Both the position numbers and the translations under genes were made by a program. From NCBI GenBank assembly GCA_037833965.1, contig AP031352.1, forward strand, positions 29,886,501 to 29,950,500: DNA of 64,000 nucleotides, given 5' to 3'. This DNA is from Marchantia polymorpha subsp. ruderalis (lineage: Eukaryota; Streptophyta; Marchantiopsida; Marchantiales; Marchantiaceae). The notes beneath the pieces are model-generated. The model was not told the origin of the DNA, made no database searches, and saw only the letters and a list, made by a program, of their open reading frames with translations. This document shows positions 1 through 64,000 of the stretch, piece after piece (within the stretch, counting starts at the first letter, position 1; each line of letters opens with the position of its first letter).

Positions 1-931
1 CTAAAACTGCAATATAGTGGTAGAAAGGTCGAACCCATAGGGACAGAGGAACACACAGGGTACAAAGTGTCACGTTTAACAGACTATTGAGGAGTTTGAA
101 TTCTCAGGCGACTGTCACTCCCAGAAATACTGCAAGTGTCCACTCGGAGCGCACTCGGAGGTCGCACAGTGCAGCGTAACACACACACACACACACACAC
201 ACACCTGAAACTACAGAAACACAACCCAGAGATCTGTTAGGACCTCTACTTCAAGATTTCAGGGGGAAAGTCTCTCGCGAGCACACTCGGCGAAGCTGCG
301 GGTAGTGACTTCCAACTTTGGCTTTTACAACACTTCCACTAGCTTGCTGCTAGTGTAGGAAACCCGGTTTAGACTACCTACTTCGGATCGAAGTCACTCC
401 TACGCGGTGAACAACACTCTCAACTCACAAAACGCGAAGAGAACACAGGTCCGCACTGAAGGACTCACTGAGAAACATTCCAGTAACACAACAACAGTCT
501 ATTGAAGAGTTTGAATTCTCAGGCACTTGTCATTCCCAGAAATACTACAGGGGTTACCCTCAAGGCACCTGCTGCAGCGTAACCTGAATTTACAACCAAG
601 GCTTACACGAAGTAGCAAAACTTCACTTTGGCATTCAGGGGAAAAATCCCAAGGGAGTACAATCAGAAAGAAACACTCGAAGGTGTAGGAGCGAAACTGT
701 TCAAGTATCTAACTAGTCACTGGCTCTAAGCATCGGCAGTCACCCGCAGGTGCAGATCCGAACTACTCTAGTCTCTAACCAATGTACTAGCTCTGAACAT
801 TCGGCCGAAGGCCTTCAGCTACAAAATGCGGAACGCTAAGTTGTAACTCCTCGTGCGTGGTGATAGAACTCAAGGACACAAACACGCAAAGGAAATGGGT
901 TCCTGATCTGCACTTCTGATGGGAAAGAACC

Positions 932-960
932 CCAGGCAAAACGCCTGGAACTATTTTATA
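932..960 (-). promoter_or_regulatory. TATA box and adjacent hairpin of the minus-strand A LTR
   Basis: On the minus strand, TATAAAATA (952-960) lies just downstream of the end of the U3 frame. A 6-bp stem CCAGGC/GCCTGG with loop GTTTT follows at 932-948. The arrangement is identical in every A LTR here. Transcription would run leftwards from about 930. Confidence 0.7.
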
Positions 961-996
961 CCTTCTAAGTCCTAACTAGCACTACACTGCACTACG

Positions 997-3900
997 TTAC
1001 ACGCCTGCACGGAACCACGCTACACTACACTCCGCGGAACCTGTGCTACGTCTCCTGCGCGACGGACTGCCACGCACTAACTCCCTACCCTGCCAGTCTT
1101 CCGCTCGACTGCGCACTCCCAATCGCTGCAACGCCGCGGACACCTCCACTTCGAGGGCGGACATGGTATCCCGCGCCTTCGACAAAAAAGCGTCGAGCTT
1201 CTTTGCTACCTTCCGCCGACTCCTGTTGTCGCCTGTCAACAACCCGGCCGCGCGAAGTTCAAACTCACGCAGTGTGAGTTTCTCCTGCGCCGCCACTTCC
1301 CAGTGGGCGTAGCCCTTGAGACAGTGGGCGACACGCCTCGCCGTCTCCATCTTTGTGCGATCTGCCTCCTTCCTGCGATCCTCTTCAATTACCACTAATT
1401 GCGATTCGGCCTCAGCACGTTGCGCTCTCTATTCGCCACACTCTGACTGTAGCCTACGGATTACATCCTCGTCCGCCTGTCGTGCGAGCTGACACTGTTC
1501 TAACAACCGCGTCTGTCGCACGAGCTCCTCTGACAAAATCCGATTCTGGGCCTGCTCAGAAATTAGTGCTTCTGTGACCTTCACCTGCTCCTTGGTGAGC
1601 TCTTCCAGTTTCCCATCCCTCACCTTCTCGGAGTACTTGTAGAATTTCTGATTGAGTTTATACTGACCCCACAAGCATTCATGCTTCTCCTTCAATTCCC
1701 TCAACTCCTGGTCCACTCTAGCTAGTAGCTTGCTGGTGTGGACTTTAGTGCGAGTCCGCCTGCGCACTAACTCGATGTAAGATCCCGGCTGAAGTGGGTC
1801 GGCGTATTTATTGACTTTGCGATCCAAGTACCTTAGCAACGGAATCACCTGCTCAGAGAGCGCCGCCGCCGGCGCTCCAACAATTTCCTCCTCCTCCTCC
1901 TCGGTGTCCCCTGCTCCTGACATTTCTTCGGTGGAGCCTCCGTCGTCATCATCCGAGTGGAGAATTTCAGTCGCCATTGATTGCGTCGGCGACTGACCCG
2001 AGTGGGGCTGCACGTCGTCGACGTGTGCTGCCTGCGAAGGCACGGCTGCAGCCTCGCTGCTCTTCGCCAAAATGTCTAAGGCGGTAGGCGAATGTGCCCG
2101 TGCTGCATCCCCGCCGCCCGCTTGTTGGTCGTCTACCGTATCCTCTCTGCCGCCGACGTCCGCCGCCGAAGGCGATCGAGCGGAGGGTGGCTGCGCGGGG
2201 TTTGACTGCGCATCGCGCACCGAACTTTCATCCCGCGAACAGTCACTCCGCTCCTCCGCCTGTTGCTGCTCCCTTGATCGGTCCGCGGGGGCTGTGCTTG
2301 GCCTGTGCGCAGGCGCAAATGCAGGCGCCTTGTGCGCCGCAGGCGTAGCGCCGCGGACGTCCATCGCCAAAGGCGACATGGCCGGGGGCCGCTCGCCCGA
2401 TGTCCCTTGGCCCTGAGGCCCTACCGCCGAAGGCGCATCTACCGGCGGATTACCCGCCGATGGTGCGGCCTCCGCACGCTCCCTGCTCGTATCTCCTCGG
2501 CTCGAAGGCCCTGGCGCCGAAGGTGCAAATCGCGGCGCGTTGTGCGCCGGAGGGTCTGGCCCCGAAGGCCGGTGTCTCGTAGGCGGCTCTTCCGCCGGCT
2601 CCTTCCCCTTCCTACGTTGGAACGGGGGTGATTCCTGCCTGTGCACAGGCGGCACGTGTGGAGGTGACCTGTGCACAGGCGAGCGCCTTTGCACAGGCGG
2701 ACTGCTCCTTCCCACGCGTAGGCGTAGGTCTACGTCCGCTTGTGATCGTCTGTCCGCGGAGGCTTGTCCGTCCGCGGAGTCTCGTCCGTCCGCGGAGGCT
2801 CGCCTGTGCGCAAACGGAACACCTGTCCGCAACGCACGTGGTAACTCCGGAGGCCCTTGGCCCGTAGGCGGACTCTCGCCCGTCGAGGCTGCAGCGTGGT
2901 CCGTTGCTCCTGCGGACGTCCGCGCTTCCTCATTCTTCTCTAGCGACGCACTTCCTTTCTCCGTCGCAATCGTCGCCGTGTCCGCACTGTTGATTGGTAA
3001 CACCAGTCTGCGTGCCTTCTGCTTCGGCCGGCTGTATGACTCGTACAACGGCCGGGGTCGAATGGGAGCAGAGGGTTCTTGATGCTGCTCCTCTTCGGAC
3101 TCCTCTCTCCATCGCCGCTTCCGCGGCGCTCGTGCTGCAGGAGTGTTCCTCCCTTCGTCCCTCCGCCTTGACGGAGTAGAAGTCGGTGACTCCTCTGCAT
3201 CAGTGTCGACCTCATTCTCCCACACATACTTCCCGGGATGGTCGACGGACAACGGCGGAAAACGCGCAAGCTCCGCCGCGGTCAAACAATTCCGCTGTCG
3301 ATAAAAATTGATGAGGAAAGGAGAGAGATGGTTTAAAGTTCCCCCCTTCTCCTCAAAAGCGTGCTGTCGCATCACCTTGTGCAGGATGCTCGCCCAGTGA
3401 ATTGGAGTTCCCTCGATGACGCACTCCACAAAAGAGACCTGCCACAATGTGACGTAGCAGGCGCGGTGTGGCTGCAGTAATTGCATCAGCGCCGCGGACA
3501 AAGTCCGGCGGAATCGATCCTTGTAATCGCGGGTCCTGTACCCATTCTTGGTAGACCTCCCGGTCTTGAACAGCTCCACAAATTGCGCTTCTTCCTGCTT
3601 GGTCACCTTGATGCTCTCACTGTCGAAGAGGAGATGCCCTGGCATGCCGGCACATCTTCCCAATGCCTGCGCCCAATCTTGGACTGTCCACCGATCAACA
3701 TGCGGACGCAATCCGCGCGAGGGTGGTCCCTGTGGCTCTAGCCACTCGCGCACCATATCCGCACAGATGTAGTTCCATCCCCATAGCAAGAAATCGAGCT
3801 TTCTTGCTATCAAGCGCTCCTCGAAAGCGCGCAGCCCGTTCTGTGGTAGACGAAGCGGCAGCATCCGCAATCGGCCCGGTCTCGTCATTGCGTTCCTGGA

Positions 3901-4140
3901 GTTCGCTCGCCCGCTCATTCTACTTCCGCACCGCTCGAGCTCCTTTCTTCCTCGGCAAACTCTAATCGCCCTCAATTCCAAATCACGCGCACTCACTTCT
4001 CCCTCAATCACCAAGAAATCCTCTGTGCGGCGATGTCGAGAATGCTTAGCAGCCAGCAGATGGACGCGCGCAGCTCGCACAAGAGAATGGAATCGCGAAT
4101 TCAAGAATGGGACGCTCTCCGCCGCCCGGTCGAAGGTCAT
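997..4140 (-). pseudogene. U3-encoded protein frame in the minus-strand A LTR (broken)
   Basis: Fossil copy of the family A U3 protein. The N-terminal domain (conserved stretches such as LDFLLWGWNYIC, LGRCAGMPGHLLFDSES and GGTLNHLSPFLINFYR), the Pro/Arg-rich middle with PVHR-type repeats and the C-terminal coiled coil are all recognisable in order. It is broken, with about one break. It is less similar to the other copies than they are to one another, with fewer PVHR repeats. Function unknown. Confidence 0.8.
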
Positions 4141-5343
4141 GGTCGGCTCTTGCTCGTGGAGGACGTCTCAATTGATGGCCGCGCTGGCTCTACGCTGAAA
4201 CGGTCTCCGCTCTCACGCGCGGCTTCACGCTCCGCCGTCGCCGATTAAACTCTCAGGCTCGAATTGGCGGATTTGAACTCCGTGAGCGTACTACACCGCG
4301 GACATGGGTGCGCAGCGCCGAAGGCGAGTTTTCCGCCTTGCGCGGTACACTCGTTCGTACCGCTCCTCAGCCAATCCCCTTCTGCCTCGACGCGTGTGTC
4401 CGCATGTCGGACAAAAGTTCAACTCCCGCCTGTGCGCAGGCAGACTACTCGGCGGATTCTCCGCCGGCGCGGAACTTCATCCTCCTGTGCACAGGCGCTC
4501 GCCTGTGCGCAGGCGAATTCCGTCCGCGGCGACGCGCTGGCGCGGAAGGCGTTGACCGCGGTCAACCGTCTCCGTCCAGACTGTCCGTTCCTTGTCTCTT
4601 CGTCGGCGCTTCCGCCGCCGCAACTCCGTCCGTCCAAGAGCGCATCCATCCGTCCCGTCCGTACGGTCCGTACGGATTTGACTATTCTCGCGGCTCCTTG
4701 CTCGCCCGCGGCGCTGCGCTGGCGCAGAAGGCGCCGTACAATCTCTACCTCACAAGGCGCATTTCTAGGGCCCAAGGCGGATTTCCCGCCGACGCCGAAG
4801 CGCCTGTGCACAGGCGGACGCCTGTGCGTAGGCGAACTTCGCGCCTACCTCAAACCCTATTTCGCCTGTGCACAGGCGAACTTCCTTCGTGCGCGCATAG
4901 GACAAAACTTCTCCGCCTGTGCGCAGGCGAAGAGCTGAGTATCTTACAACCTTCATAACTCCCGGAGTCCTTATCCGCTGTTGGCGTTCTTGGGCTCGTT
5001 GGAATCAGTGCGTCGAGCTCTTCCCAACGAGACCCTAGCTAGGTCAAGGCGTCCGGGAGTTGACCTAAATATGAAGGATTTCCCTACCGTCGCGGACGCA
5101 GCTCCGAAGGCGGGTTTTGCGCCTTGCGCCGTAGGGATCCTAACTGCAGAGCTCGCAGGGAGGGTGGTGCCCGTCCTTACTGCTGCACCCAAATCCTAGA
5201 TTCTACGAGATCCCTTGAGAATCTCCGCAATCTTCCGAATTCACTCTGTTTTGATGCACCGAAGGCTATTTACATTGCTGCCAGGGTACAGTTTTCCAAA
5301 AATGTTTTAATTTCCTCAAAATTACCAAAAGTGGGGTACCACA

Positions 5344-6635
5344 ACTGCTAGTCGGCCGACTGCGAGTCGGTCAACTGAGAGTCGGCCAGATTCGCCGACT
5401 GCGAGACGGACAGAGCCGGCGACCATTGTGCGGGCGCCTTCGGCGGACACACCTCCGGCGAAGACACCTACCGCGTAGATCGCGCCGGAAGAGCAGGCAG
5501 CAGAAGCGGGCGGTGCAAAGGTGACAAAAGTCACTGCGGCGCCGACCCCTTCAAGAACCGAAGATCGAGCCGGAACAGGGGCTCAGGCAGTGGGATCCCC
5601 CACTGCATTGGATATTTTAGCAGGGAGTGGAGCGGCAGTCGCGGCGGAAGCTGCCGCGCGCCACAGTCCAGGGAGTCGCCAAGAGATTCGGTGGCGACTG
5701 AAATCCTCAAAACAGAGGATGAGACGAGTTCGGAAGAGCAAGAAGCGGACTCTGTGCAGAAGACGCCAACAGGGGTATAGTGCGAGCAGATAGTTCCACT
5801 CCTGCGATATTTGGATCGCAAGACATCCAAGTACTCGGGTTCCGGAAAACCGCAGTCTTATGTGGAGATTGTCAAACGCAGGACGAGGAGCAAGGTGGCC
5901 ACTTGGGCCTCTAGGTGCCAAACATTGCAGGATAGGTATACTGCCCTACGACAGCACCTGGCGATCACGCAGAGGCTACACCAAACCCTGCAACAACAGA
6001 GGGAGGATGCGGCGACGAAAGCCCAGGCGCATGCCGAGCTAATGCGGGCAAAGATCGAGTCGGAATTGCAGGAAGAGCGGAGACAAAACCGCATCTTAAC
6101 AGAGGAGCTTGCGCTCCAGAAGCGCGCATTAGAAGAAAGTCAAAGTACACGCAAGGAGGATGAGGAGTTGTTGCGCAACTTGCAATCCGAGTGCGCGGAT
6201 TTGAGGGCGCAGCGCGCAGATGCGGAAATGCAGCTAGCAGAGGTAGAAGGCAGCTGCCGGACGCGAGAAGAGTTGGCGACGCGGGTGACTCACTGTCTAA
6301 AAGGATACGCCCATTGGGAGATGGCAGCTCAAGAGAAGATCACACTCAGGGAGTTTGAGCTTCGGGCGGCGGCATTGACGGAGGGTGACAGTCGGAGTCG
6401 GCGGCGAGTAGCAAGGAAATTAGAAGCCTTCTTGTCGGGTGCGCGCGACACTATGGCGCACTTAGAGTCGGAAGTGACTGCAGCCCTTCGGCGACTGGGG
6501 TTGCGCAGCCGGTCGGAAGATTGGCAGGGTAGAGATAGAGAGCGAGGCAGTCCGGCGCGCAGGAGGCGCAGCACCGGATCTGCAGAGTGCAGTAGCGTAG
6601 TTTGGTTTCGTGCAGGTGTTTCGAGTAGCAGATAG
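5344..6635 (+). pseudogene. U3-encoded protein remnant of family B (broken)
   Basis: C-terminal half of the family B U3 protein: the end of the Pro/Ser/Arg-rich region, then the conserved LLRYLDRK motif, then a long Glu/Arg/Gln-rich coiled coil ending in an Arg-rich tail with the conserved RRRRSTGSAECS-type motif. The upstream part was separated by the A LTR insertion. Besides that it carries about two breaks. It resembles the intact frame at 56250-58805 closely enough to be the same family but is clearly an older copy. Confidence 0.75.
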
Positions 6636-6667
6636 GGTAGCGTAGTGTTAGTTAGGATCTTAGAGGG

Positions 6668-6696
6668 TATAAAGTAGATCAAGGCGTTTTGCCTTG
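6668..6696 (+). promoter_or_regulatory. TATA box and hairpin of the left B LTR
   Basis: TATAAAG (6668-6674) is followed by a CAAGGC-GTTTT-GCCTTG hairpin (6680-6696). Position and sequence match 58839-58867 in the other B LTR. Relative to family A, the second stem pair is A-T instead of C-G, a compensatory change. Confidence 0.7.
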
Positions 6697-7559
6697 GGAC
6701 TCTTCCAGTTTCGGAAGTGCAGATCAGGAACTCACTTTCTTGGCGTGTTTGTGCATTTGGTCTTGGCACCACGTAGAGAAGCTGCAGCATAGCGAAGTTA
6801 CCGTATGTTGTAGTTGAAGGCCTTCGGCTGAATGTTCAGAGCTAGTACCCGGTTAGAGACTTGAGTAGTGCGGATCTGCACCTGCGGGTGATTTCTGATA
6901 CTCAGAGCCGGTTGCGAGTTAGAGACTTGAACAGTTCCCCCTTACTCCTTCGAGAGACATATCCTGATTGTACTCCTACGGGAAGTTTCCCCTGAATGCC
7001 AAAGTGAAGTTTTGTTACTTCGTGTAAACCTTGGTTTGCAATTCAGGTTGTGTGTGTGTGTTACTGGATTGTGTCTCAGTTGAGTTCTCAGTCGGGCCTG
7101 TACTCTATGCGCTTGGTGTGAGTCGAGAGTGACGTCCACGGCGTATGAGGGACTTCGTTCCGAAGTGGGAAGTCTAGTCCGGGTTCCCTACGCTAGTTCC
7201 TGGCGGAAGGGTTGTAAAAGCCGGAGTGGGAGTCACTACCTGCAGAGCCTCTGAGTGAACCTTTGAGATACTTTCCCCCTGAAATCCTACGCGGAGGTCC
7301 TGACCGACCTCCGAGTTGTGCTTTTCCAGTTTCAGGTGTGTGTGTGTGTGTGTTGAGTGACTACGCTGCACTGTGCATCCTCCGAGCATCCTCCGAGTCG
7401 AGCACTGCAGTATTTCTGGGAGTGACAGTCGCCTGAGAATTCAAACTCTACAAAAGTCTGTTAAACGTGACACTTTTTACTCTGTGTGTTGCCTCTGTCC
7501 CTGTGGGTTCGATCTTTTTACCACCATACTGCAGTTTTAGCCTTTGGTGGGTTATTACA

Positions 7560-8112
7560 GCTGTCATCCTGTGGGTCTTGATGCAGCTAGATTCGCAATA
7601 TCCCATTACAACTGTACATCCAGTTCTTACACAACTCGGGTACTTCCCATTTGAGATATATACACTATCATGCTATCCAGGACATTGTGATTTCACATCG
7701 CACCCTCCTTGCCAGGATTCATTTCAGATTCACGTGCGGAGAACTTGTCCATTCAGTTTGGTCAACAGTGAACATAAAACGCCTCTCTCCGTAGGAGTTT
7801 ACAATAGTTTTGCGTTTTCAACAGATGTGAAGTACACTGTGCTATGTAAGAATTTGTTTGGAACCAGAATCCTGGTGTTTTGCTTCATTTTGATTCACAT
7901 TGCTTGTTGTACCCTGAGTTTGAATAGCCTTCTACTTTCACTTTGCATAATTTCTCTGCGTTAGTGGTGATTGCTCATGATCCGTTTATGTGCAGAGATT
8001 GAAGTACTTCGTGCGTAGCTGCTGTTGCACCGCACAAGAAGTCTCATGCCCTGCAAGCACATGCACACGAGTTGTTACACTGCAACGAGAAGTCCACAAA
8101 TTCTTTGGGTGA
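7560..8112. other. Host flank upstream of the LRR gene
   Basis: Non-repetitive, AT-richer sequence between the B LTR end and the open frame of the LRR gene. I see no convincing gene. An open frame running from the LTR into this region appears to be chance. It may hold the promoter, 5' UTR or an upstream exon of the LRR gene, but no diagnostic motif stands out. Confidence 0.5.
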
Positions 8113-8250
8113 ATTGAAATTTTGGATGGGGGTGACTTCTTTCACTCTCTGTTACATTTGGCCCGCTCAATTCAAGCAGCAAACTTTTCTTTCTCTGTAA
8201 GAGTGAAGGAGCGAATGGAAGGTTTAGGTGGATCCATTGAAAGTCACTTC

Positions 8251-8382
8251 GCTGAACTTGCAACATGGGAAATGCACTCCTCAGGCGAGGAACCGGAGCT
8301 TCCCCGCGAGGTCGACGCTGAACTTGCGACACAGGAAATGCACCCCTCAGGCGAGGAACCGGAGCTTCCCCGCGAGATCAAG
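8251..8382 (+). repeat. 66-bp tandem duplication inside the LRR gene
   Basis: Two adjacent units, 8251-8316 and 8317-8382, encode ELATWEMHSSGEEPELPRE and ELATQEMHPSGEEPELPRE. They are nearly identical for about 60 bp and in frame, so the duplication is recent. The duplicated segment lies N-terminal to the LRRs. A second, smaller duplication (18-bp period) lies at 9304-9339. Confidence 0.9.
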
Positions 8383-9948
8383 GACCTTATACAGCGTCTG
8401 GAAGGAAAAGGCAAGCCTCTAACGAGGTTTACGAATTTTTACGAGGTTTGTAAGGAGTTCTTTCCGGAGAGTGCATTGCTCTGGACGCTAACAGGGTGGC
8501 AAAGCCAAGTGTGCCTTCGAGTGCTGGAGGCAATCGGCAACTGCAGCACCCTTAAGTATTTGCAGCTAGCAGAAATTTGTGGCTGTGATATATCGAAGTT
8601 GACAAATACGGAGTGGGATGGAGTTTTGAGAGGATTCAGATCTAGCACCATTCTACGAGACATGAGCCTTTACTTTTTGAAATGGAGTTCAGATACGGAA
8701 GTGGAGAGCTTGTGTTTACAGCTGGGAAGAATTCTGAGTACCTCTAGAGTAACACATTTGACATTATGCAGTTGCAGATTGAGTGCCAGATGTTTCCTCA
8801 ATCTTGCCTCAGGACTGCGAGGAAATTCTGATTCTAAGCTTAAGTACTTATGTCTAAGTAACGCGTGGGGGGACTTGAGTGCAGCGAAGCATGTGGCTGA
8901 CATGATCAACAGCGCTCCTCAGATAAAAGCGTTGAGACTAGAAGGCCTAGACTACTGGGATGAAGAGACCGTTGGAATCGTGTCCCAGGCTTTGATCCAC
9001 AACTCGTCTTTGAAAGAATTGTTCTTAGTTGATGGGATAGCGGACTTGTTGCAGAAAGCTTTGGCCGGAGATGATGGCAACCGTTCCATTGAACGTCTTC
9101 ACCTGTGGCAAATGTGGCCATTGGATAGACTCGGTATGGATAGACTCGGAGACTGTTTAAGGGAACTCCTTACTTCCAACCCATCGTTGAAGGAAGTGAC
9201 GTTGAAAAACTTGGAGATGAGTCCTGAGAAGTGGCACCAGCTCGGCGAAGTCATACCTGACAATGCTATAGACATTTTTTCTATATTTAATATGAAGTTG
9301 TCTGGAGGTCAATAGAAGTATGGAAGTCAATAGAAGCTCTTGTGTGTGCTGCTAGCTCCGATGTCAAGGACCCCAAAGTGGAGCTTCAACTCACAATTCC
9401 GCCTGGCGATCTTGATGAATACATGTTATCATTAAACCTATTAGGTAGGGTACTGCGCGGCGAAATCAAATCTCTAAAATCTTTGAGTATAATAGTGCCG
9501 GATGATCCTTGCTTTACAGCTACCAACCAAAATAGAAGGGGAACCATCCTGTCGATGAATGGGAAATCTAGAGAAACTTCAATCCTGAAGACACTGACAT
9601 TGAGTGTTGGAAAACAATTGGTTTTCAAGGGATTATGGAAGTACCTGTTTCGGTGCTTGCGAGGGAACACGAGTCTCACTCACTTGGATTTTACTCACTC
9701 CGAATTCTTCGAAGAGGACGAAGAGGCGTTCAAGGATCTGATGGGGCTCTTGCAAGTCAACTTGACTCTAGAGGAAATCGATGTCAGAGGAACCTTGTGG
9801 GAAACAGACGGAAAGGCGGCGAAGATTCAAGAAGGTCTAAGGCAGAACCGGAAGCGAGCCGTCTACATGTCGGTCTTCAAAGATGCCAAATTAACATTTG
9901 GAGATGCAAAAGCTGGTCGACTCTTCTTATGCGGCTCTCCCAGAGCAG

Positions 9949-10271
9949 GTGAGATGCGCAGTGCAATCTCAATTTTTGCTTCAATGTACGCCAACTAGCA
10001 ATCTATGCTTTTACTTTTCTAAAACTAAGATTGTCACAAAAAATGCTATTTTGATCTAGATATACTGATCTATGTAGACATGTAGGAACGGAAAAATTAT
10101 ATAAATAATATGAAAGTCATAAATCATTTAATTTCAATTTTTTTGGTTATTTCTGAGTTTTTCATCTAATTTATCTTCACATATTAAAAATTATATAATG
10201 TCATATTGTATCTTCAGACAATCATATTGAAGCATCTGTAAATTTTGTGATTCTTTTTCCTTTTATTGCAG
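9949..10271 (+). other. Intron splitting the P-loop codons of the LRR gene
   Basis: Donor CAG|GTGAG at 9948/9949 and acceptor TTTTATTGCAG at 10271, preceded by a T-rich tract. The 323-bp intron is much more AT-rich than its exons. Splicing is in phase 1 and restores G-K-T of the Walker A motif exactly, which is strong support for a real intron. Confidence 0.85.
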
Positions 10272-10329
10272 GCAAGACTCAATTGCGAAGAACCATGATG
10301 AGGATTAATCGACACAAAAACGGTCTACG

Positions 10330-11322
10330 TGTGGTACCCCACTTTTGGCAATTTTGAGGAAATTAAAACATTTTTGGAAAACTGTACCCTGGCAGCATTG
10401 TAAATAGCCTTCGGTACATCAAAACAGAGTGAATCCGGAAGATCGCGGGGATTCTCGAGGGATCTTGTAGAATCTGGGATTTGGGGTGCCGCAGTAAGGA
10501 CAGGCACCACCCTCCCTGCGAGCTCCGCAGTTAGGATCTCTACGGCGCAAGGCGCAAAACCCGCCTTCGGAGGTTGCGTCCGCGGCTGTAGGGAAACCCC
10601 CGTAATTAGGTCAACCCTCGGGCGCCTTGACCAAGTTAGGGTCCCGTTGGAAAGAGCTCGACGCGCTGATTCTAACGAGCCCAAGAACGCTTGGAACGGA
10701 CGAGGACTTAGGGAGTTATCGCTACTGGAAGAAACGGAGGCGGTCGCCTACGGCGGAAGGAGTTCGCCACCGGCGCGAATTCCGCCTACGCGGAAGGGGG
10801 ATTCAAGTTTTGTCCTATGCGCGGACGAAGGCGTTCGCCTGTGCACAGGCGAAGTAGGGTTAGGGAAGGCGCGAAGTCCGCCTACGCACAGGCGTTCGCC
10901 TGTGCACAGGCACTTCGGCGTCGGCGGAAAATCCGCCTTGGGCCCTAGAAATGCGCCTTGTGAGGTAGAAAGTGTACGGCGCCTTCCGCGCCAGCGCAGC
11001 GCAGCGTACGTCGGAAGAGCCGCCAGAGTAATCCAATAGGTACGGACCGTGCGGACGGCACGGGTGGATGCGCTCTTGGACGGACGGAGTTGCGGCGGCG
11101 GAAGCGCCGACGGAGAGACAAGGAACGGACAGACTGGACGGAGACGGCTGACCACGGTCAACGCCTTCCGCGCCAGCGCAGCGCCGCGGACGGAATTCGC
11201 CTGCGCATAGGCGAACGCCTGTGCACAGGAGGATGTTCAAGTTCCGCGCCGGCGGAGAATCCGCCGAGGCCCCTGCCTGCGCACAGGCAGGAGTTGAATT
11301 TTTGTCCGACATGCGGACGCAC
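10330..11322 (+). mobile_element. LTR0, family A LTR, left piece
   Basis: It begins TGTGGTACCCC at 10330, directly abutting the LRR gene, and runs through palindrome-rich U3. At 11323 it is interrupted by the G2 element and resumes at 19173. Diagnostic bases (for example ACCCTGGCAG near 10385) match LTR3 rather than LTR1 or LTR2. It may be the original 5' LTR of the element whose other LTR is LTR3. Confidence 0.88.
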
Positions 11323-12181
11323 TGCAACCTCCGGGCTGACTCTCACTCAGGTTTACCTCTGATGGCTTTGTGGTAGCGCATCATGGTTCTAGAAGACTAA
11401 GATTCATACTCTCACTCATGTCCCAAACACCTTCTCTTACAAACTCTCATGTATCACTCCAACTCACACACAACTCTCCTCACATCACCCTCTTCACATA
11501 AATGCAAACACACGTCGATACTCCAAGATACTCAAAAACTTCACTCCTTCATTACTGAAACAAGTCCTCACACATGACTCTCCAAACTTGCTTGAGAGGT
11601 GCTACTCTACCTCTCTATTTATACTACTTGAGAAGTTACCATAGTAACATGTGGTAATTTCTCCTAACTTACTTTTACCTAGGTAAGTTTGACTAACCTT
11701 CTCTACGTGGCAACATGCCATTGGCCTACCTAAACCTTCTAGAAGCTTCCGGAATCCAAGGTTGAGGTGGCGACATGCCATTGGAAGCTTTTAAACTTCT
11801 ACAAGCTTCCTAGCCACTAAGTCAACATTAGACTTAGTCTAGCCAATCATCTTTCATACATTTAGTCAAACCAATCAAATCCAAGCTTCTAGTCAAATAT
11901 CTAATCCCTTGGAATCTAGAACTTTTGTATAAGACAAAATAGAAGTGCTCACTCCTTGTAAAAGACAAAATAGAAGTGCATCACTCCATTCTTCTAGAAC
12001 TCCGCTAATTACTCCGCCAACTATAGACATTGTAGCTAAACTTAGTCATGACTAGATAAACTTAGTTATAACTAACTAGTTTAGTCATAACTAGCTAGTC
12101 TTAGCTATGCCTTGGCTAATCATCCTTATTCCCTTGACCACTTCTAAGACTTAGTACATATGTGCAACACCCGGTCTTACA
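11323..12181 (-). repeat. G2 3' LTR
   Basis: 859 bp, starting TGCAACCTCC and ending CCGGTCTTACA as read on the plus strand. Because the coding frames are on the minus strand, this left copy is the 3' LTR. Only one difference from the right copy was noticed (near 11550: AAACAAG against AAAGAAG). Confidence 0.95.
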
Positions 12182-12195
12182 TTTACCCCCGGACC
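12182..12195 (-). other. G2 polypurine tract
   Basis: On the minus strand, a GGTCCGGGGGTAAA-like purine-rich run lies immediately before the 3' LTR, ten bases beyond the end of the gag-pol frame. This is the expected place for plus-strand priming. Confidence 0.65.
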
Positions 12196-12204
12196 AAGAT
12201 TTCA

Positions 12205-15200
12205 CTACGCCCTCGGAGTGAAAGAATCTGATCTTCGATGGAATAACTTCAACTTGTCGTGGTTGACTCGATCGAAGTGACGTCCTCCTAACTCCTTGAT
12301 GTCATAAGTGAAATTTCCCCACACCTTCTCAACTATGAAAGGTCCAAAATACTTAGGAAGAAACTTTTTCCTAGCTCTCTTGTATCTAATTGCATCAAAG
12401 AGCATCACCCAATCACCTTCCTTGAACGGCTTCAAGTTCTGGTTTCCACTTCGTTTGTCGTGATACTTCTTCTGCAACTGTTGAGCCCGCTCCACTCGTA
12501 CCATGGCTAATGCTCGAGCTTCCTCCAACTCCATCAATTGTTGTTGGCGAGACTTGATGGCTTCTGCTCCATTTGATTTCTTCAACCTTTGCTGGATTGT
12601 TGTGAATGTTGTCAAGTCAAACTGTATGGGAAGTTTTGACTCAACTCCATACACCATCCGAAAAGGTGAGTATCCGGTAGATGTCTTCCATGTTGTGCGA
12701 TACTCCCATAAGATAGCATGGAGCCTCTTGTCCCAATTGTGTTTACTCCCGTCCATGTCTGCATCCTTGGCCAACATCATACACAAAGTGTAGTTGGTCC
12801 GCTCCGCCAACCCATTAGCGTTAGGTTTGTAGGAAGTGGTCACTCGAGCCTTGATGGAAAAGTGCTCCAACATGGCTTGAATCATACTTCCCACAAATTC
12901 TCCTCCTCTATCTGATACTAACTCCAATGGACAACCAAATCGAGTAATGATTCTCTCATATAAAAATCTACCAACCTCCTTCTCATTAGTAGATTTAAGT
13001 GGTCTTGCCTCTACCCACTTCGTAAGATAATCTGTAGCTATCACAATGAACTTATTCCCTCGAGGAGTAAGATTCAAAGGACCTACAAAATCTATTCCCC
13101 ACTTTTCAAAAGGACCTAACACTGGTACAGAAATCATAGGAGGGGTTTTCATGGACTTTTTAGCAAAAGCTTGACACACATCACAACTTTTGCAATATTC
13201 CACACAATCCTTAAAAATACCCTTCCAATGATAACCAGCATCAAGAATTTTGAAGGCAGTTACCTTCCCCGCAAAATGTCCTCCACATACTGCACCATCA
13301 TGAAACTCCTTCATGAGTTGTAATGCCTCTCCTCTCCCAACCGCCCTTCGTAGAAGTCCGTCAGCTCCTTGATGAAAAAGTACCTTCTCCATGATCATAT
13401 AAGGTTGACATCTCTTCACTAATGCATTTTTCTCCCTTTGATGCATTCCTTGAGGAAACTCTCCTCTAGAGATGAAATCCCAAATTTCCTTGTACTCCTC
13501 CGGTACTGTTGTCACCGTGTCCATGACTAGCAAGTCCTCATCCGGAAAGGTGTCATCTACTGACTGATCTCCTCCATCATCATATGCTCTCGACATCAAA
13601 TCCGCATTAGCATGCTTCTTTCCAGGTCTATCCTCAATGGTATAATCAAACTCTGCTAGTAGTAGCTTCCATCTAGCTATCCTCCCTTCAGCATTAGGCT
13701 TGTTGAAAATGTATTTCAAAGCCTTATGATCAGTCACTATAGTGAATCTCCCACCCAACAAATAATGTCGAAACTTCTTAAGTGAGAAGATTACAGCTAA
13801 GGCCTCTCTCTCTGTCACTGAGTAATTCTTCTCCGCTTGAACCATTTGTCTACTAGCATAGGCAATTGGATGATCATGCTTTCCATCATCTAATTGACTC
13901 AAGGTGCATCCTACAGCAATATTTGATGCATCTGTGTAGAGAATGAAAGGTTTACCCCAATCCGGTTTCGCCAAAATTGGAGCCGTCACCAACGCCTTCT
14001 TGAGAACTTCGAACGCCTTCTTTGCAGCTTCATCCTTGAAAATGAGTTCGTACTCCACTCCCTTCTTCATGTAATTCGTCAAGGCATGAGCTTTGTTGGA
14101 GAAGGACAAGATGAACCGTCGATAGTACCCCACCATACCAAGGAATTGCCTCAACTTGGTTAAAGTCGCCGGAAAAGGTAACTCCATGATCCGTGTCACC
14201 TTCTCTGGGTCCACCGCTATACCATTCTTGGAGATGATATGCCCCAACAATAGGCCTTCCTCACATCCAAAAATGCATTTTTCTGGATTGAGTGAAGCCT
14301 TAGCTTCCTCCAGCCGTTGAAGTATTTTGATCAAATGATCAAAATGATCCGCTTTCCTCCCGTAAACACAAAAATCATCTATGAAATCCCTTACAAACTT
14401 TCCAATGAAAGGTTCAAACACTCTATTCATGAACCTTTGAAAAGTGGCAGGAGCATTACATAGACCAAACGGCATCACTCTAAAAGCGAAGGTTCCCCAT
14501 GGAGTGGTAAAAGTTGTTTTGAGTTGGTCTTCTAAGGCAATTTGGATTTGGTTATAGCCACTATAACCATCTCCAAAACTATACCACTCATGACCAGCAA
14601 CCTCCTCTAGAATCTCATCTATGAAAGGCAAGGGATAGTAGTCTTTCTTTGTGACAGCATTCAACTTTTTGTAATCTACGCACACTCGTAGCTTACCATT
14701 CTTCTTCTTCACTATCACAATTGGAGACACCCATTCAGAATTTTCTACCTCGTAGATGAAGCCAGCCTCCTTGAGCTTGTCGATCTCCTCCTTCACCACA
14801 AGAGCCGTAGGTGGATTTATTCGGCGTTGCTTTTGCCGAATAGGACGAGCTTTCTCCTCCAACTCGATGCGATGAGTCTCCAACGTCACATGCTTAAGAT
14901 CCTTGTAACTAAAGGCAAAAACATGAATATATTTGCGAAATATATCCAGAAACTTTGCCTTTTCCTCCTTGGTAACCTTGGGACCAAACCTGAGAGTGGA
15001 CAGTCGTCGACACACCTCCTCTTCGCTCATCTCCACTTTGTCAGGATCTTTCTTCACTCCAGGCCTAGGCAACAACTCCATGGCAGCAATGACTTGTACT
15101 TGAACATTATCATCAGAAGAGTACTCTGATGATGTTTCTTGATCAGAAGTTGAGATGTCTGTGTCAACTTCTGAAAAGCTACCACTCTCTTCACTCTCAG

Positions 15201-16977
15201 ATTCCCAATACTCGTCAGTTGGTCTATCTGAGTCAGTGGTGGATTCCCCTCCTCTCGTCAAAGGAACCTTAACTCGATGGTTCTTTGGGCCTATCCTCAA
15301 ATAGCCCTTGTGCCATCGGTCCGTAGTCCTTACCGCCCTCAACCAAGGACGTCCCAACAGCAAGTCGTAGCTAGCTTCCTTGAGAATTTGGAAGGAAAGC
15401 AAAGTTTGCACTCCCCTCACACTAACCACAACTTTGTCTACCACCCCCAGTGGTCTTACCTTCTGTTTGTTGGCCATACCAACAATTATGCTAGAAGGTC
15501 TAGAAGGTTGCATACCCAACTTCTGCATCAACCTCTCAGACATGGCATTCACAGCCGATCCACCATCAACCAACACATCTGATACATCATGTCCATTGAT
15601 CCTCACTTCGATCTTTGAAGCATGTGTACATACCTCCGAAGCAGCCGCATCCACCACCCCAACTCCCACATTGGTCATGTGAGCCTTCCCCTTAGATTTC
15701 CGCTTCTTGGTCCTTGTGGAGATAAGACCTCCTCTTAACTCCTTCCGAATGGCTGGATTCAAGGCAATCAGCTGACCAACTGTTATATTGGCCTTCTGAT
15801 TTCCTACATCCTCCACCACGTCATACTTAGCTTGAGAAGATGAAATGGAAAAGTCATCCATGCCCAACTTCTTCCTTGGTACTCTTGGTTGACTCACTCC
15901 ACTTGACCGTGTACTTCGACTTGGCGTGTCCTCCATGAAAATCGATTCGTCCGCAAATCGGGCCCGCTTCTTCTCATGAGCAAGGATATCCACTTTCGAT
16001 TTTGAGCTCTCCCCTTTCTCAAAAGTGCATTGATGAGGGAATACATCAATGGATGCTACTCCCTTATCCTTGGCTTGTTGCGTGGCCGGTGCATTGTTGT
16101 TGTGCCGAACTCCATCATGTTGTCGAGGGTTAGGACAATTCCTCTGAAAATGAGGACCTCCACAAGAAAAGCAAGAAACCGCAAAGTTTCCTGAAGGTGG
16201 ATTTCCTCTTGGAGGATAATTTCCATACCCCCTAGAGCCTCCTCCTACGTTCTGATTCCTCTTCTCCCACAACTGTACTACATTGATCTTGAGATCTGCT
16301 AGAGTCTCCGTGATAGATTTCAATTCATTTTGAAAATCCACACTAGGATTCGCTATCGTGGATGAAGTAGAAGGGTTTGAAACAATGGTCCTTCCTACAA
16401 CTGGTGGAGCTACTTCTCTAGCCACCAAGCTAGAATCATCATCTTCTAAGCTCTCCTCCATTCTAATAGCAATTCGAATGGCTTCAGCCTTAGAAGAGGG
16501 CTTCTCGTATCTCACCTTACTTCGAATCTCAGGTCTCAAACCTCCAACGAAGTTCTTCATGAGCATCGCCCTTATCCCCACCATTGTAGCATCCACTTCG
16601 TCTCCGCCCTTCCTCAACACCACGTGGAATCTAGATTCCAACTTCTCGGTTCTCTCCACATAGGTCCTCACCTTCTCGTTCTCTCCTTGTTTCAAGAAGG
16701 TGACCTCACACATCAACTTTTCATAACTTTCACTGGGAAGAAAGTTTTCGATCAGGTTCTCCGTTAATGTCTCCCACGTGTCGTCCTCCGAATGCTCCCT
16801 CTTGTACTCCTTGTACCACTTGAGAGCAGAATCCTCCAAGAAATCCGGCAAAAGCATAGCCCACTCGTCCTTCTTCCTCTCATTGTTTCCTATGCAAGCC
16901 CTCTTGAAGTCCCTAACAAAAGCTTCTACATCCTCATTCTCCCTCCCATAAAATACCGGAAGCTTCCCCATTTCCAA
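12205..16977 (-). CDS. gag-pol: G2 Gag-Pol polyprotein
   Basis: Single 1590-codon frame that looks whole. From the N-terminus: a retrotransposon Gag/capsid domain (about residues 10-180, with ALKWYKEYK and ENLIENFLPSE), a CCHC-type knuckle (CFSCGG...NC, about residue 275), an aspartic protease (VLVDGGSAVNAM, about 460), reverse transcriptase (VDYKKLNAVTKKDYYPLPFI; PFGLCNAPATFQRFMN; catalytic FIDDFCVYG), RNase H (LYTDASNIAVG), an HHCC zinc domain and the integrase core (KWGIDFVGP, VSDRGGEF, NGLAERTN). The tail has a GPF-type module (KYFGPFIVEKV). I see no chromodomain and no envelope frame. It is a Ty3/Gypsy order of domains with integrase last. ATG at 16977 is the first in-frame start after the leader. 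Confidence 0.93.
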   Translation of the reverse strand: MEMGKLPVFYGRENEDVEAFVRDFKRACIGNNERKKDEWAMLLPDFLEDSALKWYKEYKREHSEDDTWETLTENLIENFLPSESYEKLMCEVTFLKQGENEKVRTYVERTEKLESRFHVVLRKGGDEVDATMVGIRAMLMKNFVGGLRPEIRSKVRYEKPSSKAEAIRIAIRMEESLEDDDSSLVAREVAPPVVGRTIVSNPSTSSTIANPSVDFQNELKSITETLADLKINVVQLWEKRNQNVGGGSRGYGNYPPRGNPPSGNFAVSCFSCGGPHFQRNCPNPRQHDGVRHNNNAPATQQAKDKGVASIDVFPHQCTFEKGESSKSKVDILAHEKKRARFADESIFMEDTPSRSTRSSGVSQPRVPRKKLGMDDFSISSSQAKYDVVEDVGNQKANITVGQLIALNPAIRKELRGGLISTRTKKRKSKGKAHMTNVGVGVVDAAASEVCTHASKIEVRINGHDVSDVLVDGGSAVNAMSERLMQKLGMQPSRPSSIIVGMANKQKVRPLGVVDKVVVSVRGVQTLLSFQILKEASYDLLLGRPWLRAVRTTDRWHKGYLRIGPKNHRVKVPLTRGGESTTDSDRPTDEYWESESEESGSFSEVDTDISTSDQETSSEYSSDDNVQVQVIAAMELLPRPGVKKDPDKVEMSEEEVCRRLSTLRFGPKVTKEEKAKFLDIFRKYIHVFAFSYKDLKHVTLETHRIELEEKARPIRQKQRRINPPTALVVKEEIDKLKEAGFIYEVENSEWVSPIVIVKKKNGKLRVCVDYKKLNAVTKKDYYPLPFIDEILEEVAGHEWYSFGDGYSGYNQIQIALEDQLKTTFTTPWGTFAFRVMPFGLCNAPATFQRFMNRVFEPFIGKFVRDFIDDFCVYGRKADHFDHLIKILQRLEEAKASLNPEKCIFGCEEGLLLGHIISKNGIAVDPEKVTRIMELPFPATLTKLRQFLGMVGYYRRFILSFSNKAHALTNYMKKGVEYELIFKDEAAKKAFEVLKKALVTAPILAKPDWGKPFILYTDASNIAVGCTLSQLDDGKHDHPIAYASRQMVQAEKNYSVTEREALAVIFSLKKFRHYLLGGRFTIVTDHKALKYIFNKPNAEGRIARWKLLLAEFDYTIEDRPGKKHANADLMSRAYDDGGDQSVDDTFPDEDLLVMDTVTTVPEEYKEIWDFISRGEFPQGMHQREKNALVKRCQPYMIMEKVLFHQGADGLLRRAVGRGEALQLMKEFHDGAVCGGHFAGKVTAFKILDAGYHWKGIFKDCVEYCKSCDVCQAFAKKSMKTPPMISVPVLGPFEKWGIDFVGPLNLTPRGNKFIVIATDYLTKWVEARPLKSTNEKEVGRFLYERIITRFGCPLELVSDRGGEFVGSMIQAMLEHFSIKARVTTSYKPNANGLAERTNYTLCMMLAKDADMDGSKHNWDKRLHAILWEYRTTWKTSTGYSPFRMVYGVESKLPIQFDLTTFTTIQQRLKKSNGAEAIKSRQQQLMELEEARALAMVRVERAQQLQKKYHDKRSGNQNLKPFKEGDWVMLFDAIRYKRARKKFLPKYFGPFIVEKVWGNFTYDIKELGGRHFDRVNHDKLKLFHRRSDSFTPRA

Positions 16978-17192
16978 CTAATTTTTTTTTATTTTTATTT
17001 TTATTGGAAATTTATATGGGGCTTCCTAATACAATATAAACAACACTAACTCCATCCTTGAGTAATTCATCAAAGGAAACACAAAAGGAATTGGTTGTTC
17101 CAAGATAGCCAAAGCTCTCTCCTCTCCTAGGCATACGATGAGTCTTACCCTCATCATCATCTTCTCCATCATTCGAATGATGATCTCCATCT

Positions 17193-17636
17193 TCAGTTGG
17201 AGCTTGAACCCGCTGAGGTCACTTTCTCTGTTTCAGCACTTAGCTTGCCGTCAAACCCTTCCACAAGTGATTCCAGAAGTGCCTTCACTCCGCTGCATTC
17301 GTGTCCCGCTGGTAGCCCAATCACTCCGCAATTGTCACAGAAGGTCGCGCTTTGGGATTCATGTGGCGATGATGGTCCCAAGTGAAGTTTCAAATCTCCC
17401 AAGTTCCTCTTGCTCCTCAATCTTCTATCTTTGTTCCGTAGGGAACAATTGACAACCTTATGGCCCTCCTCTCCACAATAAAAACAAGTTTCACGTTTGA
17501 CTCTTGGAGATTGACTCACTACTCTTTCTTCAAACTCTACCTTGAATTCTCTTGTATTGGAGTCTAAAGACACTATAACATCCAAGCCTTGAGGTACTTT
17601 GGATAACCTAATCTTCCAACCTTCTTGTTCACTCAT
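17193..17636 (-). CDS. G2 upstream small zinc-knuckle frame
   Basis: A 147-codon frame on the element's own strand, between the 5' LTR and gag. It contains a canonical CX2CX4HX4C knuckle (C51, C54, H59, C64; CFYCGEEGHKVVNC) and a second Cys/His cluster (C100, C103, H112, C114) near the C-terminus, with a basic stretch between (RRLRSKR). The frame is separate from gag-pol, and about 215 bp lie between its stop and the gag start. It could be an extra nucleic-acid-binding product or a captured host fragment. I do not recognise it as a standard part of the family. Confidence 0.6.
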   Translation of the reverse strand: MSEQEGWKIRLSKVPQGLDVIVSLDSNTREFKVEFEERVVSQSPRVKRETCFYCGEEGHKVVNCSLRNKDRRLRSKRNLGDLKLHLGPSSPHESQSATFCDNCGVIGLPAGHECSGVKALLESLVEGFDGKLSAETEKVTSAGSSSN

Positions 17637-18292
17637 TTTCCCATAAGACAGAAACCACTCAAAAGACCTCTCCCAGAAACGCTATCTACTTGACGAAAAC
17701 TGTGAATGAAGAAATCAAAAACTTTTGCTTTGTTATCTTGCTTTTGTACCCCCTCAACTTCAAATCATAATAACTTTGTCTCTAGACGTGATCTCTCAGT
17801 GAAATTTTGACTCAAACGTAGCTTATCTTCTAATACACACTCGTACGAAGTTTCAAAGCCTAAATTGAAATACAGAAAAGTAATCAACTCTGTACAAACT
17901 TTCCAGAGAGCAGACTTTTGATACCCGTGAAAACCCCTCAACTTCTAACTCTCATATCTTTTTGTTTACACATGCTCTAGACCTAAAACAAAAACGTAAA
18001 CGTTCTCTATCTTCCAATCTAAAATCAATAAAAACTTTGAAGAAAAACTTCCAAAAATACTTCTTCGGTGTCTAAAATCACTTTTCTCTCAAAAAGACAT
18101 GTTTACGTGAACAAAACATACAAAATCACTTCTAGGCTATCATATGAGACTATGGGATAAACAAAGGGAATTTCGCTCTCAAGCACACTCTCCGCTCTTT
18201 CATTCCCCAATGTTAACACCAAGTGATCCCTCATGGATACTTTCTCTCGAGCTAGAAATCGAATCCTAAACATTCCGCCTTCTAGATTGAGG
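17637..18292 (-). other. G2 5' leader
   Basis: AT-rich leader of about 650 bp between the primer-binding site and the small upstream frame. It holds only short frames; nothing else is recognisable. Confidence 0.6.
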
Positions 18293-18309
18293 TCCCGGCA
18301 ACGGAACCA
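18293..18309 (-). other. G2 primer-binding site
   Basis: On the minus strand TGGTTCCGTTGCCGGGA, beginning TGG as expected for pairing with a tRNA 3' CCA. It lies four bases inside the 5' LTR end. The tRNA species is uncertain; the inner half resembles tRNA-Asp sites. Confidence 0.75.
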
Positions 18310-18313
18310 AAAA

Positions 18314-19172
18314 TGCAACCTCCGGGCTGACTCTCACTCAGGTTTACCTCTGATGGCTTTGTGGTAGCGCATCATGGTTCTAGAAGACTAAGATTCATAC
18401 TCTCACTCATGTCCCAAACACCTTCTCTTACAAACTCTCATGTATCACTCCAACTCACACACAACTCTCCTCACATCACCCTCTTCACATAAATGCAAAC
18501 ACACGTCGATACTCCAAGATACTCAAAAACTTCACTCCTTCATTACTGAAAGAAGTCCTCACACATGACTCTCCAAACTTGCTTGAGAGGTGCTACTCTA
18601 CCTCTCTATTTATACTACTTGAGAAGTTACCATAGTAACATGTGGTAATTTCTCCTAACTTACTTTTACCTAGGTAAGTTTGACTAACCTTCTCTACGTG
18701 GCAACATGCCATTGGCCTACCTAAACCTTCTAGAAGCTTCCGGAATCCAAGGTTGAGGTGGCGACATGCCATTGGAAGCTTTTAAACTTCTACAAGCTTC
18801 CTAGCCACTAAGTCAACATTAGACTTAGTCTAGCCAATCATCTTTCATACATTTAGTCAAACCAATCAAATCCAAGCTTCTAGTCAAATATCTAATCCCT
18901 TGGAATCTAGAACTTTTGTATAAGACAAAATAGAAGTGCTCACTCCTTGTAAAAGACAAAATAGAAGTGCATCACTCCATTCTTCTAGAACTCCGCTAAT
19001 TACTCCGCCAACTATAGACATTGTAGCTAAACTTAGTCATGACTAGATAAACTTAGTTATAACTAACTAGTTTAGTCATAACTAGCTAGTCTTAGCTATG
19101 CCTTGGCTAATCATCCTTATTCCCTTGACCACTTCTAAGACTTAGTACATATGTGCAACACCCGGTCTTACA
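18314..19172 (-). repeat. G2 5' LTR
   Basis: 859 bp, near-identical to 11323-12181. It is the 5' LTR in element orientation and holds the likely promoter (TATA at 18607-18614 on the minus strand). Confidence 0.95.
18607..18614 (-). promoter_or_regulatory. G2 TATA box
   Basis: TATAAATA on the minus strand inside the 5' LTR. Transcription would start about 30 bp to the left, leaving a plausible R-U5 before the primer-binding site. The same motif is at 11616-11623 in the other LTR. Confidence 0.55.
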
Positions 19173-20195
19173 GCACGCGTCAAGGCAGAAGGAGATTGGC
19201 CGAAGGGCGGTACGAACAAGTGTACCGCGCAAGGCGGAAAACTCGCCTTCGGCGCTACGCCCCCATGTCCGGAGGGTGACACGCTCGCGGAGTTCAAATC
19301 CGCCAATTCGAGCGTGAGAGTTTAATCGACGACGGCGGAGCGTGAAGCCGCGCGTGAGAGCGAAGACCGTTCCAGCGTACAGCCGGCGCGGCCATCAAGT
19401 GAGACGTTCTTCACGACCAAGAGCCGACCATGACCTTCGACCGGGCGGCGGAGAGCGTCCCATTCTTGAATTCGCGATTCCAATCTCTTGTGCGCGCTGC
19501 GCGCATCCATCTGCTGGCTGCGGACCATTCTCGTCGTCGTCGCACAGGAGATTTCTTGTTGATTGAGGGAGAAGTGAGTGCGCGCGATTTGGAATTGAGA
19601 GCGATTAGAGTTTGCCGAGAGAGAAAGAAACGCGGACAGTGCGGAAGTAGAATGAGCGGGCGAGCGAACCCCAGGAACGCAATGACGAGACCGAGCAGAT
19701 TGCGGATGGTGCCACTTCGCCTACCGCAGAACGGGCTGCGCGCTTTCGAAGAGCGCTTAATAGCAAGAAAGCTCGATTTCTTGCTATGGGGATGGAATTA
19801 CATCTGCGCGAATATGGTGCGCGAGTGGCTAGAGCCACAGGGACCACCCTCGCGCGGATTGCGTCCGCATGTTGACCGGTGGACAGTCCAAGATTGGGCG
19901 CAGGCGTTGGGAAGATGTGCTGGCATGCCAGGGCATCTCCTTTTCGACAGCGAGAGCATCAAGGTGACCAAGCAAGAAGAAACGCAATTTGTGGAGCTGT
20001 TCAAGACCGGGAGGTCTACCAAGAATGGGTACAGGACCCGTGATTACAAAGATCAATTTCGCCGGACTTTGTCCGCGGCGCTGATGCAATTACTGCAGCC
20101 GCACCGCGCCTGCTACATCACATTGTGGCAGGTCTCTTTTGTGGAGTGCGTCATCGAGGGAACTCCAATTCACTGGGCGAGCATCCTGCACAGGG
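19173..20195 (+). mobile_element. LTR0, family A LTR, continuation after G2
   Basis: Continues the LTR0 sequence exactly where G2 interrupted it, including the second GCAC copy. It ends at 20195, where the terminal TGTGGTACCCC of LTR1 begins inside the U3 frame. Sites near 19211 (GAAGGGCGG), 19430 (GAGCCGACC) and 19555 (CACAGGAG) agree with LTR3 and differ from LTR1 and LTR2. Confidence 0.88.
19430..20195 (+). pseudogene. U3 protein frame of LTR0, N-terminal part only
   Basis: About the first 255 codons of the family A U3 protein, through the conserved N-terminal domain. The rest is lost because another family A LTR was inserted here and the remainder of LTR0 is not seen downstream. Confidence 0.8.
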
Positions 20196-21439
20196 TGTGG
20201 TACCCCACTTTTGGCAATTTTGAGGAAATTAAAACATTTTTGGAAAACTGTACCCCGGCAGCATTGTAAATAGCCTTCGGTACATCAAAACAGAGTGAAT
20301 CCGGAAGATCGCGGGGATTCTCGAGGGATCTTGTAGAATCTGGGATTTGGGGTGCAGTAGTAAGGTCAGGCACCACCCTCCCTGCGAGCTCCGCAGTTAG
20401 GATCTCTACGGCGCAAGGCGCAAAACCCGCCTTCGGAGGTTGCGTCCGCGGCTGTAGGGAAACCCTCGTAATTAGGTAACCCTCGGGCGCCTTGACCAAG
20501 TTTGGATCCCGGTGGAAAGAGCTCGACGCGCTGATTCCAACGAGCCCAAGAACGCTTGGAACGGACGAGGACTTAGGGAGTTATCGCTACTGGAAGAAAC
20601 GGAGGCGGTCGCCCCCGGCGGAAGGATTTCGCCACCGGCGCGAATTCCGCCTGCGCGGAAGGGGGATTCAAGTTTTGTCCTATGCGCGGACGAAGGCGTT
20701 CGCCTGTGCACAGGCGAAGTAGGGTTAGGGAAGGCGCGAAGTCCGCCTACGCACAGGCGTTCGCCTGTGCACAGGCACTTCGGCGTCGGCGGGAGATCCG
20801 CCTTGGGCCCTAGAAATGCGCCTTGTGAGGTAGAAAGTGTACGGCGCCTTCCGCGCCAGCGCAGCGCAGCGTACGTCGGAAGACCGCCAGAGTAATCCAA
20901 TCGGTACGGACCATGCGGACGGCACGGGTGGATGCGCTCTTGGACGGACGGAGTTGCGGCGGCGGAAGCGCCGACGGAGAGACAAGGAACGGACAAACTG
21001 GACGGAGACGGCTGACCACGGTCAACGCCTTCCGCGCCAGCGCAGCGCCGCGGACGGAATTCGCCTGCGCACAGGCGAACGCCTGTGCACAGGAGGATGT
21101 TCAGGTTCCGCGCCGGCGGAGAATCCGCCGAGGCCCCTGCCTGCGCACAGGCAGGAGTTGAATTTTTGTCCGACATGCGGACGCACGCGTCAAGGCAGAA
21201 GGAGATTGGCCGAGGGGCGGTACGAACAAGTGTACCGCGCAAGGCGGAAAACTCGCCTTCGGCGCTACGCCCCCATGTCCGGAGGGTGACACGCTCGCGG
21301 AGTTCAAATCCGCCAATTCGAGCGTGAGAGTTTAATCGACGACGGCGGAGCGTGAAGCCGCGCGTGAGAGCGAAGACCGTTCCAGCGTACAGCCGGCGCG
21401 GCCATCAAGTGAGACGTTCTTCACGACCAAGAGACGACC
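20196..21439 (+). other. Non-coding U3 of LTR1, rich in GC palindromes
   Basis: 1.24 kb before the U3 ATG. It contains many short inverted repeats: TTCGCCTGTGCACAGGCGAA (20699-20718, a perfect 20-bp palindrome), further GCCTGTGCACAGGC and GCCTGCGCACAGGC copies near 20760, 21062 and 21140, and GCCTTCGGC-type hairpins. The stop-poor GC-rich composition opens long frames on both strands here; I regard these as shadows. It may hold a promoter for the U3 frame but no TATA is evident. Confidence 0.7.
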
Positions 21440-24400
21440 ATGACCTTCGACCGGGCGGCGGAGAGCGTCCCATTCTTGAATTCGCGATTCCAATCTCTTG
21501 TGCGCGCTGCGCGCATCCATCTGCTGGCTGCGGACCATTCTCGTCGTCGTCGCACCGGAGATTTCTTGTTGATTGAGGGAGAAGTGAGTGCGCGTGATTT
21601 GGAATTGAGAGCGGTTAGAGTTTGCCGAGAGAGAAAGAAACGCGGACAGTGCGGAAGTAGAATGAGCGGGCGAGCGAACCCCAGGAACGCAATGACGAGA
21701 CCGAGCAGATTGCGGATGGTGCCACTTCGCCTGCCGCAGAACGGGCTGCGCGCTTTCGAAGAGCGCTTAATAGCAAGAAAGCTCGATTTCTTGCTATGGG
21801 GATGGAATTACATCTGCGCGAATATGGTGCGCGAGTGGCTAGAGCCACAGGGACCACCCTCGCGCGGATTGCGTCCGCATGTTGACCGGTGGACAGTCCA
21901 AGATTGGGCGCAGGCGTTGGGAAGATGTGCTGGCATGCCAGGGCATCTCCTTTTCGACAGCGAGAGCATCAAGGTGACCAAGCAAGAAGAAGCGCAATTT
22001 GTGGAGCTGTTCAAGACCGGGAGGTCTACCAAGAATGGGTACAGGACCCGTGATTACAAAGATCGATTTCGCCGGACTTTGTCCGCGGCGCTGATGCAAT
22101 TACTGCAGCCGCACCGCGCCTGCTACATCACATTGTGGCAGGTCTCTTTTGTGGAGTGCGTCATCGAGGGAACTCCAATTCACTGGGCGAGCATCCTGCA
22201 CAGAGTGATGCGACAGCACGCGTTTGAGGAGAAGGGGGGAACTCTAAACCATCTTTCTCCTTTCCTCATCAATTTTTATCGACAGCGGAATTGTTTGACA
22301 GCGGCGGAGCTTGAACATTTTCCGCCATTGTCCATCGACCATCCCGGGAAGTATGTGCGGGAGAACGAGGTCGACACTGATGCGGAGGAGTCACCGACTT
22401 CTACCCCATCAAGACGGAGGGATGAAGGGAGACACACCCCTGCGGCGCGAGTGCCGCGGAAGCGGCGATGGAGGGAAGAGGCCGAAGAGGAGCAGCATCA
22501 AGAACTCTCTGCTCCCATTCGACCGCGGCCGCTGTGCGAGCCATACAGCCGGCCGAAGCAGAAGGCACGCAGACTGGTGTTGCCAGCTGACAGTGCAGAC
22601 ACGGCGACGATTGCGACGGAGATAGGAAGTGCGTCGCCAGAGAGACGAGAGGAAGCGCGGACGACCGCAGGAGCGACGGGCCACGCTGCAACCTCGTCGG
22701 GAGAGAGGCCGCCTACGGGCCAAGGGCCTCCGGAGTTACCACGTGCGATGCGGACAGATGTTCCGTTTGCGCACAGGCGAACCTCCGCGGACGGACGAGC
22801 CTCCGCGGATCGGCGAACACAAGTGGACGTGGATCTACGCTTACGCGTGGGAAGGAGCAGTCCGCCTGTGCACAGGCGCTCGCCTGTGCACAGGTCGCCT
22901 GTGCACAGGTCACCTGTGCACAGAACACCTCCACACGTGCCGCCTGTGCACAGGCAAGAATCACCCCCGTTCCAACGTAGGAAGGGGAAGGAGCCGGCGG
23001 AAGAACCGCCTACGAGACACCGGCCCTCGGGGCCAGACCCTCCGGCGCACCACGCGCCGCAATTCGCGCCTTCGGCGCCAGGGCCTTCGAGCCGAGGGGA
23101 TACGAGCAGAGAGCGTGCGGAGGCCGCACCATCGGCGGGAAGTACGCCGATAGATGCGCCTTCGGCGGTAGGGCCTATAGGCCAAGGAGCATCGGGCGTG
23201 CGGCCCCCGGCCATGTCGCCTTCGGCGATAGATGTCCGCGGCGCTACGCCTGCGGCGGACAAGGCGCCGGCACATGCGCCTGCGCACGGGCCGGGCACAG
23301 CCCCCACGGACCGATCAAGGGAGCAGCAGACGGAGGAGCGGAGTGACTGTCCGCGGGACGACATCTCGATGCGCGATGCGCAATCCAACCCCGCGCAGCC
23401 ACCCTCCGCTCGATCGCCTTCGGCGACGGACGACGGCGACAGAGAGAATGCGGTGGGCAATCAACAAGTAAGCGACAGGGATGCCGCTCGGATACATTCG
23501 CCTTCCGCCTTAGACATTTTGGCGACGAGCAGCGAGGCTGCAGCCGTGCCTTCGCAGGCAGCACACGTCGAGGACGTGCAGCCCCACTCGGGGCAGTCGC
23601 CGACGCAATCAATGGCGACTGAAATTCTCCACTCGGATGATGAGGACGGAGGCTCCACGGAAGAAATGTCAGGAGCAGAAGACACCGAGGAGGAGGAGGA
23701 GGAAATTGTTGGAGCGCCGGCGGCGGCGCTCTCTGAGCAGGTGATTCCGTTGCTGCGGTACTTGGATCGCAAGGTCGATAAATACGCCGACCCACTCCAG
23801 CCGGGATCTTACATCGAGTTAGTGCGCAGGCGGACTCGCACTAAAGTCCACACCAGCAAGCTATTAGCTAGAGTGGACCAGGAGTTGAGGGACTTGAAGG
23901 AGAAGCATGAGTGCTTGTGGGGACAGTACAAGCTTAATCAGAAATTCTACAAGCACTCCGAGAAGATGAAGGATGAGAAACTGGGCGAGCTCACCAAGGA
24001 GCAGGTGAAGGTCAAGGAAGCACTCAACTCTGAGCAGGCCCAGAATCGGATTTTGTCAGAGGAGCTCGTGCGACAGACGCGGTTGTTGGAACAATGTCAG
24101 CTCGCACGGCAGGCGGATGAAGAATTAATCCGCAGTTTACAGTCAGAGTGTGGCGAATTGAGGGCGCAACGTGCTGAAGCCGAATCGCAATTAGTGACCA
24201 TTGAAGAGGATCGCAGGAAGGAGGCGGATCGCACGAAGGTGGAGACGGCGAGGCGAGTCGCCCACTGTCTCAAGGGCTACGCCCACTGGGAAGTGAAGGC
24301 GCAGGAGAAACTCACACTGCGTGAGTTTGAATTGCGCGCAGCCGGGTTGTTGTCAGGCGACAGTAGGAGTCGGCGGAAGGTAGCGAAGAAGCTCGAGGCC

Positions 24401-24592
24401 TTTCTGTCGAAGGCACAGGATACCATGTCCGCCCTCGAGGGGGAGGTGTCCGCGGCGTTGCAGCGGTTGGGACTGCGTAGTCGAGCGGAAGAGTGGCAGG
24501 GTAGGGAGCTAGTGCGCGGCAGTCGGCCGCGCAGGAGACGTAGTACAGGTTCCGCGGAGTGTAGTGTAGCGTGGTTCCGTGCAGGCGTGTAG
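21440..24592 (+). CDS. LTR1 U3-encoded protein, 1050 aa, function unknown
   Basis: Uninterrupted frame inside the LTR. Residues about 85-315 form a conserved domain shared with family B (LRLPQNGLRAF, LDFLLWGWNYIC, LGRCAGMPGHLLFDSES, NGYRTRDYKDRFRR, NHLSPFLINFYR). Residues about 316-760 are disordered and rich in Pro, Arg, Ser and Ala, with PVHR repeats made by palindromic DNA and an acidic patch (EDTEEEEEE). From about 763 comes LLRYLDRK, and about 800-935 is a strong coiled coil; the tail is Arg-rich. No signal peptide or membrane segment is seen. Met85 aligns with the family B start, so residues 1-84 may be a family A extension or the shorter form may be the real start. The frame ends 36 bp before the TATA box, so it is in U3 and would be carried at the 3' end of genomic RNA. 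The protein encoded by LTR2 appears identical. Confidence 0.8.
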   Translation: MTFDRAAESVPFLNSRFQSLVRAARIHLLAADHSRRRRTGDFLLIEGEVSARDLELRAVRVCRERKKRGQCGSRMSGRANPRNAMTRPSRLRMVPLRLPQNGLRAFEERLIARKLDFLLWGWNYICANMVREWLEPQGPPSRGLRPHVDRWTVQDWAQALGRCAGMPGHLLFDSESIKVTKQEEAQFVELFKTGRSTKNGYRTRDYKDRFRRTLSAALMQLLQPHRACYITLWQVSFVECVIEGTPIHWASILHRVMRQHAFEEKGGTLNHLSPFLINFYRQRNCLTAAELEHFPPLSIDHPGKYVRENEVDTDAEESPTSTPSRRRDEGRHTPAARVPRKRRWREEAEEEQHQELSAPIRPRPLCEPYSRPKQKARRLVLPADSADTATIATEIGSASPERREEARTTAGATGHAATSSGERPPTGQGPPELPRAMRTDVPFAHRRTSADGRASADRRTQVDVDLRLRVGRSSPPVHRRSPVHRSPVHRSPVHRTPPHVPPVHRQESPPFQRRKGKEPAEEPPTRHRPSGPDPPAHHAPQFAPSAPGPSSRGDTSRERAEAAPSAGSTPIDAPSAVGPIGQGASGVRPPAMSPSAIDVRGATPAADKAPAHAPAHGPGTAPTDRSREQQTEERSDCPRDDISMRDAQSNPAQPPSARSPSATDDGDRENAVGNQQVSDRDAARIHSPSALDILATSSEAAAVPSQAAHVEDVQPHSGQSPTQSMATEILHSDDEDGGSTEEMSGAEDTEEEEEEIVGAPAAALSEQVIPLLRYLDRKVDKYADPLQPGSYIELVRRRTRTKVHTSKLLARVDQELRDLKEKHECLWGQYKLNQKFYKHSEKMKDEKLGELTKEQVKVKEALNSEQAQNRILSEELVRQTRLLEQCQLARQADEELIRSLQSECGELRAQRAEAESQLVTIEEDRRKEADRTKVETARRVAHCLKGYAHWEVKAQEKLTLREFELRAAGLLSGDSRSRRKVAKKLEAFLSKAQDTMSALEGEVSAALQRLGLRSRAEEWQGRELVRGSRPRRRRSTGSAECSVAWFRAGV

Positions 24593-24628
24593 CGTAGTGC
24601 AGTGTAGTGCTAGGTAGGACTTAGAAGG

Positions 24629-24657
24629 TATAAAATAGTTCCAGGCGTTTTGCCTGG
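24629..24657 (+). promoter_or_regulatory. LTR1 TATA box and downstream hairpin
   Basis: TATAAAATA (24629-24637) is followed by CCAGGC-GTTTT-GCCTGG (24641-24657). Every A LTR has both. The expected start of element transcription is near 24660, so the hairpin lies between the TATA and the start or at the RNA 5' and 3' repeat. Confidence 0.75.
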
Positions 24658-24659
24658 GG

Positions 24660-25602
24660 TTCTTTCCCATCAGAAGTGCAGATCAGGAACCCATTTCCTT
24701 TGCGTGTTTGTGTCCTTGAGTTCTGTCACCACGCACGAGGAGTTACAACTTAGCGTTCCGCATTTTGTAGCTGAAGGCCTTCGGCCGAATGTTCAGAGCT
24801 AGTACATTGGTTAGAGACTTGAGTAGTTCGGATCTGCACCTGCGGGTGACTGCCGATGCTCAGAGCCAGTGACTAGTTAGATACTTGAACAGTTTCGCCC
24901 CTACACCTTCGAGTGTTTCTTTCTGATTGTACTCCTTGGGATTTTTCCCCTGAATGCCAAAGTGAAGTTTTGCTACTTCGTGTAAGCCTTGGTTGTAAAT
25001 TCAGGTTACGCTGCAGCAGGTGCCTTGAGGGTAACCCCTGTAGTATTTCTGGGAATGACAAGTGCCTGAGAATTCAAACTCTTCAATAGACTGTTGTTGT
25101 GTTACTGGAATGTTTCACAGTGAGTCCTTCAGTGCGGACCTGTGTTCTCTGCGCGTTTTGTGAGTTGAGAGTGTTGTTCACCGCGTAGGAGTGACTTCGA
25201 TCCGAAGTAGGCAGTCCAAACCGGGTTTCCTACACTAGCAGCAAGCTAGTGGAAGTGTTGTAAAAGCCGGAGTTGGAAGTCACTGCCCGCAGCTTTGCCG
25301 AGTGTACTCTTGAGAGACTTTCCCCCTGAAATCTTGAAGTAGAGGTCCTAACGGATCTCTGGGTTGTATTTCTGTAGTTTCAGGTGTGTGTGTGTGTGTG
25401 TGTGTTACGCTGCACTGTGCGACCTCCGAGTGCGCTCCGAGTGGACACTTGCAGTATTTCTGGGAGTGACAGTCGCCTGAGAATTCAAACTCATCAATAG
25501 TCTGTTAAACGTGACACTTTGTACCCTGTGTGTTCCTCTGTCCCTGTGGGTTCGACCTTTCTACCACTATATTGCAGTTTTAGCCTTTAGTGGGTTATTA
25601 CA
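24660..25602 (+). other. R-U5 leader of LTR1 with internal duplication and (TG)n
   Basis: Non-coding. Two related segments, around 25045-25095 and 25458-25510, share TATTTCTGGGA-TGACA and GCCTGAGAATTCAAACTC and then CAATAG-CTGTT, about 410 bp apart, so part of this leader is an old duplication. A (TG)n tract lies at about 25384-25405 and differs in length among copies. Several local hairpins are visible, for example CACTAGC-AGCAA-GCTAGTG near 25240. Confidence 0.7.
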
Positions 25603-25642
25603 TAAGAAGCCGACAACTTCTTTTTGGCGCCGCTGCCGGGGA
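25603..25642 (+). other. Primer-binding site with 22-nt spacer (internal 1)
   Basis: TGGCGCCGCTGCCGGGGA at 25625-25642 matches the tRNA-Asp type of plant Ty3/Gypsy primer sites. It is separated from the LTR end by 22 bases containing AAGAAG...CTTCTT, which can pair. The same 22-nt gap occurs at 36845-36866, 53431-53452 and, in family B, 59766-59787. Confidence 0.85.
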
Positions 25643-25677
25643 CAGTTGCGTCAACACCGGGGTTTTTACGAGCAGCC

Positions 25678-25719
25678 ATGCTCGGTGAATGTCGACTGGG
25701 GCTGGCGGGAGCAACCTAA
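25678..25719 (+). CDS. 13-codon upstream frame overlapping the gag start
   Basis: MLGECRLGLAGAT, then stop. It begins 11 bases before the gag ATG and overlaps it in another frame. Family B has a frame of the same length and position (59838-59879, MLGECRRAIVWET). It may tune gag initiation; this is inferred from conservation only. Confidence 0.45.
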   Translation: MLGECRLGLAGAT

Positions 25720-28562
25720 GTGCTAGAGCTGTCCGCAAGTTCCGACGAGATTCAGAGAAGGCCGTGGAAGAGACACGGCGTCAAACCAAGAAAACACCAA
25801 AAAGAGTACCTAAGCCTAGTTCGGCCGACATCCTTGGGGAACCTACCCCCGGCGACTCGGAACCAAACTTGGTGCTTACAGTTCTACTAGATATTCCTTG
25901 CACGGACCCGCCTAGTGAAGTAGAACCGACCGCCCGAGGACCGTCGACAGACACACTGATGGCGGACGGACAAGCCAATGTGCGGCTACCTCAGCCGATT
26001 ACTAAACATTCCTACCCGAAGTACAAAGGGAGTGGGGATGACGACGATGCAGATTCATACATCAAGTTATTCGAGTCGGTGTCTATTGCCAATCGCGAGA
26101 TCGCAGACGACGACCGACTAAGGATCTTTCCAAGCCTTCTGCGGAAGAAAGCGAGGAGTTGGTATAATCACGAGAGCATCGATCCGACAGGGTTGACAAC
26201 ATGGGCCCAGCTGAAGGAGAAGTTCCTTCGTCGCTTTCGCGAGCTCGGCTACGACAGCCGGGTTTTGACGAAGTTACGTAATTTGCAGCGAGAGAAGAAG
26301 GAGAGTCTGCGTGACTACACTGAGAGATTTATGGACCTCCTCGACAGAATACCGAAAACAGGACCAGGGTCCCCTTTCTCGGTACAACAAGCTGTGGATT
26401 GGTACGTGACCGGTTTAACTCGGGAGATGGAGACTTTTTGCCGACGCAGCAAGTGCGACACTATTGAGGATGTGATTGCATCGGCAGAAGCCTTCGAAAC
26501 TTCCACTCTCAACCGCAGAGGGAGAGAGAGACGGGAGTCGAAGGAGCGCAAACCGAAGGGAGGGCGAAGACGGCGTAGAGGTACAACTCCGTCATCGGAG
26601 GAATCGTCTTCGGACGAGAACCGTTCTTCATCCGAAGAAGAGGAAACCTCATCGTCGGAGGAGGAGAAGAAGAGGAAGAAGCATGGGTCAGCGAAGAAAA
26701 AGGGCATCCGACGAGTGACTACGGACAGAGCGCCGGGAGATATAGCTTCGAAGATGGAGACCCTTGTGAAGGACTTCGCCGATCTCAAGGTTCAAGTGGT
26801 AGGCGGGCATGATCGCCGAAAATCACCCGGGAGAGTGCGAGCGAACTTATGGTGTACTACGTGCGGGGCGGTGGGACATGCAAACACCGAGTGCCTTACC
26901 ACCCGGCCGTCATATCCAGTCAACGCAGTAGAGTGGGCGCAACCGTACTATGGAGAGCACCCTCAGTACTATGGAGAGCACCCTCAGTACTATGGAGAGC
27001 ACCCTCAGTACTATGGAGAGGCTAGCGAAGAGACAGCCTACGCCGTCCAGTCGGTGCCTACCCCTCCTGCGGTTTCAGCAATGCAAGTTCCACGATATAT
27101 TCCGGTGGATCGGGCCACTACGGTACCTGTGAGGCGGAGAGCACCTCCAGGGACGTTTGACCCACCGCCACCGCGAGCTTGTTATAATTGCGGGGAAGTT
27201 GGGCACTTCTCACCGCAGTGTCCCCATCCAAAAAGGCGAAACGATTATGCTCCGACATGTAGCAATTGCAAGAAGGTCGGGCACACTGCGCCAGAGTGTG
27301 ATCAGCCACCAGTCCCTCGGCCAGTGGTACGATTTGTGAACACTCCTGCCAAGGAGGACGTGCAAGTTAACCAGGTCGAAGTAGGTTCAGACGGGGATGG
27401 CGAAGACGAAGAATGGCCGGCTGAAGAGGTTATGTGCGCACGGGTCGAAACTCGTAGCTCCAAGAAATCCAAGGAGCAAGAGCGCGACACTCGCAAGCAC
27501 GAACGGAGAACCGCCGACCGGACGGCAAAAGGAAAGGAGAAGACATCCAGCAAGTCCGACTCGCGACCTGCTCGGAAGTCTTCGACTACGCGGGAGGCAC
27601 CAGCAGTGCGCCCCCAGGCAGCAGTCGAGGACGAGCCAGTGCGCCTACTGAAACGGGACTATGCTCCGGATATCCGCAACGAGGTAGCCAACCTGTTGCA
27701 GGAAGCGATCCGCACTCAAAAGGATCCACCGCGGCCAGACCTGACATCCTCCCTTGGGGCGAAGTTGGCAGCCACCGTGGAACCTCGCAGAGCGTCGCCG
27801 ACCCCGGCGCCCCAACGCGCCCACTATGACTTGGTTGAAGATCTCGGGAGTCGAAAAGTGAACATTACGTTCAAGCAGCTCTTGGAGGACAATAAGACGT
27901 ATCGGAGAATGTTGATGCTTTCGCTACGGCATCCGCGGAAGCCGCGCGCGTCCACATCCTCTCAAGTATATCAAGTGGAGAGCGAAGACCAAGGGCCACC
28001 CGAGATCGATGTGGAGATAGCAGGATGTTGTGTACGCAGAGTGCCAATCGACTCTGGATCAGGAGTCAACATAATGACGGAGGATACAGCGAGAGCCTTG
28101 GGGTTCAGTCAATACGAACCCTCGAAGCGTGTGTTGAGATTAGCGGATCAGACGCGGAGAATGCCTGCAGGTATGCTGCGCAATGTCAAGACAACCATCG
28201 GGGGTGCGGACTTTCGGTTGACGTATATCATCCTTCAACCGATGATGAAGCAGGGCTATGACGTTCTGCTCGGGCGACCATGGCTATATGGTGCACAAGT
28301 CAGATGTGACTGGCGAAGACATCGCCTTAAGTTTCCTCATCCTTCGGAACCGACCAAAACCATTACAGTGCCCTGGAATAGGGTCAGGCACGAAGGAGAG
28401 ACCCCATCGACAAGTGCAGGTTACACATCGGGCGAGGACAGTGAGTCGACCGCGCGATCGGATTCCAGTGGTACCGAATCCGATTACTTCGTGGGATTCG
28501 TTGCCTGCTGTTCGGTGGAAGAAGAAGAAGAGACGGAAGCTATTCAGCCGGAAGACGAATAG
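25689..28562 (+). CDS. gag-pro: Family A Gag-protease (internal 1)
   Basis: 957 aa, looks whole. Parts: basic N-terminus; capsid-type Gag domain at about residues 115-270 (DSYIKLFESVSIANRE, ARSWYNHES, FLRRFRELGYDSRV, VDWYVTGL); a Ser/Glu/Lys-rich linker at about 300-340; a first CX2CX4HX4C knuckle at C389; a YYGEHPQ tandem repeat; two further knuckles at C498 and C524; then a retropepsin-like protease with DSGSGVNIM (Asp788) and VLLGRPWL. It assembles the particle, binds RNA and processes the polyprotein. The start is ATG 25689 (MSTGAGGSNLSARA), matched by MSTSDSVGNLSARA in family B. It ends at a UAG in a leaky-type context with pol in the same frame. Confidence 0.92.
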   Translation: MSTGAGGSNLSARAVRKFRRDSEKAVEETRRQTKKTPKRVPKPSSADILGEPTPGDSEPNLVLTVLLDIPCTDPPSEVEPTARGPSTDTLMADGQANVRLPQPITKHSYPKYKGSGDDDDADSYIKLFESVSIANREIADDDRLRIFPSLLRKKARSWYNHESIDPTGLTTWAQLKEKFLRRFRELGYDSRVLTKLRNLQREKKESLRDYTERFMDLLDRIPKTGPGSPFSVQQAVDWYVTGLTREMETFCRRSKCDTIEDVIASAEAFETSTLNRRGRERRESKERKPKGGRRRRRGTTPSSEESSSDENRSSSEEEETSSSEEEKKRKKHGSAKKKGIRRVTTDRAPGDIASKMETLVKDFADLKVQVVGGHDRRKSPGRVRANLWCTTCGAVGHANTECLTTRPSYPVNAVEWAQPYYGEHPQYYGEHPQYYGEHPQYYGEASEETAYAVQSVPTPPAVSAMQVPRYIPVDRATTVPVRRRAPPGTFDPPPPRACYNCGEVGHFSPQCPHPKRRNDYAPTCSNCKKVGHTAPECDQPPVPRPVVRFVNTPAKEDVQVNQVEVGSDGDGEDEEWPAEEVMCARVETRSSKKSKEQERDTRKHERRTADRTAKGKEKTSSKSDSRPARKSSTTREAPAVRPQAAVEDEPVRLLKRDYAPDIRNEVANLLQEAIRTQKDPPRPDLTSSLGAKLAATVEPRRASPTPAPQRAHYDLVEDLGSRKVNITFKQLLEDNKTYRRMLMLSLRHPRKPRASTSSQVYQVESEDQGPPEIDVEIAGCCVRRVPIDSGSGVNIMTEDTARALGFSQYEPSKRVLRLADQTRRMPAGMLRNVKTTIGGADFRLTYIILQPMMKQGYDVLLGRPWLYGAQVRCDWRRHRLKFPHPSEPTKTITVPWNRVRHEGETPSTSAGYTSGEDSESTARSDSSGTESDYFVGFVACCSVEEEEETEAIQPEDE
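26946..27020 (+). repeat. 21-bp tandem repeat in gag (YYGEHPQ)
   Basis: Three full 21-bp units plus a partial fourth, encoding YYGEHPQ. Internal 2 has only one full unit plus a partial one (around 43588-43620). The count varies between copies of the same family. Confidence 0.9.
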
Positions 28563-28568
28563 CAATTA
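28560..28568 (+). promoter_or_regulatory. gag-pro/pol junction: UAG CAA UUA read-through context
   Basis: The gag-protease frame ends TAG followed by CAATTA, a perfect match to the UAG-CAR-YYA tobamovirus-type leaky stop. pol continues in the same frame. Internal 2 is identical here, and family B has UAG CAA CUA (62684-62692), so the codon and context are kept in both families. Stop read-through of this kind is known in plant LTR elements such as SIRE1. Confidence 0.7.
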
Positions 28569-31403
28569 ACTGTGGGACTGGGAAGGAGTGAGACGAGTCA
28601 CACCGAGGGCATTGTCGACCCTAGTGACTGTCATGAAGTACAACTCAGTCCCGGCAAGTGCTTGAAGGTATCAAGCGCAGTGAGAGGAGACGAGCTAAGG
28701 AAAGTACAGGCGTTCCTTAGCCACTATGTCGACGTCTTCGCCTGGAAGATCGAGGACATGAAGGGGATACCTGCACGGTATGGGGAGCACCGTATCGATT
28801 TACTGGACGACTCAGTACCCATACGACAGCGCCAGTATCGCCTCAACCCAAAGTACTCCTTGCTAGTGAAAGAGGAGATAGATAAGTACTTGAGCGCTGG
28901 TATTATTTACCCTGTGCTCAGCAGTGAGTGGGTGTCGCCGATTGTTATCGTACCCAAGAAGTTGACGGGTAAGATACGAGTGTGTCAGGATTTCCGGAAG
29001 TTGAATGCGGCAACACGCAAGGATCATCACCCGTTACCATTCACGGATGCCATTCTAGACCATGTTGCCGGACATGAATGTTATAGCTTCCTGGATGGGT
29101 TCTCAGGTTACAATCAGGTGTCTATCCGTGAACAGGACAAGGATAAAACTACGTTCACAACCGACTGGGGAACTTACGCATACCACAAGATGCCCTTCGG
29201 TCTGTGCAACGCGCCTGCCACCTTTCAACGGATGATGACCAATATCTTTCAGGAACAACTGAGGAAGTTCCTGGAGATATTCATAGATGACTTCTGTGTC
29301 TTTGGGAAGCGGTCTGAACACCTAAGTCACTTGAAGCAGACCTTCGATAAATGTAGAGAGAGCAGTTTATCGCTGCATCCCGAGAAGTGCTTTTTCTTCA
29401 TGACTAGTGGGATCTTGTTGGGTCATCGGGTCTCGGCAGAAGGCATTGCGGTGGACATCGAGAAGGTCAAGGTTATACTCGAGCTTGAGCCACCCACGAA
29501 TCTAAGAGAGCTGCGAGCATTCCTGGGTCATGTGGGCTACTACCGAAGATTCATACACATGTATGCAATACTGGCGGCGGACCTGACCAAGTTGTTGAAG
29601 AAGGACGAGCCTTATGCTTGGGGTGCGAACCAGCAGACAGCATTTGAAGCTCTGAAAGCGAAACTCACGACTGCTCCCGTACTAAGGAGTCCAGACTGGA
29701 ATCGACCATTCCATGTTTACGTTGACACTTCGGCATTCGCCATCGGTGTAGTACTGAGTCAAAAGGATGACAACAAAAAGGACTACCCGATCTACTTCGC
29801 GAGCCGACAGCTGTCTCTAGCAGAGCGGAAGTACACCACGACGGAGAGAGAAGCGTTGGGGATGGTGTACTCCTGTAAAAAGTTCCGTCACTACCTAATC
29901 TGTTACGAGTTTGTGTTCCATGTGGACCACTACGCATTGCAACACCTAGTTAAGAAAGCCGACCTATCCGGTCGAATCGCCAGGTGGGTGTTATTACTAC
30001 AAGAGTTCACCTACACAGTCCAGACCAGGAAAGGGGTGCACCACGAAAATGCGGATTACTTGTCCCGATTATGGACACAGCCGACAGAGGAGGAATTGGT
30101 GGACGATTTTCCAGATGAAGAGTTATTTCAGTTGTCTGCAGGACATGAGTCCCGCTATGCCGACCTGTATCGATATCTGCTAACCCTCCAGTGCCCCGAG
30201 GGCATGGATTTGGAACAGCGAACTGTCTTTATTCATAAGGCAGGCCCGTATCAACTCCAGTAGGGGGTTTTGTTCAAGAAGATGGCGGATGAGCGCTTAT
30301 GCAGATGCCTGGAGGAATCAGAAGTACCAAGAATAGTGAGTGCGATGCACACAGAGGAGGCGGGTGGACACTATGCCACCAGGAACACGGTCACAAAGAT
30401 CCTAAATGCGGGGTATTGGTGGCCGACCATGTTTAAGGATGTTCTCGATTACATCCGCAAGTGCGACAGTTGCCAGAGGACGGGGAGACCGACGCCTACA
30501 ACACGATGGCCCCTTACTCCCATCATGCCTCTAGCACCTTTCGAAAAGTGGGGTATTGACTTTGTAGGGCCGATACAACCAGTGACTAGAAGTACACGAA
30601 GGCGCTACATTCTGGTAGCAACGGACTACGCCACCAAAATGGTAGAGGCCAGAGCCACCAGAAGGGATGATGCTGCCACAGTGGCAGCATTCTTGTTTGA
30701 GTCGATCATCACACGCTACGGATGTCCCTTAGAGCTAGTGAGCGACCGGGGCACGCATTTTCTGAATCAGATCATCGAAGATCTGACACGGTACTTCCAC
30801 ATCAAGCACCGGAAGACTACTCCATACAATCCTAAGGCAAATGGACTGACGGAGAAGTACAATGGACTGCTGTGTAAAATACTACTCAAGGTCACGGTGA
30901 ATCACGCTCACGACTGGGATACGAAGCTAGCAGCCGCTCTATGGGCGTACCGCACAGCTGAGAAGATCACGACCAAACAGACACCATACTTTCTGGTGTA
31001 TGGGCAACACCCGATCCTCCCAATCGAATTTGAAGTACCCACACATCGAACGATGGATTTGCAGAGGATGGGCGCAGAGGAGAGTCAGCTCTACAGGTTA
31101 CAGGAGGTCACGCTGCTGGATGAAAGGAGAAGAGACGCCGAAGATCGCACCAGGAAAATCCAGCTCCGCCGAAAGGAGAGGTACGATAAAAAGATCAAAC
31201 CGGTACAACTGCAGGCGGGTGATTTGGCATTGCTCTACGACAGCAGGCATGCCAGATTCCCAGGCAAACTGCACCTAAGGTGGATGGGACCTTACAGGGT
31301 TGTCGAAGTCTTCCCGAATGGGTCCATCCAACTTGCGGACCTGGCCGGCGATTTGTTAGGCACCCGAGTGAACGGGTGGCGGTTGAAGAAATACCACATG
31401 TGA
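28563..31403 (+). pseudogene. pol: Family A pol (internal 1), about one break
   Basis: Reverse transcriptase (VCQDFRKLNAATRKDHHPLPF; MPFGLCNAPATFQRMM; catalytic FIDDFCVFG near 29280), RNase H (VYVDTSAFAIGVVLSQ near 29718), zinc-binding HHCC region (near 30349-30480), integrase core (KWGIDFVGP near 30547, VSDRGTHF near 30740, NGLTEKYNG near 30840) and a GPY module (RWMGPYRVVEV near 31280). No chromodomain is seen. The domain order is that of Ty3/Gypsy. The region is broken, with about one break; the copy in internal 2 looks whole. Confidence 0.9.
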
Positions 31404-31427
31404 GTGTTCGCGTGGGCGCTCACAATT

Positions 31428-31440
31428 GAGGAGGGGGGCA
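31428..31440 (+). other. Polypurine tract before LTR2
   Basis: GAGGAGGGGGGCA directly precedes the LTR. Identical at 48027-48039. Confidence 0.85.
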
Positions 31441-32684
31441 TGTGGTACCCCACTTTTGGCAATTTTGAGGAAATTAAAACATTTTTGGAAAACTGTACCC
31501 CGGCAGCATTGTAAATAGCCTTCGGTACATCAAAACAGAGTGAATCCGGAAGATCGCGGGGATTCTCGAGGGATCTTGTAGAATCTGGGATTTGGGGTGC
31601 AGTAGTAAGGTCAGGCACCACCCTCCCTGCGAGCTCCGCAGTTAGGATCTCTACGGCGCAAGGCGCAAAACCCGCCTTCGGAGGTTGCGTCCGCGGCTGT
31701 AGGGAAACCCTCGTAATTAGGTAACCCTCGGGCGCCTTGACCAAGTTTGGATCCCGGTGGAAAGAGCTCGACGCGCTGATTCCAACGAGCCCAAGAACGC
31801 TTGGAACGGACGAGGACTTAGGGAGTTATCGCTACTGGAAGAAACGGAGGCGGTCGCCCCCGGCGGAAGGATTTCGCCACCGGCGCGAATTCCGCCTGCG
31901 CGGAAGGGGGATTCAAGTTTTGTCCTATGCGCGGACGAAGGCGTTCGCCTGTGCACAGGCGAAGTAGGGTTAGGGAAGGCGCGAAGTCCGCCTACGCACA
32001 GGCGTTCGCCTGTGCACAGGCACTTCGGCGTCGGCGGGAGATCCGCCTTGGGCCCTAGAAATGCGCCTTGTGAGGTAGAAAGTGTACGGCGCCTTCCGCG
32101 CCAGCGCAGCGCAGCGTACGTCGGAAGACCGCCAGAGTAATCCAATCGGTACGGACCATGCGGACGGCACGGGTGGATGCGCTCTTGGACGGACGGAGTT
32201 GCGGCGGCGGAAGCGCCGACGGAGAGACAAGGAACGGACAAACTGGACGGAGACGGCTGACCACGGTCAACGCCTTCCGCGCCAGCGCAGCGCCGCGGAC
32301 GGAATTCGCCTGCGCACAGGCGAACGCCTGTGCACAGGAGGATGTTCAGGTTCCGCGCCGGCGGAGAATCCGCCGAGGCCCCTGCCTGCGCACAGGCAGG
32401 AGTTGAATTTTTGTCCGACATGCGGACGCACGCGTCAAGGCAGAAGGAGATTGGCCGAGGGGCGGTACGAACAAGTGTACCGCGCAAGGCGGAAAACTCG
32501 CCTTCGGCGCTACGCCCCCATGTCCGGAGGGTGACACGCTCGCGGAGTTCAAATCCGCCAATTCGAGCGTGAGAGTTTAATCGACGACGGCGGAGCGTGA
32601 AGCCGCGCGTGAGAGCGAAGACCGTTCCAGCGTACAGCCGGCGCGGCCATCAAGTGAGACGTTCTTCACGACCAAGAGACGACC

Positions 32685-35600
32685 ATGACCTTCGACCGGG
32701 CGGCGGAGAGCGTCCCATTCTTGAATTCGCGATTCCAATCTCTTGTGCGCGCTGCGCGCATCCATCTGCTGGCTGCGGACCATTCTCGTCGTCGTCGCAC
32801 CGGAGATTTCTTGTTGATTGAGGGAGAAGTGAGTGCGCGTGATTTGGAATTGAGAGCGGTTAGAGTTTGCCGAGAGAGAAAGAAACGCGGACAGTGCGGA
32901 AGTAGAATGAGCGGGCGAGCGAACCCCAGGAACGCAATGACGAGACCGAGCAGATTGCGGATGGTGCCACTTCGCCTGCCGCAGAACGGGCTGCGCGCTT
33001 TCGAAGAGCGCTTAATAGCAAGAAAGCTCGATTTCTTGCTATGGGGATGGAATTACATCTGCGCGAATATGGTGCGCGAGTGGCTAGAGCCACAGGGACC
33101 ACCCTCGCGCGGATTGCGTCCGCATGTTGACCGGTGGACAGTCCAAGATTGGGCGCAGGCGTTGGGAAGATGTGCTGGCATGCCAGGGCATCTCCTTTTC
33201 GACAGCGAGAGCATCAAGGTGACCAAGCAAGAAGAAGCGCAATTTGTGGAGCTGTTCAAGACCGGGAGGTCTACCAAGAATGGGTACAGGACCCGTGATT
33301 ACAAAGATCGATTTCGCCGGACTTTGTCCGCGGCGCTGATGCAATTACTGCAGCCGCACCGCGCCTGCTACATCACATTGTGGCAGGTCTCTTTTGTGGA
33401 GTGCGTCATCGAGGGAACTCCAATTCACTGGGCGAGCATCCTGCACAGAGTGATGCGACAGCACGCGTTTGAGGAGAAGGGGGGAACTCTAAACCATCTT
33501 TCTCCTTTCCTCATCAATTTTTATCGACAGCGGAATTGTTTGACAGCGGCGGAGCTTGAACATTTTCCGCCATTGTCCATCGACCATCCCGGGAAGTATG
33601 TGCGGGAGAACGAGGTCGACACTGATGCGGAGGAGTCACCGACTTCTACCCCATCAAGACGGAGGGATGAAGGGAGACACACCCCTGCGGCGCGAGTGCC
33701 GCGGAAGCGGCGATGGAGGGAAGAGGCCGAAGAGGAGCAGCATCAAGAACTCTCTGCTCCCATTCGACCGCGGCCGCTGTGCGAGCCATACAGCCGGCCG
33801 AAGCAGAAGGCACGCAGACTGGTGTTGCCAGCTGACAGTGCAGACACGGCGACGATTGCGACGGAGATAGGAAGTGCGTCGCCAGAGAGACGAGAGGAAG
33901 CGCGGACGACCGCAGGAGCGACGGGCCACGCTGCAACCTCGTCGGGAGAGAGGCCGCCTACGGGCCAAGGGCCTCCGGAGTTACCACGTGCGATGCGGAC
34001 AGATGTTCCGTTTGCGCACAGGCGAACCTCCGCGGACGGACGAGCCTCCGCGGATCGGCGAACACAAGTGGACGTGGATCTACGCTTACGCGTGGGAAGG
34101 AGCAGTCCGCCTGTGCACAGGCGCTCGCCTGTGCACAGGTCGCCTGTGCACAGGTCGCCTGTGCACAGAACACCTCCACACGTGCCGCCTGTGCACAGGC
34201 AAGAATCACCCCCGTTCCAACGTAGGAAGGGGAAGGAGCCGGCGGAAGAACCGCCTACGAGACACCGGCCCTCGGGGCCAGACCCTCCGGCGCACCACGC
34301 GCCGCAATTCGCGCCTTCGGCGCCAGGGCCTTCGAGCCGAGGGGATACGAGCAGAGAGCGTGCGGAGGCCGCACCATCGGCGGGAAGTACGCCGATAGAT
34401 GCGCCTTCGGCGGTAGGGCCTATAGGCCAAGGAGCATCGGGCGTGCGGCCCCCGGCCATGTCGCCTTCGGCGATAGATGTCCGCGGCGCTACGCCTGCGG
34501 CGGACAAGGCGCCGGCACATGCGCCTGCGCACGGGCCGGGCACAGCCCCCACGGACCGATCAAGGGAGCAGCAGACGGAGGAGCGGAGTGACTGTCCGCG
34601 GGACGACATCTCGATGCGCGATGCGCAATCCAACCCCGCGCAGCCACCCTCCGCTCGATCGCCTTCGGCGACGGACGACGGCGACAGAGAGAATGCGGTG
34701 GGCAATCAACAAGTAAGCGACAGGGATGCCGCTCGGATACATTCGCCTTCCGCCTTAGACATTTTGGCGACGAGCAGCGAGGCTGCAGCCGTGCCTTCGC
34801 AGGCAGCACACGTCGAGGACGTGCAGCCCCACTCGGGGCAGTCGCCGACGCAATCAATGGCGACTGAAATTCTCCACTCGGATGATGAGGACGGAGGCTC
34901 CACGGAAGAAATGTCAGGAGCAGAAGACACCGAGGAGGAGGAGGAGGAAATTGTTGGAGCGCCGGCGGCGGCGCTCTCTGAGCAGGTGATTCCGTTGCTG
35001 CGGTACTTGGATCGCAAGGTCGATAAATACGCCGACCCACTCCAGCCGGGATCTTACATCGAGTTAGTGCGCAGGCGGACTCGCACTAAAGTCCACACCA
35101 GCAAGCTATTAGCTAGAGTGGACCAAGAGTTGAGGGACTTGAAGGAGAAGCATGAGTGCTTGTGGGGACAGTACAAGCTTAATCAGAAATTCTACAAGCA
35201 CTCCGAGAAGATGAAGGATGAGAAACTGGGCGAGCTCACCAAGGAGCAGGTGAAGGTCAAGGAAGCACTCAACTCTGAGCAGGCCCAGAATCGGATTTTG
35301 TCAGAGGAGCTCGTGCGACAGACGCGGTTGTTGGAACAATGTCAGCTCGCACGGCAGGCGGATGAAGAATTAATCCGCAGTTTGCAGTCAGAGTGTGGCG
35401 AATTGAGAGCGCAACGTGCTGAAGCCGAATCGCAATTAGTGACGATTGAAGAGGATCGCAGGAAGGAGGCGGATCGCACGAAGGTGGAGACGGCGAGGCG
35501 AGTCGCCCACTGTCTCAAGGGCTACGCCCACTGGGAAGTGAAGGCGCAGGAGAAACTCACACTGCGTGAGTTTGAATTGCGCGCAGCCGGGTTGTTGTCA

Positions 35601-35837
35601 GGCGACAGTAGGAGTCGGCGGAAGGTAGCGAAGAAGCTCGAGGCCTTTCTGTCGAAGGCACAGGATACCATGTCCGCCCTCGAGGGGGAGGTGTCTGCGG
35701 CGTTGCAGCGGTTGGGACTGCGTAGTCGAGCGGAAGAGTGGCAGGGTAGGGAGTTAGTGCGCGGCAGTCGGCCGCGCAGGAGACGTAGTACAGGTTCCGC
35801 GGAGTGTAGTGTAGCGTGGTTCCGTGCAGGCGTGTAG
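32685..35837 (+). CDS. LTR2 U3-encoded protein, 1050 aa, function unknown
   Basis: Same protein as in LTR1, uninterrupted and apparently identical in all 1050 residues, although a few silent differences exist (for example in the GTGCACAGGTCGCCT repeat near 34143). Because it lies just after the pol and polypurine tract of internal 1, this is the copy that element X genomic RNA would carry at its 3' end. Domains are as described for 21440-24592. Confidence 0.8.
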   Translation: MTFDRAAESVPFLNSRFQSLVRAARIHLLAADHSRRRRTGDFLLIEGEVSARDLELRAVRVCRERKKRGQCGSRMSGRANPRNAMTRPSRLRMVPLRLPQNGLRAFEERLIARKLDFLLWGWNYICANMVREWLEPQGPPSRGLRPHVDRWTVQDWAQALGRCAGMPGHLLFDSESIKVTKQEEAQFVELFKTGRSTKNGYRTRDYKDRFRRTLSAALMQLLQPHRACYITLWQVSFVECVIEGTPIHWASILHRVMRQHAFEEKGGTLNHLSPFLINFYRQRNCLTAAELEHFPPLSIDHPGKYVRENEVDTDAEESPTSTPSRRRDEGRHTPAARVPRKRRWREEAEEEQHQELSAPIRPRPLCEPYSRPKQKARRLVLPADSADTATIATEIGSASPERREEARTTAGATGHAATSSGERPPTGQGPPELPRAMRTDVPFAHRRTSADGRASADRRTQVDVDLRLRVGRSSPPVHRRSPVHRSPVHRSPVHRTPPHVPPVHRQESPPFQRRKGKEPAEEPPTRHRPSGPDPPAHHAPQFAPSAPGPSSRGDTSRERAEAAPSAGSTPIDAPSAVGPIGQGASGVRPPAMSPSAIDVRGATPAADKAPAHAPAHGPGTAPTDRSREQQTEERSDCPRDDISMRDAQSNPAQPPSARSPSATDDGDRENAVGNQQVSDRDAARIHSPSALDILATSSEAAAVPSQAAHVEDVQPHSGQSPTQSMATEILHSDDEDGGSTEEMSGAEDTEEEEEEIVGAPAAALSEQVIPLLRYLDRKVDKYADPLQPGSYIELVRRRTRTKVHTSKLLARVDQELRDLKEKHECLWGQYKLNQKFYKHSEKMKDEKLGELTKEQVKVKEALNSEQAQNRILSEELVRQTRLLEQCQLARQADEELIRSLQSECGELRAQRAEAESQLVTIEEDRRKEADRTKVETARRVAHCLKGYAHWEVKAQEKLTLREFELRAAGLLSGDSRSRRKVAKKLEAFLSKAQDTMSALEGEVSAALQRLGLRSRAEEWQGRELVRGSRPRRRRSTGSAECSVAWFRAGV

Positions 35838-35873
35838 CGTAGTGCACTGTAGTGTTAGTTAGGATTTAGAAGG

Positions 35874-35902
35874 TATAAAATAGTTCCAGGCGTTTTGCCT
35901 GG
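35874..35902 (+). promoter_or_regulatory. LTR2 TATA box and hairpin
   Basis: TATAAAATA (35874-35882) and CCAGGC-GTTTT-GCCTGG (35886-35902). As the upstream LTR of internal 2, this would drive that internal region. Confidence 0.7.
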
Positions 35903-36930
35903 GGTTCTTTCCCATCAGAAGTGCAGACCAGGAACCCATTTCCTTTGCGTGTTTGTGTCCTTGAGTTCTGTCACCACGCACGAGGAGTTACAACTTAGCG
36001 TTCCGCATTTTGTAGCTGAAGGCCTTCGGCCGAATGTTCAGAGCTAGTACATTGGTTAGAGACTTGAGTAGTTCGGATCTGCACCTGCGGGTGACTGCCG
36101 ATGCTCAGAGCCAGTGACTAGTTAGATACTTGAACAGTTTCGCCCCTACACCTTCGAGTGTTTCTTTCCGATTGTACTCCTTGGGATTTTTCCCCTGAAT
36201 GCCAAAGTGAAGTTTTGCTACTTTGTGTAAGCCTTGGTTGTAAATTCAGGTTACGCTGCAGCAGGCGCCTTGAGGGTAACCCCTGTAGTATTTCTGGGAA
36301 TGACAAGTGCCTGAGAATTCAAACTCTTCAATAGACTGTTGTTGTGTTACTGGAATGTTTCACAGTGAGTCCTTCAGTGCGGACCTGTGTTCTCTGCGCG
36401 TTTTGTGAGTTGAGAGTGTTGTTCACCGCGTAGGAGTGACTTCGATCCGAAGTAGGCAGTCCAAACCGGGTTTCCTACACTAGCAGCAAGCTAGTGGAAG
36501 TGTTGTAAAAGCCGGAGTTGGAAGTCACTGCCCGCAGCTTTGCCGAGTGTACTCTTGAGAGACTTTCCCCCTGAAATCTTGAAGTAGAGGTCCTAACGGA
36601 TCTCTGGGTTGTGTTTCTGTAGTTTCAGGTGTGTGTGTGTGTGTGTTACGCTGCACTGTGCGACCTCCGAGTGCGCTCCGAGTGGACACTTGCAGTATTT
36701 CTGGGAGTGACAGTCGCCTGAGAATTCAAACTCCTCAATAGTCTGTTAAAACGTGACACTTTGTACCCTGTGTGTTCCTCTGTCCCTGTGGGTTCGACCT
36801 TTCTACCACTATATTGCAGTTTTAGCCTTTAGTGGGTTATTACATAAGAAGCCGACAACTTCTTTTTGGCGCCGCTGCCGGGGACAGTTGCGTCAACACC
36901 GGGGTTTTTACGAGCAGCCATGCTCGGTGA

Positions 36931-38127
36931 ATGTCGACTGGGGCTGGCGGGAGCAACCTAAGTGCTAGAGCTGTCCGCAAGTTCCGACGAGATTCAGAGA
37001 AGGCCGTGGAAGAGACACGGCGTCAAAACAAGAAAATACCAAAAAGAGTACCTAAGCCTAGTTCGGCCGACATCCTTGGGGGACCTACCCCCGACGACTC
37101 GGAACCAAACTTGGTGCTTACAGTTCTACTAGATATTCCTTGCACGGACCCGCCTAGTGAAGTAGAACCGACCGCCCGAGAACCGTCGACAGACACACCG
37201 ATGGCGGACGGACAAGCCAATGTGCGGCTACCTCAGCCGATTACTAAACATTCCTACCCGAAGTACAAAGGGAGTGGGGATGACGACGATGCAGATTCAT
37301 ACATCAAGTTATTCGAGTCGGTGTCTATTGCCAATCGCGAGATCGCAGACGACGACCGACTAAGGATCTTTCCAAGCCTTCTGCGGAAGAAAGCGAGGAG
37401 TTGGTATAATCACGAGAGCATCGATCCGACTGGGTTGACAACATGGGCCCAGCTGAAGGAGAAGTTCCTTCGCCGCTTCCGCGAGCTCGGCTACGACAGC
37501 CGGGTTTTGACGAAGTTACGTAATTTGCAGCGAGAGAAGAAGGAGAGTCTGCGTGACTACACTGAGAGATTTCTGGACCTCCTCGACAGAATACCGAAAA
37601 CAGGACCAGGGTCCCCTTTCTCGGTACAACAAGCTGTGGATTGGTACGTGACCGGTTTAACTCGGGAGATGGAGACTTTTTGCCGACGCAGCAAGTGCGA
37701 CACTATTGAGGATGTGATTGCATCGGCAGAAGCCTTCGAAACTTCCACTCTCAACCGAAGAGGGAGAGAGAGACGGGAGTCGAAGGAGCGCAAACCGAAA
37801 GGAGGGCGAAGACGGCGTAGAGGTACAACTCCGTCATCGGAGGAATCGTCTTCGGACGAGAACCGTTCTTCATCCGAAGAAGAGGAAACCTCATCGTCGG
37901 AGGAGGAGAAGAAGAGGAAGAAGCATGGGTCAGCAAAGAAAAAGGGCATCCGACGAGTGACTACGGACAGAGCGCCGGGAGATATAGCTTCGAAGATGGA
38001 GACCCTGGTGAAGGACTTCGCCGATCTCAAGGTTCAAGTGGTAGGCGGGCATGATCGCAGAAAATCACCCGGGAGAGTGCGAGCGAACTTATGGTGTACT
38101 ACGTGCGGGGCGGTGGGACATGCAAAC
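36931..38127 (+). pseudogene. gag-pro: Family A gag (internal 2), left part up to the solo LTR
   Basis: N-terminal basic region, the capsid-type Gag domain and the Ser/Glu-rich linker, nearly identical to internal 1 but with several substitutions shared with internal 3 (for example NKKIPKRVPK and GGPTPDDSEP). It ends in the first zinc knuckle, where the solo LTR was inserted. The remainder of the frame lies at 43522-45161. Confidence 0.88.
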
Positions 38128-39363
38128 TGTGGTACCCCACTTTTGGCAATTTTGAGGAAATTAAAACATTTTTGGAAAACTGTACCCTGGCAGCATTGTA
38201 AATAGCCTTCGGTACATCAAAACAGAGTGAATCCGGAAGATCGCGGGGATTCTCGAGGGATCTTGTAGAATCTGGGATTTGGGGTGCCGCAGCACGCACA
38301 GGCACCACCCTCCCTGCGAGCTCCGCAGTTAGGATCTCTACGGCGCAAGGCGCAAAACCCGCCTTCGGAGGTTGCGTCCGCGGCTGTAGGGAAACCCCCG
38401 TAATTAGGTCAACCCTCGGGCGCCTTGACCAAGTTAGGGTCCCGTTGGAAAGAGCTCGACGCGCTGATTCTAACGAGCCCAAGAACGCTTGGAACGGACG
38501 AGGACTTAGGGAGTTATCGCTACTGGAAGAAACGGAGGCGGTCGCCTACGGCGGAAGGAGTTCGCCACCGGCGCGAATTCCGCCTACGCGGAAGGGGGAT
38601 TCAAGTTTTGTCCTATGCGCAGACGAAGGCCTTCGCCTGTGCACAGGCGAAGTAGGGTTAGGGAAGGCGCGAAGTCCGCCTACGCACAGGCGTTCGCCTG
38701 TGCACAGGCACTTCGGCGTCGGCGGAAAATCCGCCTTGGGCCCTAGAAATGCGCCTTGTGAGGTAGAAAGTGTACGGCGCCTTCCGCGCCAGCGCACGTC
38801 GGAGGAGCCGCCAGAGTAATCCAATAGGTACGGACCGTGCGGACGGCACGGGTGGATGCGCTCTTGGACGGACGGAGTTGCGGCGGCGGAAGCGCCGACG
38901 GAGAGACAAGGAACGGACAGACTGGACGGAGACGGCTGACCACGGTCAACGCCTTCCGCGCCAGCGCAGCGCCGCGGACGGAATTCGCCTGCGCACAGGC
39001 GAACGCCTGTGCACAGGAGGATGTTCAAGTTCCGCGCCGGCGGAGAATCCGCCGAGGCCCCTGCCTGCGCACAGGCAGGAGTTGAATTTTTGTCCGACAT
39101 GCGGACGCACGCGTCAAGGCAGAAGGGGATTGGCCGAGGGGCGGTACGAACAAGTGTACCGCGCAAGGCGGAAAACTCGCCTTCGGCGCTACGCCCCCAT
39201 GTTCACAGGGTGACACGCTCGCGGAGTTCAAATCCGCCAATTCGAGCGTGAGAGTTTAATCGACGACGGCGGAGCGTGAAGCCGCGCGTGAGAGCGAAGA
39301 CCGTTCCAGCGTAAAGCCAGCGCGGCCATCAAGTGAGACGTTCTTCACGACCAAGAGACGACC

Positions 39364-42300
39364 ATGACCTTCGACCGGACGGCGGAGAGCGTCCCATTCT
39401 TGAATTCGCGATTCCAATCTCTTGTGCGCGCTGCGCGCATCCATCTGCTGGCTGCAGACCATTCCCGACGTCGTCACACAGGAGATTTCTTGTTGATTGA
39501 GGGAGAAGTGAGTGCGCGTGATTTGGAATTGAGAGCGATTAGAGTTTGCCGAGAGAGAAAGAAACGCGGACAGTGCGGAAGTAGAATGAGCGGGCGAGCG
39601 AACCCCAGGAACGCAATGACGAGACCGAGCAGATTGCGGATGGTGCCACTTCGCCTGCCGCAGAACGGGCTGCGCGCTTTCGAAGAGCGCTTAATAGCAA
39701 GAAAGCTCGATTTCTTGCTATGGGGATGGAATTACATCTGCGCGAATATGGTGCGCGAGTGGCTAGAGCCACAGGGACCACCCTCGCGCGGATTGCGTCC
39801 GCATGTTGACCGGTGGACAGTCCAAGATTGGGCGCAGGCGTTGGGAAGATGTGCTGGCATGCCAGGGCATCTCCTTTTCGACAGCGAGAGCATCAAGGTG
39901 ACCAAGCAAGAAGAGGCGCAATTTGTGGAGCTGTTCAAGACCGGGAGGTCTACCAAGAATGGGTACAGGACCCGTGATTACAAAGATCGATTTCGCCGGA
40001 CTCTGTCCGCGGCGCTGATGCAATTACTGCAGCCGCACCGCGCCTGCTACATCACATTGTGGCAGGTCTCTTTTGTGGAGTGCGTCATCGAGGGAACTCC
40101 AATTCACTGGGCGAGCATCCTGCACAGGGTGATGCGACAGCACGCGTTTGAGGAGAAGGGGGGAACTCTAAACCATCTTTCTCCTTTCCTCATCAATTTT
40201 TATCGACAGCGGAATTGTTTGACAACGGCGGAGCTTGAACATTTTCCGCCATTGTCCATCGACCATCCCGGGAAGTATGTGCGGGAGAACGAGGTCGATA
40301 CTGACGCAGAGGAGTCACCGACTTCTACCCCATCAAGACGGAGGGACGAAGGGCGACACACTCCTGCAGCGCGAGTGCCGCGGAAGCGGCGATGGAGGGA
40401 AGAGTCCGAAGAGGAGCAGCATCAAGAACCCTCTGCTCCCATTCGACCGCGGCCGCTGTGCGAGCCATACAGCCGGCCGAAGCAGAAGGCACGCAGACTG
40501 GTGTTACCAGCTGACAGTGCAGACACGGCGACGATTGCGACAGAGATCGGAAGTGCGTCGCTAGAGAGGCGAGAGGAAGCGCGGACGACCGCACGAGAGA
40601 CGGGCCACGCTGCAACCTCGTCGGGAGAGAGGCCGCCTACGGGCCAAGGGCCTCCGGAGTTACCACGTGCGATGCGGACAGATGTTCCGTTTGCGCACAG
40701 GCGAACCTCCGCGGACGGACGAGTCTCCGCGGACCGGCGAACACAAGTGGACGTGGATCTATGCTTACGCGTGGGAAGGAGCAGTCCGCCTGTGCACAGG
40801 CGCTCACCTGTGCACAGGTCGCCTGTGCACAGGTCGCCTGTGAACAGGACACCTCCACACGTGCCGCCTGTGCACAGGCAAGAATCACCCCCGTTCCAAC
40901 GTAGGAAGGGGAAGGAGCCGGCGGAAGAACCGCCTACGAGACACCGGCCCTCGGGGCCAGACCCTCCGGCGCACCACGCGCCGCAATTCGCGCCTTCGGC
41001 GCCAGGCCTTCGAGCCGAGGGGATACGAGCAGAGAGCGTGCGGAGGCCGCACCATCGGCGGGAAGTCCGCCGATAGATGCGCCTTCGGCGGTAGGGCCTA
41101 TAGGCCAAGGAACATCGGGCGTGCGGCCCCCGGCCATGTCGCCTTCGGCGATAGATGTCCGCGGCGCTACGCCTGCGGCGGACAAGGCGCCGGCAAATGC
41201 GCCTGCGCACGGGCCGGGCACAGCCCCCACGGACCGATCAAGGGAGCAGCAGACGGAGGAGCGGAGTGACTGTCCGCGGGATGAAATCTTGATGCGCGAT
41301 GCGCAATCCAACCCCGCGCAGCCACCCTCCGCTCAATCACCTCCGGCGACGGACGACGGCGACAGAGAGAATGCGGGAGGCAATCAACAAGTAAGCGACG
41401 GGGATGCCGCTCGGATACATTCGCCTTCCGCCTTAGACATTTTGGCGACGAGCAGCGAGGCAGCAGCCGTGCCTTCGCAGGCAGCACACGTCGAGGACGT
41501 GCAGCCCCACTCGGGGCAGTCGCCGACGCAATCAATGGCGACTGAAATTCTCCACTCGGATGATGACGACGGAGGCTCCACGGAAGAAATGTCAGGAGCA
41601 GAAGACACCGAGGAGGAGGAGGAGGAAATTGTTGGAGCGCCGGCGGCGGCGCTCTCTGAGCAGGTGATTCCGTTGCTGCGGTACTTGGATCGCAAGGTCG
41701 ATAAATACGCCGACCCACTCCAGCCGGGATCTTACATCGAGTTAGTGCGCAGGCGGACTCGCACTAAAGTCCACACCAGCAAGCTATTAGCTAGAGTGGA
41801 CCAGGAGTTGAGGGACTTGAAGGAGAAGCATGAGTGCTTGTGGGGACAGTACAAGCTTAATCAGAAATTCTACAAGCACTCCGAGAAGATGAAGGATGAG
41901 AAACTGGGCGAGCTCACCAAGGAGCAGGTGAAGGTCAAGGAAGCACTCAACTCTGAGCAGGCCCAGAATCGGATTTTGTCAGAGGAGCTCGTGCGACAGA
42001 CGCGGTTGTTGGAACAATGTCAGCTCGCACGGCAGGCGGATGAAGAATTAATCCGCAGTTTGCAGTCAGAGTGTGGCGAATTGAGAGCGCAACGTGCCGA
42101 AGCCGAATCACAATTAGTAACCATTGAAGAGGATCGCAGGAAGGAGGCGGATCGCACGAAGGTGGAGACGGCGAGGCGAGTCGCCCACTGTCTCAAGGGC
42201 TACGCCCACTGGGAAGTGAAGGCGCAGGAGAAACTCACACTGCGTGAGTTTGAATTGCGCGCAGCCGGGTTGTTGTCAGGCGACAGTAGGAGTCGGCGGA

Positions 42301-42515
42301 AGGTAGCAAAGAAGCTCGAGGCCTTTCTGTCGAAGGCACAGGATACCATGTCCGCCCTCGAGGGGGAGGTGTCTGCGGCGTTGCAGCGGTTGGGACTGCG
42401 CAGTCGAGCGGAAGAGTGGCAGGGTAGAGAGTTAGTGCGCGGCAGTCGGCCGCGCAGGAGACGTAGTACAGGTTCCGCGGAGTGTAGTGTAGCGTGGTTC
42501 CGTGCAGGCGTGTAG
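39364..42515 (+). pseudogene. U3 protein frame in the solo LTR (about one break)
   Basis: Full-length relative of the 1050-aa protein with about one break. N-terminal domain, disordered middle (four PVHR-type units, one changed to PVNR) and coiled coil are all present. Many substitutions separate it from LTR1 and LTR2. Confidence 0.8.
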
Positions 42516-42551
42516 CGTAGTGCGGTGTAGTGCTAGGTAGGATTTAGAAGG

Positions 42552-42580
42552 TATAAAATAGTTCCAGGCGTTTTGCCTGG
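42552..42580 (+). promoter_or_regulatory. Solo LTR TATA box and hairpin
   Basis: TATAAAATA (42552-42560) and the CCAGGC/GCCTGG hairpin (42564-42580). Any transcript would run rightwards into the remaining gag-pol of internal 2. Confidence 0.65.
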
Positions 42581-43521
42581 GGTTCTTTCCCATCAGAAGT
42601 GCAGATCAGGAACCCATTTCCTTTGCGTGTTTGTGTCCTTGAGTTCTGTCACCACGCACGAGGAGTTACAACTTAGCGTTCCGCATTTTGTAGCTGAAGG
42701 CCTTCGGCCGAATGTTCAGAGCTAGTACATTGGTTAGAGACTTGAGTAGTTCGGATCTGCACCTGCGGGTGACTGCCGATGCTCAGAGCCAGTGACTAGT
42801 TAGATACTTGAACAATTTCGCCCCTACACCTTCGAGTGTTTCTTTCTGATTGTACTCCTTTGGGATTTTTCCCCTGAATGCCAAAGTGAAGTTTTGCTAC
42901 TTCGTGTAAGCCTTGGTTGTAAATTCAGGTTACGCTGCAGCAGGTGCCTTGAGGGTAATATCTGTAGTATTTCTGGGAATGACAAGTGCCTGAGAATTCA
43001 AACTCTTCAATAGACTGTTGTTGTGTTACTGGAATGTTTCTCAGTGAGTCCTTCAGTGCGGACCTGTGTTCTCTGCGCGTTTTGTGAGTTGAGAGTGTTG
43101 TTCACCGCGTATGAGTGACTTCGATCCGAAGTAGGCAGTCCAAACCGGGTTTCCTACAGTAGCAGCAAGCTAGTGGAAGTGTTGTAAAAGCCGGAGTTGG
43201 AAGTCACTACCCGCAGCTTCGCCGAGTGTGCTCGCGAGAGACTTTCCCCCCTGAAATCTTGAGTAGAGGTCCTAACGGATCTCTGGGTTGTGTTTCTGTA
43301 GTTTCAGGTGTGTGTGTGTGTGTTACGCTGCACTGTGCGACCTCCGAGTGCGCTCCGAGTGGACACTTGCAGTATTTCTGGGAGTGACAGTTGCCTGAGA
43401 ATTCAAACTCCTCAATAGTCTGTTAAAACGTGACACTTTGTACCCTGTGTGTTCCTCTGTCCCTGTGGGTTCGACCTTTCTACCACTATATTGCAGTTTT
43501 AGCCTTTAGTGGGTTATTACA

Positions 43522-45161
43522 CAAACACCGAGTGCCTTACCACCCGGCCGTCATATCCAGTCAACGCAGTAGAGTGGGCGCAACCGTACTATGGAGAGCA
43601 CTCTCAGTACTATGGAGAGGCTAGCGAAGAGACAGCCTACGCCGTCCAGTCGGTGCCTACCCCTCCTGCAGTTTCAGCAATGCAAGTCCCACGATATATT
43701 CCGGTGGATCGGGCCACTACGGTACCTGTGAGGCGGAGAGCACCTCCAGGGACGTTTGACCCACCGCCACCGCGAGCTTGTTATAATTGCGGGGAAGTTG
43801 GGCACTTCTCACCGCAGTGTCCCCATCCAAAAAGGCGAAACGATTATGCTCCGATATGTAGTAATTGCAAGAAGGTCGGGCACACTGCGCCAGAGTGTGA
43901 TCAGCCACCAGTCCCTCGGCCAGTGGTACGATTTGTGAACACTCCTGCCAAGGAGGACGTGCAAGTTAACCAGGTCGAAGTAGGTTCAGACGGGGATGGC
44001 GAAGACGAAGAATGGCCGGCTGAAGAGGTTATGTGCGCACGGGTCGAAACTCGTAGCTCCAAGAAATCCAAGGAGCAAGAGCGTGACACTCGCAAGCACG
44101 AACGGAGAACCGCCGACCGGACGGGAAAAGGAAAGGAGAAGACATCCAGCAAGTCCGACTCGCGACCTGCTCGGAAGTCTTCGGCTACGCGGGAGGCACC
44201 AGCAGTGCGCCCCCAGACAGCAGTCGAGGACGAGCCAGTGCGCCTACTGAAACGGGACTATGCTCCGGATATCCGCAACGAGGTAACCAACTTGTTGAAG
44301 GAAGCGATCCGCACGCAAAAGGACCCACCGCGGCCAGACTTGACATCCTCCCTTGGGGCGAAGTTGGCAGCCACCGTGGAACCTCGCAGAGCGTCGCCGA
44401 CCCCGGCGACCCAACGCGCCCACTATGATTTGGTTGAAGATCTCGGGAGTCGAAAAGTGAACATCACGTTCAAGCAGCTCTTGGAGGACAATAAGACGTA
44501 TCGGAGAATGTTGATGCTTTCGCTACGGCATCCGCGGAAGCCGCGCGCATCCACATCCTCTCAAGTATATCAAGTGGAGAGCGAAGACCAAGGACCACCC
44601 GAGATCGATGTGGAAATAGCAGGGTGTTGTGTACGCAGAGTGCCAATCGACTCTGGATCAGGAGTCAACATAATGACGGAGGATACAGCGAGAGCCTTGG
44701 GGTTCAGTCAATACGAACCCTCGAAGCGTGTGTTGAGATTAGCGGATCAGACGCGGAGAATGCCTGCAGGTATGCTGCGCAATGTCAAGACAACCATCGG
44801 GGGTGCGGACTTTCGGTTGACGTATATCATCCTTCAACCGATGATGAAGCAGGGCTATGACGTTCTGCTCGGGCGACCATGGCTATATGGTGCACAAGTC
44901 AGATGTGACTGGCGAAGACATCGCCTTAAGTTTCCTCATCCTTCGGAACCGACCAAAACCATTACGGTGCCCTGGAATAGGGTCAGGCACGAAGGAGAGA
45001 CCCCATCGACAAGTGCAGGTTACACATCGGGCGAGGACAGTGAGTCGACCGCGCGATCGGATTCCAGTGGTACCGAATCCGATTACTTCGTGGGATTCGT
45101 TGCCTGCTGTTCGGTGGAAGAAGAAGAAGAGCCGGAAGCTATTCAGCCGGAAGACGAATAG
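43522..45161 (+). pseudogene. gag-pro: Family A gag-protease (internal 2), part right of the solo LTR
   Basis: Resumes in the first zinc knuckle, followed by one full YYGEHSQ-type unit, the second and third CCHC knuckles (CYNCGEVGHFSPQC, CSNCKKVGHTAPEC), the linker and the protease (DSGSGVNIM near 44650; VLLGRPWL). It ends at the UAG-CAA-UUA junction. Apart from the insertion it looks open throughout. Confidence 0.88.
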
Positions 45162-45167
45162 CAATTA
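45159..45167 (+). promoter_or_regulatory. gag-pro/pol junction of internal 2 (UAG CAA UUA)
   Basis: Same leaky-type stop context as at 28560-28568, with pol in the same frame. Confidence 0.7.
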
Positions 45168-48002
45168 ACTGTGGGACTGGGAAGGAGTGAGACGAGTCAC
45201 ACTGAGGGCATTGTCGACCCTAGTGACTGTCACGAAGTACAACTCAGTCCCGGCAAGTGCTTGAAGGTATCAAGCGCAGTGAGAGGAGACGAGCTAAGGA
45301 AAGTACAGGCGTTCCTTAGCCACTATGTCGACGTCTTCGCCTGGAAGATCGAGGACATGAAGGGGATACCTGCACGGTATGGGGAACACCGTATCGATTT
45401 ACTGGACGACTCAGTACCCATACGACAGCGCCAGTATCGCCTCAACCCAAAGTACTCCTTGCTAGTGAAAGAGGAGATAGATAAGTACTTGAGCGCTGGT
45501 ATTATTTACCCTGTGCTCAGCAGCGAGTGGGTGTCGCCGATTGTTATCGTACCCAAGAAGTTGACGGGTAAGATACGAGTGTGTCAGGATTTCCGGAAGT
45601 TGAATGCAGCAACACGCAAGGATCATCACCCGTTACCATTCACGGATGCCATTCTAGACCATGTCGCAGGACATGAATGTTATAGCTTCCTGGATGGGTT
45701 CTTAGGTTACAATCAGGTGTCTATCCGTGAACAGGACAAGGATAAAACTACGTTCACAACCGACTGGGGAACTTACGCATACCACAAGATGCCCTTCGGT
45801 CTGTGCAACGCGCCTGCCACCTTTCAACGGATGATGACCAATATCTTTCAGGAACAACTGAGGAAGTTCCTGGAGATATTCATAGATGACTTCTGTGTCT
45901 TTGGGAAGCGGTCTGAACACCTAAGTCACTTGAAGCAGACCTTTGATAAATGTAGAGAGAGCAGTTTATCACTGCATCCCGAGAAGTGCTTTTTCTTTAT
46001 GACTAGTGGGATCTTGTTGGGTCATCGGGTCTCGGCAGAAGGCATTGCGGTGGACGTCGAGAAGGTCAAGGTTATACTCGAGCTTGAACCACCCACGAAT
46101 CTAAGAGAGCTGCGAGCATTCCTGGGTCATGTGGGCTACTACCGAAGATTCATACACATGTATGCAATACTGGCGGCGGACCTGACCAAGTTGTTGAAGA
46201 AGGACGAGCCTTATGCTTGGGGTGCGAACCAGCAGACAGCATTTGAAGCTCTGAAAGCGAAACTCACGACTGCTCCCGTACTAAGGAGTCCAGACTGGAA
46301 TCGACCATTCCATGTTTACGTTGACACTTCGGCATTCGCCATCGGTGTAGTACTGAGTCAAAAGGATGACAACAAAAAGGACTACCCGATCTACTTCGCG
46401 AGCCGACAGCTGTCTCTAGCGGAGCGGAAGTACACCACGACGGAGAGAGAAGCGTTGGGGATGGTGTACTCCTGTAAAAAGTTTCGTCACTACCTAATCT
46501 GCTACGAGTTTGTGTTCCATGTGGACCACTACGCATTGCAACACCTAGTCAAGAAAGCCGACCTATCCGGTCGGATCGCCAGGTGGGTGTTGTTACTACA
46601 AGAGTTCACCTACACAGTCCAGACCAGGAAAGGGGTGCACCACGAAAATGCGGATTACTTGTCCCGATTATGGACCCAGCCGACAGAGGAGGAATTGGTG
46701 GACGATTTTCCAGATGAAGAGTTATTTCAGTTGTCTGCAGGACATGAGTCCCGCTATGCCGACCTGTATCGATATCTGCTAACTCTCCAGTGCCCCGAGG
46801 GCATGGATTTGGAACAGCGAACTGTCTTTATTCATAAGGCAGGCCCGTACCAACTCCAGCAGGGGGTTTTGTTCAAGAAGATGGCGGATGAGCGCTTATG
46901 CAGATGCCTGGAGGAATCAGAAGTACCAAGAATAGTGAGTGCGATGCACACAGAGGAGGCGGGTGGACACTATGCCACCAGGAACACGGTCACAAAGATC
47001 CTAAATGCGGGATATTGGTGGCCGACCATGTTTAAGGATGTTCTCGATTACATCCGCAAGTGCGACAGTTGCAAGAGGACGGGGAGACCGACGCCTACAA
47101 CACGATGGCCCCTGACTCCCATCATGCCTCTAGCACCTTTCGAAAAGTGGGGTATTGACTTTGTAGGGCCGATACAACCAGTGACTAGAAGTACACGAAG
47201 GCGCTACATTCTGGTAGCAACGGACTACGCCACCAAAATGGTAGAGGCCAGAGCCACCAGAAGGGATGATGCTGCCACAGTGGCAGCATTCTTGTTTGAG
47301 TCGGTCATCACACGCTACGGATGTCCCTTAGAGCTAGTCAGCGACCGGGGCACGCATTTTCTGAATCAGATCATCGAAGATCTGACACGGTATTTCCACA
47401 TCAAGCACCGGAAGACTACTCCATACAATCCCAAGGCAAATGGACTGACGGAGAAGTCCAATGGTCTGCTGTGTAAAATACTACTCAAGGTCACGGTGAA
47501 TCACGCTCACGACTGGGATACGAAGCTAGCAGCCGCTCTATGGGCGTACCGCACAGCTGAGAAGATCACGACCAAACAGACACCATACTTTCTGGTGTAT
47601 GGGCAACACCCGATCCTCCCGATCGAATTTGAAGTACCCACTCAACGAACGTTGGATTTGCAGAGGATGGGCGCAGAGGAGAGTCAGCTCTACAGGTTAC
47701 AGGAGGTCATGCTGCTGGATGAGAGGAGACGAGACGCCGAAGATCGCACCAGGAAAATCCAGCTCCGCCGAAAGGAGAGATACGATAAAAGGATCAAACC
47801 GGTACTCCTGCAGGCAGGTGATTTGGCATTGCTCTACGACAGCAGGCATGCCAGATTCCCAGGCAAACTGCACCTAAGGTGGATGGGACCTTACAGGGTT
47901 GTCGAAGTCTTCCCGAATGGATCCATCCAACTTGCGGACCTGGCCGGCGATTTGTTAGGCACCCGAGTCAACGGGTGGCGGTTGAAGAAATACCACATGT
48001 GA
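45162..48002 (+). CDS. pol: Family A Pol (internal 2), looks whole
   Basis: Open over about 946 codons from the leaky stop. Reverse transcriptase (PLPFTDAILDHVAGHECYSF; NAPATFQRMM; catalytic FIDDFCVFG near 45880), RNase H (VYVDTSAFAIGVV near 46317), HHCC zinc region (HTEEAGGHYATRN near 46948, then CDSCKRTG), integrase catalytic triad context (WGIDFVGP, VSDRGTHF, NGLTEKSNG) and a C-terminal GPY module (WMGPYRVVEVFPNGSIQL). It makes the element's DNA copy and integrates it. No chromodomain or envelope frame follows; the polypurine tract comes 24 bp after the stop. Confidence 0.93.
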   Translation, partial: QLTVGLGRSETSHTEGIVDPSDCHEVQLSPGKCLKVSSAVRGDELRKVQAFLSHYVDVFAWKIEDMKGIPARYGEHRIDLLDDSVPIRQRQYRLNPKYSLLVKEEIDKYLSAGIIYPVLSSEWVSPIVIVPKKLTGKIRVCQDFRKLNAATRKDHHPLPFTDAILDHVAGHECYSFLDGFLGYNQVSIREQDKDKTTFTTDWGTYAYHKMPFGLCNAPATFQRMMTNIFQEQLRKFLEIFIDDFCVFGKRSEHLSHLKQTFDKCRESSLSLHPEKCFFFMTSGILLGHRVSAEGIAVDVEKVKVILELEPPTNLRELRAFLGHVGYYRRFIHMYAILAADLTKLLKKDEPYAWGANQQTAFEALKAKLTTAPVLRSPDWNRPFHVYVDTSAFAIGVVLSQKDDNKKDYPIYFASRQLSLAERKYTTTEREALGMVYSCKKFRHYLICYEFVFHVDHYALQHLVKKADLSGRIARWVLLLQEFTYTVQTRKGVHHENADYLSRLWTQPTEEELVDDFPDEELFQLSAGHESRYADLYRYLLTLQCPEGMDLEQRTVFIHKAGPYQLQQGVLFKKMADERLCRCLEESEVPRIVSAMHTEEAGGHYATRNTVTKILNAGYWWPTMFKDVLDYIRKCDSCKRTGRPTPTTRWPLTPIMPLAPFEKWGIDFVGPIQPVTRSTRRRYILVATDYATKMVEARATRRDDAATVAAFLFESVITRYGCPLELVSDRGTHFLNQIIEDLTRYFHIKHRKTTPYNPKANGLTEKSNGLLCKILLKVTVNHAHDWDTKLAAALWAYRTAEKITTKQTPYFLVYGQHPILPIEFEVPTQRTLDLQRMGAEESQLYRLQEVMLLDERRRDAEDRTRKIQLRRKERYDKRIKPVLLQAGDLALLYDSRHARFPGKLHLRWMGPYRVVEVFPNGSIQLADLAGDLLGTRVNGWRLKKYHM

Positions 48003-48026
48003 GTGTTCGCGTGGGCGCTCACAATT

Positions 48027-48039
48027 GAGGAGGGGGGCA
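48027..48039 (+). other. Polypurine tract before LTR3
   Basis: GAGGAGGGGGGCA directly before the LTR start, identical to 31428-31440. Confidence 0.85.
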
Positions 48040-49285
48040 TGTGGTACCCCACTTTTGGCAATTTTGAGGAAATTAAAACATTTTTGGAAAACTGTACCCT
48101 GGCAGCATTGTAAATAGCCTTCGGTACATCAAAACAGAGTGAATCCGGAAGATCGCGGGGATTCTCGAGGGATCTTGTAGAATCTGGGATTTGGGGTGCC
48201 GCAGTAAGGACAGGCACCACCCTCCCTGCGAGCTCCGCAGTTAGGATCTCTACGGCGCAAGGCGCAAAACCCGCCTTCGGAGGTTGCGTCCGCGGCTGTA
48301 GGGAAACCCCCGTAATTAGGTCAACCCTCGGGCGCCTTGACCAAGTTAGGGTCCCGTTGGAAAGAGCTCGACGCGCTGATTCTAACGAGCCCAAGAACGC
48401 TTGGAACGGACGAGGACTTAGGGAGTTATCGCTACTGGAAGAAACGGAGGCGGTCGCCTACGGCGGAAGGAGTTCGCCACCGGCGCGAATTCCGCCTACG
48501 CGGAAGGGGGATTCAAGTTTTGTCCTATGCGCGGACGAAGGCGTTCGCCTGTGCACAGGCCAAGTAGGGTTAGGGAAGGCGCGAAGTCCGCCTACGCACA
48601 GGCGTTCGCCTGTGCACAGGCACTTCGGCGTCGGCGGAAAATCCGCCTTGGGCCCTAGAAATGCGCCTTGTGAGGTAGAAAGTGTACGGCGCCTTCCGCG
48701 CCAGCGCAGCGCAGCGTACGTCGGAAGAGCCGCCAGAGTAATCCAATAGGTACGGACCGTGCGGACGGCACGGGTGGATGCGCTCTTGGACGGACGGAGT
48801 TGCGGCGGCGGAAGCGCCGACGGAGAGACAAGGAACGGACAGACTGGACGGAGACGGCTGACCACGGTCAACGCCTTCCGCGCCAGCGCAGCGCCGCGGA
48901 CGGAATTCGCCTGCGCACAGGCGAACGCCTGTGCACAGGAGGATGTTCAAGTTCCGCGCCGGCGGAGAATCCGCCGAGGCCCCTGCTTGCGCACAGGCAG
49001 GAGTTGAATTTTTGTCCGACATGCGGACGCACGCGTCAAGGCAGAAGGAGATTGGCCGAAGGGCGGTACGAACAAGTGTACCGCGCAAGGCGGAAAACTC
49101 GCCTTCGGCGCTACGCCCCCATGTCCGGAGGGTGACACGCTCGCGGAGTTCAAATCCGCCAATTCGAGCGTGAGAGTTTAATCGACGACGGCGGAGCGTG
49201 AAGCCGCGCGTGAGAGCGAAGACCGTTCCAGCGTACAGCCGGCGCGGCCATCAAGTGAGACGTTCTTCACGACCAAGAGCCGACC

Positions 49286-52200
49286 ATGACCTTCGACCGG
49301 GCGGCGGAGAGCGTCCCATTCTTGAATTCGCGATTCCAATCTCTTGTGCGCGCTGCGCGCATCCATCTGCTGGCTGCGGACCATTCTCGTCGTCGTCGCA
49401 CAGGAGATTTCTTGTTGATTGAGGGAGAAGTGAGTGCGCGCGATTTGGAATTGAGAGCGATTAGAGTTTGCCGAGAGAGAAAGAAACGCGGACAGTGCGG
49501 AAGTAGAATGAGCGGGCGAGCGAACCCTAGGAACGCAATGACGAGACCGAGCAGATTGCGGATGGTGCCACTTCGCCTACCGCAGAACGGGCTGCGCGCT
49601 TTCGAAGAGCGCTTAATAGCAAGAAAGCTCGATTTCTTGCTATGGGGATGGAATTACATCTGCGCGAATATGGTGCGCGAGTGGCTAGAGCCACAGGGAC
49701 CACCCTCGCGCGGATTGCGTCCGCATGTTGACCGGTGGACAGTCCAAGATTGGGCGCAGGCGTTGGGAAGATGTGCTGGCATGCCAGGGCATCTCCTTTT
49801 CGACAGCGAGAGCATCAAGGTGACCAAGCAAGAAGAAGCGCAATTTGTGGAGCTGTTCAAGACCGGGAGGTCTACCAAGAATGGGTACAGGACCCGTGAT
49901 TACAAAGATCGATTTCGCCGGACTTTGTCCGCGGCGCTGATGCAATTACTGCAGCCGCACCGCGCCTGCTACATCACATTGTGGCAGGTCTCTTTTGTGG
50001 AGTGCGTCATCGAGGGAACTCCAATTCACTAGGCGAGCATCCTGCACAGGGTGATGCGACAGCACGCGTTTGAGGAGAAGGGGGGAACTCTAAACCATCT
50101 TTCTCCTTTCCTCATCAATTTTTATCGACAGCGGAATTGTTTGACAGCGGCAGAGCTTGAACATTTTCCGCCATTGTCCATCGACCATCCCGGGAAGTAT
50201 GTGCGGGAGAACGAGGTCGATACTGACGCAGAGGAGTCACCGACTTCTACCCCATCAAGACGGAGAGACGAAGGGAGACACACCCCTGCAGCGCGAGTGC
50301 CGCGGAAGCGGCGATGGAGGGAAGAGTCCGAAGAGGAGCAGCATCAAGAACTCTCTGCTCCCATTCGACCGCGGCCGCTGTGCGAGCCATACAGCCGGCC
50401 GAAGCAGAAGGCACGCAGACTGGTGTTGCCAGCTGACAGTGCAGACACGGCGACGATTGCGACGGAGATAGGAAGTGCGTCGCCAGAGAGGCGAGAGGAA
50501 GCGCGGACGACCGCAGGAGCGACGGGCCACGCTGCAACCTCGTCGGGAGAGAGGCCGCCTACGAGCCAAGGGCCTCCGGAGTTACCACGTGCGATGCGGA
50601 CAGAGGTTCCGTTTGCACACAGGCGAACCTCCGCGGACGGACGAGCCTCCGCGGACCGGCGAACACAAGTGGACGTGGATCTACGCTTACGCGTGGGAAG
50701 GAGCAGTCCGCCTGTGCACAGGCGCTCACCTGTGCACAGGTCGCCTGTGAACAGGACACCTCCACACGTGCCGCCTGTGCACAGGCAAGAATCACCCCCG
50801 TTCCAACGTAGGAAGGGGAAGGAGCCGGCGGAAGAACCGCCTACGAGACACCGGCCCTCGGGGCCAGACCCTCCGGCGCACCACGCGCCGCAATTCGCGC
50901 CTTCGGCGCCAGGGCCTTCGAGCCGAGGAGATACGAGCAGAGAGCGTGCGGAGGCCGCACCGTCGGCGGAAAGTCCGCCGATAGATGCGCCTTCGGCGGT
51001 AGGGCCTATAGGCCAAGGAACATCGGGCGTGCGGCCCCCGGCCATGTCGCCTTCGGCGTTAGATGTCCGCGGCGCTACGCCTGCGGCGGACAAGGCGCCG
51101 GCAAATGCGCCTGCGCACGGGCCGGGCACAGCCCCCACGGACCGATCGAGGGAGCAGCAGACGGAGGAGCGGAGTGACTGTCCGCGGGACGACATCTCGA
51201 TGCGCGATGCGCAATCCAACCTCGCGCAGCCACCCTCCGCTCGATCGCCTTCGGCGACGGACGACGGCGACAGAGAGAATGAGGTGGGCAATCAACCAGC
51301 GAGCGACGGGGATGCCGCTCGGATACATTCGCCTTCCGCCTTAGACATTTTGGCGACGAGCAGCGAGGCCGCAGCCGTGCCTTCGCAGGCAGCACACGTC
51401 GAGGACGTGCAGCCCCACTCGGGGCAGTCGCCAACGCAATCAATGGCGACGGAAATTCTCCACTCGGATGATGACGACGGGGGCTCCACGGAAGAAATGT
51501 CAGGAGCAGAAGACACCGAGGAGGAGGAGGAGGAAATTGTTGGAGCGCCGGCGGCGGCGCTCTCTGAGCAGGTGATTCCGTTGCTGCGGTACTTGGATCG
51601 CAAGGTCGATAAATACGCCGACCCACTCCAGCCGGGATCTTACATCGAGTTAGTGCGCAGGAGGACTCGCACTAAAGTCCACACCAGCAAGCTATTAGCT
51701 AGAGTGGACCAGGAGTTGAGGGACTTGAAGGAGAAGCATGAGTGCTTGTGGGGACAGTACAAGCTTAATCAGAAATTCTACAAGCACTCCGAGAAGATGA
51801 AGGATGAGAAACTGGGCGAGCTCACCAAGGAGCAGGTGAAGGTCAAGGAAGCACTCAACTCTGAGCAGGCCCAGAATCGGATTTTGTCAGAGGAGCTCGT
51901 GCGACAGACGCGGTTGTTGGAACAATGTCAGCTCGCACGGCAGGCGGATGAAGAATTAATCCGCAGTTTGCAGTCAGAGTGTGGCGAATTGAGAGCGCAA
52001 CGTGCTGAAGCCGAATCGCAATTAGTGACGATTGAAGAGGATCGCAGGAAGGAGGCGGATCGCACGAAGGTGGAGACGGCGAGGCGAGTCGCCCACTGTC
52101 TCAAGGGCTACGCCCACTGGGAAGTGAAGGCGCAGGAGAAACTCACACTGCGTGAGTTTGAATTGCGCGCAGCCGGGTTGTTGTCAGGCGACAGTAGGAG

Positions 52201-52423
52201 TCGGCGGAAGGTAGCGAAGAAGCTCGAGGCCTTTCTGTCGAAGGCACAGGATACCATGTCCGCCCTCGAGGGGGAGGTGTCTGCGGCGTTGCAGCGGTTG
52301 GGACTGCGTAGTCGAGCGGAAGAGTGGCAGGGTAGGGAGTTAGTGCGCGGCAGTCGGCCGCGCAGGAGACGTAGTACAGGTTCCGCGGAGTGTAGTGTAG
52401 CGTGGTTCCGTGCAGGCGTGTAG
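49286..52423 (+). pseudogene. U3 protein frame in LTR3 (about one break)
   Basis: Full-length relative of the 1050-aa protein with about one break; otherwise open. It has three PVHR-type units where LTR1 and LTR2 have four, and many shared substitutions with the solo LTR copy. Confidence 0.8.
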
Positions 52424-52459
52424 CGTAGTGCACTGTAGTGTTAGTTAGGATTTAGAAGG

Positions 52460-52488
52460 TATAAAATAGTTCCAGGCGTTTTGCCTGG
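52460..52488 (+). promoter_or_regulatory. LTR3 TATA box and hairpin
   Basis: TATAAAATA (52460-52468) and CCAGGC-GTTTT-GCCTGG (52472-52488). Confidence 0.7.
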
Positions 52489-53430
52489 GGTTCTTTCCCA
52501 TCAGAAGTGCAGACCAGGAACCCATTTCCTTTGCGTGTTTGTGTCCTTGAGTTCTGTCACCACGCACGAGGAGTTACAACTTAGCGTTCCGCATTTTGTA
52601 GCTGAAGGCCTTCGGCCGAATGTTCAGAGCTAGTACATTGGTTAGAGACTTGAGTAGTTCGGATCTGCACCTGCGGGTGACTGCCGATGCTCAGAGCCAG
52701 TGACTAGTTAGATACTTGAACAGTTTCGCCCCTACACCTTCGAGTGTTTCTTTCCGATTGTACTCCTTGGGATTTTTCCCCTGAATGCCAAAGTGAAGTT
52801 TTGCTACTTTGTGTAAGCCTTGGTTGTAAATTCAGGTTACGCTGCAACAGGCGCCTTGAGGGTAACCCCTGTAGTATTTCTGGGAATGACAAGTGCCTGA
52901 GAATTCAAACTCTTCAATAGACTGTTGTTGTGTTACTGGAATGTTTCACAGTGAGTCCTTCAGTGCGGACCTGTGTTCTCTGCGCGTTTTGTGAGTTGAG
53001 AGTGTTGTTCACCGCGTAGGAGTGACTTCGATCCGAAGTAGGCAGTCCAAACCGGGTTTCCTACACTAGCAGCAAGCTAGTGGAAGTGTTGTAAAAGCCG
53101 GAGTTGGAAGTCACTGCCCGCAGCTTTGCCGAGTGTACTCTTGAGAGACTTTCCCCCTGAAATCTTGAAGTAGAGGTCCTAACGGATCTCTGGGTTGTGT
53201 TTCTGTAGTTTCAGGTGTGTGTGTGTGTGTGTTACGCTGCACTGTGCGACCTCCGAGTGCGCTCCGAGTGGACACTTGCAGTATTTCTGGGAGTGACAGT
53301 CGCCTGAGAATTCAAACTCCTCAATAGTCTGTTAAAACGTGACACTTTGTACCCTGTGTGTTCCTCTGTCCCTGTGGGTTCGACCTTTCTACCACTATAT
53401 TGCAGTTTTAGCCTTTAGTGGGTTATTACA

Positions 53431-53843
53431 TAAGAAGCCGACAACTTCTTTTTGGCGCCGCTGCCGGGGACAGTTGCGTCAACACCGGGGTTTTTACGAG
53501 CAGCCATGCTCGGTGAATGTCGACTGGGGCTGGCGGGAGCAACCTAAGTGCTAGAGCTGTCCGCAAGTTCCGACGAGATTCAGAGAAGGCCGTGGAAGAG
53601 ACACGGCGTCAAAACAAGAAAATACCAAAAAGAGTACCTAAGCCTAGTTCGGCCGACATCCTTGGGGGACCTACCCCCGACGACTCGGAACCAAACTTGG
53701 TGCTTACAGTTCTACTAGATATTCCTTGCACGGACCCGCCTAGTGAAGTAGAACCGACCGCCCGAGAACCGTCGACAGACACACCGATGGCGGACGGACA
53801 AGCCAATGTGCGGCTACCTCAGCCGATTACTAAACATTCCTAC
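53431..53843 (+). mobile_element. Internal 3 stub: primer site and start of gag
   Basis: Begins with the 22-nt spacer and primer site (53453-53470), then the start of gag (ATG 53517), matching internal 2 base for base where compared. It ends abruptly near 53843, where family B LTR sequence begins. This is a truncated third unit of the chain. Confidence 0.9.
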
Positions 53844-54898
53844 TCGGAACCACGCGCTCATAAGAGGACATCAACTCAGAGGCGGAAGCGCCTTTGACGG
53901 CTGCGCAGCGGAAGAGAAGCGCCGGCCGGATGTACGCCTCCGACGTGGCGCGGACAGGCGGGTGCGCTGGCATAATTCGCGCCAGCGGGATATGCGCCGT
54001 CGGCGATATGCGGGCAGAACGGACAAAACAAGTGGTACGACTTGATGTGCGACTTGATGTGCGGCTCCAGCGAGGCGCCGACGGAGAAGGAATACGCCAG
54101 CGGCGATACGCCTCCGGCGATGGGCAGGTTGGGAAAAGACAACATAGTCGAAGCATACGCTCCGCTGCGGCGAACTCGAGTCCGGAAGCCCTCGGCGGCG
54201 GGAGAATTCAACGTTCACGCATGCGAATGCGCGCAGTGCGGAGTCGTGAATTCGAGCATGCGAGGGAGAACCGTTAGGCCGTATAGCCGGCTGCGTAATC
54301 AAGTTTGATTGTACCCAGTGAGAGCGTTGGGCGATCTTGAATTCGGAGAAGAAAAGTCTGCTCTCCTGTCTCGTTCTCTCATTCTTGATTGTGAGTTTTC
54401 CAGCTTCAGAGATTAAGCGCAAGGGCGGAGAGACCTGCAGTGAGAAGAGAGAGTGCGAAGACGAGTTGCGCGAAGATCTTGACGGACCTTGCAGAGAGTT
54501 TGCGAGCAGCGAAATTGGGCGCGCAAGAGAAGAGAGAGCGATTTCAGCCAGTGTCTGAGCGGCCGACGCGCAGCGGCGATTGTGAGAGATCGAGCGGAAG
54601 GGAAGAACGTCTGTGTGTGTACAGGGAAAGCAAGAAAGATGTCGAAGGTCCCCCAGCTGCGAGTGTCTCCACTCAGAGTGCCGCAGATCGGTCTGCGCGC
54701 ATTCCAAGATGTGTTGACAAGGTTGAAGCTTGATTTCCTCCTTTGGGGATGGAATTGGACGTGTCCGGAGATGGTGCGCGAGTATTTGCAGGAGAAACAC
54801 AAGCCCTCGCGCGGATTCCGCTCACACCCCGAGAGGTGGGACATTAGTGACTAGGCGCAGGTGTTAGGAAGATGTGCAGGCGAGGAAGGGTATCTCCT
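53844..54898 (+). mobile_element. Old family B LTR fragment
   Basis: Diverged homologue of about 55478-56510 in the right-hand B LTR: palindrome-rich U3, then the start of a U3 protein frame (conserved MSKVPQLRVSPLRVPQIGLRAF region, split here as MSKVPQLRVS and LRVPQIGLRAF). Its left end is the junction with internal 3 and lacks the LTR terminus. Its right end is cut by the B LTR that starts at 54899. The U3 frame is only a fragment with one or more breaks. Confidence 0.8.
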
Positions 54899-56249
54899 TG
54901 TGGTAACACACTTTTTGTTTTTTTTGCAGAATTTAAACAATTTTAGAAAACTAGTACCAAAGCAGTGTTTGTAGCTAGAGAAGGGTACGCTAAATAGAGT
55001 GGATTGATGAGATCGTCACGAGGGCACAAAGAATCACGTAGTCGGATGTACCAACGCCAACGTCTTCGGCGCCTTCGGCAAAGACTTCTTTTTGAGGTGT
55101 CTCTACTCACGCGCCTCTAGCGTACAAGGAAGCTACGCTTCCGGCGCAGACACCTCAGGAGGAGGTTTTGCTAAAGACGTTAGGAGAAGGGCCCGGACCT
55201 CTAAAGGCATCCGACCATGAGTGCGCCTTCGGCGAAGCGCCGCTAGCGCGGAAAGGGAAAACCTTCATAACAATCGGGATACACGGTAGATCCAGTTGGT
55301 TGAAGTTGCATTAGAAAGAGCTCGGGACGCTCGTTCTAACGAGCCCAAGAGCGCCGGAGATGGATCAGGAATGGAGAAGTTATGAGCGTCGGAAAACTCG
55401 TAGCCGGACATGCGCCGTTCGCGCTAGGGTTCACAGCCGGAAAGGATTCCCGTACGCCCTCGGCGATGCGCCTTCGGCGGAATCACGCGCTCACAGGAGG
55501 AAACCAACTCAGAGTCGGAAGCGCCTTTGGCGGCTGTTCATGGAAGGAAAGCGCCGGTCGGATGTACGCCTCCGACGTGGCGCTGACGGCCGGATGCGCT
55601 GGCACGAGTTGCGCTGACGGATATGCGCTGGCAGCAACGGACGAGGCATAAAGGACAAAATAGGCGGTACGACTGCGCGCCGGCGTAATTCGCTCCGGCT
55701 GGATGTGCGCCTCCAGCAAGGCGCCGACGGATAATGAACGCACCAGCGGCGACACGCCTCCGGAGAAGGGCGGGTTAGGAAAAGACAACAGGGCCGACGT
55801 ATACCCTGCAGCGGACTCGAGTCCGGAAGGTGGCGGCGGCGGGAGAATTCAACGTTTAAGCATGCGAATGCGCGCAAGGCGGAGACGTGAATTCGCGCAT
55901 GCAAAGGGCGAACCGTTAAGCCGTATAGCCGGCTGCGTACGTTGCAACCAGTAAGAACGTTGGACGTTCTTGAAATCGGAGAAGAAAAGACTGCGCTCCA
56001 GTCTCATTCTCTCATTCTTGACTTTGCAATTTCCAGTTCCAAGATTACGCGCAAGGGCGGAGCGACCTGCAGTGAGAGTAGAGAGTGCGGAGACGAGTTG
56101 CACAAGGATCTTGGCGGACCTCGAAAGAATTGGGAGTAGCGATCTTGAACGAGCGCAGAGAGAGTGAGCAGTCAGTGCTTGAGTGGCCGACGCGCAGTGG
56201 CGATTGTGAGAGAGTGAGCGAAAGAACGTTTGTGTGTGCAGGCAACGCA
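54899..56249 (+). other. Non-coding U3 of the B LTR
   Basis: 1.35 kb with many GCC/GGC inverted repeats (GCGCCTTCGGC type) but few of the CTGTGCACAG palindromes typical of family A. Just before the U3 ATG is TTGTGTGTGCAGGC, which resembles a splice acceptor. No TATA is obvious. Confidence 0.6.
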
Positions 56250-58805
56250 ATGTCGAAGGTTCCCCAACTGCGAGTGTCTCCACTCAGGGTGCCGCAGATC
56301 GGTCTACGCGCATTTCAAGATGTGCTGACGAGGCTGAAGCTCGATTTTCTCCTCTGGGGGTGGAATTGGACGTGTCCGGAGATGGTGCGCGAGTATCTGC
56401 AAGAGAGACACAAGCCTTCTCGCGGATTTCGCCCACACCCAGAGAGATGGGAAATTTGCAATTGGGCGCAGGTGTTGGGCAGGTGTGCCGGCGAGGAAGG
56501 GGATCTCCTCTTCGAGGCCGATAGCGTGAAGGTGTCCCAGGAGGAAGAAGTCTCTTACAATGAGCTCTTCAAAGTGGCCAGACATCCCAAGAACGGTTTC
56601 CGGACTCGGGATTACAAGGATCGATTGCGGAGAAATGTCGCGACAGCATTGCTGCAGATATTGCAGCCGACCAAGACCGCTTACATGCATGGTTGGCAGG
56701 TAGAGTTCGTGGAGCTAGTGTTGTCAGGAGCTCCGGTGCATTGGGCACGGCTCCTGTGGAAGGTGACGCGCCAACATGCGCAAGAAGAGAGGGGAGGAAC
56801 GCTCAATCATCTATCGCCTTACTTAATCGTGTTTTACCGGGCGATGGGATGTTTGACGAATGCTGAGAAAACTCGGTTTCCGCAGCTGAGCCGGTCTTAT
56901 CCAGGTAGATATTCGAGGGAGGCCGAAGTAGACACGGATCCGGACGAGGAACCTGCCAGTACGCCTCCGGCTCCGGCTCCAGCCAGAGCAGCAGAAGAAC
57001 GTCGAAGTGAGCGCATTCCGCGCAAGCGGAAGTGGGATGAGAGACCTGAGGACAGGCAGCCGGAAGTACCAGCTGCGCCGACTCGTGGTCGGCCCACCCC
57101 CGAGCCTCATAGTCGACCAAAACAGAGGGCACGCAGGATGCCAACTGTTACTGAGGAGACCAGGCGAACTCCGACCCGGCGGAATCTCACACAGGAAGAG
57201 ATAATCGCTCAGGTTCTAGGGAAGACGGCAGAAACCTCTGCACAGAAGGCACCACGGCCTTCGAGAGGAGATGGACGGACTGACAGCCGGCCGACTGCGA
57301 GTCGGATGACTGAAGGTCGACAGACGGAAGGAAGGCCAACTGAACGGCGCGTTGAACCGGACAGCAGGCCGGAAACGGAAGAGAGTTTGGCTGACGAGCC
57401 AATAATCCTCAGAGGGTCGTCTTCGGCGGAAGGCACTTCTGGAAGAACGCCCCCAACAAGCAGGCCAAGTGGAGTCAAGACGCGCAGGGTGTATCCGACT
57501 CCCAGTCGGACAACTGCTGGTCGGCCGACTGCGAGTCGGACAACAGAGAGTCAGCCGGATTCGCCGACTGCGAGACGGATGGGGCCAACGACCAGTGTGC
57601 GGACGCCTTCGGCGGACGCACCTTCAGCAAGGACACCTTCCGCGCAGATTGCGCCGGAAGGACAGGCAGCAGAAGCGGGCGGTGCAAGAGTGACAAAAGT
57701 CACTGCGGCGTCGACCCCTTCACAAACCGAAGATCGAGCCGGAACAGGGGCTCAAGCAGTGGGATCTCCCACTGCCCTGGATATTTTAGCAGGCAGTGGA
57801 GCAGCAGTCGCAGCAGAAGCTGCTGCGCGCCACAGTTCCAGGGAGTCGCCAAGGGATTCGGTGGCGACTGAGATCCTCGAGACTGAGGATGAGACAAGCT
57901 CGGAAGAGCAAGAAGAGGATTCGGTGCAGAAAACGCCAACAGGGGTGCTGTGCGAACAGATAGTTCCACTCCTGCGATATCTGGATCGCAAGACATCCAA
58001 ATACGCAAGTGCCTTAAAACCGCAGTCTTATGTGGAGACAATCAGGCGAAGGACGAGGAGCAAGGTGGCAAGGTGGGCCTCTAGATGCGGAGTATATGTG
58101 GATAGGAACACCGCCCTCCGACAACACCTGGCGGTCACCCAGAAGCTGTACCAAGCCTTGCAGCAGCAGAAGGAGGATGCGGCGACGAAGAGTCAGGCGG
58201 AGGCCGAACTAATACGGGCAAAGATCGAGTCGGAACTGCAGGAGGAGCGGAGACAGAACGAAGTCCTAGCAGCCGAGCTTGCGCGCCAGACGCGCGCCTT
58301 AGAGGAAAGTCAAAGAGCCCGGAAGGAGGATGAGGAGTTGTTGTGCAACTTGCAAACCGAGTGCTCGGATTTGAGGACACAACGTGCGGATTTAGAAATG
58401 CAGCTGGCAGAGGTGGAGAGCAGCTGCAGGGCACGAGGAGAGTTGGCGGCACGGGTGACTCGTTGTCTAAACGGATACACCCATTGGGAGGTGGCAGCTC
58501 AAGAGAGGGTTACACTCCGGGAGTTCGAGCTTCGGGCGGCGGCATTGACGGAAGGTGACAGTCGGAGTCGGCGGCGAGTGGCAAGAAAATTAGAAACTTT
58601 CTTGTCGGGTGCGCGCGACACTATGGCGCACTTGCAGTCGGAAGTCACTGCAGCACTCCGACGCCTGGGGTTACGCAGCCGGTCGGAAGACTGGCAAGGT
58701 AGAGATAGTACGCGGAGCAGTCCGGCGCGCAGGAGGCGCAGCACCGGATCTGCTGAGTGCAGTAGAGTAGTTTGGTTTCGCGCAGATGCTGCGAGTGGTA
58801 GATAG
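56250..58805 (+). CDS. Family B U3-encoded protein, 851 aa, function unknown
   Basis: Uninterrupted frame. ATG 56250 (MSKVPQLRVSPLRVPQ) is chosen because it aligns with Met85 of the family A protein in a shared AACGCAATG context; the frame is open further upstream but without an ATG. The N-terminal domain (about residues 1-240: LDFLLWGWNWTC, LGRCAGEEGDLLFEADS, NGFRTRDYKDRLRR, NHLSPYLIVFYR) is roughly half identical to family A. The middle is disordered and Pro/Thr/Arg/Ser-rich, with repeats around TASR and GRPT encoded by GGCCGACTGCGAGTCGG-type palindromes. The C-terminus has LLRYLDRK and a long coiled coil, ending in an Arg-rich tail (RRRRSTGSAECS). The stop lies 33 bp before the TATA box. 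An unrecognised retroelement accessory protein; preservation in two families suggests it is used. Confidence 0.8.
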   Translation: MSKVPQLRVSPLRVPQIGLRAFQDVLTRLKLDFLLWGWNWTCPEMVREYLQERHKPSRGFRPHPERWEICNWAQVLGRCAGEEGDLLFEADSVKVSQEEEVSYNELFKVARHPKNGFRTRDYKDRLRRNVATALLQILQPTKTAYMHGWQVEFVELVLSGAPVHWARLLWKVTRQHAQEERGGTLNHLSPYLIVFYRAMGCLTNAEKTRFPQLSRSYPGRYSREAEVDTDPDEEPASTPPAPAPARAAEERRSERIPRKRKWDERPEDRQPEVPAAPTRGRPTPEPHSRPKQRARRMPTVTEETRRTPTRRNLTQEEIIAQVLGKTAETSAQKAPRPSRGDGRTDSRPTASRMTEGRQTEGRPTERRVEPDSRPETEESLADEPIILRGSSSAEGTSGRTPPTSRPSGVKTRRVYPTPSRTTAGRPTASRTTESQPDSPTARRMGPTTSVRTPSADAPSARTPSAQIAPEGQAAEAGGARVTKVTAASTPSQTEDRAGTGAQAVGSPTALDILAGSGAAVAAEAAARHSSRESPRDSVATEILETEDETSSEEQEEDSVQKTPTGVLCEQIVPLLRYLDRKTSKYASALKPQSYVETIRRRTRSKVARWASRCGVYVDRNTALRQHLAVTQKLYQALQQQKEDAATKSQAEAELIRAKIESELQEERRQNEVLAAELARQTRALEESQRARKEDEELLCNLQTECSDLRTQRADLEMQLAEVESSCRARGELAARVTRCLNGYTHWEVAAQERVTLREFELRAAALTEGDSRSRRRVARKLETFLSGARDTMAHLQSEVTAALRRLGLRSRSEDWQGRDSTRSSPARRRRSTGSAECSRVVWFRADAASGR

Positions 58806-58838
58806 GATAGCGTAGTGCTAGTTAGGATCTTTTGAGAG

Positions 58839-58867
58839 TATAAAGTAGATCAAGGCGTTTTGCCTTG
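58839..58867 (+). promoter_or_regulatory. Family B TATA box and hairpin
   Basis: TATAAAG (58839-58845), then CAAGGC-GTTTT-GCCTTG (58851-58867). Same spacing and loop as family A, with one compensatory base-pair change in the stem. Confidence 0.75.
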
Positions 58868-59765
58868 GGACTCTTCCAGTTTCGGAAGTGCAGATCAGGA
58901 ACTCACTTTCTTGGCGTGTTTGTGCATTTTGGTCCTGGCACCACGTAGAGAAGCTGCAGCATAGCGAAGTTACCGTATGTTGTAGTTGAAGGCCTTCGGC
59001 TGAATGTTCAGAGCTCGCACCCGGTTAGAGACTTGAGTAGTGCGGATCTGCACCTGCGGGTGATTTCTGATGCTCAGAGCCGGCTGCGAGTTAGAGACTT
59101 GAACAGTTCCCCCTTACTCCTTCGAGTGACATATCCTGATTGTACTCCTACGGGAAGTTTCCCCTGAATGCCAATGTGAAGTTTCATTACTTCGTGTAAA
59201 CCTTGGTTTGTAATTCAGGTTGTGTGTGTGTTACTGGATCGTGTTTTCAGTAAGTTCTCAGTCGGGTCTGCACTCCCTGCGTTTTGTGTGATAGTCGAGG
59301 GTGACGTCCACGGCGTACGTAGAGGCTTCGTTCCGAAGTGAGAAGTCCAGTCCGGGTACCCCCGCTAGTTCCTGGCGGAAGGGCAGTAAAAGCCGGAGTG
59401 GGAGGCACTTCCTGCAGAACCTCTGAGTGAACTTGCGAGACACTTTCCTCCTGAAATCCGAAGCGGAGGTCCTGACCGACCTCCGAGTTGTGCTTTTTGC
59501 CAGTTTCAGGTGTGTGTGTGTGTGTGTGTTGAGTGACCAAGCTGTACCGTGCATCCTCCGAGCATCCTCCGAGTTGAGTTCCTCCTCCGAGTCGAGCCTC
59601 CGAGTCGAGCACTACAGTATTTCTGGGAGTGACAGTCGCCTAGAATTCAAACTCTACCAAAAGTCTGTTAAATGTGACACTTTTACTCTGTGTGTTGCCT
59701 CTGTCCCTGTGGGTTCGATCTTTTTACCACCATACTGCAGTTTTAGCCTTTGGTGGGTTATTACA

Positions 59766-59805
59766 TAAGGAGCCGACAACTTCTTTTTGGCGCCGCTGCC
59801 GGGGA
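59766..59805 (+). other. Family B primer-binding site with 22-nt spacer
   Basis: TGGCGCCGCTGCCGGGGA at 59788-59805, identical to family A. The spacer AAGGAG...CTTCTT can still pair, with one G-T wobble replacing an A-T pair. Confidence 0.85.
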
Positions 59806-59837
59806 CAGTGCGTCAACACCAGAAACCTTGAGCAGCA

Positions 59838-59879
59838 ATGCTCGGTGAATGTCGACGAGCGATAGTGTGGGAAACCTGA
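59838..59879 (+). CDS. 13-codon upstream frame overlapping the family B gag start
   Basis: MLGECRRAIVWET then stop; it starts 11 bases before the gag ATG at 59849. Same length and first six residues as the family A frame. Confidence 0.45.
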   Translation: MLGECRRAIVWET

Positions 59880-62686
59880 GTGCGAGAGCCACACGGAAAC
59901 TCCGTCGAGATTCAGAAAAAGCCGTGGAAACAAAACGGCGAACTAAAAAGAAGACTCCCGGTGAGGACTCTGCAGAAAGATCGCCATCACCGACTACTGG
60001 AAGACAAAGGTGTTCCAGTTCACCTACCGAGAGCATTGAGCTAACGATTCTATTGGACATCCCTCCGACAGGAACTCTTCCTAAGTTTGGCCAACCTAGG
60101 ATCAGTCCGTCGACAGGATCACCGATGGCAGAACATCAAGCCAATCTCCGCCAGGTGTTTTCCCAACCTACCACCAAACATTCGTATCCAAGATACACGG
60201 GAACGGGCGACGACGATGATGCAGATTCATACATAAAGCTCTTCGAGTCTGTCTCCATCGCCAATCGTGAGACCAGTGATGAAGACAGATTACGAATCTT
60301 TCCTAGCCTGCTACGCAAACGAGCGCGTAGCTGGTACAACCATGAGAGCACCGACCCCACTGGCATCCGGACCTGGGCTCAGCTCAAGGAAAAGTTTCTG
60401 AAGCGGTTCCGCGAACTCGGATATGACAGTCGAGTTCTGACCCGGCTTCGAAATCTTCGACGCGAGCGGAAGGAGAATCTTCGAGACTACACTGAGAGAT
60501 TCCAAGACCTCCTAGATCGAATTCCGAAGACAGGCCCGGGAGAACCGTATTCGGTACAACAGGCAGTCGATTGGTATGTGACAGGGCTCCCAAGAGAAAT
60601 GGAGACCTTCTGTAGGAGAGGCAAGACTGACACAATCCAAGATGTGATAGCTTCCGCGGAGACCTTTGAGACGTCAACCCTTGACACTCGAAGACGCGAC
60701 CGACGGTCGACGAAGAAGAAGTCGCAAGGCGGACGTCGGAAGAGAAGGAACTCGCCTTCCTCGACAGAAGAATCAAGCTCCTCCGAATCAAGTTCTTCCT
60801 CGGAAGAGGAAGAGGACTCGTCATCTTCAGAAGAAGAAAGACGGAAGAAGAAACGCAGTGCGATCAAGAAGAAGGATCGAGGTAAGGGAATCCCAGTGAA
60901 GACTCAAGGGGACATCGCAGCCAAGGTAGACAACCTGGTGAAGAATTTTGCGGACCTGAAAGTTCATGTAGTGGGAGGCCAAGACCGACGTAAATCACCT
61001 GCAAGACAACGAGCGAATCTCTGGTGTACTACGTGCGGACAGGTGGGACATGCCAACACGGAGTGCATGTCCGCGAGGCCATCTTACCCAGTGAATGCGG
61101 TCGAATGGGCACCACAGTGGGAGAACCCCATGTATTATGCTGAGCCGCCTATGTATTATGCTGAGCAGGTGGAGGACACCGCCTACTCGGTACAGACAGC
61201 TCCAGCTACAACTCCGAACCCACCGGTGCATATACCGCGCTTTGTTCCGAGGGAAATGGCGGGTACACTCCCACCAAGACGCATGGCACCTCCAGGAAAT
61301 CACACAGGAAATCACCGACCTCGACCACAATTCGATGGTTGCTACAACTGCGGAGACATGGGGCATTACGCGCCAAGTTGTCCCCACCCGAGGAAGCCAA
61401 TGGGGTATGCACCATTGTGCAGCAATTGCAAGAAGTCCGGACATACAGCAGCTGAATGTGACCAGCCCCAAATCCCTAGGCCAGCCGTGCGTTTCGTATC
61501 AACACCTGGCAAGGAAGAGGTGCAGGTCAACCAGGTAGAACTGAGTCTGGACCCAGCTGAAGGAGACGAAGTATGGCCAGAGGAAGAAGTAATGTGCGGC
61601 CGGGTAGAAACCCGAAGTTCGAAGAGGAGAGGAGAAGGCCATGAGGACACTCGCCGCCTCGAGCGTAGGGAAGAGAGGAGGAAGTCTAAAGAAGTTAGAG
61701 AAGGCCAAAGGAGACCGCCAAGTACACCTCCGGCTATGAGAAACACCCAGCCGGAGCAGAACTCAGAAAAGGCGGACAGGTATTCAGAAGAGTTCCGGAC
61801 TCGAGATTACCTTCCGGACATCAAAGATGAGGTGAGTCACCTCATCAAGGAAGCACTGGGCGCCGGAATGACATCCGACGACCGGAAGGCAGTTAGGCCC
61901 CCTACACCCCTTCCGACCGCGAGTACAGGGAAACTTCCGGCCGTGACTTCCAGCACTCCCTACGACATAGTGAAAGACATGGGGAGCCAGAGGGCAAATA
62001 TTTCCTTCCACCAGTTGTTGGAAGACAATAAGACGTACAGGAGGATGCTGATGCTTTCGTTGCGCCGACCACGCAAACCCCGAAAAGAGAAACTTCCGGC
62101 TGTGTACAGAGTGGAAGGAGGAGACCTGGGACCTCCAGAGATCGAAGTAGAGATCGGAGGCTGCGTCATTCAGAAGGTACCAGTGGACTCCGGCTCGGGC
62201 GTGAATATCATGACCGAGGAGACAGCGAACTCCTTGGGGTTCCAGACCTTCGAGCCTACATCCCGAGTATTGCGACTGGCCGATCAAACACGCAGAATGC
62301 CACTAGGAATGTTGAGCAATGTGAGAACCAACATTGGAGGAGTGGACTTTCAACTGTCCTACATAATACTGCAACCTCTGATGAAGAAAGGTTATGATGT
62401 GCTGCTTGGCAGACCGTGGCTATACGAAGCCAAAGCAAGGTGTGACTGGAGTAGGAAGAGATTACAGTTCCGTAGCCCTGCGGACCCTCCGACTGTCATT
62501 ACCGTACCGTGGACCAAGGTACCCCATGAGGGCGAAACACCTTCCACCACCTCCGGTTACACAACCGGAGGGGAGACCAGCTCAACATGCACTTCAGAGA
62601 CCGAAACGTCGGAAGACTTTGTGGGCTACGTCACTTGCTGCTCCATTGAGGAGGAAAGAGACGAGGTGTATCCGGATGAGGAATAG
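59849..62686 (+). CDS. gag-pro: Family B Gag-protease
   Basis: 945 aa, looks whole. Capsid-type Gag domain (DSYIKLFESVSIANRE, ARSWYNHES, FLKRFRELGYDSRV), a long Ser/Glu-rich linker, three CX2CX4HX4C knuckles (CTTCGQVGHANTEC, CYNCGDMGHYAPSC, CSNCKKSGHTAAEC), a short MYYAEPP tandem repeat between the first and second knuckles, and a protease with DSGSGVNIM (near 62189) and VLLGRPWL. It is colinear with family A gag-protease. It ends at UAG-CAA-CUA with pol in the same frame. Confidence 0.92.
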   Translation: MSTSDSVGNLSARATRKLRRDSEKAVETKRRTKKKTPGEDSAERSPSPTTGRQRCSSSPTESIELTILLDIPPTGTLPKFGQPRISPSTGSPMAEHQANLRQVFSQPTTKHSYPRYTGTGDDDDADSYIKLFESVSIANRETSDEDRLRIFPSLLRKRARSWYNHESTDPTGIRTWAQLKEKFLKRFRELGYDSRVLTRLRNLRRERKENLRDYTERFQDLLDRIPKTGPGEPYSVQQAVDWYVTGLPREMETFCRRGKTDTIQDVIASAETFETSTLDTRRRDRRSTKKKSQGGRRKRRNSPSSTEESSSSESSSSSEEEEDSSSSEEERRKKKRSAIKKKDRGKGIPVKTQGDIAAKVDNLVKNFADLKVHVVGGQDRRKSPARQRANLWCTTCGQVGHANTECMSARPSYPVNAVEWAPQWENPMYYAEPPMYYAEQVEDTAYSVQTAPATTPNPPVHIPRFVPREMAGTLPPRRMAPPGNHTGNHRPRPQFDGCYNCGDMGHYAPSCPHPRKPMGYAPLCSNCKKSGHTAAECDQPQIPRPAVRFVSTPGKEEVQVNQVELSLDPAEGDEVWPEEEVMCGRVETRSSKRRGEGHEDTRRLERREERRKSKEVREGQRRPPSTPPAMRNTQPEQNSEKADRYSEEFRTRDYLPDIKDEVSHLIKEALGAGMTSDDRKAVRPPTPLPTASTGKLPAVTSSTPYDIVKDMGSQRANISFHQLLEDNKTYRRMLMLSLRRPRKPRKEKLPAVYRVEGGDLGPPEIEVEIGGCVIQKVPVDSGSGVNIMTEETANSLGFQTFEPTSRVLRLADQTRRMPLGMLSNVRTNIGGVDFQLSYIILQPLMKKGYDVLLGRPWLYEAKARCDWSRKRLQFRSPADPPTVITVPWTKVPHEGETPSTTSGYTTGGETSSTCTSETETSEDFVGYVTCCSIEEERDEVYPDEE

Positions 62687-62692
62687 CAACTA
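62684..62692 (+). promoter_or_regulatory. Family B gag-pro/pol junction (UAG CAA CUA)
   Basis: UAG followed by CAACTA fits the UAG-CAR-YYA leaky-stop consensus. It differs from family A only at a Y position that the consensus allows. Confidence 0.7.
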
Positions 62693-64000
62693 GCAGCCGG
62701 ACTGGGCAGAAGCGAAATCAGTCACACAGAGGGGATTGTTGACCCGAGTGATTGCTGCGAACTGCAGCTCAGTCCAGGTAAAGGCTTGAAGGTGTCAAGC
62801 CAGGTACAAGGCGAAGAGTTGAACAGGGTACAGGCGTTTCTTCGCCAGTATGAGGATGTCTTCGCATGGAAGATTGAAGACATGAAAGGCATACCTGCAA
62901 GGTATGGAGAGCACAGGATCGACTTGTTGGACGAGGCAGTTCCGGTTCGCCAACGCCAATACAGGCTCAACCCAAAATATTCATTATTGGTGAAGGACGA
63001 AATCGATAAGTACCTGAGCGCAGGAATCATCTACCCGGTACTTAGTAGCGAGTGGGTGTCGCCTATCGTGATCGTGCCCAAGAAACTGACGGGTAAGATC
63101 CGGGTGTGCCAGGACTTTCGAAAGCTGAACGCAGCAACGAGGAAGGACCATCACCCTCTTCCTTTCACGGACTCTATTTTAGACCATGTAGCAGGGCATG
63201 AATGCTACAGTTTCCTAGACGGATTTTCCGGCTACAACCAGGTGTCCATCAGGGAACAGGACAAGGACAAAACAACCTTCACAACCGACTGGGGAACCTA
63301 TGCTTATCACAAGATGCCGTTCGGTCTGTGCAACGCGCCAGCGACGTTCCAGCGGATGATGACAAACATCTTCCAAGAGCACCTGAGGAAGTTCCTAGAA
63401 ATTTTCATCGACGACTTTTGTGTCTTCGGTAAGAGGTCGGAGCACCTTAACCATCTTCGGCAAACGTTCGACAGGTGTAGAGAAAGCAGCTTGTCCTTAC
63501 ACCCTGAGAAATGTTTTTTCTTCATGACCAGCGGAATCCTGCTGGGGCACCGAGTTTCGTCCGATGGCATTGCAGTGGATGTAGAGAAGGTGAAGATTAT
63601 TCTCGAACTGCAGCCGCCAACGAATCTGCGTGAGTTGAGGGCCTTCCTTGGCCATGTAGGTTATTACAGAAGGTTCATAAATATGTACGCCATCTTGGCA
63701 GCCGATCTGACGAAGCTGCTTAAGAAGGATGAACCCTATGTGTGGGGCAAGGAGCAACAGCTGGCCTTTGAAACGCTCAAAGCCAAACTGACGACTGCTC
63801 CGGTTCTGAGAAGTCCGGATTGGAACAGACCTTTCCATGTCTATGTAGACACGTCGGCGTTTGCAATCGGGGTGGTTCTCAGTCAGAAGGACGACAACAA
63901 GAAAGACTACCCGATTTACTTCGCGAGTCGTCAGTTGTCAGCAGCAGAGAAGAAGTACACGACAACTGAGAGGGAGGCGTTGGGAATGGTGTACTCCTGT
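62687..64000 (+). CDS. pol: Family B Pol, N-terminal part (runs off the window)
   Basis: Open in frame from the leaky stop to the window end. Reverse transcriptase motifs: VCQDFRKLNAATRKDHHPLPF, SFLDGFSGYNQVSI, MPFGLCNAPATFQRMM and the catalytic FIDDFCVFG near 63404. RNase H begins with VYVDTSAFAIGVV near 63840. The integrase lies beyond the edge. It is closely similar to family A pol. Confidence 0.92.

What the first reader, a model, noticed from the sequence alone, without database searches (positions are those of the whole stretch)
20196..25602. Giant LTRs with a large protein frame in U3, in two related Ty3/Gypsy families
Every family A LTR here (5.4 kb) and both larger B LTRs (4.9 kb where complete) contain a frame of about 850-1050 codons with a conserved N-terminal domain and a C-terminal coiled coil. 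It is uninterrupted in LTR1, LTR2 and the right-hand B LTR. The solo LTR with its target duplication shows that the frame is truly inside the LTR. Its position upstream of the TATA box makes it a U3 gene, comparable in place to the sag gene of mouse mammary tumour virus. I know of no described plant LTR element with this layout. The protein resembles hypothetical proteins I recall from liverwort annotation, some of which may be these LTR frames. Possible roles (particle function, chromatin targeting, silencing suppression) are speculation.
Basis: partly seen in the sequence, partly recalled or inferred. Interest (0 to 1): 0.88.

Follow-up and report, generated by a model that had tools for sequence, protein, structure and literature searches.

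The report
Liverwort jumping gene with LTR-borne gene
In a Marchantia liverwort, families of retrotransposons carry a large, apparently functional protein gene inside each of their own end repeats, a place that in plant elements normally holds control signals, so that even lone end repeats left behind can keep a copy of the gene.

Summary
The 5.4-kb family A repeat (20196-25602) and the 4.9-kb family B repeat (54899-59765) are real LTRs. Nine A copies are solo LTRs with perfect 5-bp target duplications (8 of 22 other genome places examined, plus LTR3). The B element is complete, with the same 5-bp duplication on both sides and LTRs that differ at 1 of 4,867 bases. Each LTR type holds one long frame, apparently in U3, ending 33-36 bp before the TATAAA box that the tested LTRs share. 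It is not explained by composition (0 of 500 shuffles in each of 16 tests). It is under purifying selection (A-A' dN/dS 0.27; A-B 0.19, synonymous sites near saturation; shared variants 45 synonymous, 22 non-synonymous). The likely product is about 966 aa (A) or 851 aa (B). In the last protein search, 80 of 90 relatives are named Marchantia polymorpha and 10 are unnamed. One annotated 'gene' (AXG93_4874s1160) proved to be a 3.8-kb solo LTR. No convincing domain matched and structure prediction failed. My best reading: an accessory gene in the 3' (env/nef) position that lies downstream of the polypurine tract and is therefore copied as part of U3. Expression route and role are inferred.

The parts
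20196..25602 (+). LTR1 of family A (5,407 bp, TGTGGTACC...TTATTACA), 5' LTR of the element 20196-36844
21440..24592 (+). Longest U3 frame in LTR1 (1,050 codons from the first ATG)
21692..24592 (+). Probable coding part of the U3 gene, from Met85 (966 aa): conserved N-terminal domain (Met85 to about residue 345), variable Pro/Ser/Ala-rich linker with basic clusters, acidic patch and conserved LLRYLDRK motif, then a C-terminal part with modest heptad signal
   Evidence: start by A/B homology and by M. polymorpha models; features
24629..24635 (+). TATA box (TATAAAA), the only TATAWA site in LTR1; same place in LTR2, LTR3, LTR4, the minus copy (which has a second site inside its frame) and B
24660..25602 (+). 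Inferred R and U5 (leader), non-coding but 65-84% identical to B in 200-bp bins
   Evidence: TSS position inferred from the TATA box
25625..25642 (+). Primer binding site TGGCGCCGCTGCCGGGGA, 22 nt after the LTR end (tRNA-Asp-like; the tRNA name is recalled, not tested)
25689..28562 (+). gag-protease frame ending in TAG (followed by CAATTA)
28563..30263 (+). RT-RNase H in the same frame as gag; its TAG at 30261 is CAG in the second copy
30264..31403 (+). Integrase frame, no chromodomain hit, TGA 37 nt before LTR2
31428..31440 (+). Polypurine tract GAGGAGGGGGGCA directly before LTR2
31441..36844 (+). LTR2 of family A, U3 frame 32685-35837 intact with the same protein as LTR1
38128..43521 (+). 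LTR3, solo LTR with 5-bp target duplication CAAAC (38123-38127 / 43522-43526); frame broken by a 1-nt deletion
48040..53430 (+). LTR4 of family A; frame with a stop at codon 249
1..5343 (-). A-type LTR of an older subfamily (about 91% identical), frame 1429-4140 ends at codon 907; cut by the window edge
10330..20195 (+). LTR0, first 2 kb of another A LTR (10330-11322 and 19173-20195), split by a second gypsy element and cut at the start of LTR1
54899..59765 (+). 5' LTR of the complete family B element (4,867 bp); its 3' LTR lies beyond the window and differs at 1 base; TSD CTCCT on both sides
56250..58805 (+). U3 gene of family B from the conserved Met (851 aa; 906 codons from GTG at 56085)
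58839..58844 (+). TATA box of the B LTR, 33 bp after the stop
53847..54898 (+). Piece of a B-like LTR cut inside its U3 frame by the B insertion
5344..7559 (+). 3' remnant of a B-like LTR

Best explanation
These are Ty3/gypsy LTR retrotransposons (gag-PR, RT-RH, INT; tRNA-type PBS; 5-bp TSD) of Marchantia. Their U3 region contains a genuine accessory gene of about 850-970 codons, which ends 33-36 bp before the core promoter. The polypurine tract lies upstream of the gene instead of downstream, so each round of reverse transcription copies the gene into both LTRs as part of U3, and recombination to a solo LTR keeps it. In genomic RNA the gene is the last cistron, after integrase, the position of env, nef or sag. 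I think it most likely arose as, or works like, the sense extra ORF that other plant elements carry between pol and the 3' LTR. It is probably expressed from a spliced subgenomic RNA or from a promoter in the first 1.2 kb of U3. Its product is probably a nuclear, oligomerising protein that acts in trans for the family, in RNA or particle handling, or in keeping the LTR transcribed. Shown: placement in the LTR, presence in both LTRs, selection on the protein, recent activity, several families. Inferred: U3 rather than R (from the TATA box), the route of expression, the nuclear location, oligomerisation and the role.
For: LTR identity: TSDs on 9 solo LTRs, a full A element with TSD GGCAT and a full B element with TSD CTCCT. 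In B, 36 of 50 scored copies have a same-strand partner at 10-12.5 kb, the LTR pair distance. Coding and selection: shuffles; LTR1/LTR2 7 of 7 ORF changes synonymous; A-A' dN/dS 0.27 (N-domain 0.08), out-of-frame 1.03 and 1.55; A-B 0.19, out-of-frame by region 0.97-1.73. Over 24 copies, shared variants are 45 synonymous to 22 non-synonymous and singletons 45 to 53 (4 stops counted as non-synonymous), Fisher p=0.011; all 4 stops are singletons. U3 placement. Position after integrase: INT stop 37 nt before the LTR in A and B. An M. polymorpha gene model runs from integrase straight into the N-domain (P0089). Basic clusters and no strongly hydrophobic 19-residue stretch; acidic patch.
Against: No transcript, protein or start-site data were available. 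A TATA box alone does not prove that the frame lies in U3. No relic polypurine tract was found between ORF and TATA, so the idea that the tract shifted upstream of an older internal gene has no direct trace. Synonymous sites are near saturation between A and B (dS 2.8, undefined for the C-terminal part), so that ratio is rough; the A-B linker is only weakly constrained (0.48), and the U3 protein changes faster than gag-protease (pN 0.38 against 0.25). Singletons also show some codon-position bias, so selection and drift are not cleanly separated. The heptad signal is modest (54 of 228 windows, maximum of 200 shuffles 49, in A; 46 of 228, maximum 48, in B), so the coiled coil is not firmly shown. 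Both AlphaFold runs failed (pLDDT 45 and 39), so no fold supports any role.
Confidence: 0.62

Rival explanations
1. The frame is an ORF0 at the 5' end of the genomic RNA: transcription starts near the LTR start, the frame lies in R/U5, and it is translated before gag, comparable to RIRE3/RIRE8/Retrosat2.
For: Retrosat2 has an LTR over 3.2 kb with a long R (245-2266) and an extra ORF0 upstream of gag-pol (PMC3485330, passages). The LTR ends close to gag (86 nt).
Against: The TATAAA shared by the LTRs tested lies after the frame. The non-coding sequence from TATA to the LTR end is conserved between A and B (65-84%), whereas the first 1.2 kb is not (36-57%). Retrosat2 ORF0 lies upstream of the gag-pol ORF and is not described as part of the LTR in the passages read.
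Confidence: 0.15
2. A host gene was captured by chance into one LTR and is a passenger: intact because the copies are young, with no function for the element.
For: Capture of host genes by plant LTR elements is known (PMC7264820, parts 1 and 2 of 3 read). Families A and B are young.
Against: Families A, A', B and C (N-domain of C 43% identical to A) all keep the frame in an LTR. Selection is seen between A and B and among shared variants. No single-copy host relative was seen in the three protein searches or the three own-genome protein searches answered, but these score only the best candidates; the one candidate proved to be a solo LTR.
Confidence: 0.08
3. Self-regulation: the U3 protein is an anti-silencing or transcription factor that binds motifs in its own LTR and works in trans from solo LTRs.
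For: Gene dose rises with every LTR; 6 of the 9 solo LTRs found keep an intact frame. The protein has basic clusters and an acidic patch. A-type LTRs carry 11-12 copies (up to 2 mismatches) of the palindrome GCCTGTGCACAGGC.
Against: The palindrome is absent from B, and part of the A sites lie inside the ORF linker. No DNA-binding domain was found. No methylation or binding data.
Confidence: 0.3
4. The frame is an accident of GC-rich, stop-poor sequence.
For: The LTR is 58% GC and has long overlapping frames on the other strand.
Against: The longest frame in any shuffle was 591 aa against 1,050. The other five frames of the ORF region hold 12-37 stops. Five of 6 indels seen in the ORF (window copies and L024) are multiples of three. 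Synonymous bias.
Confidence: 0.01

Closest known systems
MMTV sag (and HIV nef overlap): retroviral genes in U3 (recalled)
   Same: A protein frame in U3, copied into both LTRs, downstream of the polypurine tract and last in the genomic RNA
   Different: Liverwort retrotransposon, no env found in the window elements, protein about three times larger than sag (size recalled), no match to a retroviral protein of that kind in Pfam
Sense extra ORFs between pol and the 3' LTR of plant OTA/SIRE elements (aORF-3S / eORF-3'F; PMC7264820, PMC6317226)
   Same: Accessory frame after integrase, same strand, function unknown
   Different: The review places those in the internal region; here the polypurine tract is upstream of the gene and the gene is in the LTR. 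None of the domains named for them (PF10536, PF04195, PF03078) was hit. The survey passages do not say whether frames inside LTRs were counted as eORFs
Retrosat2/RIRE3/RIRE8 ORF0 elements of grasses (PMC3485330)
   Same: Unusually long LTRs plus one extra frame of unknown function
   Different: ORF0 lies upstream of the gag-pol ORF; here the frame is inside the LTR and apparently in U3
CRM centromeric chromoviruses (PMC3059260)
   Same: Coding sequence that enters an LTR: the polyprotein of group A runs into the 3' LTR
   Different: There it is the end of the polyprotein; here pol stops 37 nt before the LTR and a separate gene starts inside it
[not shown]
   Same: Non-chromovirus gypsy elements reported from Marchantia
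   Different: Lineage not tested here by phylogeny; no LTR gene is mentioned in the passages read

Membership tests
Ty3/gypsy LTR retrotransposon | Paired LTRs with TG...CA ends and a short target duplication | tested here: met
Ty3/gypsy LTR retrotransposon | gag, protease, RT, RNase H, integrase in that order | tested here: met
Ty3/gypsy LTR retrotransposon | PBS after the 5' LTR and polypurine tract before the 3' LTR | tested here: met
   PBS read by eye, 22 nt from the LTR; tRNA match not tested
OTA/Tat lineage | RT/RH/INT phylogeny within OTA | not tested
   no reference sequences at hand; only RT 48% and INT 39% identity to a second gypsy element of the window
OTA/Tat lineage | No chromodomain after integrase | tested here: met
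   Pfam scan at E up to 1, no chromodomain
Plant eORF-3'F / aORF-3S element | Extra sense ORF in the internal region between pol and 3' LTR | tested here: not met
   INT stop is 37 nt from the LTR; the ORF is inside the LTR
Plant eORF families PF10536, PF04195, PF03078 | Domain match | tested here: not met
   no hit in P0001, P0002, P0004 at E up to 1 nor in the 20 members of alignment A2 at E up to 5
U3-gene retroelement (sag-like layout) | Frame wholly in U3, upstream of the promoter, in both LTRs | tested here: met
   in both LTRs; promoter position inferred from the TATA box
U3-gene retroelement (sag-like layout) | Expression of the U3 frame from a subgenomic RNA | not testable with these tools
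   no RNA data
MMTV sag protein family | Sequence homology to Sag | tested here: not met
   no such Pfam hit; Sag itself was not compared directly
ORF0 elements (Retrosat2 type) | Extra ORF internal and upstream of gag | tested here: not met
   only 86 nt lie between LTR and gag
CRM-type coding LTR | Polyprotein continues into the LTR | tested here: not met
   TGA at 31401 before LTR2, stop also 37 nt before the LTR in B

The most novel reading that the evidence does not exclude
The LTR is itself a self-contained trans-acting gene unit. The U3 gene makes a family-specific factor that keeps LTR promoters active or helps replication, and the solo LTRs, most of which keep intact frames in the sample seen, remain working suppliers of that factor long after gag and pol are gone. 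The LTR would then be selected as a gene, and formation of a solo LTR would not be inactivation.
Probability: 0.25. Interest if true: 0.88.

Novelty: new variant of a known kind. Interest (0 to 1): 0.74.

Why it matters
LTRs of plant retrotransposons are treated as control regions, and the review of extra ORFs (PMC7264820, parts 1 and 2 of 3 read) places them in the internal region. A gene that lives in U3 is doubled at each transposition and survives in solo LTRs, so the usual view of solo LTRs as dead needs a second look. For Marchantia, a model plant, it could explain a large set of hypothetical proteins: 80 named records were hit, and one was traced to a solo LTR. It also gives a system with young, intact copies in which the role of an LTR gene could be tested. 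In the listings of ten literature searches (titles and abstract starts, showing 20 of 69, 12 of 30 and 10 of 20 papers; one search was about readthrough) I saw no described plant element of this layout. Most subscription papers are not searchable, so absence from print is not shown.

Tried and rejected
Structure: two AlphaFold runs on the N-terminal domain (20 and 37 sequences) gave mean pLDDT 45 and 39; no fold search was made because such models mean nothing. Domain links: I suspected Transposase_32 (PF20167), which I recalled as similar in pattern. It had no match in the own genome, but nothing rang in the control genomes either, and neither P0001, P0002 nor P0004 hit it in Pfam, so I do not claim it. 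Weak hits are single-member, coil- or acid-type matches that I did not pursue: SCNM1_acidic (E 0.0013), CENP-K (0.0018), DUF7761 (0.067), SMC (0.043). PDB profile search: 0 matches. Viral contigs: 22 pattern matches, none a relative.

Domesticated host gene: P0072 first looked like one (100% match, a long frame among broken relatives), but the locus is a 3,841-bp solo LTR with TSD TAGTT/TAGTT whose longest open stretch is 296 codons. Rejected.

Palindromic binding sites as a shared target: present in A, absent in B. Rejected as a shared element. The strand-biased GCCTTCGGC repeat (6 in A, 5 in B, 0 in C) is unexplained.

Old polypurine tract between ORF and TATA: none. Splice sites: candidate donors CA|GTGAGT (A) and TCA|GTAAGT (B) in the leader line up by eye in the alignment (positions), but the B-left copy lacks it and I found no common acceptor. 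Not claimed.

Papers PMC12885004 and PMC10714607 (passages): nothing on an LTR gene. Lineage by phylogeny: not done, no reference set.
Full report
What was checked. The window is G000:C3:29886501-29950500 of a 241-Mb genome in 9 contigs. The genome is Marchantia polymorpha or very close to it: a M. polymorpha subsp. ruderalis protein (P0072) matches it at 100% over residues 1-254 and 99% over 364-537. No other gene was compared for this.

LTR anatomy. Self-comparison and end inspection give these family A LTRs: LTR1 20196-25602, LTR2 31441-36844, LTR3 38128-43521, LTR4 48040-53430, a partial LTR0 (10330-11322 plus 19173-20195), and an older minus-strand copy at 1-5343. LTR1, internal region, LTR2, internal region and LTR4 form a tandem chain. 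LTR3 is a solo LTR inside the second internal region, with target duplication CAAAC. The polypurine tract GAGGAGGGGGGCA sits directly before LTR2 and LTR4. A PBS (TGGCGCCGCTGCCGGGGA) sits 22 nt after the LTR end. The B element runs from 54899 past the window end. Its 3' LTR is L033:1565-6431, it differs from the 5' LTR at 1 of 4,867 positions, and CTCCT stands on both sides.

Is the frame really inside the LTR? Yes. I examined 22 non-window family A places out of the 44 scored (that list is sorted by score and capped, so it favours intact copies; two of the 22 are the two LTRs of one element). Of these, 8 are solo LTRs with a perfect 5-bp target duplication, 5 are 5' LTRs followed by the PBS region, 7 are 3' LTRs preceded by the end of the internal region, 1 has internal sequence on both sides and 1 is truncated. 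One complete A element has GGCAT on both sides (L010 and L006). Six of the nine solo LTRs (window LTR3 included) keep an intact frame; LTR3, L019 and L027 do not. For B, 50 of 50 scored copies are 99-100% identical to the query, 48 of 50 have no stop, and 36 of 50 have a same-strand partner at 10-12.5 kb, which is the LTR-to-LTR distance.

Is the frame more than chance? In 500 Markov samples at each of four orders, for LTR1, its ORF region, LTR B and its ORF region, none reached the observed length; the longest frame was 591 aa. LTR1 and LTR2 differ at 7 sites inside the frame, all synonymous. Against the minus-strand copy dN/dS is 0.27 (N-terminal domain 0.08, linker 0.51, C-terminal part 0.18), with out-of-frame controls of 1.03 and 1.55. 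Between A and B it is 0.19 overall, with synonymous sites near saturation (dS 2.8; undefined for the C-terminal part), 0.22 in the N-domain and 0.48 in the linker; out-of-frame controls are 0.97-1.73 for the N- and C-terminal parts and 0.99-1.09 for the linker. The U3 protein changes faster than gag-protease between A and B (pN 0.38 against 0.25). Among 24 full family A copies (4 of the window and 20 of 22 loci; L016 and L023 dropped as incomplete; 6 further loci left out as duplicates), 19 have an intact frame from Met85 on. Variants shared by two or more copies are 45 synonymous and 22 non-synonymous. Singletons are 45 synonymous, 49 non-synonymous and 4 stops (Fisher p=0.011, third-position bias p=2.6e-8). 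This is the pattern expected when source elements are selected and inserted copies drift. Singletons still show some codon-position bias (2.4, 3.3 and 4.2%), so the separation is not perfect.

Where in the LTR? There is one TATAWA site each in LTR1, LTR2, LTR3, LTR4 and B; the minus copy has one more, inside its frame. The shared site begins 36 bp after the A stop and 33 bp after the B stop. From there to the LTR end, A and B are 65-84% identical without coding; the first 1.2 kb of the LTR is 36-57% identical. I take the frame as U3 and the rest as R-U5. This is inference from sequence, not from RNA.

The protein. The likely products are 966 aa (A) and 851 aa (B). There is a conserved N-terminal domain of about 260 residues with a core around KNGYRTRDYKDR...LQP...WQV.FVE. 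A variable linker with basic clusters (PRKRRW, RPKQKARR) follows, then an acidic patch, an LLRYLDRK motif and a C-terminal part. No 19-residue stretch has a mean hydropathy above 1.3, so there is no sign of an env-type membrane anchor. Heptad signal is modest: above the maximum of 200 shuffles in A (54 against 49), just below it in B (46 against 48). Pfam and NCBIfam give nothing usable, the PDB profile search nothing, and AlphaFold failed twice.

Distribution. Three protein searches (each scored about 8,000 candidates that share short words with the query) returned 4, 28 and 90 proteins. In the last, 80 of 90 are named M. polymorpha hypothetical proteins and 10 bear only the source tag 'lgn'. 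Among the M. polymorpha models, P0089 runs from integrase (68% to family A) directly into the U3 N-domain, so the same order exists there; whether that junction is a real splice is unknown. An older subfamily (C) is present as relics: L029 is a 3,841-bp solo LTR with TAGTT/TAGTT, and L031 is a 3,315-bp LTR-like unit with a one-mismatch duplication. L030 and L032 show nested LTR pieces of this group. Every copy that I fetched lies in LTR-type sequence; most of the 108 matches were not fetched.

Mechanism. The gene lies downstream of the polypurine tract and upstream of the promoter. Plus-strand synthesis from the tract and template switching must therefore copy it into both LTRs (established retrotransposon biology). 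In genomic RNA it would be the last cistron, as sag and nef are (recalled). How it is translated is open: candidate splice donors exist but are not convincing. The protein could be a trans-acting accessory factor or a self-regulator; I favour a trans-acting accessory factor, and rate self-regulation as the form most worth testing.

Relation to known systems. The review places extra ORFs in the internal region (PMC7264820, parts 1 and 2 of 3 read); the survey counts extra ORFs up- and downstream of the polyprotein and does not, in the passages read, say whether LTR frames were included (PMC6317226). Retrosat2 has long LTRs with an ORF0 upstream of gag-pol (PMC3485330, abstract and passages). 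CRM polyproteins run into the 3' LTR (PMC3059260, passages). Marchantia Tat elements without extra RNase H are reported (PMC10508981, passages). A separate, selected gene wholly inside a plant LTR was not seen in the listings of ten searches. MMTV sag is the nearest layout, from memory.

Verdict. The architecture is a new variant of a known kind. The role is open.

Noticed in passing
28560-28568, 45159-45167, 62684-62692: gag-protease ends in TAG followed by CAATTA (A, two copies) or CAACTA (B), matching the CAR YYA context reported as essential for UAG readthrough in tobacco mosaic virus (PMC2754532, passages), with RT in the same frame. This suggests programmed stop readthrough for pol.
   Followed up: partly
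25603-25642 and 59766-59805: The PBS lies 22 nt after the LTR end instead of a few nt, and the spacer AAGAAG-CCGACAA-CTTCTT could form a small hairpin that B keeps with a G-U pair (read by eye).
   Followed up: no
LTR1 positions 507-944, 2669-2747 and 3083: A-type LTRs hold 11-12 copies (up to 2 mismatches) of the palindrome GCCTGTGCACAGGC, in upstream U3 and again inside the ORF linker; absent from B and from the control LTR.
   Followed up: partly
LTR A and LTR B: The 9-mer GCCTTCGGC occurs 6 times in A and 5 times in B, always on the coding strand, and not in C, the A internal region or the control LTR.
   Followed up: no
G000:C6:10769932-10815297 and C7:7660968-7748376: Five B LTR frames in a row at 10,662-bp spacing (tandem LTR-internal chain), and five A copies at exactly 21,852-bp spacing.
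   Followed up: no
20195, 54898, L009, L021, L024: Several elements sit inside LTRs of their own kind, at least two of them inside the U3 frame (LTR1 into LTR0; B into a B-like LTR). Could be plain abundance or a target preference.
   Followed up: no
11323-19172 (minus strand): A separate gypsy element with one 1,590-codon gag-pol frame, 859-bp LTRs (99.9% identical) and its PBS 4 nt from the LTR: a more usual element in the same window.
   Followed up: partly
LTR1 position 2031 (A) and 1884 (B): A polypurine run (GAGGAGAAGGGGGGAA / AAGAAGAGAGGGGAGGAA) resembling the PPT lies inside the U3 frame, where it appears to code for the conserved EEKGG/EERGG stretch (coding position by eye).
   Followed up: no
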